NCBI GenBank assembly: GCA_905147135.1
Contig: LR990039.1
Span: forward strand, 30,935,708-30,999,707
Length of the DNA stretch: 64,000 bases
Direction of reading: 5' to 3'
Source: Blastobasis lacticolella
Taxonomy: Eukaryota; Arthropoda; Insecta; Lepidoptera; Blastobasidae
A program made the position numbers and the translations under genes. Positions 1 through 64,000 of this stretch are shown one piece after another (position 1 is the first letter of the stretch; every line of letters starts with the position of its first letter). The notes beneath the pieces were generated by a model. That model was not told the DNA's origin. It searched no databases and was given only the letters and a program-made list of their open reading frames with translations.

Positions 1-176
1 ATCAATGAGGCAGCCGGTTTTGTCACTAGCCGTTGATCCCATGTAATAGAAGAATTCATAATATCAGATGTATTGGAAGGGGTGCGTTTAGAGATATTTG
101 ACCGCTTAGGTCTTTTTACGCTTATCTGCTTCACTGGAGAAGAGGATAATCCTGCTTTAGATTGAGTCTGGACCAT
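1..176 (-). CDS. Second viral-like reading frame downstream of the nucleoprotein-like gene, runs off the window
   Basis: On the minus strand an ATG at 176-174 opens 58 codons with no stop to the window edge. The product starts MVQTQSKAGLSSSPVKQI and is rich in serine, lysine and proline. It lies about 265 bases beyond the nucleoprotein-like stop, in the same orientation. In mononegaviruses the gene after the nucleoprotein encodes the phosphoprotein (or an accessory plus phosphoprotein), whose N-terminus is typically disordered and serine-rich, so a phosphoprotein-like identity is an inference from order and composition only. A plain host-sequence open frame is the alternative. Confidence 0.4.
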   Translation of the reverse strand, partial: MVQTQSKAGLSSSPVKQISVKRPKRSNISKRTPSNTSDIMNSSITWDQRLVTKPAASL

Positions 177-441
177 TAACACTCTTCTCTAATATAGTCT
201 AAACCTAATCAATATGTTCCACACAAGGAACTCAATGCACCATTACAGATTACACAACCGCGATAAAATCTTAAAAGCCTATATTTATAATGAGATTATG
301 ATAAGATTTATTTAAGTTTTATCTTCATGATTTTTGATCTTAAACTACCCTATATAAACTTATTGTCATATGTTAGTGTCATCTATTTATCACAATGTAG
401 GCAAACATATTTGCATTAATAGAGATATGAACACGTTATCA
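177..441 (-). other. Non-coding gap between the two viral-like frames
   Basis: The interval separates the nucleoprotein-like stop from the next ATG. It is AT-rich and holds no open frame of note. It could contain a degraded viral gene junction (termination and start signals), but no motif is clear enough to assign. Confidence 0.35.
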
Positions 442-1833
442 TCAACTTGACGTGTAGTTCCCTGCAGTTACATAGCCTGCCTTGTAGTTGTTAATCAGTG
501 TAGTAACTACAGCCACATTTTTAGGGGCTCTTACCCATCCAGCGTATTTCTTGAGACTCATCTCTCCATTTAACTGGATTAATAGCTCTTTAGCTACATA
601 CAATTTGAATATTTTATATTTTGTGTTTCTCTAACTACTACTTATGAGCTAGTTTACTAAGTAAATTCAACCAAGTGTTATGAATTCTTTCCGCATTACA
701 CATAATTTTGTTACCTACAGGCGGAGACTTGTAATTGGCTTCCTGTTAACTGTATAGAATATCAATTGCAATGTTATAGCTGTAAGTCTTCCGAAAATAA
801 ATAAATAAATAATAAATAAATAAATATGCGAGTGAGCTATACAGCGTTGATCGTACATTTCCGAGGCTCTTCTTAAAACCATTTCCATTTACTGTATTGA
901 TGGCATCTTGGTATCGAGCCAATTCACCATCAAATAATAAATTGAGTCTTGGCCAAGGGAAATCTGGATATTTCGTTAATGCTCACTCATTAATAGTAAA
1001 GGCAGTGAGTCCAGCGTTTGTAGCTTGTTCCAAGGTCAAACGTACTCTCAGCGCAATGGCAGGAATGTCAGCCAACCAATTTCCCATAACAATCGGGGCG
1101 ATAGTTTCATCAGTTAAACCACCATAGAACTTGTATACATATCTAATAATATCTGCGTTCAATGTTGCCTGATATTGTTAATCATCTTCCAACCCACGTT
1201 CTATCTTGCTTAAGAAATCATCAGTTGTATTTCCTCTTTTTGCAATAGCAATGAGTACGGTACAGAAGAGCTCAATTGGTTTTAGCCTTATTTCAGTAGG
1301 ACTTGAGCTTAGCAAAAAGTCAACATAATCAGATTCATGGTTATCAAGAAGATCTACAATAGAAATATTCTCAGCAATAGGCTCCCAATTCTGAGGACGA
1401 TCACTTTGTGGTAAGTTATTATACTATCTTAAAAAACCTGCCTTGTCGCGGCCTGTATTAAAGGGTGTCTCATGGACCATATAATAAAATAATAATTTAA
1501 CCTGATCAGAACTGCTACATCAGCATGATCTGTAAGCAAAAATTGAAGTTAGGCAGTGCAGGTGATATCAGTTCTCTTACTGACACCGCTAGCATATGGT
1601 CTGTAAATGGCATGGGACAATTTTGCATGCCATAGACTGCGTAAACCATACGTAATGCCCATTTCCTCGCATCTTCTACATCTATGACGTCCTGAACGAT
1701 GAACGAATACGAATATTGTCTACAGAGTGGTTTGTATTCTTGGTAACAAGGCTCTTAACTAGAGGATCTTCTTTAAAAGTCTCTCCAATCCTCTGCGCTG
1801 TATCCAGCCATCCTCTGTTGGTCCTGACTAAAA
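442..1833 (-). pseudogene. Endogenous mononegavirus nucleoprotein-like sequence, main part, broken
   Basis: Read on the minus strand, most of this interval is coding-like but divided by stops and frameshifts. Pieces visible include GWLDTAQRIGETFKEDPLV (near 1810-1750), EDARKWALRMVYAVYGMQ (near 1670-1615), IELFCTVLIAIAKRG (near 1280-1235), NWLADIPAIALRVRLTLEQA (near 1085-1025), FPWPRLNLLFDGELARYQD (near 970-910) and, after an AT-rich insert, AKELLIQLNGEMSLKKYAGW (near 600-540), ending in TGA at 442-444. The succession, with a basic/aromatic C-terminal region, looks like a nucleoprotein of the order Mononegavirales; bornavirus- or nyamivirus-like is my best guess, with family uncertain. The nucleoprotein coats viral genomic RNA. 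The high-coordinate end abuts an LTR at 1834, and N-terminal pieces appear to continue at 8439-8513 and 11642-11849. Confidence 0.6.
601..833 (+). repeat. Short insertion with AAAT-type tail inside the nucleoprotein-like pseudogene
   Basis: Coding-like sequence on the minus strand stops near 834 and resumes near 600. The 233 bases between are non-coding and end on the + strand with an AAATA tract (797-829). A 3'-terminal AAAT repeat suggests a LINE or SINE tail inserted in + orientation. The source family is not recognised. Confidence 0.5.
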
Positions 1834-2231
1834 TGTAACACTGGGGGATTTAAGGACTCTAAATAAAAATGAAATTGCTTAATTGAAGTTATATTCGTGA
1901 AAGTATATAGAAGAATGGTAAAAAATACATAGGATACCTTACATGTAATTCAAATGGAACACATTTGAATTCCTACCTAGCCAGTGCTATGTGTGCTCAT
2001 AGAGACAGGCTCAAGGCCTGCGTCCTACTTGCTCCGAACTGTCTAAGCCTACTGGCCTATATCCTACTTGCTCCAACCTACTCAACCGACTAAAGGCCTA
2101 ATTACCCTATGGGAGCACCAACCTAACCCGAACGCCTACCTAACTTAGAGCCCGTCCTAACATAAGGCCTCCGAAACCTTATGTCTTAGAGCCCGTTCTA
2201 ACTTAAGGCCTGCCCGAGCACACATGCTACA
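1834..2231 (-). repeat. LTR copy 1 (3' LTR of the gypsy-like element)
   Basis: The + strand copy begins TGTAACACTGGGGGA and ends CATGCTACA, giving the TG..CA ends of a retroviral-type LTR. It shares long, near-identical stretches with 8081-8438 and 30910-31272, for example gagcccgtcctaac and ggcctgcccgagcacac. Confidence 0.8.
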
Positions 2232-2966
2232 TGTACCCCCGCCCCATATAAAGAAATTACCTAGTAATTCCTTAAAAACATTCTATCTTCATTCCTAATC
2301 CCATCGAATACAATGATTAAATCCTAACTACATACTAAGACTTAAATTATTCTACTTAAACGGGGAATAAATATAAACTGCTCCCGACCCGTGGTACAAC
2401 TGTGATGTCCAACTGGTTGTACTACGGAGAAGTAAAGTTACCCATGGTTCAACTGGTTGTTATATGGGGAAATATCTTTACCAATGGTTCAACTCTAGTG
2501 AGTATTTCATTCCTTGGTCCAACTAGTTGTACTACTGGGAATTGAATGTATCTATGGAACAACTACTGGTAATAAACAGGAAAAGGTTATCTATAAATGC
2601 TGAAGTGCAATGCAATTACTACCTCTTTTGATTGATTGTCTATTGATTATTTAAACGTTGATATTGACGCGTGAATATTTCTCGTTTTCACACGATATTA
2701 AAGTAACTCTTTTTTTTTTATGATTATGACCCGTGGTACAACGGTGGAATTATGATAATTAAATATTGTAAAAAATGCGTGCAAGCGATTGGTGCAATAA
2801 AGATGTAAATGAAGTGAAATAATAAACATTTATTTATTGAAAATATTTTTTAAAGAATATTATATATTCATCATCTTTATAGGTATGTGCCTAACGCAAT
2901 TTGTCGATTGCATGCCCAATAGTTATGTGTCCATCCAGTAACTGCATTTGTACCTGTCTTATATAA

Positions 2967-3952
2967 TCATCGTTCATTATTATATTGTGCCCTTCTTTTA
3001 TTCACGATTTTACGCTTCTTCGGCATAGGTCCCTTGGATAAATTACCTTTTTCACGAAGTGCATTTAACAATCTGATTAAATTCACATTATTCTTGTTAA
3101 CTGCCTTGTTTAAGTCGCCATGGAAGGATTCTGCCACATTATTCGTCCTTTGACGTTCTTCGAAGACAGTTTTGTACCTTTTGATTTTCTTATTTAACCA
3201 AACGCGACTTATGTACTTCAAGAATTTACCCATTTTCAGAAATACCAATGTTTTTACTTCGTTCCTTATGTATGTCCATGCCTCATTTATAATCCCGGCT
3301 GGTATTAAGGGTAATATAGAACACATTCCGACTACTCTTTTCTCGGGTTTGGACTTTATATGTCCCAATACCTTTGCCTTCTTCCAAATATTTTTAGAAA
3401 AATGCATGTAACAGCCTTTTATCTCTACGCGTGGGAATACTTCCAACTTTGCGTTGATTGCTGCAGTTTCATAGTCGCAATGGTACTTTTTAGGCTCCCA
3501 TTTTGGCTATTGCGCTTTGATTATACGAAGCATTGTGACGTATGTCTCTTGTTTTTTGTCCAAGAGTAGGGCATAAATTAGTGGAACAACATTAGTAATT
3601 TTGTTATCACTCCCAATATCATCGTGCAAAGTAAACAGTTGTACGGATGCGGGCTACATTTGAAAGTGCCATCTCCAAAAAATTCGTCAATGTGGTCAAT
3701 CATTTCTCTTGCTTGGGAGGTACAGAATATAAGTATTCTTTTTTCTGTGTCTCAACTCAGCATAAAATCAAGAAACTGATCAGGCACATCAACTTCGTCC
3801 ACAGATGAAAAAGTTGTTCTCGATACTCCCGCTGATTTTTGCCTCGCGTTATAAAGGGAGTGCTTTAGATTATCAATACTCGGTATACTGTCTATTAGAT
3901 AGTAACCTCTGTCTCTCAACTTTGCCTCGTGTCTCTTGTATAATTGTGGCAT
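2967..3952 (-). pseudogene. MULE transposase, broken into several frames
   Basis: Three minus-strand pieces are recognisable. 3952-3752 is the linker (KRHEAKLRDRGYYLIDSIP). Near 3690-3540 lies FFGDGTFK, carrying the first aspartate of the catalytic triad, then LLLDKKQETYVTML. 3446-2967 holds GCYMHFSKNIWKKAKVLG, with the G-C-x-x-H-F-x-K-x-x-W motif, and RTNNVAESFHGDLNKA, with the N-N-x-x-E-S-F-H motif that normally carries the catalytic glutamate. Frameshifts between 3752 and 3446 break the core, so this copy could move only if supplied with enzyme in trans. Confidence 0.78.
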
Positions 3953-4327
3953 CGGGACATCTGTGCTTGCTGCCTCATTTTTTAAACTTACTTACAATTG
4001 TTTCGGCTATTTCGTTTTTACCGTAGTTAGGTTGGCAAGAGTGCTCTTTTTCTTTAATTATTTGCATGTTTTGATAAAAAATAATATAAACAATGATATA
4101 ACAAATATCAACAATAAAGTAAGCATACATATACAATGTCAATAAATACGATGGAGTGTAGAGAGTGTTTTCATTGAAGCGGAGTAGAGCGGAGCTGAGT
4201 TCCACTTTCACTCTAAAATGCAGCGTATCAGTATATTTAGTTACATTAATGTGAAACAGAAAGAGATTACGAGCACTATGATTGACCAATTCACGGTCCA
4301 CTCCTCTGCACTCGACACAGCTCCGCG

Positions 4328-4531
4328 TCAGTGGAAACGCACTCTAATACTCATACGTACCTTAACTGTAACAGATCCACAACATTTGAGTTTTTTGTAC
4401 ATAGAGCACCGCCAATATGCGCCACGCGACTCATCTTTAAAAGCTTTCACTTTGTAAAATTGTCGACCTTTTGATAATAAAACATTACCGCCTTTTCTTT
4501 CAATTATTGTAACTTCACAATTTTCCGACAT
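4328..4531 (-). pseudogene. FLYWCH zinc-finger N-terminus of the MULE protein
   Basis: From ATG at 4531 the frame reads VLLSKGRQFYKVKAFKDESR, then GAYWRCSMYKKLKCCGSVTV. It has the F/Y..K...YWRC..Y...CCG pattern of FLYWCH fingers, which bind DNA. The start lies directly inside the terminal repeat border. After VTVK the sequence gtacgtatg could be a splice donor, and the finger's last part (HSCQPNYGKNEIAE, near 4055-4010) lies about 270 bases on, so an intron or a small insertion separates them. Confidence 0.75.
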
Positions 4532-6550
4532 TTTACTTTGGTATCGTGTGAGAACGAGAAATATTCACGTGTCAATATCAACGTTTAAATCATCAATAGA
4601 CAATTAATCAAAAGAGGTAGTAATTGCATTGCACTTCAGCATTGATAGATAACCTTTTCCTGTTTATTACCAGTAGTTGTTCCACAGATACATTCAATTC
4701 CCAGTAGTACAACTAGTTGGAACAAGGAAAGAAATACTCGAGTTGAACCATTGGTAAAGATATTTCCCCATATAACAACCAGTTGAACCATGGGTAACTT
4801 TACTTCTCCGTAGTACAACCAGTTGGACATCACAGTTGTACCACGGGTCGGAAGCGATATAAACAACCGGCATTGTGCAGAAGAACCCTGCTAGGGATTT
4901 TGTTTTTGGGAGCAAACTCCCAAAAAGACACTCACATAGACAGACATAATATTCATTTGGCAATTTCTACAATATAAATAAACAAAATATGTCTTACTAA
5001 CATAAAAACTACGTGCAAACCAAGAACACATTCCCATATCAAACCATTCAATGATCTATTCCTACCATAAAATTGACATAATTGTCAATGTCAGGTTAAC
5101 ACACCCATGCTAATTTAATATTATACAACCTTATTCAAAAGACTGGTTAGTTCACGACCGTGTCTGTGAACCGACCCGTCACAAAGATAAGTCAAAAGAT
5201 TATTTGGTGCCAACTCTATGCTCCTACTCAATCCTTATGGCCCACTACAAATATGACAGCTGTGACAACTCATGTCACGCCATATCTTATATAGGATAAC
5301 TTTGGCTGCTGTATCCGAAAGCGATATCGGATTTAGAATTCTCCCGCAGCATCACTATCCTACCTCAACTAACCTATCGCCCCAAATTCGGCATATTCCT
5401 AGGACAAACCAGGTAACTTGTCAGGTATACAAGCGTTCATGAACAGGTGAACCGGTTGGATCACCCCTTCACTTTATAAGGTATGGACCACGAATTTATA
5501 TCCTTCAAACGAAACCCAAAGCGATCGTCCATATACTGAAAAAGCGATTGCACCCAAACAGACGAATATGAAGTATGGTTCCTTTCTAAATAGAGAAATA
5601 ATCTGACAAACCCTTAGAACTTCCCCTATTATTCATAATGTTCATAAAAAATATTTCTTTTGAAACTTAAATATTTACAAATCATTCTCTTAAATATTTG
5701 ATATGGTTTGCAGTAAATTTGCTGAATTTCTTTCAGCCGAATAACGATACAGCTGGTGCACCACCATCGAAGAGATGTCACACTCGGAACACCTCGCAAT
5801 TGGCTCTCATTTACGATCGGTGTAGCGCACTACTCAACACATAAGTGGCCAGCACACGAACTCGGACATTGTGAAGTAATCGCCACATGGAAAACACAAA
5901 GACATATTTTAAAACTTATTCATTAAATAAAGGGTAGGGAAAGAAACATACACCATACACGATTAAATACCATTGAGACCAACTCGAATACATCTTTTTA
6001 TTTTATTCCCAGTATAAATCTGAACTATTCATAATTCATCACTAATGGTAAGGTATCTAAAGGCTGATACTTTCCATAAGTGAAATATCATCCAGACCAC
6101 CTAAGTGGATTACACACTGGAAACCATAGGAAATCCTTACTAGAACCTCTAATGTCAGACCCAATATAACATGATGATGACCAAAATCCAATTAAAAATA
6201 CCCGCATATAACAACACCTGACCTCTCTATCCAATTTACTGTACCTCTTTGATAAACAATGATCCTTTGAAGTGATTGACCAAAAGTGATAAAAAAACTC
6301 CCCTTATAAAAAAAACTGCAAGGTTTTCGGACTACACCAATATACAATACAATACCTATGACCAGTTTCCACCATGGAACTTACTGCCCGGAAACAAACC
6401 ATTGAATAGCGATATCCACTGCCCATCTTCGGACGCTGCCTATACTACCCTCGGGCGAACATGGAACTTCTTCATTCTGTTCACATGCACCACCCACCTG
6501 CGGTCTGGCTGGCCTTCTACCTAACTTCCTGACCATATAATTTCTGTTGT

Positions 6551-6892
6551 TTATATATACATAACCACCACATATGGCACACCATACAACCTACACAACT
6601 TAAACGTTTTACCGGATAGGCGTCTGGGTGAATAGAGTAACACGAGGTCGACCTCAAAACGCACCGAACTCGCCTTCCGATCATACAGCTGCTTCTGTTT
6701 CAATTGTGCTCTGGAAATATTTATAATCAGAGTATTAGTTAAAGCACGCATTTTTATCACCTTCTGAGATAAAGTTTCACAGTCATTGCCTAAATTGTTC
6801 CGCAACTCCACGTCAGATGGCGATAGTGACTCTTTGCCGAATACTATCAAAGGGAACGCAATGCACCCATCACGGAAGGGAACGCAATGCAC
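6551..6892 (-). pseudogene. LTR-retrotransposon integrase, C-terminal fragment
   Basis: The minus-strand frame contains FPLIVFGKESLSPSDVELRN, then AQLKQKQLYDRKASSVRF and DLVLLYSPRRLSGKTFKL with a following YGVPYVV. This is the pattern of gypsy-type integrases after the catalytic core: a P-F-x-L-x-F-G motif, a basic AQ..QK-x-x-YD helix and a GPY/F-type module. The catalytic D,D,E core is absent here. The nearly duplicated phrase around 6864-6895 (gggaacgcaatgcacccatcacg) is a small tandem duplication. Confidence 0.75.
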
Positions 6893-7075
6893 CCATCACG
6901 TAGCATACGCTAAGTGCATTAGGTGGGGTTTGAAAAATTTGTGACCCCTGAACTGGACCGGGAGAGTGGATAGGAACACTTTAATGGGTATCCATGGCAT
7001 AGGGTAGTCTCGAAAATCTTACTGTGGGGCTTGAATCAATAGGTTTTCCATATACCATCATTAATTGCTGTATTC

Positions 7076-7333
7076 TCATACCTTTAATTGAGCCTTTAAT
7101 TGTTCTTCGGAAGTTATTAGCAATGAATTGATTTTAGCAGAATAGAAGCCTCGAATCTTCTTCAAAAAACTATAAAAAAATACTTTTTCGTTATTAATAT
7201 CTGCCTTGTTTGCCATCTCTGAGAGGCTGTAATAAAAGGTCATAATATCCTCGCCCGGTAGATGCTGGCGAGAGTAAAACTGTTCCATATAATGTGTGGT
7301 GGCCGAGAACTCTCTTTTGAAATCTGTTATCAA
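7076..7333 (-). pseudogene. Retrotransposon gag fragment
   Basis: The minus-strand frame reads FYSRQHLPGEDIMTFYYSLS, followed by EMANKADINNEKVFFYSFLK. The Q-x-x-x-E-D/S-x-x-x-F/Y-Y-x-x-L-x-E-x-A-x-K pattern is that of the retrotransposon gag domain of gypsy-like elements, which forms the particle shell. No zinc knuckle follows before the integrase fragment, consistent with the internal deletion. Confidence 0.7.
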
Positions 7334-7493
7334 ATCATCAAATAATAATTTCAGTTCATACGCACTTACAAAGAAAGCCTACCGGACCGGGACGGCAGAA
7401 TAGCAATTTTCTCTTCCTCATTGAATTTCTTAATTATGAAATATCGCTTAATGCGCGATAGAAATGCGTTCACATCGCCATGCAAACCAGAGT

Positions 7494-7521
7494 AAGATTC
7501 AATTCAATTCAATTCAATTCA
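7494..7521. repeat. (AATTC)n microsatellite
   Basis: Five consecutive attca/aattc units lie within the 5' part of the gypsy-like element, followed by atttattttg. A similar attgaattgaatt tract occurs near 49293. Such tracts often mark the tail of a LINE insertion. Confidence 0.8.
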
Positions 7522-8080
7522 TTTATTTTGAAAAACATAAATTTACACGTCAAATGTCATCAAATTCTTGAGTAGTCATTATTCTTAAAATAATGATTCT
7601 TCTGGGTTCATTGTATTTAATGTCTGGGGATCTGAGAATAAATTATAATAAATTGTAACGATACTGTTTTACTATAAACCTGTGGGGCTATTGGCTAACT
7701 CAGTTGACAACTGTATTTGACACTAGATAATTCTACACCACGTCATCTACGTTGAAAACTGGCAATAGCGTCTACCAAATTAGAGTAGTGTCAGATTTTT
7801 TGGTCTGTGTCCACTTGTGTCGACTTGTGGCTTGTGTGTGACTTCGGTTACTTTCTCTTCTGCTTTTTTTTCGTGATATTTTTCTCTATTTATACACTTT
7901 TACTTTTTCTTCATATAATGCAGCATATTCCAGCTGTGTACGTTTATTTTTTTCCTGTCATAGAAAACATTGACTCCCGATATGACAAGCTTGTTATTAA
8001 CTTCTTATTTTGAATTTCTTCAAATTCTCGCTGAAAAATATAATAAAGCACTATTGTGGACTCCGGCGCCTCCACCAAAA

Positions 8081-8438
8081 TGTAACACTGGGGGGTTCAA
8101 GTTATATTCGTGAAAGTATAAGAAGAATGGTACAAATACATACACTTACATCTAATTCAAATGGAACACATTTGAATTCCTACCTAGCCAGTGCTGTGTG
8201 CTCATAGAGACAGGCTAAAGGCCTGCGTCCTACTTGCTCCGACCTGTCTAAGCCTATAGGCCTATATCCTACTTGCTCCAACCTACTCAACCGACTAAAG
8301 CCCCGGTTACCCTATGGTAGCACCAACCTAACCCGAACGCCTACCTAACTTAGAGCCCGTCCTAACATAAGGCCTCCAAAAGCCTACCTGTCTTAGAGCC
8401 CGTCCTAACTTAAGGCCTGCCCGAGCACACATGCTACA
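8081..8438 (-). repeat. LTR copy 2 (5' LTR of the gypsy-like element)
   Basis: Same family and orientation as copy 1, TGTAACACTG to CATGCTACA. It lacks about 40 bases near the start (the aaggactctaaataaaaatg part) that copies 1 and 3 retain. Its outer flank is gtac, the same tetranucleotide that flanks the solo copy at 30910. Confidence 0.8.
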
Positions 8439-8513
8439 GTACACAATCGTCCGCATCATCATAGGTCAAGGTCCAGGTGAGACGGCACGGTTCATGCTTG
8501 TTTATCCAACATT
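8439..8513 (-). pseudogene. Possible short piece of the nucleoprotein-like gene between two insertions
   Basis: This 75-base strip lies between the LTR end (8438) and the long-TIR element (8514). On the minus strand it is open in one frame, with WINKHEPCRLTWTLTYDDAD. The position, orientation and frame fit the missing N-terminal side of the nucleoprotein-like pseudogene interrupted at 1833, but the strip is too short for homology on its own. Confidence 0.4.
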
Positions 8514-11500
8514 TAGGCCAGTCAAATCTTACATCTAAAACGCAAAGCGCGATGTAACGCTGCATTTTTGATATGTTATTTGGACCCCTTAAGAGAGTGT
8601 GAAACTACATTTTGCAAGCAAAAAAAAATTGTGCTTCCTGCGTAATACGTGAAAAACTGCGAAATTTCGGGACTTTTTTCACTTTCAGGTCTAAAAATAA
8701 AAAACTATGCATATTTCGACCAACAAAGCTTAATAGCTTTTAAAATTGATTAAATTTGCAAGGATTTAAGCCCAAACACAGCTCTATAAAGCGTATAGCA
8801 ACCAAGTTATGACTCTTTAAAGATAGTCTATTTTTCCCGAAAAACTACAATTTTAGGTTTTGCTCCTGTCCGGAGCAAATTATTGGTAAAACTGCTAGTT
8901 CTATTATAAAAAAAATTAAAAGGGACTTGTAGTGCATTTAATTTGCTTTAAATGATGTACAGAACGAACTATGTGAGACTAATGGTTCATTCACAATCTT
9001 AAAAAAACGAGGAAAACATATAAATGTATTAAAAAAAATAAAGTATTTATTAAGGTAGGAATAACAATTATACATATTATGAATACTTATCTGACATAAT
9101 ACAAATTATGAATACTAATCTGACATAATACAAGTTACAAATAACAACTAACTTAATAAAACAATCACTAATTTTGTCCAAGGTTCACGGTATTAGAACT
9201 ATTAGGAATGCTGCTCAGAAGGCTGGCCGTATTGTCCCCCGTCCGAAGTGGAAGTCAGCCCTATGGGTCTATAGTAATATCGACCAAGCGCTTAGCTAGC
9301 TCCCGAAATAGGGAGTGTGCGCATGGACACTAGAATTCAAGGGTTTCCACACCAAACGGCGTAAATATGTGGTTTCCACCAACACTTGCGCCGTTTGACA
9401 CTTTCAGTTGAGACGGCATCGGGCCGTTACTGTGCAAGGGTATCGCTACACGTGTCCCTGACCAAACGTCATCCCAGCTCCCAGGGCAGGAGTGTCATCC
9501 CTTCGGGCCTCTTACCGTCATCACAGGCCAAACCACCTGGCTCAAGCTTAGCGGGTGCTCCAGCGGAGGTGAAGGCCCAGCGGATGATATAGTGCGTAAC
9601 GCGGTCGAGAAGTGTCCCAATATATTTAGAAGACATTGCCTGAAGTTAGAGACCCAATTTACACTCGCCAGCAGCCCAGCATACGGGCACGCTCTGCAGA
9701 GTTGGTTGGTGCGCTTAAAAGATTGCTTTGCACCAATCTGCAGCAAGGCTCGCCCCATAGCCGCTGTAAACAGGAATTTTTCGGGAGCTCGACCTCCAGA
9801 AAAGCCTCGTGCCAAAGGCATTTATTTGGTCTCGATAGAATACGCCGTAATAAAAGTCCCTAGTTTAGATAATAACTTCTACACTGGATACTGTGAATTA
9901 TGCACCGAGGACAGAAAAGCTGACAGGGACACATCTGAAACTTTCCTAACGCCTAGACCTCCATATACATCTGTTTCCAAGATGAATTATCGAGATTTAT
10001 GTTAATAATTAAAATATAAGAATATGTTTCACAACAATAGAATTGGAATTTTTTCTTTAATGAAGTCCGAGAGGGATTAATCAAAACTACCTAGAAGGTT
10101 AAGTCACGCCTTGTCGACGACATTGTAATAGCAATAGCGTCAAAAGCTGCAGAAATGGTACCAGCCCTCGGACTGCACACCAATCACCCTCTACTCGCGT
10201 ATGAGGAGCTGAAAATCCTGTAAAACCGTGTTCGCATCCCCTCGTAGGATCCCGTGTTCTAAGTAGGTACACGTTAAATTTAGAATTTAGCTTCTCGAGA
10301 GTCGCCTATTGCTGGCAGCCGACTACTGATTGCAAGAGGTAGCCTTTGTATATAAGATTGCTCGGCTTTTTGTAGCATTGCCGCATCAACTTATAAGCGG
10401 CCGGCAACTTAGATCGTATTTGACCAAGCAACGCGCCTCTATCGACGTAGTTGAATCCATTTTTACGTCACCCTTCAGTACGACTTCAACACTATTACTT
10501 TGGAGGAAAGTTCACATGGCGTGGACGGCGGCTTCGCAGTCACCTTTAGATCCAAAGTAGAATTGGATATGCTGGAAGTAATTTGCTGGGCTGGGGGGTG
10601 GAAAACCGGCGTCGGTAGGTAGTCCCTACCGCAATAGGACTAATGAAACGTGAATGAAACCATATTTTTTTTTGTTTTAGGCGCCACAAAGAGTACTTAC
10701 TAAGGACTGTTCTACCTAGCCTGCCAGTGGTGTCGAGAATTCGTTTATAGAGGCTTGTTCCTTGAAGCCCATAATGTCGTCGTCGTATGAATGTAGATAC
10801 AACACTACAGCCAAGTAATGTCAAAAAAATACAATATTACGATTTCAATAGAACTCGGAAGAATGTCAGTAACCTATGGTAAAACTAAGCAACATCAAAC
10901 TAACATACAAACGGCCCTGGGTTCAGTTATTGAATCGCTCGAATCAAAGCGAGCAATTCATTGGCGAGGTTGACAAATATCTTCCACTGGACCCTGAGAC
11001 TGATAGAACGGTCTCGGAAGCTGATTGGCACCTTGTGATGGTATTTTATTATTATGAAACGTAATTTCTAACAAGCATAGCATTAGTACTTTGGTACCAT
11101 TCACACAAATAAGTATTCACAGAATTCTTCAAAAAACCATTTTCAAGATTGTAAGTAAACTATTAGTCTCACTTAGTTCGTTTTCTACTTTAATGAAAGT
11201 ATATTAAATGTACTACAACTTTCTTTTAGTTACTTTTATCATAGGACTAGCGATTTTATCAATAATTTGCTCCGGACGGGAGCAAAACTTAAAATTGTAA
11301 ATTTTCCGGAAAAATTGACCATCTTCGAAGAGTCATAACTTGGTCACTGTACATTTTGTAGAGCTGCGTTTGAGCTTAAATAGTGGAAAATATAATGAAC
11401 TTTATAAGCCATTAAGCTTCATTGGTCGAAAAATGCATAGTTTTTTATTTTTATACCAGAAAGTAAAAAAAGACCGAAAATTTCGCAGTTTTTCACGTAT

Positions 11501-11641
11501 TACGCAGGAAGCACAATTTTTTTTTGCTTGCAAAATGTAGTTTCACACTCTCCTATGGGGTCCAAATAACATACCAAAAATTCAGCGTTACATCGCGCTT
11601 TGCGTTTTAGGGCCATTTTTTTGTAAGATTTGACTGGCCTA
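8514..11641. mobile_element. Long terminal-inverted-repeat DNA element of unrecognised superfamily
   Basis: Left repeat 8514-about 9003 and right repeat about 11144-11641 are inverted copies, roughly 80% alike by eye, sharing stretches such as gcgcgatgtaacgctg, caagcaaaaaaaaattgtgc and gcgtaatacgtgaaaaactg. Both ends read taggccagtcaaatcttac. The element is flanked by att on each side (8511-8513, 11642-11644), a possible 3-bp target duplication. The 2.1-kb interior has no frame I recognise: open stretches at 9592-10005 (+) and 10876-11064 (+) show no known motif. It may be non-autonomous, or may carry a decayed protein of a family I cannot identify. Confidence 0.72.
9076..9133. repeat. Two tandem copies of a 29-bp unit
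   Basis: The unit attatgaatacttatctgac..ataatacaa occurs twice head to tail (9076-9104, 9105-9133) with one substitution. It lies just inside the left terminal repeat of the long-TIR element. Confidence 0.85.
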
Positions 11642-11849
11642 ATTCGCCTATCTATAAAACAATCACCTTAAAAATTCGTATCATGGGTTATGGTCTTCAG
11701 TTCTTAACAATACTCCCACAGGATATTTCATGAACTTTCGGATGTTCTCGAATTTTCGAATCAGTCCAGTTCCAAGGTTTCCTCTGACTAAGAAGAATTG
11801 CATTTACCTCCTTCTTAGCGAGTCGATCGCAAAAGACACTATCATCATA
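11642..11849 (-). pseudogene. Possible N-terminal piece of the nucleoprotein-like gene
   Basis: On the minus strand a coding-like stretch reads DRLAKKEVNAILLSQRKPWN and then KIREHPKVHEISCGS before stops appear. It lies directly beyond the long-TIR element, in the orientation and place expected for the start of the interrupted viral gene. The high-coordinate limit is where a LINE tail begins. Identification is by position and coding character only. Confidence 0.38.
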
Positions 11850-12030
11850 TCAGCCAGAAGACGCCCACTGCTGGGCATAGGCCTCCCCCAGAGATCTCCA
11901 CAAAGGCCGGTCCTGTGCTTTCCGCATCCAGCTGGTACCTGCGATCCTTACCAGGTCGTCGGTCCACCTTGTAGGAGGCCTACCCACGCTGCGTCTGCCG
12001 GTACGTGGTCGCCACTCGTGAACTTTAACA
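11850..12030 (-). mobile_element. RTE-like LINE, C-terminal end of ORF2
   Basis: Reverse-complement translation gives GRPPTRWTDDLVRIAG, then WMRKAQDRPLWRSLGE and AYAQQW. These are the last residues of a reverse transcriptase-containing ORF of an RTE-type LINE widespread in insects. Related tails occur at 52613-52772 and 59702-59835. Confidence 0.75.
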
Positions 12031-14355
12031 CAAGAATAGAGTTAGTAATTATACTGTCTTTCTCAAAGTCACTATAACTACTAACTCATAATTAAGCATA
12101 TGCTTAATTGTTATTTATTTATACATAACATAGGTAGATAATGGTAGGTGCTATTGGATTAGGTAGCCATTGCTCTAGCAGGGCCAATAAAACAGACAAT
12201 TACGGATATAAACTCGGAAACTGTTATTATCATGTGACAGTTTCCTTGTTCATTCGACACAGTGAAAAGAGGCCATAAAGCGGCTCGCGAAAGGTTGTAA
12301 TTGCCTCGGTCTCGCGGGCCTCGATTGGCTTTATTAGATTTTTACAATCCACGCTAGGAGGATTTCTCTGCAGATGACAAAAACGGCGTCGACATATTAA
12401 ATGTGATAGCGGCTTTTTCCACTTTTTTTAATGGTGTTTGTCCATACTTTTTATACGTAGTGTTTGGTGCATCGTTTGCCAAATTGAATTGGCTGAATGA
12501 AGACGCCATTTTGATTTTTTTCTATAGCTACAATCGTCTTTATAATTGGACTTTTTTATTACGAAAGGTGTCCCCTATGTAATGCTAAAATGTACACTTC
12601 CAGCCAAAACACGATGTATTATTATTATTATAAATGTGTGGACTTATCGCACCTACTTACTTAATAGCCAAGCCTAGGTGTGTATTTAAGATAGGTGTTG
12701 GTGCAAAGTGAAGATTTCTAAGTAGAATAATGTAACGGCGAATAGGCAACTAGGAGGAAAATGCTGAGGAGGAGAATACTTTTCACAATTCCTTTAAAAC
12801 TAATGTTATTGTCGTCTTCTTGTAAGCTTACTAGCCTGTGTTGGAATTCTTTGCTAAAACACAGTGACATTTTTACCGCCTCGGCCAACCGAAAATCACC
12901 GATCATAGTAACGTGACCTTTGTATTTACAGACTAATTTATAATTAAATACTTGTATAAAAGACAGTTCTGTTCTTATAAAAACATTTTGAACACACAAC
13001 ATTTTGTGAATTTAATAAAGACGACAAGCACTAGCAATAAGCTTATTTTATTTATACCACAAGTAGTAAACAAGCTTGTGACCCGCCTCATGGTATGGAG
13101 TTACCGCTGCCCGTAGGCATCTGCAAAACCAGCAGGGGTATCACCTCCATGTTGCCGACCCTATTAACACCTTTTCACTCCTATTTTTAAAATCTTTTAT
13201 TTAGGAAGCATGATCACATTTAAGCGACCATGCCATTCCATATCTTGAACTTCACGTTGTACTTACTTTTCAGGGGAAACTCCTCCCCAATCTTCTTATC
13301 ACACTGTTCTTCTTCAAATCACTATCACTATATAACGCCTCTCATCACGCCTTTTTCCTAAGTATAGGCGAGCGATACCACATTGTCCGAAATTGCCAAT
13401 TTTAAGCCCTCCTTACACCGCCGGCCGCTACGTGACCAAGGGGGAGGCAGAAAGGATACATTTTCCCTCGAAATAGTTCGGGACCCACGTACAACCATCT
13501 TTGAGAGACATTCCTTGTCTCTGATATATAAAAGCAAATCGTAGAGACCGAATTAGCTCTAATGCCCGATCGCTGTAAGCTTTAGGCGACGATTAAGTTG
13601 ATTTAAAATATTCCTAACAAGAGAAGCACTGCACCAACCCCATTAAGTGAAATCTAAACTCTCTAAATCACTCTTAGTTTTATGGCATTCATTTTGTGAC
13701 TTCTAAATGCTTGGGAATATCTTAAGGCGTCATCTTAACCGTCGTCTAAGGTTAGTGCACTCGGGCATACATAAGTGCATTAAGCATATTCGAGGCGTAA
13801 AGATAACAGAAATGGGTTTTACTTTGGAGCAAGTCTGGTTCATTAGTAATGCATCTTTTACTTTAACTTGCATCAGCTTTCACTTTTACCACAGATTCTG
13901 ATACTATTTTGTAGAAAATAAATCACCTACTTATACTGATTTTGTTTCACAAAAACACATGATGTATGTAATGTGTACCTAAGTACAGTCAGCTGCAAAA
14001 TGAATGGATCCCCTACCATAATATATTAAAATTTAACGCACATGTGCTCTGTTCATGGAGATCTGTTCACTCTGCAGCCAGTCCAACGGGAATTTTTAGC
14101 CGACATTAAACCACAATGAATTATATTTAATAATATAAGGTATTTCGTACGTAATACAACATAATAATAGTGTATAACAAAGCAATGCATCAAAAACAAG
14201 GTGGTCAAAAATAACACTCGAATTAACTACTAAGTAGACCTTATCAGCTATTGAAGAAATTGTGATTAAGGACACCGGTACATCTGCTGTAAATTTAAAA
14301 TTCTAGTAGACTTCTTACGTGTTTGTCACTTACTTACATTCGTTTTCTTTCGCAG
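12031..14355. other. Non-coding interval upstream of the first visible cyclase exon
   Basis: AT-rich DNA with no supported gene. It contains a short SINE/LINE-type repeat around 13076-13190 (ccgctgcccgtaggcatctgcaaaaccag, cut here) that resembles repeats at 30185, 41385 and 61175. I looked for the missing ligand-binding exon here and did not find it. Confidence 0.6.
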
Positions 14356-14470
14356 TTGTGGTGCTATGCGCAAACCCCTCGACGGTCAGGAACATCATGC
14401 TGGCAGCAGACGAGCTCAACATGGTCTCATCTGGGGAATACGTCTTTTTCAACATCGAGCTGTTTTCCAA
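14356..14470 (+). CDS. Gyc32E: Receptor guanylate cyclase exon 1 in window: ligand-binding domain
   Basis: The exon follows a tttcgcag acceptor and ends at gtaagt. It opens with two bases of a split codon and reads [18 protein letters not shown], then [14 protein letters not shown]. This is the hallmark stretch of the ANF-receptor family: a cysteine-containing strand, the R-x-I-M-LAA-E/D helix, then [11 protein letters not shown]. It lies mid-way through the extracellular domain, so at least one upstream exon is missing from the window. Nothing between 12025 and 14355 encodes it. Confidence 0.95.
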
Positions 14471-17400
14471 GTAAGTTTTCCTTTTTGCTTGCATCCTATG
14501 GGTTATTTTACTCGGTGCTCGGATTGTGGACATGTGTTATTGTATTCAGCTATATTTTTGGGGGTCCACTACCATGACCTCCCCTCAAATTCCAATTAAA
14601 TCGTAGTTTACAAAGAACTTTTATTATTCATGGAGATGTGTGTAAATAGTAATACAATATATATTATTTGAGTAGGACAAGCATTTCTCATCAATTTCAC
14701 GTAATAGATCGACAGGATACACCTAAGCTGCTGAATACGTGTAGCATCTTAGTAGATAGTAGGCAGGGTATGCGTTTGCCTCACTTTGGATTTACGTCGT
14801 GGTTACCACCTTAAAATATTAGTAAAGATAATTACCAACTGCTGGGAAAAGGCATCCCCTATTCTTCCATAATTCTCTCGTTTCTATGGTTTGCCAAAAG
14901 ACATAGACATATTATTTCTACAATATAAGTTATAATGTTCCTTACTAACATAAATTAGGTTAAATATTGTAGTGTCATGCCAAACTAGGGCTCAGCTCAG
15001 CATATGCTGTAGGTAGCGAGACCACAGCGCTGATTTTCAGCTGACCCCTACAGTTAGTGCGACCACTATAGATTGAACTCCCAATGCCCGGTCGCGGCTG
15101 ACCAAAAAATCTATGGAGAGACGAGTTGTTAGTATTCGACAGGGACTGGCATTTTGTGTATCTAGTAGAAAATCTAGGGCAGCAATTCAAGGTGAAATAC
15201 AAAATTAACATACGAAAAATTGACGTTCCATTCACATTTTCAATAACTACGCTATATTGCTGAAACGTGACGCTTAGCTAAACTCTACAGGAACAGTATA
15301 GCCTAGAAATAATGGTTGTAGTGTCAACGCAACCTGCTCTGTGGCCTCCGTTACCATAACTACCGATCATGCCACCTTGCTTGCTAATACATCGAACACT
15401 TGAAGAGCGAAAAGCGCAGCTTGCATTTTATCACCGATTAATGGGCCCTCTGACACATAAGGTGCTAAGGTTTTTTCCGGGGTACGCAATCATTGGCGCG
15501 TTGACCCGGCAATCATAACCAGGGCGATTCGTCGTTGACCTGACCCGGTGAACAAATATACGGACACGCTATGCATATCCCGGCAGTCGGCACTTAGTTT
15601 TCTGTTTAGCAGTAGGATTTCTATTCAGGGCGAACGCCGCTATAGGCGACAGCCACCAAATGATGCATTATGACCTGTTATGTGCGTTCGTGTACTGAAT
15701 TTCGATGTTTTACGAATCGATCTGTGAAATAGAAGGGGCGAGATGACATTTTCGGCGGGGTTGATTTTGTGCCGAGATCGTGATAGACTAGTCGGCGTTA
15801 TATTGCATGCTATTGAGAAAATAAATATGTATGTACTAAGCAAAAGTACTATGTACCTACTATAAATTCGCCGCTCACCTGTTTATTTTATTTATTTATT
15901 TGTTACAAAATACATAGCGAAATGTCACTAGGATAGATTAAAAAAGCTTTCTGTTATACAAAATTACAAATTAACTATTTTATCTACCTACCTATAATGC
16001 GAATAACAATTCCAACTGGAAAAATAAGCCTGTAATAGATAATAATAACACATTAAGTGAACAAAATATTTTTTAAACAGGGGTATGTAACACAATTTCA
16101 CGCGGGGTAAATCACTGGGCGCTATACATATTGCACTATACACAATACATAATGAAGCATACGACAATAAAGCATACTGACTCTTAATTTTTGCCAACAG
16201 CCTAGCGTCGGCTGCCTCCACTGAGCCTTGGAAAGTGGAGGGCGACACCAAAGAGAACAACGAGCGAGCGAGACGAGCATATAGCGCTGTCCTTACCGTC
16301 ACCAGCCCCACACCAGAGTCATTGGAGTACTTGGAATTCTCGGAAAAAGTAAGTACCTACACTTACCTATTCCTGGCGGTGACAATGCACTTAGGTTTTT
16401 CTCCTTAGACCGTACGACGCTACTCGAAGATCTGAAGATCCTGCAATACGAGCTACCATATTTTTTTTATTTGAAAATTTACATGCCATAAATAATCGCC
16501 GCGCTTGAACTTGGATTTCTCACGACAGTCCTAAGGGTTTGTTGATAGTTTTTACCGGATTTATAAACAAAATACACATGAGTATAGAGGTCTACACCCC
16601 AGTAGCGAACGTCCAACGCCAGAAAAAATATTTTTTTTATACAAAAAGTTGTCATAAAAATTACATCGTATCCCTCATTTTTTAAGACCATGAAATTCTA
16701 ACTAAATGCTTAATCCGTAAACTGGTGTCGAATTCTCTCCATCATTGGCTTTGTTAGATAGAAAAGCTTGTGTAATTTGCCTTAATTACGCAGAATAAAA
16801 CATCAAAGCCAAAATAAAAATTCATTGAAGGGGTAACTTTTAAAAAGTTCGATGAAAGGAGCAAACACGCTCACGGCCGGAGAACTACTCCACCAGAATC
16901 ATAGTTACATAGAGCAGTTCACGCACATTGAGCGTGGTTCTGTGTGCGTAGTGACTAAGAAATCATAAGCCTTCGACATTAGTGAGGATTTCAATTAAAT
17001 ATGATAACTAGTATTCTACACCCCCTCTAGTCGTAGGAAATCGATGGAGTCAAGAAATTTCAAATTCGAAAATCCGTCTGACCTTGCGCTTACCTAGGCT
17101 AAAAAATATCGCTAATGCAAAGCTGAACTAGTCCCAAATGACGACGTGTATATAAGAAAAAATTTAAAGTTACCTTGAGTAAAGTTAACGCCCAATGAGT
17201 CCAATTTCAAGCGTACCGCAAGGGACCGCTGGTTTTAAATACATATTTTAATGAAATCGCTGGTAAATGCTGCTTTGGTCGGGACATCCTTAGATAAACC
17301 GCTGAGGTAATCAAAAAAATAATGAAAAGACGTCAGTAGCAGTACCAACTAATTACGAGTTCCTTTTATCTACCTGAGAAGTCTAAACAAGCTTCATATC

Positions 17401-20400
17401 GTATTTCGCAGGTTCGTATTTTGAAGGTTCGCATAATTATCTTCGTACCTCGAATAGCAAGTACGTATGGCTGTCTTCCAGGCTCTTTAATTTAAATATT
17501 GATTTCGGTATTATAATAAATTCAAGGTAATCCTTTTGGTCTAAAGTCGGCGTTGGAACAATTATATTATGCTGGGTTTACACGGGTCTATTTTCTCTGG
17601 AGCCGTTAACAAAATCAGCCTAAACCAGCATAGCTCTACCCAAAATGTATTGAATAAAATCACAAGTGACTAGTCCATTCTCGTCAGAAATGTCAGCAGG
17701 GTTGCGATTCTCTGAGAAACATCTTTGATCGCGACGATGAAATGTAGGATGTTCTGTTTGATGATATCGATTTCAATAGAAATTTGCGGGTTGCTTGGTA
17801 ACGAGCGACTGCCATCTGACCTCTCCCTAGTAAAAATCGTTGTATAGTTTTGGTATTATTTCGACATTTTGTGCAGAGACTGGCAGGATTTGTCTGTATT
17901 CAGCCATTTTTCTCACTAGGTTGCGACCTTTTCAGTGGCGATTTCACTGAATTAGTGCCGCCGTGGCGTCACCAAACTTAAAATGAACACAGTAATTAAA
18001 TGACTTTATCTGAACTAAATAAAGTTTACACGCTAAACAAACAAACATACCATAACTGACGACCTGATTGGTTCAATGGTCAACATGCCGGTCAGCCCCT
18101 CAAGAGGTCCCGGGTTCGATTCCCGGCCGGAAATGATTAGTTTTGATTTCTCTTATGGGTCTGGGTGTTCTTTGTCTAATAAGTATGTATTTAAAACTAT
18201 ATAAGTAGTACATCAGTTATATGTATATTACCCATAGTACAAGCTATGCTTAGTTTGGGGCTACATGTGGCTGTGTGATTTTGTCCACGACTATTTATTT
18301 ATTTATTAGGTAATAGTAAGTTATTTAATAACTCCTATGTACATTCAATTTCAAATTACCGCGACCGGCCGACGTGCGCATCACCAAATTCTATTTGAAG
18401 CGTCCACGCCGCGCGTCTCGACTCCGCGTCGTCATACGCGGCTAGTTGGCGCTTTGAAAGCCAATTAAGCATTTCTCGCAAGGTTCTCGTTGATATTGTG
18501 GTTGTGTTGGATAAGTTGGAATATTTGGCTTAAGTTTTCGGCTTTTAGATAGTTCTAATGCAAAATTTAATAGGTAAATACCTAGTATAACTAAAGAAAT
18601 CTTTTATATAATCTTAGGCAGAAACCTTTCTCAACGAGATCACTTGGTGAAAAACGTTGATAATTCGTTATTCGTAGGTAGTTTTTTTGGGAAAAAATGT
18701 AACCTTAAGCTCGCGCCAACCCAAGACTACAGACCAGAAATCGCCACTGGTCCTTTTCTATTCAAGTATTAAAAACATTACCCATTTAGAAGCGTATATT
18801 AAACAGCAATTCGCAGCATAGATTCTGAGTTCCAAAACAGGGTGGTGTAAGCCAAGCGTCACTGCCGCGGCGGCGGCCTCATCGGGAGTCGGGCCTGCGA
18901 CTCATTTGACAGTCACCGAGTGAATAATGATACCGAATAGGTACCAAAATAAATAATGGATTCGAGAGAAATTACTTCTTGAAAGACATTAATTTTGTTC
19001 AAATTATAGGCACCCCGATGACATTCACGACAGCTGAAACAGCGCGAAGAGCGTTAACAAGGTCTACCCAGTTTTTGGTATTCACTGTCTTATTGTCTGC
19101 GTCGTGAAAATGTTTTTGAGGTCGTACGCAAATACATCTATGTAATATATAATTCTTTGGTCGTAGGTTTAAATAAGAGAGAGATCGTGAAGGGCGTAGC
19201 TTCTTGGCCTTTCTAATATTCGTTGTAACACAAAGTATCGCCCATAGAAAACACGGGAAACAAAAACAACAAATATACTTACCTAAATTTGAGTAATAGT
19301 AACTTCTAATTATGTACTTACGCTAATACTTGTAAATAACGACGTACCACCCGCGGCTGTATAAGTGAAGCATCCTAGATGTTCATTTTGATGAATACAA
19401 TCAACCCCAAAAAGACACCGTGGTTCACGTTACGGCCGCTCCGTATAATTTAAAATATTCACAAAGGACGGTGATTGTCGACGACCCCGGGCATAAGCGT
19501 GGCGCTCGTAATACGCTGTGGAGTTTCGTGTTTGATATTTCGCTAACAAATGCCTCTGTAAGCGTAATATGAAGGCGGACCGATTTGATAAGATATAGCA
19601 AATTGGGCACCCAACAATTTGTCGTAATTATTTCTGTACATATTCATTTTTATAAATTTACTGGCCGGTTACAATTGTACGGTCAGCAGCAATCATATGT
19701 GTTTCTGCCTACATTTTAGAAATTAGCCAATCAAAGTCCACTGCAGGGCAAAGATACTGAGCAAAAATGCCAATAATTTCAAAATACCGTGTACTGACAC
19801 TGCACTGTACCCCGGCTACTGATCTATGCTTCGTTAAGTGATACAATGTGATCTCTGCCTAGCGCTTAGGGGAAAAAGTCGTGACATTATGTAGTCTTGT
19901 ATTTAGTAGTATCTTGACGTCAATATCCCGGTGCTCTCGAGCGCGAGTGCTTGAGGTTTGTCTTGTCGATCCAGGATTTGACAGATCAGGTAGTTATAGT
20001 AAAACGACTGCCACTAACGTTGATTTTTAGTAAAAAAACGCTATTCATTTGGCTAGAGTTCAAAGTCTAATACGGGCTGAGTATGATACGTACATGAGGA
20101 TTCACAGAATATACATTTAAACACACATTGGCAGTACGAGTAGTATCACTTACTTACTCACTTACTGCACTGACTTTATTCATACAGCGATATCTGTGTC
20201 TCCAGACCGTATCACTACATACATGTATTTAACTTATGGTTTTCTCACTACACTTTCATCACACATTTATCACGCATCACATCCCACACCCCACACACAA
20301 CATCCACACCCATCACACATTATATCGTGACCATGACGCCTGCAACTGCGTCGAAATATCGAGGTAAAAACAATACTAACTCACCGTGGTACTGAACGTG

Positions 20401-23400
20401 TGATGAAAGTGTTTAACATAATGCAGTTGCCAGATGTTTTGCGCGTTAGACTAACTCTTTAAATTAGATACCTACCTACTCACACAATATTATGTAATTG
20501 TGTCACGAATTCCCGAGCAGAGATGATACCTAAAAGTTCGTCTGCGGCGAAATAACTTTCCTTTGTTAACAGTGTGTGTTTCTTTGACAAATGTACAGTT
20601 CCAAGTGGTTGTATTGGGGTTCGCCTTGCTTTCTTTGTTTGCTCAGGGCGTAATTCAATTATACGCCCTGAGCAAATATTTACTACTAAATATTTACTTT
20701 AAAGAACGACTGATGTGACAACGTTTCGTAATTACATTCACATAACTATGGCCTGTAGTTCAGCATAGATTCTGAAGAGCGTCGCGATGCTCGGACTAGT
20801 GGTTAAAGGTTCGACTCGTAAACAAGAGGTGCCGACTTCGATCCCTAGTGCCACCATGTAGGTACCAATGACTTTTTCTGACGACGACAGCGGCTCCACT
20901 GTATTTAACTGATCATCCAAATCCTGGGCCATGGTCAAAGTTGACCCCGGGCAATCGCGCGCGAGAGCGATCCCATGATTCAGGATTTGGTAGATCAGGT
21001 AATTACAGTAGAGCGACCACTATCTGACCTCCGTGACCCTGTTAACTGGGGAAGAGGACCAGAGTGGATCAAGGTTGCACATTCAGTCAGAGAGGTATTG
21101 GATTTATTTGGAAGTAAATATCCCAAACATAAAACGTGCTATTTTTAAGTTTGGAATGAACTAAGCTAATTAGCATTAATTGTAAAACCACTAACTGCCT
21201 CTTCTGTTGCAATAATAATTGAAATATAGTACCCAAGTCACTCGGTGATTGTGTGAGTAGATTTGGCGCTTTTATAATTTGTATCGTGACTATATTATCG
21301 TGGACGTCCACGATATAGGGGAGAGGTGGCATGAAAGGAACACTTTTTAAATTAAATAAAAAATAATTTATTTCAGGCTCATGGTAGCCCATAAAATAAG
21401 TACACTAATACGTTCATTTACAAAATTAGGTACAATGTCAAATTAAATACAAAATGAAATAGCAATTACAATGTCAAGATACCAATGTCAAATTCAATAC
21501 AAATTACAATGTCAATATCAATGTCAATTACAACACAAATTACAAAGTCAATACAATTATGAATGCCAAATAAACGAATTAAATTGAATTAAACATTTGA
21601 ATTATATTTTGCTATTGAATGAACGGGGATGAACTCGCATGTAACTGCATCCACCTCTGGATCATAAGCGAGTCCCAGCGGTCGGAGAGCGCGACCAGGA
21701 TTCCGTTGGTGCTACCCCGGAGACGAGCCAGTAATGAGGCGCTACGTTTCCGAATGACGGCATAGAAGTCGTCAAAGTGGGCATCCTACAAAAATGCGGC
21801 ATTCTCAACAGAACCCTGAGGGCGTCGTTGTACTGTACGCGCAGTGCGCTGTACGCCCGCTGCGTGAAGTCGGTCCACAGGCTGCACGTATAAAAACTCT
21901 GACAGTATGCTCTAAAGAGCGTCAACTTGACCTCTGTCGTGCAACGCGCGAACCTGCGAGCCAATATGTTGCAGCGGACGGGCGCTGTCCCTATCAATGT
22001 CGCAATCACGCAAGTCGTCGGTGACCCAGTGGCCCAGATGCTTAAATTTATGTACCCTGCTCAAAGGAATGCCTGCAAAGAGTACGAAAGAGTAACATTT
22101 GGTACCAGCTTTAAATATCATACATTCGCTCTTTTTGGCATTGTATCTGAGCCACCGATGGGCTCAGTAGCACCATGTCATCAGCGTAACTGATATTATT
22201 TACGCTTACTCCGTCTATGGAGCAGCCGATGTTTGTATTGCTGAGCCCAACGATGAGCTGATTCACATACAGGTTGAAGAGACGGGGTGAGCTCAGCCCC
22301 CCTGCCTCACTCCGCACTCCAACCCATACGCGTTCGAGTACTCCCCTGCCCACCTAACAACGTTATGCTGGTGATTGTACCAATACCTAAACATTGAAAC
22401 AATTTCATAGGGTAGGTTGGTTTCAGACCACAGAGTCTGTTAGGGTAGGGTAGGTTTTGGTTGGTTGGTGGTTGTTTGGTTTATTGAAAAGGATTTTTGT
22501 TCTGTAGCGACCCCGAAGCACAACTATTCGCACCTAAACCGTCACACTCCTGTCATATTAAATAATGTCCCCTTAAGATTATAAAAGCGCTCAATGAAGG
22601 CGTTTTCAACAACAAACAACATATAAAGTTAAATGAAGTACCTACATATGTCGCAAGGAAAACGAGCACGTGGACAATGTTATTTTTAGATGGAGACCGT
22701 GAGTGGGCTACCTGACCCGGCAAGTTTTGGGGCCAATTTCCGTAACCTTTGTCAATCTTACTCGTCACTTCGTTGAGTGATCTACCAACCAGCTTTACGG
22801 TTGTGTAGAAACAAGTATGGAATACGTGTAGAGAGGAAAATAACTCGTATTTGATCAAGAATACAGTGCGTGCGAGTCCCTGCGGTGTTGGAAAGTAATG
22901 CCCGTTGAAATGTGTTTGATCAACTGTAACAAAGTAATCTGCCGTTTAAGTTCGTAATACGTTTTCATTATTAAACCATTGGTCGTTGTACCTTTTGCCA
23001 CAGAATAAGAAACTGTATCGACTATTGTTTATACGTTTAAGAGGCCGTTCTGTTTCGGAGTTGATTGTTGCGGACATTGACAATCATTTTTTGATTGTGG
23101 CTAAAATATAAACATTTTAATAAAAATAATGAACTGTGATAAAAAAAAAAATTGTTTCTAGTTTTGTGCGCGTCATGACATATCTTTGACTTGCGTCACG
23201 TAAGTCAAGCAAAACCTTCTACCGATATGGTTTCGTTTAAAGTATTACAAAATTAGTTGTTACTAGGTATTGGCCGAGTTCGTTTCACATTTGGTTTAAC
23301 CGAATTTCGGCGGATTGAACCGAATTTTCCGATGGTCCGGACCGAACATTCGGTACCAGAAAACGTTGAAATACTCAACTAATTTGGCTAAAATAATAAA

Positions 23401-26400
23401 ACAGCTTAGACTAAGCCCGGCTTGCATCAAATTCATCAACATATATAACTATGACGATGAACGTCATTTTGTATGAAATTTGTGTATATCTTAATCTTAA
23501 ACGCGATTAAGAATTTGGTGCAAGCGCTTAGAGACAGACACACATACTTACTACAGGTCGAACACAACATCTCCATTTGAGCTTTGCCCTAGTCGGGGTG
23601 AAAAACAGATTGCTTTCTTGCCATCATGAGTGTGCCAATCGGCTCCTAAGACTGTTCGAATATTTAATTATTTAGTATTTCATTACCTACGAGGTAGGTA
23701 CTTAATATTTACAAAAAGGACAATTTTAAAGCAAAAATATCCATGATTCTGCGTGGCGGTCAATTATGTTTCTTTTCATTTGATATTTTCGTATGAAGCA
23801 TCTAAACATCTGGAACTTTTATTATTTTTGTGATTCGTTTTTAAATTTGCGTGTCTAATTTAGACACTTTGCATGTTGAAACTTTGAAGTGGAATATCTC
23901 GGATAAACTGCCGCTTGTCTGTTTACGTAACGAATGACGTAAAAAACAGTATGCTATGAGATTTTCCATAGGAAAGTGTTTGTTTGTAATATTGTCCTCA
24001 ATCGATTTGCACTCTCAATATTGTCTAAGCAAATCGAAAAAATATAAATTGAAAAAGTTTATCCAATTCACTTATATTATGTTCTATCCTGCAAAAAAAG
24101 TGGCTCAGAATTTACCGACCGTCCAAAATATGATAGAAATATTAGTGCCAAAGAACTCAGGACGAACTCTCGAGTTCGGACAGTTTACAGCGCTTCCTGG
24201 AGTTTCTTCTTACTACTTCGATAAAAACGTGGATGGCAAAATGAGTTAAATGTGTATAAAATACTGACATTACTCTAAACGTATTACTACATGAATAGCG
24301 TATACGCTTTATGAATGTATTTCTCACCTTAAACAACATTCAACCAATATATCAGTGAAAAAAACGTAAAAAAGAAACTTTAAGTTTGCCGAGATGGGAG
24401 CGCCGAAATGTAGTTTATGTCTATTGTTATAGACTCTCATAAAATTAAATGATTTACAATAAAGTTATTATTAGCTTAGTCCTGATCATATTTTGGCCTA
24501 TCTATATGTTTTCCCGCCAAAAACAGTCCCGCGCCGTAGTCAAGCGCTGCATACTGTACGGCCTCTTAATAATAACAATATACCGGGGTGCCAATCGGTT
24601 TCCAAGAATGTTCAACCAGTCTTAGGGTCCCCAACGGAAGATCTTGCTTGACCTCACTTTGCTAACGGTATTAGGAGACACATCTAAAGAGTGGCGACCT
24701 CTTTGCGGTGTTGAACTTCGACGGTGCTGTAGTTCCCGGACTCAGAGAGCGTTGCTTAACTTTGTTTACATCTATTAAAACCTAGTAAAGGGTGTCTTTT
24801 TAGAGGCGGAGAACTTTAAATTTTAATAAAACGAAAACAGCTTTATTGCAAAGAAATTTTTATGGCATTTTTGTTTGAATATTATTGGGTCCTTACCTAT
24901 GTAATTGGGGTTGTTTTCGCATTTGCTCAAATATTTTTAGTTGTACATAATATATCAAAATTAACACTTGATTTCGTAAATAAAATACGTTTAGATGCAA
25001 AAAAGTCCCTAAAATATAATAAAAAATATATTTTAAAAGTTTTTACAAGGGTTTGAAAATAGCCCTTTTCATGTGTCGTCAGTATTGCCTCTTTAACAAG
25101 ATGCAATTACGAAAAAAGGGTAGTTATCAAAATAAAATGGTATGCACCAGTTAGCTTAATGTTGTCTGATTATACCCACAAAGTTTTATCGTAATCGCAT
25201 TGGCACAAGAAATAGCAAAATTTGCTTGAATGGAAATTTTCAGTTTCCGTTATTTTCGCAATACAAAACGCTAATTTCATAGGTAAGGACCTAATATTTC
25301 GGTTATGTGGCCGTGGTGTGTTTATTAAATCATTCGACCAAAGGTGAGCTTCATCGAGATTGTGTGATCTAAGTCCATTACTTTATTTTCTTTGGCAATA
25401 TTATGTCAAGTCACTTCTACACCGATTAACCAGAGACAATCGGTAGGTTATTAGCGAAATACGGTCGCAATAATTGCGTAAAAATTATGTAAATAGGGTA
25501 CCTAGATTAGGCCATCTACGCGCCAGTCACGGCATCCACATGGTCAAAATTAAATTTAAACATAAATGCCATAAAATTATCTTTCCAATAAAGCAAGTTA
25601 CACTGGAAGTAAATAGGTATTTTTATTTTATTTCAATTAAAAGATTTCCGCCTCTGAAACACATCCTTTAATAATACCCTGCTGGTTTTGAAAAGTCTCT
25701 ATACCTACGTTTCACGAGGACTACGTGTTTTAATTTAGGTACTTCAACTTTTTAATGTCTCTTAAAAGACAAACATTAAACTCATTTATGGAGTATCACT
25801 TTGAAATGCGTGAACAATCCTCCTTGGGGTGGTAATTGCAATTGTTCTGTTTTTTCTTCAAAAGTATTATTTTTATTTATTATGTACCTAGTTCTGAAGA
25901 ATAGGTATCCGACTCGTTAGCGAGAGGTACCGCGTTCGAATCCCTCTGCCGCCATGGTACATCTACCGTGACTCTTTTATGAGTTATATATATTAGTTGA
26001 CTATTAACCGATGCTTTTACGGTGAGGAAACCATCGTGACAATCTGCACATTCAGGCGACTGGTGGTTTCTTTAGTAGCATGGTCACGGAGGTCGAATGG
26101 CAGTCGCGCAGCAGATGATTCGCTCAACTAAAATGTCGCGCTTTAAAGTTATCGCGCAATGGAATTGTCGCACAACTGAACGTTCGCTCTTTGAAGCTTT
26201 CGCGGAATTGATTTTTCGCACAAGTGAACCATCGCGCTTTGAAGCTTTCGGGCAATCGAGTTCGCGCTACCGTTATTCGTGCTTTCGGCATTTGCACCCG
26301 TGTTCTACACCCGATAGTAAATATCAGCGGAAATATGAAATGGGGGCCAAGCTCGGTACAAACGATTGTTGATTACATTGTCAACGGCAAAGCTTGAAAC

Positions 26401-29400
26401 CCCGCGGATGCTTAAGTAGTTTTTTACAATTTATCAGTTGCAGGAATTGGAAACTCTTTCAATTCTATGATGATTTTTTTAAAATTCTATATGAAATGAT
26501 AAGTATCTAACTTGTTACGATGTTTGCTTTTCAACGAGAAACCGGGCAAATTTTATAGATGACTGCGTCTTCGGAAAAAAGGCCTTTGCTAATTATTCGT
26601 CCATTTGAAATGTCCATAAGTGATTATAAAGTTTTATTAAATCAGAGCTGAGGTTTCAAAGTTTGGGATTGTTGGTCTTTGATTTGTCAATACTTGAATT
26701 GTGTGATATCCTATGGGCGGCGTTGGATGATCACCTGTAGAGGGTGTCTATGGGTGGCGGTGGATGATCACTTTCCAGCGCTTGCCCGTTATCCTTACTC
26801 TATTATAATAAGTTCTCAAATGAAAAACATTTTCCATAACAAACTTTTATTTTAATTTTATTATTAGTAAAAACACGATAGGGTTGTTGTTACCTTGTTG
26901 AGCTCATTCGTTTCTATGACCACCTTCCGACCCGACTCCTGTATCAGGCCAGCTCTATGATTCCATATTAATGCATTGTCATCCAAGTGACATAGGTGTA
27001 CCAAATTTAAGCTTAATTTGGCTTACAAAATTCCAGGACATACAAGTCATCATCATCATCTTCCTTCCAAGCGGTTGATCCCGGCTTCTGTCAGGGTCCG
27101 TTTTCCGACTCATTCTTCACTACTTCACTACTTGCGCATCCTTGCGTCGTATGCCACTGGCTCTCGCATCCGACAAATATATTATGCTTATATTTGTAGA
27201 AGTTAAATACAAGCTTGTAAAAATAAACATATACTTGCCACCAGGTGAAGGATCTGGCCGCAACGAAATACAATTACACCTTCGGCAAGGACGAGGTGGT
27301 CTCCACGTTTGTTGCGGCGTTCTACGATGCGGTGCTGCTGTATGCGCTCGCGCTGAACGATACCCTCCACGAAGCCGAGAACCGGGGGGGACCTCTGGAT
27401 GGCGCGGCCGTCATGAAGAAGATGTGGAACCGCACTTTCAATGGTAAGTTGGTGAACGAGTCGCCATTTACATATAACCTATAGTCGTGTCACTGTTGCG
27501 GTCACGTTTCCCTGTAGGTAGAGGCACCTGTTATTACACCTGCTGATGCTTCTGGTGTGGCGTTTGTTGAGACACCTGTTCAGACACTGGCGGAAGTCGT
27601 ATTTGCTGTTAGCGTCTATTTGTGATATTTGTTGGACTACTTAAATTTTTCGTCATGTCAAGTAATCATCATAAATTATCAATAGATTATCATCATCAAC
27701 CGATATCCGCCCTGCTGGCACAGTCTCCTTACAAACCATTGCGAGGCATCAACCACGTTTGCAAAGTTAAATGTTTCTAAATGCCTATAATAGATTTTTT
27801 CAAGCTGTATCTAGACGTAGTTAGGTACATTACATTTTACACGAAGAATGCTCATCTTGGCGTTAATGTCACGGTTGTCCACTCGCGCACGAAAGCCCAG
27901 GATCCGCCTTGACCATGATCCAGGATTTGGCAGGTGGTATTTACAGTGAAGCGACTGCCATCTGACGTCCGTGCCCCTATTAACCTGACAGATTGGAGCA
28001 TGAACACTACTAATACCTACAATGATTTCAGGAATAACCGGCGAAGTGAAAATCGATGGCAACGGTGACCGCGTGGCCTCCTACTCCCTTCTGGACATGA
28101 ACCCAAACACCAGTAAATTCGAAGTAAGTCATTAATCATAATCAGCCATGATGTTTAGGCAAAGATAATGTGCAGGGCTATTTCTGGTTCCACTTACGAC
28201 GTCATAACATGTCATTCAATCCGTTAGAAGGAATGATTTGGGTTTGTACGACCTTCGGAGAGTGCCGATAGTTTTTAATCTACGGTACGGAACCGTTGCA
28301 ACAATAATTAATATAGGTACGTCAATCCTCAATAAGTCATCATGGAGTGCGTCCACGTTCCAGTCACGACTCAAAACTATATTAACGGATAATACTTTCT
28401 ACAAATTAGATGAATTTTTAAGCCATATATTTTAAATGTACATATGAAATTATTCCAATAATTTTACTTTGTCGTATCATTCAATTATGTATGCTTTTCT
28501 TCTGTTAAGAAAATGTAGCCGTAATATGAATTTAATGAATAAATAAATGATAATGATGATGATGATAGATTCACTCCGGCCCACTGCGATTCTAGACGTC
28601 TGTCTTGTTATTTGCTTTTATGAAATTTTAGTGTAACTATGACAAACATAACTTTGCTCACTTTGAACAATATAACTATAATATTGTTCAAAGTGAGCAA
28701 AGTTATGTTTTACTGAGAGTGATGACTTTACGCTGACATGAAACATAAAAAGAACTTGAACTCGTGAGGAACATACATTTTTCTCTCCAGGACAAAAGAT
28801 GTCACGTAAAAGCTCTTACTTAGGGATTTATTTTTAGTGGATATTTATATCATTGCCTCAAAAATTATACTATATATAGTTAATACTTATGTCATATTTA
28901 GTTCCGCTAATAAATCAATAAACCCTCAATCAATTAATCTCTGGCCACCCTGTGATGGGATAGCATACGAGTCTGTAGACAATATTGTTACTTTTTGAGT
29001 AGATACTTAGTGCTTGGTAGTGTCATTCATTTTATACGACACTACTGGTAATACTTCATTTAGAAGACTATCATTTGATCCTGTCCATAGCCAACCACCA
29101 TTACTCTGTATAGTAGGTACTTATTTCATATTATTAGACCATTATAAACTTATCTAGATAAAAATAGGTACCCATGCCGTTTAGTTCAATAATTTCACGG
29201 AGGGAAGTAATTCCCTCCATCGCTTCGCTCGGAATAAGTTTCAGGTAAGACTTATAACGGAACTAAGTTCGCGAATGATAAAAATACAGCTCGGCTATAC
29301 ATTTTGGTCGAGTAAAATGTACCTAGCTGGTTATTTGTTTCTATGTTGTGAGTAAAGCTAGAATGCTCTTTGGGGAAATTTCGAACTACACGCTGTAGAC

Positions 29401-32400
29401 TCATTAAAAGATGTGAATAATAATAATAAAAGAATAAAAAATAAGTTGATTTGTCTTCACGTAGGGGCATTATTTGGAGATAAAAACGAAATCTTTTTGC
29501 ACTAGAACCTGCGTGAGAGACTAGTGTATGCACTAGTTTATAAATACCTGTTTTACAGACCAACAGGGCCCCTAAGTCAAAATATCTGAGTCCATGAATC
29601 GTAGGCGTTGTCGGCGACACATACACTTTCCATCAGTGGTAAAAATCAAAGGTATTTGTTGTTACAAGGCTCCAATAATTATACAGATACTAGCGACCCG
29701 TTCCGGCTTTGCACGGGTAGTAAACAACTAAACCTTCCTTATGAACCACGTGAAAATCCGTTCATAATTTTTGAGTTTATCGCGAATATACAGACAGAAT
29801 ACATTCGCGATTCGTTTTATAATATGCTGTAATAATGACGACTGCATTAGTACAGTTATGACACAAGGTTTGTGCATTTTACGCACAACATCGTCTTCAT
29901 CTAAGAAAGGTACGCCAGACGTACATTTTTAGGTAGAACCGTGCCTATAATGTAGTAGAACATCCGCGCACGTTTACGGGCGAAGCAAGTCGTACATTGC
30001 GCGAAACCTGTTCAGTGCAGACCTCACACCAACTTCTAATTAGTGGAACTTTACACGCTGTTCTTTCATGGTAGAGTGCTCAGATTCAGATGGCTTTATT
30101 TATTGTTTTCAGTAGGTATAGTAGAGCAAGCTTTATTTACATGAAGTAGAACGAGTTATATTTTACCATAATATTCATTAGATACTTTACGGGCGGACAA
30201 ACGAGCAAAACACCCCGATGGTTAGCGTTAACTGCCGCCCATAACATCTACAACTCCTGCATTTAGATTACAGGCAAGAAAAATGTAGAACCGCGGGTGC
30301 GTCGTCACTGTGAGGACTAATATGAAATGGCTCATGCCTGTAATTGCGCTCGCTATCTTATCCTTGAAACCGTAACACAACAATGCAAGCATTGTTGCTT
30401 GGCGGCAGAAATAGATAAGGGGGTGGTACTCACCCAGACGGACTCTTCAGGCTTGACAGAGTCCTACCACCTGATTACCAGCTTACCGTCCGAAGATTCG
30501 CCTACGTAATAACCTGAATTACAACTATAGAACTGTAAAATTTCAACAATATCGCTTGCCATCCACTCCCATAAACGCTTCTTTTTACAAGTAGGTACTA
30601 CGAAAAAATTTATTTATTTTATTTATTTATTTATTTGTTAGCGGTAAGCGGCAGTTAGCGGCCAAGCGGTATGGAAAGTGGTCGCCACTGTCTATAGACA
30701 TTAACAATACGGCTATCTACAATTCGTTGCCCACCTCTATTATACATTGCTCTGGCAGCAATAAGGCAACTGCCCCTGCACTGCCAAAGTCACGGTTCCC
30801 TAAATCTCCACCCCATGTAGCTCTGGAAACCTTTCCCACCGGCAGGAATACAATACTATTCAAATTAGTAGGTATTGTTTAGCTGCAGTATTCTGTAAGG
30901 TGAAGGTACTGTAACGCTGGGGGATCCACCGACTCTAAATAAAAATGCAATTGCTTAATTAAAGTTATATTCGTGAAAGTATATATAGAAGAATGATACA
31001 AAATACATAGGATACGTTACATCTAATTCAAATCGAACACATTTGAGTTATTACCTAGCCAGTGCTATGTGTGCTCATACAGACAGGCTAAAGGCCTACA
31101 TCCTACTTGCTCCAACCTACTTAACTGACTAAAGCCCCAGTTATCCTATGGGAGCACCAAGCTAACCCGAACGCCTACTTAACCTAGAGCCCGTCCTAAC
31201 ATAAGGCCTCCGAAAGCCTACCTGTCTTAGAGCCCGTCCTAACCTAAGGCCTGCCCGAGCACACATGCTACAGTACTATCCCAGTTTGGGGGTTCCAATT
31301 CGATTGGGAATACTGTGGTATTGAGGTTGAGTGGTTTAGAGGTACCTAGGCACTCATTTTACATTAACATAGTAAACACCATTGAATGGACGACCATAAT
31401 CAGACAAAGAGCCCGTTGTGGTGTGAACGTCCTCCTGATTACATTAACACAGCTAATACTACCTAAACAAGATTAGTGTAAAATGCGACAGATTACAGCA
31501 CACTAGCTTTTGCCCACGTATTTTCGTCCGCGTGTAAGGTTTTGCCAAGTTTGCATTTTTTTAATTATAGCCTAAGTATAAATTATTCTAGTAGCTATAT
31601 AAGCGACAACACTTCGTCAAAATCCGGTTAGTAGTTTTGCATGAAGGAATAACTAACAACATAACAGACTATCGCCTTTGTATTAAGATAGCGAGGAATG
31701 TCAACCGATAAGTACCAAAATGAACATTTATGGCTCTGATTCCGCCTTTTTATCGAACATTCCAAAAAGGTTTCCCAACCTTACATTTTAGCCAGACGTC
31801 ATTTCCACCTCAAACTTTTTAAAAAGATCTCGGTATTAAATATCTTTTAAAATAGTTCTTCAGTGCGTAACTGATCCAGCCAGCAGAGTCTGCTGATCGA
31901 TACTTCAAGCCGTAATCTAAGACTCCGCTTCCCCTGAAGCCCTTAACATATCGGAACTTGCAGTTTCATTCGAGTGGCAAATTCCGTGGCCAACTATGTT
32001 CGAGGCCTTTTGATGTTCACGAGTGCAGATATCACGGGCTGGTAGCCTCTTTTACGGAATATAGGTCAACAGGCGTGGTGGAGCGATAACTTGAGAAATG
32101 TATCCGATTGCAAGCCAGGCAAATTTTGTGGCTAGCAGCAGCCTACTTATTTGCCTTTATTCGATTCTAAATTTTAATTCGCTCACCAGTACATTCAGAG
32201 TTTAGTTAAACTACTCTTGGTATCACCGAATCAAATTCTCCTCCATAAAAAAACAAGATTCAAATATTTATACAAAGCTAAGACATTCCTCGGAAACAAA
32301 TTCGGAACAAAGTTTAATCACTTCCGAACTTGTGACATCTAGATGACAGATAATATTGCTTTTTAAGCGGTGGCGGACTTTTCAGACGAATTATATTTGT

Positions 32401-35400
32401 AGCACCTTCGTGTCCCCTACAGATTTATTGATCCCGCTCCGATCAGTAGCCGATGTAATTAAAACGGAGATTCTCCAGGCCGCTATGGTAAAAATGTGAG
32501 GCATGTATCAACAGATCCTTATTATATTAAAACACAAATGGACAAGTTTAATAAATTAATACATGAGGGAGGCTTATACGACTTCAGAATCATAAGAGAA
32601 ATGGGCGAGAGACACAGAAAGTGGCGCAAAATGAGTTGGCGAGAAAGAGAGTTGTTGCTTCTCCATATTCATCTTTGTGTGTTAATGTGTAACAAAGAAC
32701 TTGTAGCGAGAAAAAGAAAGAGAGAAACGCCACACAAGGTTGATGTTGAAATGCCCGGGCCAAGCAAGGTCAGTAAGGTAGAGAAAGAAGAAGTCCCCGA
32801 AGTATCAATGCCTGCTGGTGGCAGTGACGCAACACCTTCCGTTTCTGGGATAGCAAGCTCTTACGAATCGGATTGGTCAAGGGAAGAGGATGTTCTGATA
32901 GAGCTCACCGCTATGGAGTCTGACAAGGATTACAGATTTAGCATGTTAAATTATATGCCACTGGTGGCAATAACAACAAACCATGTGGCTCAGGAATGGA
33001 GGACGGAGACTCCGACAAAGACATGGGACATAGTGGACAAAAAGAACAGAAAGTTTATCATGATACGTTACACTGGCAACAAGGACAGAGCTCTAGAAAA
33101 ATATTACCAGGCAAAGGCAGAAGTTCCAGATAACTGTGGGTTATACCTGATCAAATGGGAGGACACGCAAGGAGAATGGATAGATCTTCCTGACATGTAT
33201 GCAAAAGGGGAAGAAAAAGTCAGGAGATTCCTACTAAAAAGAAAGATATTGCTAGAGTCCATGGGAGTGAACACGGAATTTTTCAAATTAGAAAAGGGGG
33301 GAATCCAAGATTTGTTTCCAAGCCAATGGATAAACCTGTGTGCCGATCAATGGATGGAGGATTTATTAAAAGATCAGTTCGAGAAGTGGACAGCAGAAGA
33401 ATTATATGTTAGGGAGCCAGCTCCAAAAACAATCACAGCCAAAATTCTATTAGAACATCTGGACAACATAGTAGGGGACTCTGACAGGACCTCAAAATTG
33501 TTTTACAGAGGAAAAATATTACCAGAGCACTTAGTACACAATATACACATAGAAGAGAGAGAAGATTCCTCCTGTGTTGATAGAGTGGTTTGTTGCTTGA
33601 AAGAACAGTTGGAAGGTTTACAGGAGATACGGAAGGAAAACATGCATGAGAATAGCAATTTACACCCTGATATTCTGCCAAGCTTGTTGAAGTCATGGGA
33701 ATGCTCAAACAAATCCACATTCAACTTCATGAATAACATGAAGTGCCCAGGACACAAACAAATAGAGTCTGCTCTAGGAATAGGAGAGAAGAAGAAGACA
33801 TATAGAGAATACATAAAGGACATGAAACAACCGGAAAACCAGGAAATAGCCAAATGCAAGTATCCTGAGTGGTACGAAGAAATGTTGTGTGGACTAGAAG
33901 AGAACCACTCAATGTACATGACCCATATTCCTATGAGCGACCTTGTAGACACTCCTCCGACCGATGGACATCCAATAGCCTTGATAGTTGAGGAAGCAGT
34001 TTCTGAGATGACTGAGAAAATATTGCAGTCCAAGGCAGCATTAATGACCTCTAAGGTAATAAATTTATATTCAAGACTGGGTGGGGCCTATGGACACAGG
34101 GTGACTGAAACAAACAAGGAAAAAAGAAATATAGCAATGTTTCCTTTGGTTTCACAGATGTCGTTGAAAGGGGAGAAAAACACACAAAATGTTGGGAAAA
34201 TCAGGTTGTGCTCAGGATTGGTTGTGAGAGCTCCATCGCATGCTAGAAAGCCCACGGACAGGATAGGGCTGCTGACCATAGAAATGTTAGAGAGAAATGG
34301 GATCTCAGAGCTGTTTTGCTCAGAGCTGAAAGGAGCTTTGGTCTATTTCTGCAAGAACATATTAGTGGTTGTGAGACAAAATTCGGTAATGAAAGAAGAC
34401 AGCGCCTACAATACTTTCGTTTCAAATGCCATGTTCATACCAATAAACATGTTGGGGAGCATGACACTCGAGAATCCCAATGTGTCACAGTCAGAAGATA
34501 TGGTGGAGTACATAAGAAATATATCTCACAGAGGACAAGCATGGTTTCTTGATAGGTACATAGAAGGTCTCTGCTTTTCACTGCTAGGCAATTCAAGAGA
34601 TGAGGGCTATTTTGCACACATCAGAAAACTGTTTATGGTGCTTTTCACCTGGCGGATAAAACAATCGTCCGCAAGCTTTGATATTGCCAAGTTCTGCAAT
34701 AAACGTGGTACAAGATAGACGTGATCTTATTTAGCTCCCTATTTAACACACATCACAACATCACATTTGTGATGTGAGGGAACAAGTGCTCGGTACTTGT
34801 AATCTTTCTTCGGCTCTGAGCCGCAATTAATTCGCCCTCGGAACACAATGTGGGTCGCTCCGTCGGCCGTCTGAATCACGCGTAGATGTAAGAGAGGGGA
34901 TCGACGTCGGCTCATCATGCACCCCACGCGTCGCCCCTATTAAGTGGGACTGCGAGAAGGCGGGAAGGCTCGTTAACGATTATTTACTAGCATAGCCGCC
35001 GCACGCGACGAAAATTCACCGAAAAACGTTGCGCGGGCGGTGGCAGTGCACTTTTCAAATTCAATCCCGGTACAATCTCACCCCACTCGTGGCGCGACAT
35101 TGTTAACTCGGAATTGGGTTAATTCTATTGGATGCAAAGCGGCCGAAGTGGAAAATCTCCCGATTGAATGTTACATGTGCTCAATCGTGTTAGCGGAGTA
35201 ATACTTTTTTTGTAGGAGAGGTGCTCCCTTGAGATAAAATGTGCGGACGTTTGGGTGACTTGACAGATTTGAGGGTTCACTCATACTTTTCACTGTGTAT
35301 AGGAAAATGCTGGCCGAATCCCAAATGCTTTACCGATACAATAACAAGATGAAATGTTTAATGCTTGCTAAGGGCTTTAATTTTAGCCATGTAACATTTA

Positions 35401-38400
35401 ATTATTGCTGCCTGACGAACTCCTCAGGCACGGCCCTCTATAACTTGCTGCTTTAGAAATAGAAATATTTATTTGTCTATAAATTAACAGATTTGTATCA
35501 ATGTATTTTTTAAATAAAAGCTTCTAATAAAAATGGTCCATGACTCAGCGTTTGGGTGTAGGTAGAACCCACACCCGCGGGTATTCTGTCATGGCCAGAC
35601 TTAAGGTTAAAAATTAACAACGTGAAGTTTACATATACATACATACACATTATACAAATAATATGGCAAAAAAAATTAAATTAAACTTTAAGTATAAAAG
35701 TATAAAGGTACTAAGAGATATACAATTATTATGGCGTAACATTAATTATATAAAATAATATATGACACAAAAAAAATTAAAAAAAATTTTGGGTATAAAA
35801 GTATTACTAAAAGAATTAGATAATTGAACATCACTAGAAATCGTGGTCTAGACCTTCACTCCAGCTGGCCGTAAATGGTTTCCCAGCAGCCATTTAGCAT
35901 ATTCCTTGCGGAATGTAGGAAGCTTGAAGGATGATGTTGGATTGAATTATAAGAACGTTGGAACACCCACATGATCTAAATGTAATAAACACCCACCCTC
36001 AGCTTGAAAATAAATTCACACATCGAGACCTCAAGTCGTCGTTACGGCCAAACGTTTCACTGGCAGGCTGGAACGCCCAAGGGATAACAACGTGTCTTTG
36101 TTACGGCGATGAAAACACGGTGCGATTCACAAATCCCTTTATACGGTACCAACGGTGAACCTTTCGACACCGCTCGTTGTCGTTGACCCGAGAAATTACT
36201 CGGAACACGTAATAAGTGACAGCAACTTGGGCTCATCAGTTTTATGAGGGACAACCCGGAGCTACCCACGAATTAGCCGCGCGCACCCAGAGGTTGTCAA
36301 TTGGAACGAGCCGACAGGGCCGTTGAAAGCTGAAGGATCACCCACGACTGGGCGAGGCGTCAATTCCGGGCGATCACGCTATTAGCTAATGTAAAGATCA
36401 CATCGTGTTTAGCCCAATTCATGTAATCTATTAGCCGTCATCCATTCGGATCGGAGTGTGTTTGATTGAGATCAAATCCGGATCTATTTACAAAGGGAAT
36501 TGACATAAATAGTTTAACATCTCGTAGGGATAAGTGGAAATTGGTTTAGAAAGGAGAGTACTTTAGCTCTCGAATTGATTGGTAGAATTAGAGCCGGCGT
36601 TTTCTTGCGCTCGTTCAATTTGGTAGCGTGGAACCCGGTGTGTTTAACATCTCGGAATGAAGACAATTGAAAACGGGGTATCTATTTTTGTTGGAGGCCT
36701 CATAAACACGGGTGCACGCAATGAAATTTTAATGAGCTCGAAACACAATAGGGCGCAGACAATGGGAGTCCCGTGCACGATGGAAAACGTTCTACAGTAA
36801 CATGGAACGTGTTTCAGTTTAAATGGCGCAAGCTAATGAAGCAGAGTGATTTTGAAATGCATTTACGGGATCCAGCATGTGAGTGTGGCCTGTTCAAGCT
36901 CAATCATGTTCGACGGGATTGAATCCACAACATTCTTGATTAGAACGCGTCATTAACATAAAATGGATACACGAATATAAACTCGTACGAATGTTATGTG
37001 GGAGAGGGTTGGTAGCTGCTGCGCATATAGATATATCCTGCTCGTAATTCTTATCTTTATACTTATTGAATCGCGTTATCTTCACGGTTTTTATGGCGAA
37101 ATTTATGGCTGTTATAATATAACAGAATACGGAGTGAACTCACCGGGTCCAAAAAGTAATCCCATTATTGAGTATGAAACTGGCTTTTTTAAATAAAATT
37201 ATTGCAAATTTAAATTAAAACAGCGCTGTTATCCTCAGCTGAAATAAAAAGACTTTTAGTTATCGATACATTATATATTAGTAGGTTACAAGTTTTTGTA
37301 GTTATGAAAATATTATTTGTCATAATAAATACTTTCGTTCTCTAAATAGGACATTGTTTCATAAATACTTACTTTAGTTCACTAAATAGTAACATTTACG
37401 GAAATAGTTCTTTGTTTCCTGAAACTACTACCAATCTTTCTATTCGGGGGTAGGACTCTGTCAAACTTGACGAATCCGTCTTGGTGAGTACCATCGCCTT
37501 ATCATGCACATGCATTTTTGTGTTCCTGTTTGAAGGAAGGCATATGGCATTTTATTTTAGTCCTTACAGTGACAACGCACTGCGGTTCTGCATTTTCGTT
37601 ACATGTACTGTAATCTAGCATAAGCCGTAAATGTCGACAGTTACTACATACGGTAGTATGTATCTGACAAGGTAGGCTACCTGCTGGTTTGTCACGAAGT
37701 GGCATAAAACACATTCATCTCTATAGACTAAATGTGGTCCAAAAGTGGACTGTTATTTCAGATTATTGACTAGGAAACAAAGCAATGAAAAAGAAAAATA
37801 ATAAAATCACATAACAGCGCCATCTAATGGCGAATTGTTTTTTTTAAATTCTTTATTTATGTTATTAACAAGTATAAATCCATTTCGCGGTGCATTGGCT
37901 ACATTTTTATTAACCATAATACAATTACTATGCAATTAAACGAATGAATGAATGGTAAGAGGAATTTAGTATGGGTTACGAACCACCTTAAAGTTTACCC
38001 CTTAGCTTTGCCTCCTTATAGCGGCATAGAAATAGATTGGTTTGCCCAACTTGTCTATGTCTGTAATTACTATCTACTACTATCCCTAGCTGGCTATTAG
38101 AAGCTGTTCAAAATAGCAATTATAATTTATGAGTGACACTTTAATCTTATGTTCTCTCAACAACAGACGAATGTTGTATGTTTAAACATGAGATCTATGC
38201 CTATTTGAGATATGTAGTACACTTTTGTGGACTTATATGTTTTAATTACATGGTTCCAACATACAGTAATGTTTTCAAGAGTTTCACTACTTTGATCCAA
38301 ATTGCACGTTACTTATATAACTAAATTGTCAAATTTTAATTTTCTTTCTATTATTAAACTAAAGTGGATAGAAAAGCTCATAGGTATATTTTCAATGTCT

Positions 38401-41400
38401 TACATTTTAAAGTTTCGGCTAGCCTTATAGCCTTATATCAAGAATATCCTAACCTTTGCCATGTCTACAGATGCTTGAAAGAGGTTCTCAAGATTTCAAT
38501 TCTCTTCGCCTCAATATTCATAAACAATCGAAATTACAAAAATTGTAAAATACGTCGCCTACATGAAGACTTATATACAAGAGACAGTTATAAATATCAC
38601 CCCTAAGAAGACTCTCGGAAACGTTGAAAAAAAAAAAGAAATAATAACGCGGAAAATATTATTTATTTCGGCTTAGAAGAAAAAAATAACGAGGAGCAAG
38701 TTTGCATCTCGGCACTAACAGGATTTACTTTCAATTTCGTGCCTCGAAAGCCCACATAATAAGTCGCCAGTGCTTGCTGTCGTTGTCGAGTATACCTATT
38801 AAAACTTATAAAATGCTAATAGGCAATTTGCTATTATTATAGCAAATTTCCGGAAACAAACTGCCGGAGAACGTTAGAAATGCTACTACCGTCAACATAT
38901 TTAAATCCAAATGACAATTTTACCTGATTATGACATAAATAACTGAAACTATGACATTTTATATGCGTATGATTTAATTATTGTGAATGATTTTTAATAA
39001 TTTGAAATTATGTCATTTTTATATTTTGTTATGAATAATTTAGTTTAGTCTACGGCGTCGACATTGTAAATTATAATGAATTGTAATGTGTTTCTTATAA
39101 AGATACTTCCTAGGCACCAACTTGCCACTTTGACGTGTAACTCGTTACTAATAAAGTATTTGTATTTGTATAAGTTAGTTTCACAAAGGATTGCTTAGCT
39201 CTGAACAAACTAGTAAGACTTACTTTGCGCAACTTACATTAGCTGCCTATTGAATGATTGAAGAATTCCAAATCAGTCATAATCTTGCCGTCGTTTCAAA
39301 ATTAAAGCGTAAACAAAACATTGTTAGAAATAATAAAGAGAAAACAAGCATTATTACGATAAATTCAAACGAACAATATTTTTCTACACAGATAGATACT
39401 GTTTCATTTATGCTGTGATCCGGCTCTTGAAAATGAAAATCATAATTAATCCCCGCTGACTAAAAAGCTTTCGCATTTTCTCTCATTGTAATTCGCAAAT
39501 GAACACAGGACTGGTGTAAGGGTGATGAAGACAATTTCTGGGCTGTTTATTCATAGTTTAAGACTAAAACTTTTTGTATTAGGTATAGATTAACGAAGAG
39601 TCTCCTAAATTTGAATGTAAAGAAGCCAGAATTAAATCTGGCCAGGGGAAACCATTCATAGCTAGCCCGTGAATTTCGGCTGTGGCGATTCGGTTATGTA
39701 AATCTAAAAGATAAAGATAAAATCTGTCTAAATTAACGACATCTCCCTTGTCGGTGGAGCAAGCCATTATTCTCTTTCTTCCTACAACCTGTTCACTGCC
39801 TAGTAGAGAACTTAGCGCCTATTTTATCTCCTTTCAGCCTATACCTGCCTCTTTTCCTCACGCACTTTCCCAAATTCACATACTTATAAATGAAAATCCT
39901 ACTCTCTTATCTGCTTAATCGTTTGATTCCATCTGTAATAAAAAAATCAAAGTACTTCTTACTTACTTACTTAATAGTAGTACTACATATGTCATTAGTA
40001 TCAAAAGCATTGGTACTGTACCTGGTGTCCATAGAGGGGGTCCATAGGCGACGGACTTTGAATCAGCTGGCCTTTGAGTTTTGTTCTTTAACACGGACCC
40101 TGAACACCACACCTCATTAGTTGTTGGATGCTGGTAGCGCAATATCAATTGGTGTATTAGTGGGAGACATTCGTCCAGCAAAGAACATAAAGTATAACAA
40201 ACCAATTTTTTTATTAATTTGTCGTGTTTCTTGTATTAGAAAACTAATAAGTACTTGAATGCGATTCGCGGGCCGAAGTCCTTACGTAAGTATCTACTGA
40301 CGTAACGATCCAGACGACTTCGCCATTATCTTAGTCTTTGTTTCAAAACTATGCAAAGTCTTTCGTCTTCTCAATCTGTCATCTTCATGACAGAGAATCC
40401 GTAGTCTCCGTCCACAAAGGAACGATAGGTCCTCTGGCTAAAATTATATACGTCCAATGGGTGTGGCAGTCGGGAATACGACTACAGTAATTGGCGATCG
40501 ATGCTTTAGGATACTCCATGGTTTTAGAAGAACTGAGCTACGACAATAATATAATGTTATTCCTACACTGTGCTCAATGCACAGAGCTCCCAACTACTAA
40601 ATGTTAGTATGTGACAGCTTCGAAACTTACAGATATTGTATATTGTACTTACTTCGACAATAAAGTGATCGGATGTCTGTAGTATCACTTACTCGGAGAC
40701 TGCGCTAACAATCTCATTTTGAAGCTACGTTTTGTTCTTGGACCGCCCCTGGCCGGTAAAAACAGACGATTTAAAGCATTCATTTTGCGAGAATTCTTCG
40801 GTCTAGTTTTGTTACCTAGGATAGTTGTAGGCATATTTTTATCGTAAGGTAGGTAGATATTAGTCACAATAGGCTATAATGCGAAATTACTATTTCTTAA
40901 TAATTTAGCTACTTCAAAAAACCTTGCCTTTTGAGAGGATCTAATAAGAAAAGGTCACATTTTGCAAGTGGGCGCGTTGTGATTGGAGGTCTGCATAAAA
41001 ACACTCGTTTCATTGCTCGTTTGATCGTGCCACTTATCAGGGCGTCGCGAAAGCGGAGCCCGCGTGCCATTTCATCGTAGAAAATCTTCACTGAAATTAT
41101 ACGGGGTGCTTGCTCAACCTGTTTACTTACTGCAGTTTGTTTGCCTACATTTTATCTTTGAGAGTTTAAATTTAATTTTCGCAAAGAGCGAGTTGAGCTG
41201 AGAGAAGAGCTGTTCAAATATAACCAACTATAAATAATAATAAATGTAATCAACGAATTATCAAAAGATAGGATACACACCTGCTAGCCACACGAAATAC
41301 TTAGGTACTCCTAATATTTGAATACGTTTTTTTACGATTTTACTCATGTTGTTTAAATTTTATTTGAATTAGGATTTTATTCATAAAACCATAACATCTA

Positions 41401-44400
41401 CGATTCATGCATTTAGGTTGTAGACAACAAGAATGCAGAACTGCAGGTGCGTTGTTGTTTTTGCGTAATTACTACAACGCCATAATGACCTCCTCCGTCC
41501 AAAAGCCTATTTACATTGAAACAGATGTGTGATTTATTTGATTGTGTTTTACTTTATGTACAGTTGGCCTCGCCGACGATATCGTCGCAGACATCAATAA
41601 GACTAGTATAAAATAAAAATGGAGTATTAGGTAACATGTGGAGGCTGGAATTAATTGAAAAATCTGATCGAACTGTTGGAACTATTGTGTGGGTGGCGGG
41701 TGTTATCCGATTAAACTGCCAGGCGAAGATTGCCAAAAGATAGACAGAGCCTACAAACACAATTATCTGGTTCCAGAATCAGGGTCGTATAATATAAAGT
41801 TAGCAATCGGATTTAGGAACGTGAAGGCTGGGGGTGGCCACGTAAGGTTGAGCTTCGCGTTGTTGAGGACGGCTTACAAACGAAGGGTCTGTTACAGGTG
41901 GTGGCCACGTATGTAGCGGCGCATTCCTCCCTGCAGTTCATCAAGGACCGGCCGATACACTGGGCGGGGGGGAGGCTCACCCCCCCTTCGGACACCCCCG
42001 AGTGTGGTTTCGACGGCTCCCTCTGCCCCGACAACTGTGAGTACCACCCCGTTCAGATCGAGTGTGCCCTTGTAACGGTTGCAGAGCAAATTAACTCGCA
42101 CTAATGGCACTAAACGCACGTTGTGAAAAGGAATAATGTCAGAATAGCTGGGCACCATTTAAATAGCTACAATAAAACAGGTTGCATCAAAGTGATCGTC
42201 TAACAGGAGATTGTTAATTATCATCAGAATAGCCAAACTGAAAGCCTTAGAAGTATCGATTTCGATTAATCCAGCAAATGGATAGCCAGTCAATAATAAT
42301 TGACAGTTGGTTTTGCAGAAGTGAAATTTTAAGTTAAATTATTGGTAGGGCAAATATCCGACCTCAACTAAGCTTATAATTAGGAGGATAAGCTGTCGCC
42401 CTCCCGGGCAAATGTTCTCCGTGCGCCACTGGCTGTTATTGTTGTTGGTGGAACTTTGAGCGTAATGTAACTAAAAGGGAGGATTAGTGTAAGCAATGTG
42501 TGCAGTGCCACATAGTAATAACGCTAACGTATAGAAATAATAATTAATACGCTTGGACAATTCACACAGCGCCATCTAGCCCCTAAGTAAGCAAAGTTTG
42601 TGTGTAGGTGTTATGGATAGCTGACAAACTTCTTATATACTTATTATACATATAACACAGATACTAGATACTATTAGATATCATCATTATAACTTCTGCT
42701 TGGCCGGGAATCGAACCCGGGCCCTCTGCATGACAGACCGGCAGGTTAACCAACTGAACCACTCAAATCGTCAGAAATATCTTTTAAGATATAATTTTTT
42801 TAAATTCCAAATGCCATTCAACATATTTATTATTTATTATGAATATTTTAATTTATTATTTTTCCCTAATGCCATAACCTCAAATGACCCACTGCACAGT
42901 GCATAATATTAAATACTACTTCGCGTGATGTCCTACTCTACATCTACTCTACACATACCCTACCCCTACCTATACCCTTTTTTTTCATGCATACAAACCT
43001 AGTCCTGACAATCACAAATTTTTAAAAAGTAATTTGTCAGGTAGGTGCGGCCTTAACGGCTGAACGAATTATGAACTAACGAATATTACATTCCACAAAT
43101 TGATTTTTATTTAAGTACGGGTGTGCTACATTGATCATTATTACACCCACACGAGGTACGATTGCAGCTTGAGCCCATCTTTCATATTTCGGTTATATAC
43201 GTACGACGATATTAACTAAGTGCTTATTTGTAACAAATATAACTGAAAATAAATGTCCACTTTCCCAATTTTTACGCAGAGACTTTCTTCAACTTTGTGA
43301 GTACAATTACGAACCTTTTATTCGACTTTTAATGGAATCAAAGTTGGTACTGGAGCATAATTAGTCACACTTGATTAATAGCTCGAATTTTAATCTGCAT
43401 AAAGTATCTACCTAATTAGTCGAAGTCTAAGGATGTCCAATGTCCATGGGTCTCACTTACACGTTTGCCTCTCTATATATTACAGGGGTGTTTTTTATAA
43501 AAAAAACCGCAACTTGCGGTAGAATTTAGGCTCAAAAGGGTTAAGCGAACTAAAAGTAACGAACTAAAAAGGAGCGAGCGCAGCCAGCTCAGATATTTTA
43601 GTAGATTGGCTCTTAAAATTCGGATTGATCATAAGCGCCGGTTGCGGGCAGTACCAATGTTTAAAAAATAATTACGAGCGAAGCGAGCGATTTTTCCAAT
43701 GTTGGCTCAAAAGAGTTGGGGTGAGTGAACATAATAAAATAACTAATGCATGAGCCACCTCACAAAGCTAATGATATTTCAAATTTGTGCCTTAAAAGAG
43801 TTAGGGCGAACATAATGTAAGTAACAAATTGATGAAGGATCGAGCGTGCCATCTAAAAATCCTCATTAAGTAGATTCTTGTTGCGGGGCGTACTGATATG
43901 GCTTGAGGGCCGCCACATCTTTAACATGGCTGCTCTATTACATTTATAAAAAAGAAGGATAATATGCAATTTTATTTTTATGCAAAACTTAATTGTTGTC
44001 TCAGTTATATATCTGTATTTATTTATTGTGTGCAATAAATAGTTAAAAAAATAAAAAAATTATTACATTGATGATATAGTTTAGACAAAGTCGCCAGGAA
44101 CTCGTAAAAATAATGTATTCCTCAAGGCCCCATATGCATCTTCAACGCTCTGCAAATATACTACTACCAAAACCACGTTTATTACCTACACCAACCAAGA
44201 ATTATATTCATTCCGAGTAGGTACCCGTACCTCTTTAGGATAAACAACATACGGTCGTAATAGTTTTAGGTAAACAAAATTTTATTGCAAATAAAAAGCC
44301 CACAACCATTAGCCAGACCGATTGAACATAGCCATAAAGTGCTACAACTTTTTAAGTCTTGGTCGTACAGAAGTTAGATATTATTACGATCGGATGTGTA

Positions 44401-47400
44401 CAACTTCGGGGGGCAATTTGTCAGAAAATACTTTACACTGCGCCTTACTTGTATCTTAAACGAATGATCGCGTAAAATATTTCATCGTTAGGGTATCGCT
44501 AACGGTCACGTATATCTCACGATTTCCCTCGAGAATGTAAACTTTAATTACTATGCTTTCAGGTCAAATTGAAATATTATGAACTTCTACACCATATTTC
44601 TCTTGGACGACCCAAGTGGTTCAGTTGGTTTACATGGCTGATTTGCCATGTACAGATCCAGGGTTCGATTCCCTACAGGTCTAGGTGTTGTATGTAATAT
44701 AAGTATTTTTTTTAAATGAATGAATCTAACACCCAAACTTAGTGTCCCGCAGAGGAGAATAGCTCCGTAGAGTGGAAAATGGGCAGCAGCGTTTTCAGCT
44801 GTTATATTTATAACACTGCAATCTCCAACCCGCCTGCCAAGCGTGGAGATTATGACACTTACCTCCAATTTCGTGGAAGAGGCCCTAAGTCCTTCAGTGG
44901 ACTGTTATGGGCAGAGATGATCATGAATACCCAAATACAAGCGTTTTTACTTTTGTCCAAGCATATTTGTTTATTTCAATGGTCAAAGCGTACCCTGGGC
45001 TCTCGTGAGCGAGAGCCCAACCGGGACATTACCGCCAAGATGATGATTATATTTATTGATTTCAAGCGAGAGCATTAGTTTCTTACCTAGGGAAAGGCAT
45101 CATTTACGTAAACAATGTACGTCAATTACGTTAAAACGATCGGGCCATGAATGCCGGCGCTCTGAAAATCGGGTCACAGGCCTGTAAGAAATTACCCCCT
45201 TCTACCCCTTCTAATATCGGCGCCAAACGGGGCGGACCGTGGCGCGTCTGGTTCGGCGTGAAATTAGCTTTTATTATCTAAAGCATTTTGTTGATATCCT
45301 CTTGTTCCCACTCGCCGGCAAAGTCTGGCTTCGACTTGTTTCACCAGGCGGCTACAATTACGCGGCTCTATCGCTAAGTGATCTCATTATCGATTATCGA
45401 TCGATGTCTTTTACAATATCACAGTCATTCCTGTTCGCGCTACGTTTGACACTGACGGTAACGTCAGAAAATAACCAATAGATCAAAATGCCTTATACTG
45501 ACTGACAAAATGACTTATAGCCTACGTCCATATGGTATAACGTTAACGGACGGTACTGAAAGGACGATATATACAGATTAGGGTTGCGTTAAATGGTTGT
45601 CTCTAATTCATTTACCAGCAAACTTAGTGCGTACGAGTAGTACGATACATACTTATTATTAATTAACTCTGTAGGTACGTCTACTTCCGTAATTCAAATG
45701 GAATTTTAAATTGTGTATCTACGTATTGTTGCTTTTTGAATTATATTATTTCGTATGTACTATGTACCGAGAAGCGCAGCCAATACGAGCTGAAAGTACG
45801 CCCGATATTACAAAAATGGCGGTAGAAGACTCGGAATCGCTAATTTAATCTATCGGTTAACTGTCATCCGGGAAACGTCTTTCTATAAATAGTGTTTCGA
45901 AATGGCGTATTAGGCGTAGGAAGGGCTTTTCCTACCCAGGCAAGGAAGGGTTTAGGGTTAGAATGCTGCTATGGATAGGCCAATGATCAGCAGTGAATGC
46001 CATGCAGTTCAGTTGCACTGTATGGCAAACCTACCTAATACCTCTTGCAGGTTACGAATTTATTGTTAATGTCACCTCAACGGAGCATTGTGGTTACTAT
46101 ACCTTTATATCGATCGGTTCAATGTTACAGCGGTTGGAAAATTTGACAAAACCCTTAACTTACATAAGCAGGGGTTTTATCAGCTAAAAAATACAATTTC
46201 GAGGTAGGAATCTTGAACAGGAAAGAGCAGAGATTGCTCCAATATTTCGTTGTAACAGAGAATATCGTTTATCCTTGCTCGCCCCAATTTTCATATTTCA
46301 CAGATATTCATAATATAATGTTGTAGGATGGCATAGCAAAAGCATTTTTCTATTTATTAGTCACAGTCAATGCCCATTGTAAGGGGAAAAAACGTCGTAT
46401 GAACACATTATAATAATGTTTAGGTATAACTTTCACAGTTAAAGTTATCGCGGTTACAATCAGATAGGTATGTTATATCTTAAGACGGTTGAACAGTTTG
46501 GAAGACGGTATTTATTTTTATTATTTTATAAAATCTTTCGAATTTCTAACCGCCTGCTTTAACGACTTATCGGGCAAATGGGAACGAATTGTGCCGTTCC
46601 AGGACTATGATGCATGTACTTGAAATATATACTTGAAGCTCAGGCACGCGGTAAGACACCCGAAAACACTTCATCATCACAGCCCATAACAGTCCACTGC
46701 AGGACTTTGGGCCTCTTCCACAAAAGGGGAGGTTATTGCCATAATCTCCACGCTTGGCAGGCGGGTTGGAGATCGCAGTGTTCCAAACATAACAATGGAA
46801 AACGCTGCTGCCCATTTTCCAGTTTACGGAGAATCTAGATCTTTTATCTCTAAATTTCTCTAATCTAAATTTTAGTCGCCTTGTACGACACCCACGAGTG
46901 TAAGGGGTTGGTGCTATTCTACTCTGCCGGACACCACACGGCGAACACTTAATATGTTATATTAAGGTAATTTACAGTAAACTTATGGTACCTCTACCAT
47001 GAGTTTACTGTACAGCGCCTCTATCGGGTAGTAACGGAACATAAATCTCTACCATGAGTTGCTAATTTACTTTAGCACATACGTTTCAGTTTACGTAGGG
47101 AGTGTAGTTTACGTAGCGTTTTGCATACTGATTACGATGGATATCGGAGAGCGTACGTAACTGAACAGAGAAGGGCCTAATTTGTTCTTGATAATACAGA
47201 ATGTTATCTAACGTATGTTACTGCATGGCTACCCGGTACTTAGTAATCAACAAAATATCACTGGGACTGTACGTACTGTCTCTTTACACTAAGTTACGAT
47301 TTTAGGAAAACTTCTTATATTCTTATACCTAAGGATGTCAAAGGGAAAACAAAAAATAGACTTACATTTTTGTTTCAGCTTTACAAGTCTACGCCATACT

Positions 47401-50400
47401 GAGTATCGTGCTCAGCTCCGTAGTCGTCATTCTGGCAATATTATCAGTCTTCATATACCGGTAAGTAACCAGCTACTAATAATAATGTTAGTAAAACATA
47501 CCAAAGCACAAGACGTATGTGACGGTATGTGCGAATACCAAGCAAAGGCTGAGTGTAAGTATTGCCACGATTTTACGTTAATAGATTATAAACATTATTA
47601 TCTAAAAATATCATTTCACCAAAAACTTTAGTACCTACATAAAGCTTAAGTATTCATAATGCGTGATAAAAAGCAGAATACATAAAAATGTTTAATAAAT
47701 GTATACATATATTTAAAAATTATAAACTTAATCTCATCTAATTAATGGACGGCCTCTAGCACCTCCAGCCAGCAGCATTATCAGGTCAGTATTTTTTACA
47801 CAGCATTGTCAACCTTGCCTTCCAAGTGTGGATCGGCTTCTCCACTGATACGTAGGTATGTCGTAGTTATGTGGAATCAACGCTATAGATGCCAACGTAC
47901 CTACTCTAGATCCCGGAGACATAAGCACGTTAGTGAAAACCGCCGGGGTCAAGTACATTATAAACTGTTCACCGGAAACTGACCAAAGCTCTCTTAGCTG
48001 ACGCTCAGAGCGTGGGAGCGTACGTAACTGAATCAAGTTGGCTGAAAGTGCGGTGCGGCCTCCGGCCCGAGAGCGGATGTTGGCATGCCCTCGGTTACCG
48101 CGAAACGTCATTATCGTTACCGGTACATAACTCAATACGGTGGCTGAAGTAAGGCGCCTGATACTCACGCTAGGAGTTGCCATGTTGTTTGTTCCATAAG
48201 AAAACAACTCTTCGTTGTGTACGTTGCGGTCTTGTATGTAAATATATGTAATACTAGCTCTTGTGCCAGTGACTTAGTCCGCGTACAATTTGGTTAACTA
48301 GGTTCCCATGGAAACCACATTGAATTTCGGGAAAAGCTATAGGTAGCCTATGTTATCGCGTGATAATGGTGAAATTACTTTATATACCCTTTATATAGGT
48401 GAAAGTAATTGTTGTGTTCTAGTATCTATTAGAATAAACAATCAAAGCTTTTCTCTTTATGTTAGTAAATACATATAATACTATAGAAAGTGGAACACGA
48501 CAATCGATAAACAAATAGTCTGTCACCGAATAGTTATTTTAATGAATTGGATTAATTAAATTAATCTCTTAATAACGTCAAAAACACTAATGAAATGAGG
48601 GAACGAAATGGACCGTTAAACTGGGTCATCCATGTTGGCCGTATATACGTATGTAAAATTTATGGTACCTACATTCCATTATTACATTGAAATAGGAATA
48701 CATTAACGTATTTCCATTGTATTTCCTTTATAAACGAGCTAAAATATAAATGCACTGTTAATTAGGCTATGTTTACTTAATAAATTGTAACATTGTTGCA
48801 TATTCACAGGTATGCAGTATGTACCTACTGGAACCATACGGGTTGTGATTTAACCATTAATTCACAATCACAGTTATCACCTTTGATATATATGTTTTTC
48901 GTGTTCGTATAATATTTGTTTTGTATGTGTACGAAAGGAAAGCACGCGGCGCGGCACCGTGCACCGTTGATTCGGGCGGTAATTCAAACTGTCAAAGTGA
49001 CAGTGACAGTCAGTCAGTCCGATCCTAGGACTAATAATGTCTGGAACGCACACCGGCTCAATGTTGCCACGGCCCGCAGCCCCATTTTTCTAAATGTATT
49101 TTATAATTTTATTTTATGGCGTTTATAAGAGTTTTGTAAACCTAAATTGAATAAAAATTATTTGACTTTGACTATGAATCAATTGAATTGATAGAATCCG
49201 CGTGGCTCGGTTTTGTTCTGGGAAAATATAAGTATCTACCTAATAATAAATTTATACTTAACCTATTGATAATTGACACGATAAGAAGAAGAATTGAATT
49301 GAATTCATTTAGTGTTGAATTTGTTCATTCACCAGTTTGGTATCTAGTTTAGCATACCAACCTAACATTCATTATCAAGTTTTAATAAGTATGATAGTCA
49401 ACATAAAAACGACGTTAAACGCGATATGTTTTAAAAATAACGCCGCTTGGGATCATTTTATTTCATCACATAGTCACACATCACATTCACCCTTTTAGTT
49501 TTACCTTATCAGTTTATTAGATTCCAACTTACGGGTCTCGTACTAGGCGACTGTGACCCACTTCACAGTGATGGTATTAAAGTATCGTTGCATTGACAGG
49601 CACTACAAACTGGAAGCCGAGATCGCAATGATGACCTGGCGCGTGAGCTGGAGCGACGTGCTGCAACCCGGAGGCAGACTCAGGGGCAGCATGTATTCCC
49701 TGGGACGGCGTTACAGCACTGGAGTAAGTCACTGTTTTTTGACAAGCTGTTGTGTCTATAAGCTATTTTAAAAAAGTTTTGAAGACGCACTCATGGACCG
49801 GAGTCACAATCAACTATGGGATTCAAGCTTTGATTTAACAAAAGAAATCTTTCAGTTCATTTGTTCCGCCCCTGAATACACGAATATGTCGAGGAAAATA
49901 TTATTCTTATTTCGTTTTATTCTGAAACTGATTTTGTGCTTCGACTAGATGTCTGGCGATCTGGTCTCTTCCCTACAGGTTCCGAGACTAATTGTAATTG
50001 GATTATCACATTTGCTGAAGGCATTTCTTTTACAGATGAGTTATGTATTGTAGAGGCGCATAATTAATGTTGATTTAACCATTAGAGCGTCGATGACCTA
50101 TTGGATAAGGGGTCCGACTCTTAAGCGAGAGGTACGAGTTCGGCTCTTGCGGCGAGCGAAAACATCGTTATGAAACTTGGACGGCTGAATGTATAACCAT
50201 GATTCAAATTGGTCTGGATTCCCTGTTAACAGGGTCACGGACGTCAGATAGCAGTCGTTTCACTGTAATTACCAGATCTGCTAAATCCTGGGTCATAGTC
50301 AAAGCAGCCCCAGGCCCTCGCGTGCAAGAGCACCACCGGGACCTTAACGCCAAGATGATTATTCTTTATTGAGACGTATACTTAACAAAGAATTACGCAA

Positions 50401-53400
50401 ATCTTGGTATCCACCTCCTATGTGTAATAATTATGTAAGTGTGTAACAAAAGGTACTACACTCAGGTAAGGCACTCAATTTCAAACGTTAATCCATTCCG
50501 AGTAATACTGAATTAAACATTTCAACGGTAGCTTTTTTGTTTGCAAAATTGTATGAAACGTGAATGTTTCTGAATAGTCTAGAGTTGCGCTGTCACCGCC
50601 TCTTGCAAATGCTCTTAGATCTTAATGCAATCCTTTTTCTAGACGGGATACTCCGACGAAGCGATGTCGTTGCCCGGCGACAGGCAAGTGTACACGCCCT
50701 GCGGCTTCTACAAGGGTTGTCGTGTTGCCATCAAGAAAGTGGACAAACAACGCGTAGACCTTACCAGACCGCTGTTGCTGGAACTCAAGAAGATGAAAGA
50801 TCTGGAGCACGACCATCTAACCAGATTCTACGGAGCTTGCGTCGACCCCCCACACTGTTGTCTGCTGACCGAATACTGTCCCAAAGGCTCCTTGCAAGAC
50901 ATCCTGGAAAACGAGTCTATCAAGTTGGATTGGATGTTCAAGATCAGCCTTATGCATGACATCGTCAGGGTGAGTGCTTTCTTCAGGCAGATTTTTGGGT
51001 CGCGGTGATTTGTGATCAGTAGACTGGTTATCTTTTGAAACAAACCTAGGTACTTACTTTTCAATATAATTGTTTTCTTGTGCTAAGTAGTTGATATAGG
51101 CACTACGGCGGCTGATAAAGTTACTTATAAGGATTAATTGCTTCGATATACCTATGTATCATATTTATTCCTATTTGTCATTGTTATAGGCGACATACCG
51201 TTTTCCATAGTGGGCTAACTGTTCATTTGTCACCGAGTAACATCACTACATATTGTAAATAAAACAAAGTTCCACGCCGCGTCTGTCTGTCTGTTCAAAA
51301 ATACTGAACGAATTTTCATGCGGTTTCTATTGATAGATAGAGTGACTTAAGAGGAAAGTTTAGGTGTATAATTTGTTAACCGTGCGAAACCGGGGCGGGT
51401 CGCTAGTAAAAAATAAATTCAAAGTGACAAGACTTAAATAATTGATAGGTATATATAATATAAAAATATTAGCCAAATAATATTCAGTTGCTAAGACAGT
51501 TAACTTATAAGTCGTCCCTCGTGTTTAGGAAGTGTATTCGGAAAACACGTTCCTGATTTCATTAGCTTAATATGTTTTCTCCCAACACCAACAGAAGCCC
51601 TCGAGGGTCGTGCATATATTCTCCCAATATTAATTGATGTCCTTCACGATTAAACAATTCTGCCCGCTACCAGACATTCATTCTTCACACCCCTTAATGA
51701 AAGCTCAGTGATCAGAACCTACCTTTCCAAGTACCTTTTCAAGTAGCCAGAACGTTTACTGATGATTGGATAGAATTATCGATTATCATTTCACTCGTTC
51801 AGAAATTAATTTATTCCTAAAACAGACAAGAATCAATCGCTCGATATCAAATATTTTTCATACATACTATCATAAAATAACTACTAACTAAAGCCTCTCT
51901 ACAAATGTCAGCTGTAGGTATTAGTCTAGCAATTAGGCAACATAAAATGTATGGGAGCGGTTGATGTCAAAAATTTGGATTATTTCTATTAGAATTAAGT
52001 CGGTTAATAGCCACCGCTGACTGGCAGGTTTTGGGGGCACAGGATCCATCAGCTTATCTGTGAACTGACTTTTGTCGCCACCGGTGCACTCGAGCGTACG
52101 AAGATGCCGTAGACACTGATAATCGAATTGCATCTCATCTCACCAGCCATGGTTCCTAATTGAAGGTGAAGGTAGCCAGCGCAATTACAGGCATGAGGCA
52201 TTTCATCTTAGTCGTCACAGTGACAACTCACCTGAGGTTCTGCGGAATCGTAGATGTTATGGGCTAAGGGCTCAGATCTCTCTACTCGTTTGACCCTGCA
52301 TAGAATTAAAAAAATGGCCATTTCACAGATAAGTTGATGGCACTGTAACAATAGAGTCTTATGTAAATCCTTGTGTATTTTTAACACCACATTTACAACG
52401 CACAGGGCATGAACTATCTGCACAACTCCGACATACGATCCCACGGGGCGCTGAAGTCCAGCAACTGCGTTGTGGATTCACGCTTCGTACTGAAGATAAC
52501 GGACTTTGGACTTCACGCGCTGAGGACTTACGAATCGGACGCGAGAGCTCACAGCTTCTGGACCCGTGAGTAAAAAATAACAATACGAAATACCACAGAA
52601 TAATCATCGTCCGCATATCAGCTGAAAGATGCCCACTGCTGGGCATAGATCTCGCCCAGGGATCGCCATAAGCTTTTATGTCCTCCTGCCAAGCGGTCCT
52701 GTGCCATCCTTTATGGAGATCTTACCATCGGTCGTCGGCCTACCTAGCGGGAGGTCTACCCATGCTGCGTTTTTCTATAAATAGATAATAAATAAATAAA
52801 TAATCGTGGACAAATTCACACAGCGCCATCTAGCTCCAAACTAAGAAAAGCTTGTACTATGGGTGCTAGATAACAAATTTACTACATATATACATTTCAA
52901 TACATACGTATTATACATAGTATATAGAACACCCAGACCCGTAACAGAAATTATAATTCATCGTTTCAATTTCTGCCTGATTTTATGTGATGTGTGCTAA
53001 AGCACTATCTAGCTAATCAATCATATTTGCTAAACTATCATCCGCATCATCACTTAGACAAGGTGGGATGGCTGGCAGACAAATACTTGGCTATAATACT
53101 AGAATTAATACTTATTAAAAATATAGTAGGTACTGCTCAAAAATAAGAGCTGCGTCACTATATTGTCATTACTCATTCTAACACTAACATTACTGGTAGT
53201 GGGATCGATGGTAATTTCATCTCAATCAAAACGTTGTTAGTGTTGATGACTCCACCATAAATTTACAACCTTGTTTGTATTTGTTGACCTAAAATATTCC
53301 AAGCTTCCAAATACCAATTACATAGTTGTGTACCCTTCTACAGTACGAGTAAAATAGCACGCATTTGAGTTAACTGTTTTAATCCGATCCACACTGTGTG

Positions 53401-56400
53401 TTCCAAGCCGGCTTAAGGACCCACATCACATAATACATTTAACTGACCCTTTGTTCACAGTCAGATGTAATAAAGGCTTCGCATGAATATTATAATTAAT
53501 TTAGGCATGGTGTCATGAAAATCTTATCAACCTTCAGCACTGTCACATTATATTAAACCGTGTAAATTATTCCCAACCTTGAGTCAAGTGTGTGTTCTAC
53601 GTATAATAAAATGCTTCAGAGGGCGCCGCGTTAAAGTCACCTTTATTTTCTAAGTACTGTGTCTGGATTTGGGCCTGTATTTAATTCTGAGATTTCAATT
53701 TATTATTGAAATTGATAATTTTGCGATGACGTATGATATATTTAATAGTTTAAGTTTATTGCAATGGAACTTTGTTAGCAACTGATCCCATGAATTCGAT
53801 GATACGTAGTCGCAAAAGTAATAATTTCAATCACTGAAATCAGAAAATTGTTAGCAACAGAGTTACGTAATTAGCCTACTGATATTGCTAAAACAGATAT
53901 CACGGTCAATTTCTGTATTGCTATGATTTATGACCTATTTTGTAATCGAATTTTACGTAGCAAATATAATATTACAAATAGACCCATTTTTGGAGTACGG
54001 GTTGTCTTACAACTAGTGTCCGACCGAAACTTCGGTTTCGGCTTCGCCACCTTTGGCCAAAAAAACCAACTTCCTGCGAAGTGTTTTTATTATATTTGAC
54101 AAATAAATTGCAAGGTAATTATTTTTATTATGTCTAGATCTACTTCTAGAGATGATTTAAATTGCCTTTCTATACTATACAGTCCGTAGAAGTCTTTAAC
54201 ATTAAAGTTAATACCTAAAAATAATTTAGGTAAGTATATAATTAATTGTATCTTGTAGACAATCTTGAACAATATTTCTGTTTGTGGCGATAGCTGATTA
54301 ATCGGCTTCGACTTCGAATAGAAATTGACCTTCGGTGGTCATTACCTACAGCATGGTCTAATAGTATACAGTTCTACTTAGAATAATTTTTGTCGTGAAC
54401 AGTGGTCATACTAAAGCGGGCTTCACTATTTCTTTAATATATGGTTTAAATTATCTTGTTCTGAACATTGACTAAATAATTGTAAATTTTGGACTGTTAC
54501 TTCGCTTATCTACTTTTGATGCTGTCTGTACGTCTAGCTATTTAGTCTAGATATCGAGCAGGTGCCATGTTCACATAGAATTCAAATAACGAATGAACTG
54601 TAGAGTTGTCTTACCTAATGCGTAATAAACAAGTTCTGCAGTAAAAACTAAGCGTGCATTGAATGAATGAGCGTGAAATAGGTGATTTAAACTATTTTAT
54701 TGGATTGTAAATAGAACGAAACTGAATGCGTTTACGTGTAGATTGTCAATTGTGGTGCAGTTATCAATTCAAAGGTAAACTGTAGAAATTTCATTCCAAG
54801 CAGTCTACGCGGGAGCGAGTACTCCGCTAGAGCCTCAAAAAGCCGTTGGCGAGAGGTTATATGCCGTTTATTAAAGAACGGCGTAGTTTATTAACTGTTT
54901 GGTAACAATTAAAACAGGAAACGTTTCTTTCTCTCTCTCTTCCTTTGTCTCATTCTCCTACAATTACACATACCGGCCAATTTAGCGGGACAGAAAAAAG
55001 AAGGCACATGAATATTTTTGTTATCGTTTCCCATAATTTTGACTGTCTGTTCAATTGGCACTGAGTAGCATGTAAAAGTAATTTATATAGAGTATCGTTA
55101 CAATTTAACTCGCAGAATTTTACCCACAAATTTTGCCCACAGATCTGCTGTGGACCGCTCCGGAACTTCTTCGCATGCAAAACCCTCCCCCAGAAGGAAC
55201 CCAGAAAGGCGACACCTATTCTTTTGGAATCATCATGCATGAAATCGTGAATCGTCAAGGTGTATTTTGGACTGGCACCGGAGCTGAGATATCTCCTAAG
55301 GGTAAGTCTGGAAAGATTGCCATGACTGTATGTCTCGGACATTAATGCACTCAGGTATTCGGGGGATCAGTAACAGGCAACCCACCTGCTTGTAAAAGTT
55401 GAGAAGTTATCTAAAAAATCGAAACTGCTAATTTAAAATCAAATTGAAGTATTTACTTAGCTACCTGAAGTAAAAAAGGAGAAATATACCGGGAATAGCG
55501 AGATTCATGACACCTATATTTTTAGAATAACGTGACCTTTCTTCCTTACTATTTGGTGAACCCCTACCCACTTACATCTTTCAATATCGCTGAGCTTCGA
55601 CTTTGTATTCACCTACTTCATGAATGTGGCTATGTCTGCTCCTACGTATGCACCAGAGACGACGCTTTTCAAAGCCGCCGACATCAATACCTACTCACTT
55701 TTTTCAACAGATTTCAAATATAATAGGTCGAAATATTAATCAGAGTATTATTTACACGTTGTCTAACGTTGAGACGGCTTCTTTGAATTTCCATACTTGA
55801 ATATTTGTGTGTTGCATTAATCTTCGGTACATTGCGTCTCATCTTAATATTAGCTTAGTGTAAGATTATAGAGTGAGATTGAATCGCTTGATCTTGAGAT
55901 TAAAGCGTCTCAATGTATTTTCCTTGTAAAGTTGTTGCCTTATATTTTACCAAATTAGTACGTTTTGGTATGCCTATACCCCGGACATTCTAATCTGCTA
56001 GCGTTGCCCTATTTATCTACTATGCGATGCTAAGTGAATGTGTTTTCGGTATGTTGACTTTCAGATTATATGTACTTAATGGTTGAGAGAAAGCTCATTG
56101 TTACTGACAATGAGCTATTCTGCCTTATTCGTGTGGCTTGGTCTCGAATACATTAGCCAGAACACAAAATTCCTTCACTTGTCGTTACGTAAAAGCCACG
56201 ATATTTGCCCTCAGCAGAAGCATCTCAACCTAGCCTCCCACTCATACATATCAATCAATCACAACAACACTAAAAGTGTATGTGCTGGCGCATATTTATG
56301 AGCTTCTAACGCGAATTTCACCCCGCACACGTCACATTTCGAGCGTGCTCCGGCAATAGTGTGAGACTCGATTGTATTCCGTTATCGTTTGGTTTCGTTT

Positions 56401-59203
56401 CATGCAGAGGTAGTGGAAATGGTGATCGCGAGTGGCCTGCGCCCCAACACGTCGTACTACCGGGCGGCGGAGGTGGACGAGGCCACGGACTTGATGCGCC
56501 GTTGCTGGTCCGAAGACCCCAACGACCGCCCGGACTTCGGATACCTCAAAGGCGCCATCCGCAGACTCACCAAGTAATGCTAATTCATGCTCAACCATCC
56601 AGCTTCACAATATCTACCGTTACCATATTGTCGTATGCAACTCGACCTAATCATGGCTAAAAGGATGATCGACAATGTGGATATCGACATCCTAATGGCA
56701 TGGTTTATTGTTGAGTGTCTGGCATATATTAACATACCACCATATTAATCACTGCCACTTTTATTTTATTCATACCTAAAATGAGGATCATCAGCTTTTT
56801 TTTTTTTCATTTTCATAATTTTATTTAATATTTATCAATAAGCCGCTACAAATAGGATGTTTTCCAATTATTATGATATTTTGCAATAAGCGAAACTGTA
56901 CCAAAATTTTTTCTCCGCCTGAGCGATGATGCAATGCGTGGTTATGTATTTTTATCTAATAATACTAATTGTATGCCTTATCTTACACAGGAATTGATGA
57001 TTTACTATCCTAGTGTCGTTTGTTGACAGATCTGGACAGAGCAGTAATATTTTGGACAATCTCTTATCGCGTATGGAGCAATACGCTAACAACTTGGAGA
57101 GTTTGGTTAGCGAGCGCACCCAAGACTACTTGGAAGAAAAGAAAAAATGTGAGGAATTGCTGTACCAGCTCCTGCCAAAGTGAGTTTTGAATATCATCCT
57201 TAGATTACGACATTGGCTAATGCGGAATAGAAAACAAAAATAACGGATATGCTTTTTTCTTTCATAACATAAAATATAGGTAGGTAACCTATCAGAAGAT
57301 CAGCAGAGAAGCTTTGTTATTCTTAGCTCTTAGCTCCAGACTCTATAAGAAAAATGAATTGAATGAGTTATTTGGAGAGCTCATTAGGGGTGTCAGAGAA
57401 AATGAAAGTCCTTTGAGGGATGGCCGCCCTACCCGGATAATTATACTTCAAAAATCCGGCGGATTCTGCGCATAACGTAAAAACAGCATTTCTGAATAAT
57501 AAAGAAGAATGTAAATTTTGTTTGCAGGAATAAATTCACGTCTAGCGGTAGCTATATTCTTTTTATTTTACAAAATCGAGCAATCTCGTGCCATATCTTT
57601 AATTTTCTTTTTCCGTTTGTCTTAAGTAGGTATTATTGCTAGAAGACTAAATTTTCAAAATACAAAATCAAATTAGGAGTTTTGCGTGTTTGTTACCCTA
57701 TAAATGTATGAGAAATTAATGAGGTTTTCCAGCCTGAAACAGTTATTTATTGACAACGTTAATGGCTCTAGCCACTAGTGATACTTCATCTATAGAAAAC
57801 CTTAGATACATCCACATACGAATAACTAGCTGTTCCCAGCGGCTTTCACGCGCAGTTCGAATCTCTGTGTACATTAAAGTCAACCGCGGCTTCTTTTCAG
57901 GGATTATTTTTCCAGGATAAAAAGTAGCCTATGTCACTCGGGTATAATGAAGCATTCTATTAGTGAAAGAATTTTTAAATACGGTCCAGTAGTTTCTGAG
58001 CTTGTTCATTACTAGATAACTAATATACAAAAATGCAAATTGTTTCTCTTTTATAATATTAGCTGTTCTCAGCGGCTTTCTCCCGCGCGCAGTTTGGATC
58101 AAACTGTCAACTTTCGCCCGGGAACATATTATTTGTCCCGGAATAAAAATATTATCTTACTGTGCTAATGTAGCATTCTATTAGTATAACAATTTTTTTA
58201 GGTCGGTCCTGTAGTTTTAGTGTATATTCATTCCAAAAAAAATCTAATATTAGTATAGATAAGCAAGGTCCAATGGGTCCTCAACAGAATCCACAGTTGA
58301 AGACCCACTGGACTATCCAGTAACCATACGGTTAAGGACTGTTGATAACCACGACGACACTCCACAGATCAGTGGCATCCCAGCTGATCAACGGGCAATC
58401 CGTGGTCGCAGAGACCTTCGAGCAAGTGACCATTTACTTCTCGGACATAGTTGGTTTCACCGCGCTCTCCGCCGGCTCGACGCCCATGCAAGTCGTGGAC
58501 CTCCTCAATGACCTGTACACCTGCTTCGACTCGATCGTGGAAAACTACGACGTCTACAAGGTGAGCTGGCGATATAAGAGTCTTGGGAAAGCAGTGCCTA
58601 TTAAAAGTTACCAGACTTGTCCTTGACTAGGATATTTTCTGTGTGCGGAATTTATCAGCTTTCTTCTTCCTTTCAATTGTTATTGTATTGTTTCTTTTTT
58701 AGCTTAAACCAACCAATTTATGCGAGATTCGCTAAGCGAATCAGGTTTAGGCCTAGGCTGGATAGAAACACTCATCTTCGGAAAGTGAAGTGCTAGCCAA
58801 ATTTGCTATATTTTGACTGAAATCGCTGTTGGCACGGGACGAGAACGACATGAACGTAGTTGTTTGAATAAAACTAAATATAATAGTAAGAAATATATCC
58901 CACTATTCTCTACCCACTGGGTCAAGTAGAGACGAAAGAGTAGGAAAGCAGGCCGTAGCAGAAGCCGGGATTGACCACGACGAAGATGACTCTTCTCCAT
59001 CGGGTATCTCAAAGCCTCTTTTTACCAGGTGGAAACCATCGGCGACGCGTACATGGTGGTGTCGGGTCTGCCCGAGCGTAACGGTACCCGCCACGCTTGC
59101 GAGGTCGCCCGTTTAGCCCTGGCCCTGCTGTCTGCCGTCAACCGGTTCCGCATCAGACACCGCCCCGGGGAGCAACTGATGCTGAGGATCGGGTTGCATA
59201 CAG
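14356..59203 (+). CDS. Gyc32E: Receptor guanylate cyclase, Gyc32E/natriuretic peptide receptor-like (gene span, partial at both ends)
   Basis: This single-pass membrane enzyme converts GTP to cGMP, probably under control of an extracellular ligand. Fourteen in-window exons with GT..AG borders join in phase to give 743 codons. The domain order is: C-terminal two-thirds of an ANF-receptor-type ligand-binding domain, one transmembrane helix, kinase-homology domain, dimerising coiled coil, class III cyclase domain. Exons are 14356-14470, 16201-16348, 27245-27443, 28032-28123, 41898-42036, 47379-47460, 49600-49723, 50643-50969, 52406-52565, 55143-55301, 56408-56573, 57030-57179, 58368-58560 and 59029-59203. 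The first exon opens mid-codon, so the signal peptide and N-terminal lobe lie upstream. The last ends mid-codon before the expected glycine-proline-cysteine segment, and I found no continuation before 64000. Catalytic motifs are intact, so the gene looks functional. Assignment to the receptor guanylate cyclase family is very secure; the Gyc32E paralogue call rests on overall resemblance of the kinase-homology and cyclase domains and is less certain. Confidence 0.93.
14471..16200 (+). other. Cyclase intron 1
   Basis: 1,730 bases between gtaagt and ccaacag. No gene, RNA or clear mobile element is recognised. An AT-rich tattttatttatttattt tract lies near 15882-15900. Confidence 0.7.
16201..16348 (+). 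CDS. Gyc32E: Receptor guanylate cyclase exon 2: ligand-binding domain
   Basis: The exon begins after ttgccaacag and ends at gtaagt. It completes the split codon of exon 1 and ends in phase 0. The translation contains [20 protein letters not shown], then [20 protein letters not shown], matching the family pattern of a W-x(3,5)-D-x-x-R-N-E-x-A-R segment followed by LLTV and a tyrosine/phenylalanine-rich tail. It forms part of the membrane-proximal lobe of the extracellular domain. Confidence 0.94.
18060..18305 (+). repeat. tRNA-headed SINE, family A
   Basis: The head carries a tRNA-like A box (tggttcaatggtcaaca) and B box (gggttcgattcccggcc). The body is tctgggtgttctttg, and it ends with a tttattta tail. 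It recurs, in one orientation or the other and variously truncated, at 42538-42775, 44606-44710, 52795-52965 and 59400-59622. The anticodon arm does not fold as a good tRNA. Confidence 0.7.
19895..20010 (-). repeat. SINE family B, 3' part, reversed
   Basis: Contains tcttgacgtcaatatcccgg, then ctctcgagcgcgag and ccaggatttgacagatcag, the reverse complement of the tail region of the copy at 50085-50372. Confidence 0.55.
20638..20676. repeat. Perfect 15-bp inverted repeat
   Basis: Arms tttgctcagggcgta (20638-20652) and tacgccctgagcaaa (20662-20676) flank a 9-base spacer. Possibly a fold-back scar of a small element; no other role is visible. Confidence 0.85.
20755..21062. repeat. Two SINE family B pieces in inverted, tail-to-tail arrangement
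   Basis: The left half is in + orientation, with a tRNA-like head (ggactagtggttaaagg, cgacttcgatccctagtgcc). The right half (about 20960-21062) is reversed and shows caggatttggtagatcag, gaccactatctgacctc, ccctgttaac. The two share the ccaaatcctgg/ccaggattt region as an inverted repeat. Confidence 0.6.
21420..21600 (-). repeat. Degenerate aatgtcaa/acaaatt tandem repeat next to the LINE end
   Basis: Multiple irregular copies of caatgtcaa and tacaaattacaa lie directly past the LINE 3' end and may be its tail or untranslated region. Confidence 0.6.
21655..22392 (-). mobile_element. Jockey/CR1-type LINE fragment, reverse transcriptase end, 5'-truncated
   Basis: On the minus strand, pieces read [20 protein letters not shown], then [15 protein letters not shown], with the YADD catalytic motif of reverse transcriptases. 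[12 protein letters not shown] and [32 protein letters not shown] follow across frameshifts. The order matches the palm, thumb and C-terminal part of a jockey-like ORF2. The abrupt start near 22392 fits the usual 5' truncation, and the frame is broken at several points. Confidence 0.85.
24862..25056 (+). other. Small open frame with a hydrophobic helix, unrecognised
   Basis: 64 codons starting [20 protein letters not shown], with a hydrophobic N-terminal segment followed by a lysine-rich tail. The composition mirrors AT-rich DNA and no family is recognised. Its first part overlaps an inverted repeat (core cataggtaaggacc at 25279-25292, complement at 24886-24902), so it may be part of a small transposon. 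Confidence 0.2.
25895..26110 (+). repeat. SINE family B copy
   Basis: tRNA-like head with tccgactcgttagcgagagg and cgcgttcgaatccctctgcc, then the family-specific ttgactattaaccgatg and cacattcaggcgactg, as at 60960-61140. Confidence 0.65.
26136..26270 (+). repeat. 48-bp tandem repeat, nearly three units
   Basis: Units start at 26136, 26184 and 26232, each beginning tcgcgctttgaagctttcgc or a close variant and containing tcgcacaa-tgaac. The period is a multiple of three, so one frame stays open through the array (26097-26372). It is probably a minisatellite rather than a gene. Confidence 0.75.
27050..27145. repeat. Dispersed repeat fragment just upstream of exon 3
   Basis: catcatcatcatcttccttc, then gcggttgatcccggcttctg and tcagggtccgttttccga: a CATC-tract plus sequence typical of short lepidopteran LINE/SINE tails. 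It ends about 100 bases before the exon 3 acceptor. Confidence 0.45.
27245..27443 (+). CDS. Gyc32E: Receptor guanylate cyclase exon 3: ligand-binding domain
   Basis: The exon follows ttgccaccag and ends with one base of a split codon before gtaagt. It reads [20 protein letters not shown], then [20 protein letters not shown] and [11 protein letters not shown]. The F-x-A-A-F-Y/H-D-x-V/L-L-L-Y-A helix is diagnostic of ANF-receptor domains. Two N-glycosylation sequons, NYT and NRT, fit an extracellular location. It is separated from exon 2 by a 10.9-kb intron. Confidence 0.96.
27444..28031 (+). other. Cyclase intron 3
   Basis: 588 bases. It contains a reversed SINE family B 3' fragment at about 27838-27990 (atcttggcgttaatgtcacg, ccaggatttggcagg, ctgacgtccgtgccc), ending some 40 bases before the exon 4 acceptor. 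Confidence 0.65.
28032..28123 (+). CDS. Gyc32E: Receptor guanylate cyclase exon 4: ligand-binding domain
   Basis: The exon lies between aatgatttcag and gtaagt. It reads [20 protein letters not shown], then [11 protein letters not shown], the conserved G-I-T-G-x-V-x-I-D-x-N-G-D-R-x-x-x-Y-S-L-L-D-M stretch near the end of the ANF-receptor domain. It completes the split glycine of exon 3 and ends in phase 0. It is the 5' border of the 13.8-kb intron that holds the orthomyxovirus-like reading frame. Confidence 0.96.
28644..28710. repeat. Perfect 30-bp inverted repeat (hairpin)
   Basis: Arms at 28644-28673 and 28681-28710 are exact complements (core cataactttgctcactttg) with a 7-base loop. It lies in intron 4, about 520 bases after exon 4, so it is transcribed with the cyclase pre-mRNA. 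It could be the collapsed ends of a small transposon or a fold-back RNA precursor. Confidence 0.9.
29688..29835 (-). mobile_element. Helitron-like 3' end
   Basis: The reverse complement ends ...cccgtgcaaagccggaacggg, then tcgctag before a T, a short GC hairpin followed by CTAG, as at Helitron 3' termini. The same terminus in + orientation is at 51385-51408. Confidence 0.5.
30185..30305 (+). repeat. SINE-like dispersed repeat
   Basis: ggacaaacgagcaaaacacc, then ctgccgcccataacatctac and aaaatgtagaaccgcgggtg. Related copies are at 41385-41495 and 61175-61285, with a diverged one near 13076. Confidence 0.6.
30910..31272. repeat. Solo LTR (copy 3) with GTAC target duplication
   Basis: Same LTR family as 1834-2231 and 8081-8438. 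It begins TGTAACGCTGGGGGATCC, ends ACATGCTACA and is flanked on both sides by gtac (30906-30909, 31273-31276). No internal retrotransposon sequence is present, so it is the product of LTR-LTR recombination. Confidence 0.85.
31504..31670 (-). mobile_element. Helitron-like fragment
   Basis: actagcttttgcccacgtat, then cgtcaaaatccggttagtag: the reverse of the common lepidopteran non-autonomous Helitron end (compare 48252-48450). Confidence 0.4.
32538..34718 (+). CDS. Endogenous orthomyxovirus-like PA polymerase subunit, intact reading frame
   Basis: A single uninterrupted frame of 726 codons runs from ATG at 32538; the frame is open back to a stop at 32460 with only a GTG (32496) before it. I recognise a PA-type subunit of a segmented negative-strand RNA virus polymerase, most like the arthropod-borne quaranjavirus group. 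The best evidence is the C-terminal domain around residues 556-582, with the short pattern [16 protein letters not shown], the hydrophobic strands that follow, and the closing helix block near residues 690-720. The N-terminal segment around residues 163-179 resembles the core strand of the PA endonuclease, but with methionine 175 where influenza has a metal-binding glutamate. The length is that of a whole PA protein (716 residues in influenza A). It sits in intron 4 of the cyclase gene, in sense orientation, with no poly(A) tract or flanking viral gene recognised. PA rather than PB2 is my reading; a profile search would settle it. Confidence 0.8.
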   Translation: MDKFNKLIHEGGLYDFRIIREMGERHRKWRKMSWRERELLLLHIHLCVLMCNKELVARKRKRETPHKVDVEMPGPSKVSKVEKEEVPEVSMPAGGSDATPSVSGIASSYESDWSREEDVLIELTAMESDKDYRFSMLNYMPLVAITTNHVAQEWRTETPTKTWDIVDKKNRKFIMIRYTGNKDRALEKYYQAKAEVPDNCGLYLIKWEDTQGEWIDLPDMYAKGEEKVRRFLLKRKILLESMGVNTEFFKLEKGGIQDLFPSQWINLCADQWMEDLLKDQFEKWTAEELYVREPAPKTITAKILLEHLDNIVGDSDRTSKLFYRGKILPEHLVHNIHIEEREDSSCVDRVVCCLKEQLEGLQEIRKENMHENSNLHPDILPSLLKSWECSNKSTFNFMNNMKCPGHKQIESALGIGEKKKTYREYIKDMKQPENQEIAKCKYPEWYEEMLCGLEENHSMYMTHIPMSDLVDTPPTDGHPIALIVEEAVSEMTEKILQSKAALMTSKVINLYSRLGGAYGHRVTETNKEKRNIAMFPLVSQMSLKGEKNTQNVGKIRLCSGLVVRAPSHARKPTDRIGLLTIEMLERNGISELFCSELKGALVYFCKNILVVVRQNSVMKEDSAYNTFVSNAMFIPINMLGSMTLENPNVSQSEDMVEYIRNISHRGQAWFLDRYIEGLCFSLLGNSRDEGYFAHIRKLFMVLFTWRIKQSSASFDIAKFCNKRGTR
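34749..34776 (+). other. Small hairpin just downstream of the PA-like stop codon
   Basis: Arms cacatcacaa (34749-34758) and ttgtgatgtg (34767-34776) are perfect 10-bp complements around an 8-base loop, 30 bases after the stop codon. Whether it belongs to the viral insert or to flanking host DNA is unknown. Confidence 0.5.
34780..36900. other. Slightly GC-richer non-coding stretch downstream of the PA-like frame
   Basis: Patches such as ccgccgcacgcgacgaaaat and gttgcgcgggcggtggcag stand out from the AT-rich surroundings. No open frame, repeat family or promoter motif is convincing. Confidence 0.3.
41385..41495 (+). repeat. SINE-like dispersed repeat, truncated
   Basis: accataacatctacgattca, then gcatttaggttgtagacaac and gcagaactgcaggtgcgttg, matching the repeat at 61215-61275. 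Confidence 0.55.
41898..42036 (+). CDS. Gyc32E: Receptor guanylate cyclase exon 5: end of ligand-binding domain
   Basis: The exon starts after gttacag and ends before gtgagt with one base of a split codon. It reads [20 protein letters not shown], then [20 protein letters not shown] and a closing cysteine. The HWxGG-R-x-x-P-P-x-D-x-P-x-C-G-F-D-G juxtamembrane signature with two cysteines is typical of natriuretic-peptide-receptor-type cyclases. Open frame beyond 42036 is intronic read-through. Confidence 0.96.
42538..42775 (-). repeat. tRNA-headed SINE, family A, reversed
   Basis: The B box is visible as ggccgggaatcgaacccggg. The family-specific cacagcgccatctagcccc lies toward the tail. It corresponds to the SINEs at 59400-59622 and 18060-18305. 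Confidence 0.75.
42925..43045 (-). repeat. GGTAG-rich minisatellite-type repeat, reversed
   Basis: Runs of ctactctacatctactctac, then accctacccctacctatacc. The reverse complement resembles 63340-63440, including a nearby tgacaggt/ctgacaa motif. Confidence 0.6.
43480..43840. repeat. Degenerate direct repeats of a ggctcaaaagggtt-type unit
   Basis: Three loose copies: ggctcaaaagggttaagcga (about 43531), ggctcaaaagagttggggtg (about 43703) and gccttaaaagagttagggcg (about 43791). gagcgaagcgagcg and ggagcgagcgcagcc lie between them. It looks like a tandemly decayed dispersed repeat. Confidence 0.55.
44606..44710 (+). repeat. tRNA-headed SINE, family A, truncated
   Basis: Head cccaagtggttcagttggtt, then ccagggttcgattccctac and taggtgttgtatg, ending in a T tract. 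Confidence 0.6.
44750..44925 (+). repeat. Dispersed repeat with a coding-like GSSVF core
   Basis: In + orientation the frame reads [20 protein letters not shown], then [18 protein letters not shown]. An inverted copy at 46660-46815 gives nearly the same peptide. It may be part of a LINE ORF or a non-coding repeat that happens to stay open. Confidence 0.6.
44985..45070 (+). repeat. SINE family B, 3' fragment
   Basis: taccctgggctctcgtgagc, then gagagcccaaccgggacatt and accgccaagatgatg, the family B tail. Confidence 0.55.
46575..46960 (-). repeat. Inverted copy of the GSSVF repeat joined to a second dispersed repeat
   Basis: 46575-46845 is the reverse of the repeat at 44750. 46868-46955 (acgacacccacgagtgtaag, gttggtgctattctactctg) is the reverse of 60765-60850. 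The two families lie side by side here. Confidence 0.6.
46973..47012. repeat. 18-bp inverted repeat, one mismatch
   Basis: Arms tacagtaaacttatggta (46973-46990) and taccatgagtttactgta (46995-47012) with a 4-base spacer. A weaker echo of the right arm (taccatgagttgctaatt) follows at about 47050. Confidence 0.85.
47379..47460 (+). CDS. Gyc32E: Receptor guanylate cyclase exon 6: transmembrane helix
   Basis: The short exon between tttgtttcag and gtaagt encodes one hydrophobic segment, [19 protein letters not shown], followed by SVFIYR. About 23 residues are suitable to cross the plasma membrane, and the arginine at the cytosolic end fits a stop-transfer signal. The phase matches both neighbours (two bases in, two bases out). 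Confidence 0.93.
47809..48207 (-). CDS. Unrecognised 132-codon reading frame, minus strand of intron 6
   Basis: An intact frame opens with ATG at 48207, and a second ATG 8 codons on gives [18 protein letters not shown]. Later segments are [37 protein letters not shown] and [18 protein letters not shown], then TGA. The composition is protein-like (mixed hydrophobic and polar residues, GC-richer codons than surrounding intron), unlike chance frames in this AT-rich DNA. No signal peptide or known motif is seen. It could be a captured viral fragment, a decayed transposon protein or a small nested gene. Confidence 0.35.
   Translation of the reverse strand: MFSYGTNNMATPSVSIRRLTSATVLSYVPVTIMTFRGNRGHANIRSRAGGRTALSANLIQLRTLPRSERQLRELWSVSGEQFIMYLTPAVFTNVLMSPGSRVGTLASIALIPHNYDIPTYQWRSRSTLGRQG
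48252..48450 (-). mobile_element. Helitron-like fragment
   Basis: actagctcttgtgccagtga and ggttcccatggaaaccac, then ggtagcctatgttatcgcg, the body sequence seen in non-autonomous Helitrons; compare aaaagtagcctatgtcactc at 57922. Confidence 0.45.
49600..49723 (+). CDS. Gyc32E: Receptor guanylate cyclase exon 7: juxtamembrane segment
   Basis: The exon lies between cattgacag and gtaagt. It reads [20 protein letters not shown], followed by a serine/glycine/arginine-rich stretch. The K-L-E-A-E-x-x-x-M-x-W-R-V-x-W motif is the conserved cytosolic juxtamembrane element of receptor guanylate cyclases. The basic serine-rich part lies where natriuretic-peptide receptors carry regulatory phosphorylation sites (family knowledge); whether these residues are phosphorylated here is not visible. 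Confidence 0.94.
49724..50642 (+). other. Cyclase intron 7
   Basis: 919 bases. The central part is a SINE family B copy (50085-50372); the rest is featureless. Confidence 0.7.
50085..50372 (+). repeat. SINE family B, near full length
   Basis: tRNA-like head (gatgacctattggataaggg, ctcttaagcgagagg), body ctgttaacagggtcacggac and ccagatctgctaaatcctgg, tail gcaagagcaccaccgggac. This is the best reference copy of the family in the window. Confidence 0.7.
50643..50969 (+). CDS. Gyc32E: Receptor guanylate cyclase exon 8: kinase-homology domain, N lobe
   Basis: The largest exon (109 codons, phase 0 at both ends) lies between tttttctag and gtgagt. It includes [20 protein letters not shown] (the ATP-site lysine in VAIKK), then [36 protein letters not shown] and [15 protein letters not shown]. 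The [15 protein letters not shown] block is characteristic of receptor guanylate cyclases. The domain binds ATP and relays ligand binding to the cyclase; it is not expected to phosphorylate substrates. Confidence 0.97.
50970..52405 (+). other. Cyclase intron 8
   Basis: 1.4 kb. It contains the Helitron-like end at about 51240-51408; otherwise no feature is recognised. Confidence 0.65.
51240..51408 (+). mobile_element. Helitron-like 3' end, + orientation
   Basis: Ends accgtgcgaaaccggggcgg, then gtcgctag followed by T: a GC-rich terminal stem then CTAG, the classic Helitron 3' terminus inserted before T. The body is tctgtctgtctgttcaaaaa, then gaacgaattttcatgcgg. Confidence 0.55.
52406..52565 (+). 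CDS. Gyc32E: Receptor guanylate cyclase exon 9: kinase-homology domain, catalytic-loop region
   Basis: The exon lies between caacgcacag and gtgagt and ends with one base of a split codon. It reads [20 protein letters not shown], then [16 protein letters not shown]. The catalytic-loop HRD of true kinases is replaced by SHG (no catalytic aspartate) while the DFG motif remains. That is the usual pseudokinase signature of this family, so it is not a disabling mutation. Confidence 0.96.
52613..52772 (-). mobile_element. RTE-like LINE tail
   Basis: Includes gatgcccactgctgggcata, then tcgcccagggatcgccataa and cggtcgtcggcctacctagc: a diverged version of the tail at 11850. Confidence 0.65.
52795..52965 (-). 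repeat. SINE family A, truncated
   Basis: ggacaaattcacacagcgcc, then gaacacccagacccgtaaca and tttcaatttctgcc, the tail-side part of the SINE at 59400-59622. The tRNA-like head is absent. Confidence 0.6.
55143..55301 (+). CDS. Gyc32E: Receptor guanylate cyclase exon 10: kinase-homology domain, C lobe
   Basis: The exon lies between ttgcccacag and gtaagt, with split codons at both ends. It reads [20 protein letters not shown], then [19 protein letters not shown]. The W-T-A-P-E-L-L-R and G-D-x-Y-S-F-G-I-I-x-x-E-I motifs match receptor guanylate cyclase C lobes. Confidence 0.96.
55302..56407 (+). other. Cyclase intron 10
   Basis: 1.1 kb of AT-rich DNA between gtaagt and catgcag. No feature is recognised. 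Confidence 0.7.
56408..56573 (+). CDS. Gyc32E: Receptor guanylate cyclase exon 11: end of kinase-homology domain
   Basis: The exon follows catgcag and ends before gtaatg, with two bases of a split codon. It reads [20 protein letters not shown], then [20 protein letters not shown]. The C-W-x-E-D-P-x-x-R-P-D-F motif is the family's kinase-like subdomain XI. The gtaatg donor is weaker than the others in the gene, but the phase agrees with exon 12. Confidence 0.95.
56574..57029 (+). other. Cyclase intron 11
   Basis: 456 bases between gtaatg and ttgacag, with an oligo-T tract near 56797. No other feature is seen. Confidence 0.7.
57030..57179 (+). CDS. Gyc32E: Receptor guanylate cyclase exon 12: signalling coiled coil
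   Basis: The exon lies between ttgttgacag and gtgagt. It reads [20 protein letters not shown], then [20 protein letters not shown] and YQLLPK. This is the conserved dimerisation (signalling) helix that links the kinase-homology domain to the cyclase and holds the two catalytic domains together, ending in the LL-Y-x-LLPK lead-in to the cyclase domain. Confidence 0.96.
57180..58367 (+). other. Cyclase intron 12 with two Helitron-like fragments
   Basis: 57826-58025 (aactagctgttcccagcggc, aaaagtagcctatgtcactc) and 58060-58260 (ttagctgttctcagcggctt, tcggtcctgtagttttagtg) look like two related, reversed copies of a non-autonomous Helitron. The rest is unassigned. Confidence 0.5.
58368..58560 (+). 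CDS. Gyc32E: Receptor guanylate cyclase exon 13: cyclase domain, first half
   Basis: The exon lies between ctccacag and gtgagc. It reads [20 protein letters not shown], then [20 protein letters not shown] and [28 protein letters not shown] carries the first metal-binding aspartate of class III cyclases. The [10 protein letters not shown] and STPMQVV blocks are guanylate-cyclase-specific. It ends in phase 0. Confidence 0.97.
58561..59028 (+). other. Cyclase intron 13
   Basis: 468 bases between gtgagc and ttaccag. No feature is recognised. Confidence 0.7.
59029..59203 (+). CDS. Gyc32E: Receptor guanylate cyclase exon 14: cyclase domain, second half (last exon in window)
   Basis: The exon lies between tttttaccag and gtaaga. 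It reads [20 protein letters not shown], then [35 protein letters not shown]. The glutamate in VETIGD is the residue that selects guanine over adenine, and the aspartate in GDAYM is the second metal ligand (family knowledge). The frame ends mid-codon, so the remaining catalytic exon or exons and the stop codon must lie beyond 64000. Confidence 0.97.
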
Positions 59204-59399
59204 GTAAGATTCTAGGTTTCTCTCTCTTTCTCTCCCTTTTCTCTAGTTTTGCTGTATAATGAAGTTAGAGAAGGACGGGAGCGATCGTTTCGTTTATCAC
59301 TTCGGATTCAACCAAAGAGTTATAGTATAGCCGCATCTCGTTTAGTCGCGGAGGGATATCCGTATTTATGTAAACAGGTACTAAAATAAATAAATAAAA

Positions 59400-59622
59400 T
59401 AAATATGCTTGGACAAATTCACACAGCGCCATCTATCCCCAAAGTAAGCAGAGCTTGTTTTATGGATGTTAGATAACTGATAAACTACTTTTTTTAAATA
59501 CATACTCCACCCAGATCCGTAACAGAAATTAAAATGCATTATTTCAATTTCTGCTCAGCCGGGAATCGAACCTGCGACCTCTGCCACCGGCATGTGAACC
59601 ACTCAGGACGTCAAACTTATCA
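59400..59622 (-). repeat. tRNA-headed SINE, family A, reversed
   Basis: atgcttggacaaattcacac, then agcgccatctatccccaaag, cacccagatccgtaacag and ctcagccgggaatcgaacct (reversed B box). The A box side reads tgaaccactcaggacgtc. Confidence 0.75.
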
Positions 59623-59701
59623 GATATCTAAGATCTGTTCATTCACGAATCAGTTTCTTTCCAAATGCATTAATACAATTTAATACATACCAATTCATCA
59701 T

Positions 59702-59835
59702 CAACATTATCACATCAGCCGAAAGAGGCCCATTGTTGGGCATAGGGTGTTACAGACATCTCCACAAAGGTTAGTCCTGTGCCTTCCGCATCCAGCTGGT
59801 ACCTGCACCCTTAACCAGGTCCTTCGCTCCACAAT
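59702..59835 (-). mobile_element. RTE-like LINE tail
   Basis: cagccgaaagaggcccattg, then ctccacaaaggttagtcctg and cttccgcatccagctggtac, the same family as 11850-12030. Confidence 0.65.
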
Positions 59836-60764
59836 ATCAGGGCAAGGCTTTTAAGTCCACTGTCAAACTAATGACCTGACCTTAAGGAGACACGATTTAT
59901 AAGAGTAGGCGTTTTCTTTTATCACGAGTGATCTGACCAGTTGCCATTTTAAATTATGTTGAAATTATTTTGCGCACACTTTTAATTTTATTGACTCGAG
60001 AAGAAACTTGAAACATTTAGAATGTCTATAGCATGACTTCGTAGGTTCCATTGTTGGACTTCAACTGTAAACCGACAGTCAACTTATCTTAATGTTTAAA
60101 GTAGTAGTTAAGATAAGCTTACTAATGATGACATTAAGGTCTTCGATGAAAATCAAGTCCCCTAAAGTTACAACCGAAACCCAACCCTATAGCGTGAACA
60201 ATAATGTTTAATATTGCGCAATTACATACAATTTTCGCTTGTATTACGACCGAAAACAATAAACGAGGTTGATTAGGCCTGCGAGGCTGTGATATATTGG
60301 ATTATTGGGGATCAAATTTCCTACTACGCGGTTAATAATATCCCAATATCTTGCGTTTTAGTTCATTATACGAGGGTAGCAGTATAATGAATTCCGCTAA
60401 TTACTGTTGACATAATGTACCATGAATAATTTCTATGGTGATCGTGCTTGCCCAATTAAATTCTACATACGAATGTGCTTTATATCATACTTAAGGCTTG
60501 GATCGTTTCAGTATATATTGATACTTAAGTAATCGGGGCCGTTAACTGAATTGAATGCCCATTTCGCTAGTTTTAACAAACTACACTGACAAGCAAAAAT
60601 AACTAGGTCACTTACATAAACGACGATATTTTATGAAAAGTTTTTGTTTTACAAATTAAACCCTTTTTACTCTCATGAAATACATTTAAATGTTCCTCTG
60701 ACTTCATAAAGCTTCATGAGTTGTTTAGAAAATATTGCCTTTTATAAAGGTAGGTATTGGCCGT

Positions 60765-60855
60765 GTGGTGTCCGGCAGAGTAGAATAGCACCAACCCCTT
60801 CGTTACACTCTTAGGTGTCGTAAAAGGAGACTAATGTTTTTGAGGCAAAAGATCT
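60765..60855 (+). repeat. Dispersed repeat, accaacccctt type
   Basis: gtgtggtgtccggcagagta, then gaatagcaccaaccccttcg and cgtaaaaggagactaatg. The inverted partner is at 46868-46955. Confidence 0.6.
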
Positions 60856-60959
60856 AGTCTACGTAGGCTGATTTGGAGATTATGGCAAAAACCTCGTTCC
60901 CTTTAAAAATCATATTTCGTGGGTGGACTGTTATGGACTGTGATGATGTAGGTAAACCT

Positions 60960-61400
60960 TTGAGCATCAGTGGCCTAGTGATTATGGGGTCTAACTCGAA
61001 AGCGAGAGGTTCCGGGTTGGAATCCCAGTGCCGCCATGACTCTTTTCTGAGCTATGTCCATTAGTTGATCACTAACCGATGTTGCTCTTACGGTGAAGGA
61101 AACATCATGATGAAACCTGCACATTCAGGCGACTGAATATGTAACCATAATCTAATCTGGTCAGGTTCCTCTGCAGTGATAAACGAGCAGACAGCCCACC
61201 TGATGGTAAGCGGCAACTGTCGCCCATAACATCAACGATTCATGCACTTAAGTTGCTGGCAACAAAAATGCAGAGCCGTATTGAGGCCATGGAGGTCAGA
61301 CGCCAGTCGCTCCACTGTAATTACCAGATCTACATAATCCTGGATCATGGTCAAGGCGTGCAAAAGTTGAACCGGGACATTAACGCAAGAAGATAATTTT
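60960..61400 (+). repeat. SINE family B carrying a second SINE inside it
   Basis: Head cagtggcctagtgattatgg, tccgggttggaatcccagtg, body up to cttggtcaggttcctctg-like sequence at about 61170. It is then interrupted by the cgcccataacatc repeat (61175-61285) and resumes with gaggtcagacgccagtcgct, ccactgtaattaccagatct and the ccgggacattaacgc tail. Confidence 0.65.
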
Positions 61401-63344
61401 TATGTAAGTGTTCAAGTTATTGGTTCGTCAGTGTATTATAATAATAGTAGGTAAGTAGTATTTTAATAAAACTTCCTTCAACGGATATGATCTTTCTTAA
61501 AATGAATTTTTAGCTCATTACACATGAGTATAAGCGACTACTTACTTATCCCCTTTTTGCTAGCAATTTAGCACTGCTCGTAGAAACATAAATGTCTTAA
61601 GACTCGGCTAATACTATCACACAAACAGGCTTATGCACTAATTAAGGTTAGATACCCTACCCAACGTAGGGAATCCACTCATAAACCCCACCAATTTGCT
61701 ATAAATCGGTGGCATGTCACCAACAGCGTAACTAATTTTCCGTTTCACTAGTTTGGAACTTTGGGCGGGTTACTTGAATTATAATATTCGAGGCAAGGCT
61801 ATCAGGTCCACTGTCAAAAGTTTTCGACATTAATACAGAAACTATTCTACTTACTTGTAGATAGAGCAACTAACGTGACAGGATTCCGACTTTGTATCAT
61901 AGAAATAGTTGTAGTATGTTAAGAGTATCAACTGATCAAAGCTTGTACTACGAATAGACTACTTACCTATATATATTTTAAATACATGCATACATACATA
62001 CATTTGTTTACATGTAAACTCTTTATTGCATTAACAAATTTAAAACTATGAAACAAAAACGATCTAAATTTACATTGCAAAGGCCTATCCCACAATAAGA
62101 TTTGTTACAGCTAACTTTTAAAGGAGCTTTATCGAGCGGTGGAGGCAATAATGAGTACCTGTACCTAATACCTACTACACCCACACATGTATAAATGCGG
62201 TGACATCACTAGGCATCCAGTGGTGGTGCATCCTGTGAAGTGTCAAAGCTGTGCACTCCCCACAGCCTCAGCGCTAATCAGAGCGTCTAATTCCGTTTGA
62301 GACCATGTAAACACGCCAATTGCGCAGCCGTAGCTAAGTTGAATATCTCTATCCACCTATCTCTCTATCTACCTTACTATAATAATAGTTATAGTAAGGT
62401 AAGAGCATTGATTAGAGCTCGAACTAAAAAAAAAATCGTTGGTGCATAGTGGCACTGGGGATCGAAATCGGATCGGTCCCATTAACATTAGTACAACGAT
62501 GCTCCCGTAAGATACACATACATATCCATAGGCACTTTATTCTGCCACACGGCCATCAACTAATGAGATTAAATCAATTAATAATGCCAAGACCTTTTAG
62601 TAGGTAAATCTGACGTGTGTGGGCTAGCTACCGTACCGTACCAATTACTCTGATTAATGGTCAATTAAGTTTGTTGCGTATAAATGTTGTGATTTTCTAA
62701 TTTGGTTTTAGTGTAGCAAAATATTGCTGCAAATGAAAAAGTAGGCGGAAAAGATGCACTCGTCTCTGTCCCCGTATTTTGAGTAAATACGACTTATAGC
62801 CGATGTGCATTATTTAGGTGCCGCTTTTTACTATGGTAGGTACCTACTCGTACTAGGATAGACAATCACCCAAATACCAAACAAAATGAGACTGCGCTAT
62901 TTATAAGTGACATTCTCGAATAAAATTAATCAAGCGGGACATGTCCCCCGTTCCTGTTCGCGAAAACGTGAGGCCACGATATTTTCATGAAAGGGTATAC
63001 AGATGCGATAAACCGGTTTGTTTCCTGTTTACTCTATGACTGTTGATATATTTCGAGACACTTCACTGGCATCCTGGCTGGCTAGAAATAGAAAAAAATA
63101 TTGAGTTGAAAGGGAATGGAGGGAATATGAATAAGTAATCCCAATTGATTGAGTTTGTGTTGTACGAATCCCGTTCAAGTATCGTAAGATTTATTTTTGC
63201 TTCAATCCGTGCACATAATGGAGATATGAGTATGCTACAGCAGGTACCTACTTCGAATAACATATATTAAGTAGTAGGTAGGAAATGAAATGAATGTGAA
63301 TTGCTGTTCGTTAGTCTCGCCAAAACTCATGAACGGCTTGACAG

Positions 63345-63440
63345 GTATATGTAGGGTAGGTGTAGTGTAGGTGTTAGGGTAGATGTAGCGTAGTTGTAGA
63401 ATAGGGGAGCAGTAGGCTAGTGGTAGGGTAGGGGTAGGAC
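63345..63440 (+). repeat. Degenerate GGTAG/TAGGGT minisatellite
   Basis: Many irregular units such as gtagggtaggtgtag, gtgtaggtgttagggtag and gtagggtaggggtagg. The reversed relative is at 42925-43045. The insect telomere unit TTAGG does not occur as a regular array. Confidence 0.7.
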
Positions 63441-64000
63441 AACACGCTCACAAAGTCGCAAAAGGTAAATAGTATTTCACAAATATTAGTTCACTCTCAA
63501 AGTACTAGTAAACTCACTCATTAGTAAACTCACGCCACACACAAACATTTAATTAACCTGTCCTCAACCACGTTTTGTGTGAACATTTTTTTATCGCCAA
63601 CCTCTTTTAATCTCCTGCTCTTCCCGTGAGAGTTTTCAATTATCATTTGTGTTAGGCATCCAGAAATATATCAGAATATCTATCTATATTATATAACAGT
63701 CTACTAGCAAAAAGTCAATTTGCTTCTTCCAGTAGTTAGAACATCAGTGTGTCTGAGTCAGACCTTTTTCTTTCTTATGTTTATGTTTACATACAATAAT
63801 GCGGTATTGTTCGCGCAACATGTTTATGGGACCTCTAATATCGCGGTTCGCTTCCCAGATCCCCCATCTAATTCATAGCCGAGGATCACGCGGTTGAAGA
63901 CGCAGAGTTCACGTCATGGCTCATTTGAGCGATCATAACATGACCACATTTCTTTATTCATACAAGTCGGGAGAGTAATGAGGCGACTGAAGCTGAATTA

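Follow-up and report, generated by a model that had tools for sequence, protein, structure and literature searches.

Sequences derived from orthomyxoviruses have already been described in arthropod genomes, among them quaranjavirus RdRp elements in Bombyx mori, Melitaea cinxia and others (PMC4384744), elements in a firefly (PMC6191289), and PB1 and nucleoprotein elements in ticks (PMC10675110). The locus analysed here resembles these in being an orthomyxovirus gene within host DNA, but where the passages concerned name the gene it is RdRp/PB1 or nucleoprotein, whereas our window (the whole 64-kb stretch of moth DNA that was analysed) holds an unbroken PA; most arthropod viral elements, as described in PMC4384744, have disrupted frames. 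Orthomyxovirus-derived elements of insects are thus already known, and a nearly whole open PA is an added example. An unbroken PA element is not named in the open-access full-text literature that we found, although one could have been published elsewhere.

The nearest full-length relative is the PA of Lepidopteran orthomyxo-related virus OKIAV1731 (unclassified Orthomyxoviridae, taxid 2746277), known from its database record only; the study behind the OKIAV names warns, in the part concerned, that endogenous copies are possible among them (PMC6932829). The two sequences share the start codon, the order and the length of the homologous stretch, together with a conserved His and Asp and the replacement of both Glu residues in the endonuclease site, but they are only 38% identical and OKIAV1731 has a last 34 residues that the window lacks. 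Another moth genome assembly also contains a PA sequence, in the Scirpophaga incertulas gene model ACJJTC_016656, and PA elements therefore occur in a second moth assembly. The fragment in that model shares 64% identity with OKIAV1731, across 75% of the searched region, and 37% with the window, across 388 columns. As a separate observation, the model (571 aa) fuses a partial PA with a DDE_Tnp_4 transposase domain, an endogenous PA next to a transposon. The PA frame of the window and its parts are as follows.

32463 to the stop at 34716-34718, + strand: stop-free frame, 751 codons from stop to stop
32463-32537, + strand: open part of 25 codons before the ATG, without visible viral homology (the piece alignment begins at codon 26)
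32538-34703, + strand: PA-homologous stretch of 722 unbroken codons, corresponding to viral residues 1-719 of the OKIAV1731 PA (753)
34704-34718, + strand: four codons without viral homology and the stop, from the alignment of the 3' end
32538-33242, + strand: amino-terminal piece of 235 residues, predicted PA endonuclease fold, with a low-confidence loop at residues 59-129
33243-34715, + strand: carboxyl piece of 491 residues, predicted PA carboxyl-domain fold in its better-modelled part

The first-pass annotation of this DNA had claimed 726 stop-free codons in AT-rich intronic DNA where chance frames stay under about 100 codons. The length holds: on the + strand, the ATG lies at 32538 and the stop at 34716-34718. 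The figure for chance frames was too low, since runs of 150-200 codons are reached here: the runner-up stop-free run in the window has 197 codons, and in 60 random 64-kb sequences with the order-2 composition of the flanks the longest run averaged 150 codons and at most reached 209. The conclusion that the frame exceeds chance nevertheless stands, and with 726 codons against a maximum of 209 a chance frame can be ruled out. As to base composition, the AT-richness of the flanks is only moderate (1-kb GC 0.32-0.46 across the window), and the three 1-kb windows over the frame have 0.41-0.44 GC. An antisense stop-free run of 194 codons at 33503-34087 (- strand), among the second longest class in the window, lies opposite the PA frame and is likely a by-product of the sense codons.

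The assignment to orthomyxovirus PA, for which the lack of a significant match to that protein had been set out beforehand as refuting, is borne out by strong direct homology. Searched against the window with tblastn, OKIAV1731 PA gave a single match of 37.6% identity over 728 columns (E 1.3e-162). A protein search with residues 380-726 of the frame matched four proteins, namely OKIAV1731 PA (42% identity over 99% of the region, E 7.2e-85), the Scirpophaga incertulas protein, and the PA of the hymenopteran viruses OKIAV174 and OKIAV175; a search from OKIAV1731 PA also brings in the PA of Blattodean OKIAV181, Blattella germanica orthomyxovirus 1 and Raphidiopteran OKIAV180. For residues 1-385, the amino-terminal region, the same protein database gave no match at E 0.01, which can be put down to the word filter of the search, because in direct comparison all six 125-residue pieces of the frame match OKIAV1731 PA. 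A tree of the carboxyl piece with 8 rows, rooted at its midpoint, groups OKIAV1731 with the Scirpophaga fragment and places the window as their sister, with support of 100/99. Four separate pieces of the frame scanned with Pfam Flu_PA (PF00603) scored 17.8 bits at best against a curated 23, and OKIAV1731 PA, scanned whole, scored 33.4 bits. PDB searches with two single-sequence pieces of the frame gave no relative of note, but a profile search of PDB did find one, and influenza B PA was aligned. The models predict that the amino end carries an endonuclease fold and that the PA carboxyl-domain fold is present. Two scans of viral contigs returned 2 and 19 stretches that fit the pattern, of which tblastn confirmed none as a close nucleotide relative. 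With 719 of 753 residues open, the element offers a host-linked sample of a sparsely sampled lineage of moth orthomyxoviruses.

The frame falls short, however, of the full-length PA originally claimed, by about 34 residues. Viral homology ends at 34703, and residues 720-753 of OKIAV1731 PA have no counterpart in the frame; the absent end corresponds to the last 34 residues in OKIAV1731, 33 in OKIAV174 and 34 in OKIAV175. A search of 34600-36600 with 50-residue viral ends gave no convincing carboxyl-terminal continuation (best outside the frame, E 0.039). A complete PA gene encoding an intact polymerase subunit can therefore be rejected. In influenza, PB1 is held by the region to which the missing end belongs, and any product would by analogy be predicted to bind PB1 poorly.

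The location in a host intron, also proposed earlier, is supported by protein-domain pieces on both sides of the element. The 142 frames of at least 66 codons outside it were the basis of this survey; 121 were scanned jointly with Pfam and some then singly, in sets of ten.

27242-27445, + strand: ANF_receptor (ligand-binding) piece, Pfam PF01094, E 1.5e-9, profile positions 254-327 of 353
50712-50969, + strand: kinase-homology piece, Pfam PF07714, E 3.4e-13
55145-55255, + strand: kinase-homology piece, Pfam PF07714, E 9.4e-5, 22.3 bits, just below the curated 23.1
58336-58623, + strand: open stretch, likely a host exon, with a DIVGF motif at 58444 (motif scan)
59017-59214, + strand: guanylate cyclase catalytic piece, Pfam PF00211, E 8.6e-18

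Because these + strand pieces, with ANF_receptor upstream and kinase and guanylate cyclase downstream, follow the domain order of a receptor guanylate cyclase, the element would lie in a predicted intron, in the sense orientation, and we infer from the sequence that the flanking pieces belong to one such gene. We take DIVGF to be a cyclase-type motif, and Guanylate_cyc was matched by 2 of the 121 frames in the joint scan, which also gave FLYWCH and RVT_1 matches without an assigned position. Host sequence is thus found on both sides of the PA sequence in one contig, as same-strand domain pieces, which is one mark of a non-retroviral endogenous element. Rfam and tRNA scans of the 64-kb window found none.

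The positions that correspond to the influenza A set of an active endonuclease (His41, Glu80, Asp108 and Glu119) are these.

32664-32666, + strand: His43, at the place of His41, kept; placed by MAFFT alignment and motif position only, outside the profile alignment
32949-32951, + strand: Asn138, at the place of metal ligand Glu80, replaced; MAFFT and profile alignment
33027-33029, + strand: Asp164, at the place of metal ligand Asp108, kept; MAFFT and profile alignment
33060-33062, + strand: Met175, at the place of metal ligand Glu119, replaced; MAFFT and profile alignment

The Glu80, Asp108 and Glu119 columns were confirmed against influenza B PA, and the His41 column was placed by MAFFT alone. 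Two of the four residues are replaced in the window, both of them Glu ligands (Asn138, Met175), so that an active cap-snatching nuclease is rejected and any product is predicted from the sequence to be nuclease-dead. The same two ligands are Asn and Arg in OKIAV1731, which keeps the His and Asp, Ser and Lys in OKIAV181, and Lys and Lys in Blattella germanica orthomyxovirus 1, which has also lost the His; OKIAV174, OKIAV175 and OKIAV180 keep all four. Since both Glu are absent from four of the seven compared sequences (the window and the first three of these viruses), their loss is probably viral and not the result of decay in the host. A described parallel is the amino-terminal domain of thogotovirus PA, in which metal ligands have been lost and, in the account available, only the Asp108 equivalent is common to all (PMC3893164). 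The window would likewise combine an endonuclease fold with lost metal ligands and a retained Asp108 equivalent; unlike thogotovirus PA it keeps a His at the place of His41, the sequences are far apart, and the window is known from sequence. Independently of the window, OKIAV1731, OKIAV181 and Blattella germanica orthomyxovirus 1, which lack both Glu, may be instances of a loss of cap-snatching outside thogotoviruses. The window element adds to the evidence for a loss of the cap-snatching nuclease site among insect orthomyxoviruses beyond that group.

The composition of the element (32538-34703) is foreign to its surroundings. Its CpG o/e is 0.40, whereas 575 overlapping windows of its length taken elsewhere span 0.61-1.33 and 27 windows without overlap have the same minimum, 0.61; its TpA is 0.67 against 0.80-1.19, and its TpG (1.27) and CpA (1.32) both fall outside the range of those 575 windows. 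In 600-bp steps, CpG and AT skew shift where the element lies; one dip in CpG, to 0.54, also occurs outside it, at 30700-31299. Synonymous shuffling of the element gave 17 codon-junction CpG against 33.9 expected (z -4.2) and 29 TpA against 54.6 (z -5.6), and the same procedure on 366 codons of the host pieces gave z 0.15 for CpG and -1.4 for TpA. Fourfold sites of the element show a mild excess of A (87 A against 58 T, p 0.02). The low CpG is not necessarily a viral trait, given that a survey, in the part that concerns them, finds CpG suppression absent in insect viruses (PMC3829696). The excess of TpG and CpA would also fit methylation decay during a long residence in the host. Yet where four or more of six viruses have Arg (15 positions), the element still has Arg at 13 and in no case Cys, His, Gln or Trp. 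Of its 43 Arg codons, 37 are AGA or AGG, which one deamination of CGN cannot yield. Neutral methylation decay is therefore rejected as the chief source of the CpG deficit, while methylation plus long selection is a possible one.

Whether the frame is under constraint can be approached through the columns invariant in six viruses; the Scirpophaga incertulas fragment, partial and endogenous, was left out of these counts. In the carboxyl piece without the missing end (up to residue 718) the window keeps 58 of 68 such columns (0.853), slightly below every virus under the same test (58/60 to 58/65, or 0.892-0.967); with the missing end included the count is 59 of 80. In the amino-terminal piece 13 of 15 are kept, the viruses ranging from 13/13 to 13/19. 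A neutral frame of this kind would not last long. Under a model with an assumed ts/tv of 2 and 0.1-0.2 indels per substitution, the probability that it is still unbroken falls to 5% at 0.7-1.2% divergence, or at 3.5% if indels are ignored. At a moth and butterfly rate of 2.9e-9 per site per generation, the 5% limit would be reached after roughly 2.5-4.1 million generations if indels are counted, against 12 million if they are not. The frame is thus either young or kept, and youth alone suffices; the 38% identity to the nearest virus is uninformative on the age of the insertion. A foreign composition that has not yet faded fits a recent insertion and, taken with the fast expected loss of a neutral frame, such an insertion fits the data without any need for selection.

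We therefore regard it as probable that the locus is an endogenous element derived from an orthomyxovirus PA, likely inserted recently, in the sense orientation within a predicted receptor guanylate cyclase intron, and most likely passive. It could instead be a co-opted gene, its frame kept by host selection, likely for a shortened, nuclease-dead PA that acts against related viruses as a dominant-negative partner of PB1 or of other polymerase parts. Speaking for this are the 726 unbroken codons and the fact that the conserved Arg residues and the positions invariant among the viruses have mostly been kept; low TpA and CpG would also fit a long existence as an expressed mRNA, and insects are known from PMC10636211 to have co-opted other viral elements of non-retroviral origin. 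But the PB1-binding end that such a partner would use is missing, the composition is sharply unlike that of the host receptor-cyclase pieces, and recency alone accounts for the open frame, so that we hold co-option to be unlikely. Its most specific form is a distinctly long shot: that the host keeps, from the intron of a receptor guanylate cyclase, a captured near-whole PA, with a nuclease already inactive in the virus and a PB1-binding end lost at insertion, as a natural dominant-negative inhibitor of related viruses. Between recent capture and co-option the element offers a clean test.

A role as a source of small RNAs, in which the element feeds piRNAs or siRNAs against a related virus and the open frame is incidental, has been proposed for arthropod viral elements, at least in the passages concerned (PMC10675110, PMC10689555). 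This element, however, runs in the sense direction of the host gene and carries the viral messenger sense; RNA from the intron would therefore pair with the viral genome and not with viral mRNA. Elements that make piRNAs are commonly antisense to viral mRNA, the opposite of the orientation here, and we consider such a role improbable. An assembly artefact, in which viral cDNA or an unrelated pile of reads was misjoined into the host contig, would agree with the finding of neither a target-site duplication nor poly(A) at the junctions; but an RNA virus enters a DNA library only if it has been copied into DNA, and what is present is a piece without its 3' end that is joined on either side, without a gap, to sequence of host composition. 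It is very improbable that the locus arose in this way.

Under the favoured reading, a recent and passive insertion, viral RNA would have been copied by the reverse transcriptase of a host retroelement and then pasted into germline DNA. The element retains the 5' end in messenger sense but has lost the 3' end, and neither poly(A) nor a target-site duplication was detected at its junctions. This would make the genomic minus strand, copied from its own 3' end until the enzyme stopped early, the likelier template; viral mRNA primed internally would be an alternative. The longest word common to the junction regions is 8 nt, which 127 of 500 shuffles matched, with the 5' edge inexact, and 34600-35667 contains no run of A of at least 8. 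The element would most likely yield no useful protein and travel as a passive passenger in the cyclase pre-mRNA, its frame open only because there has been too little time for it to break.

Several repeats lie upstream in the window. A frame at 2970-3506 (- strand) has a weak MULE match, below the cut-off. Repeat copies at 1834-2181 and 30910-31220 are about 90% alike over 1834-2040 and 30910-31118, with a third, partial copy at 8195-8386, and the copy at 30910-31220 ends 1.3 kb upstream of the PA element. Long inverted repeats, typical of transposon ends, occur at 2380-2706 and 4533-4855 (95% complementary) and at 8535-9005 and 11140-11610 (86%).
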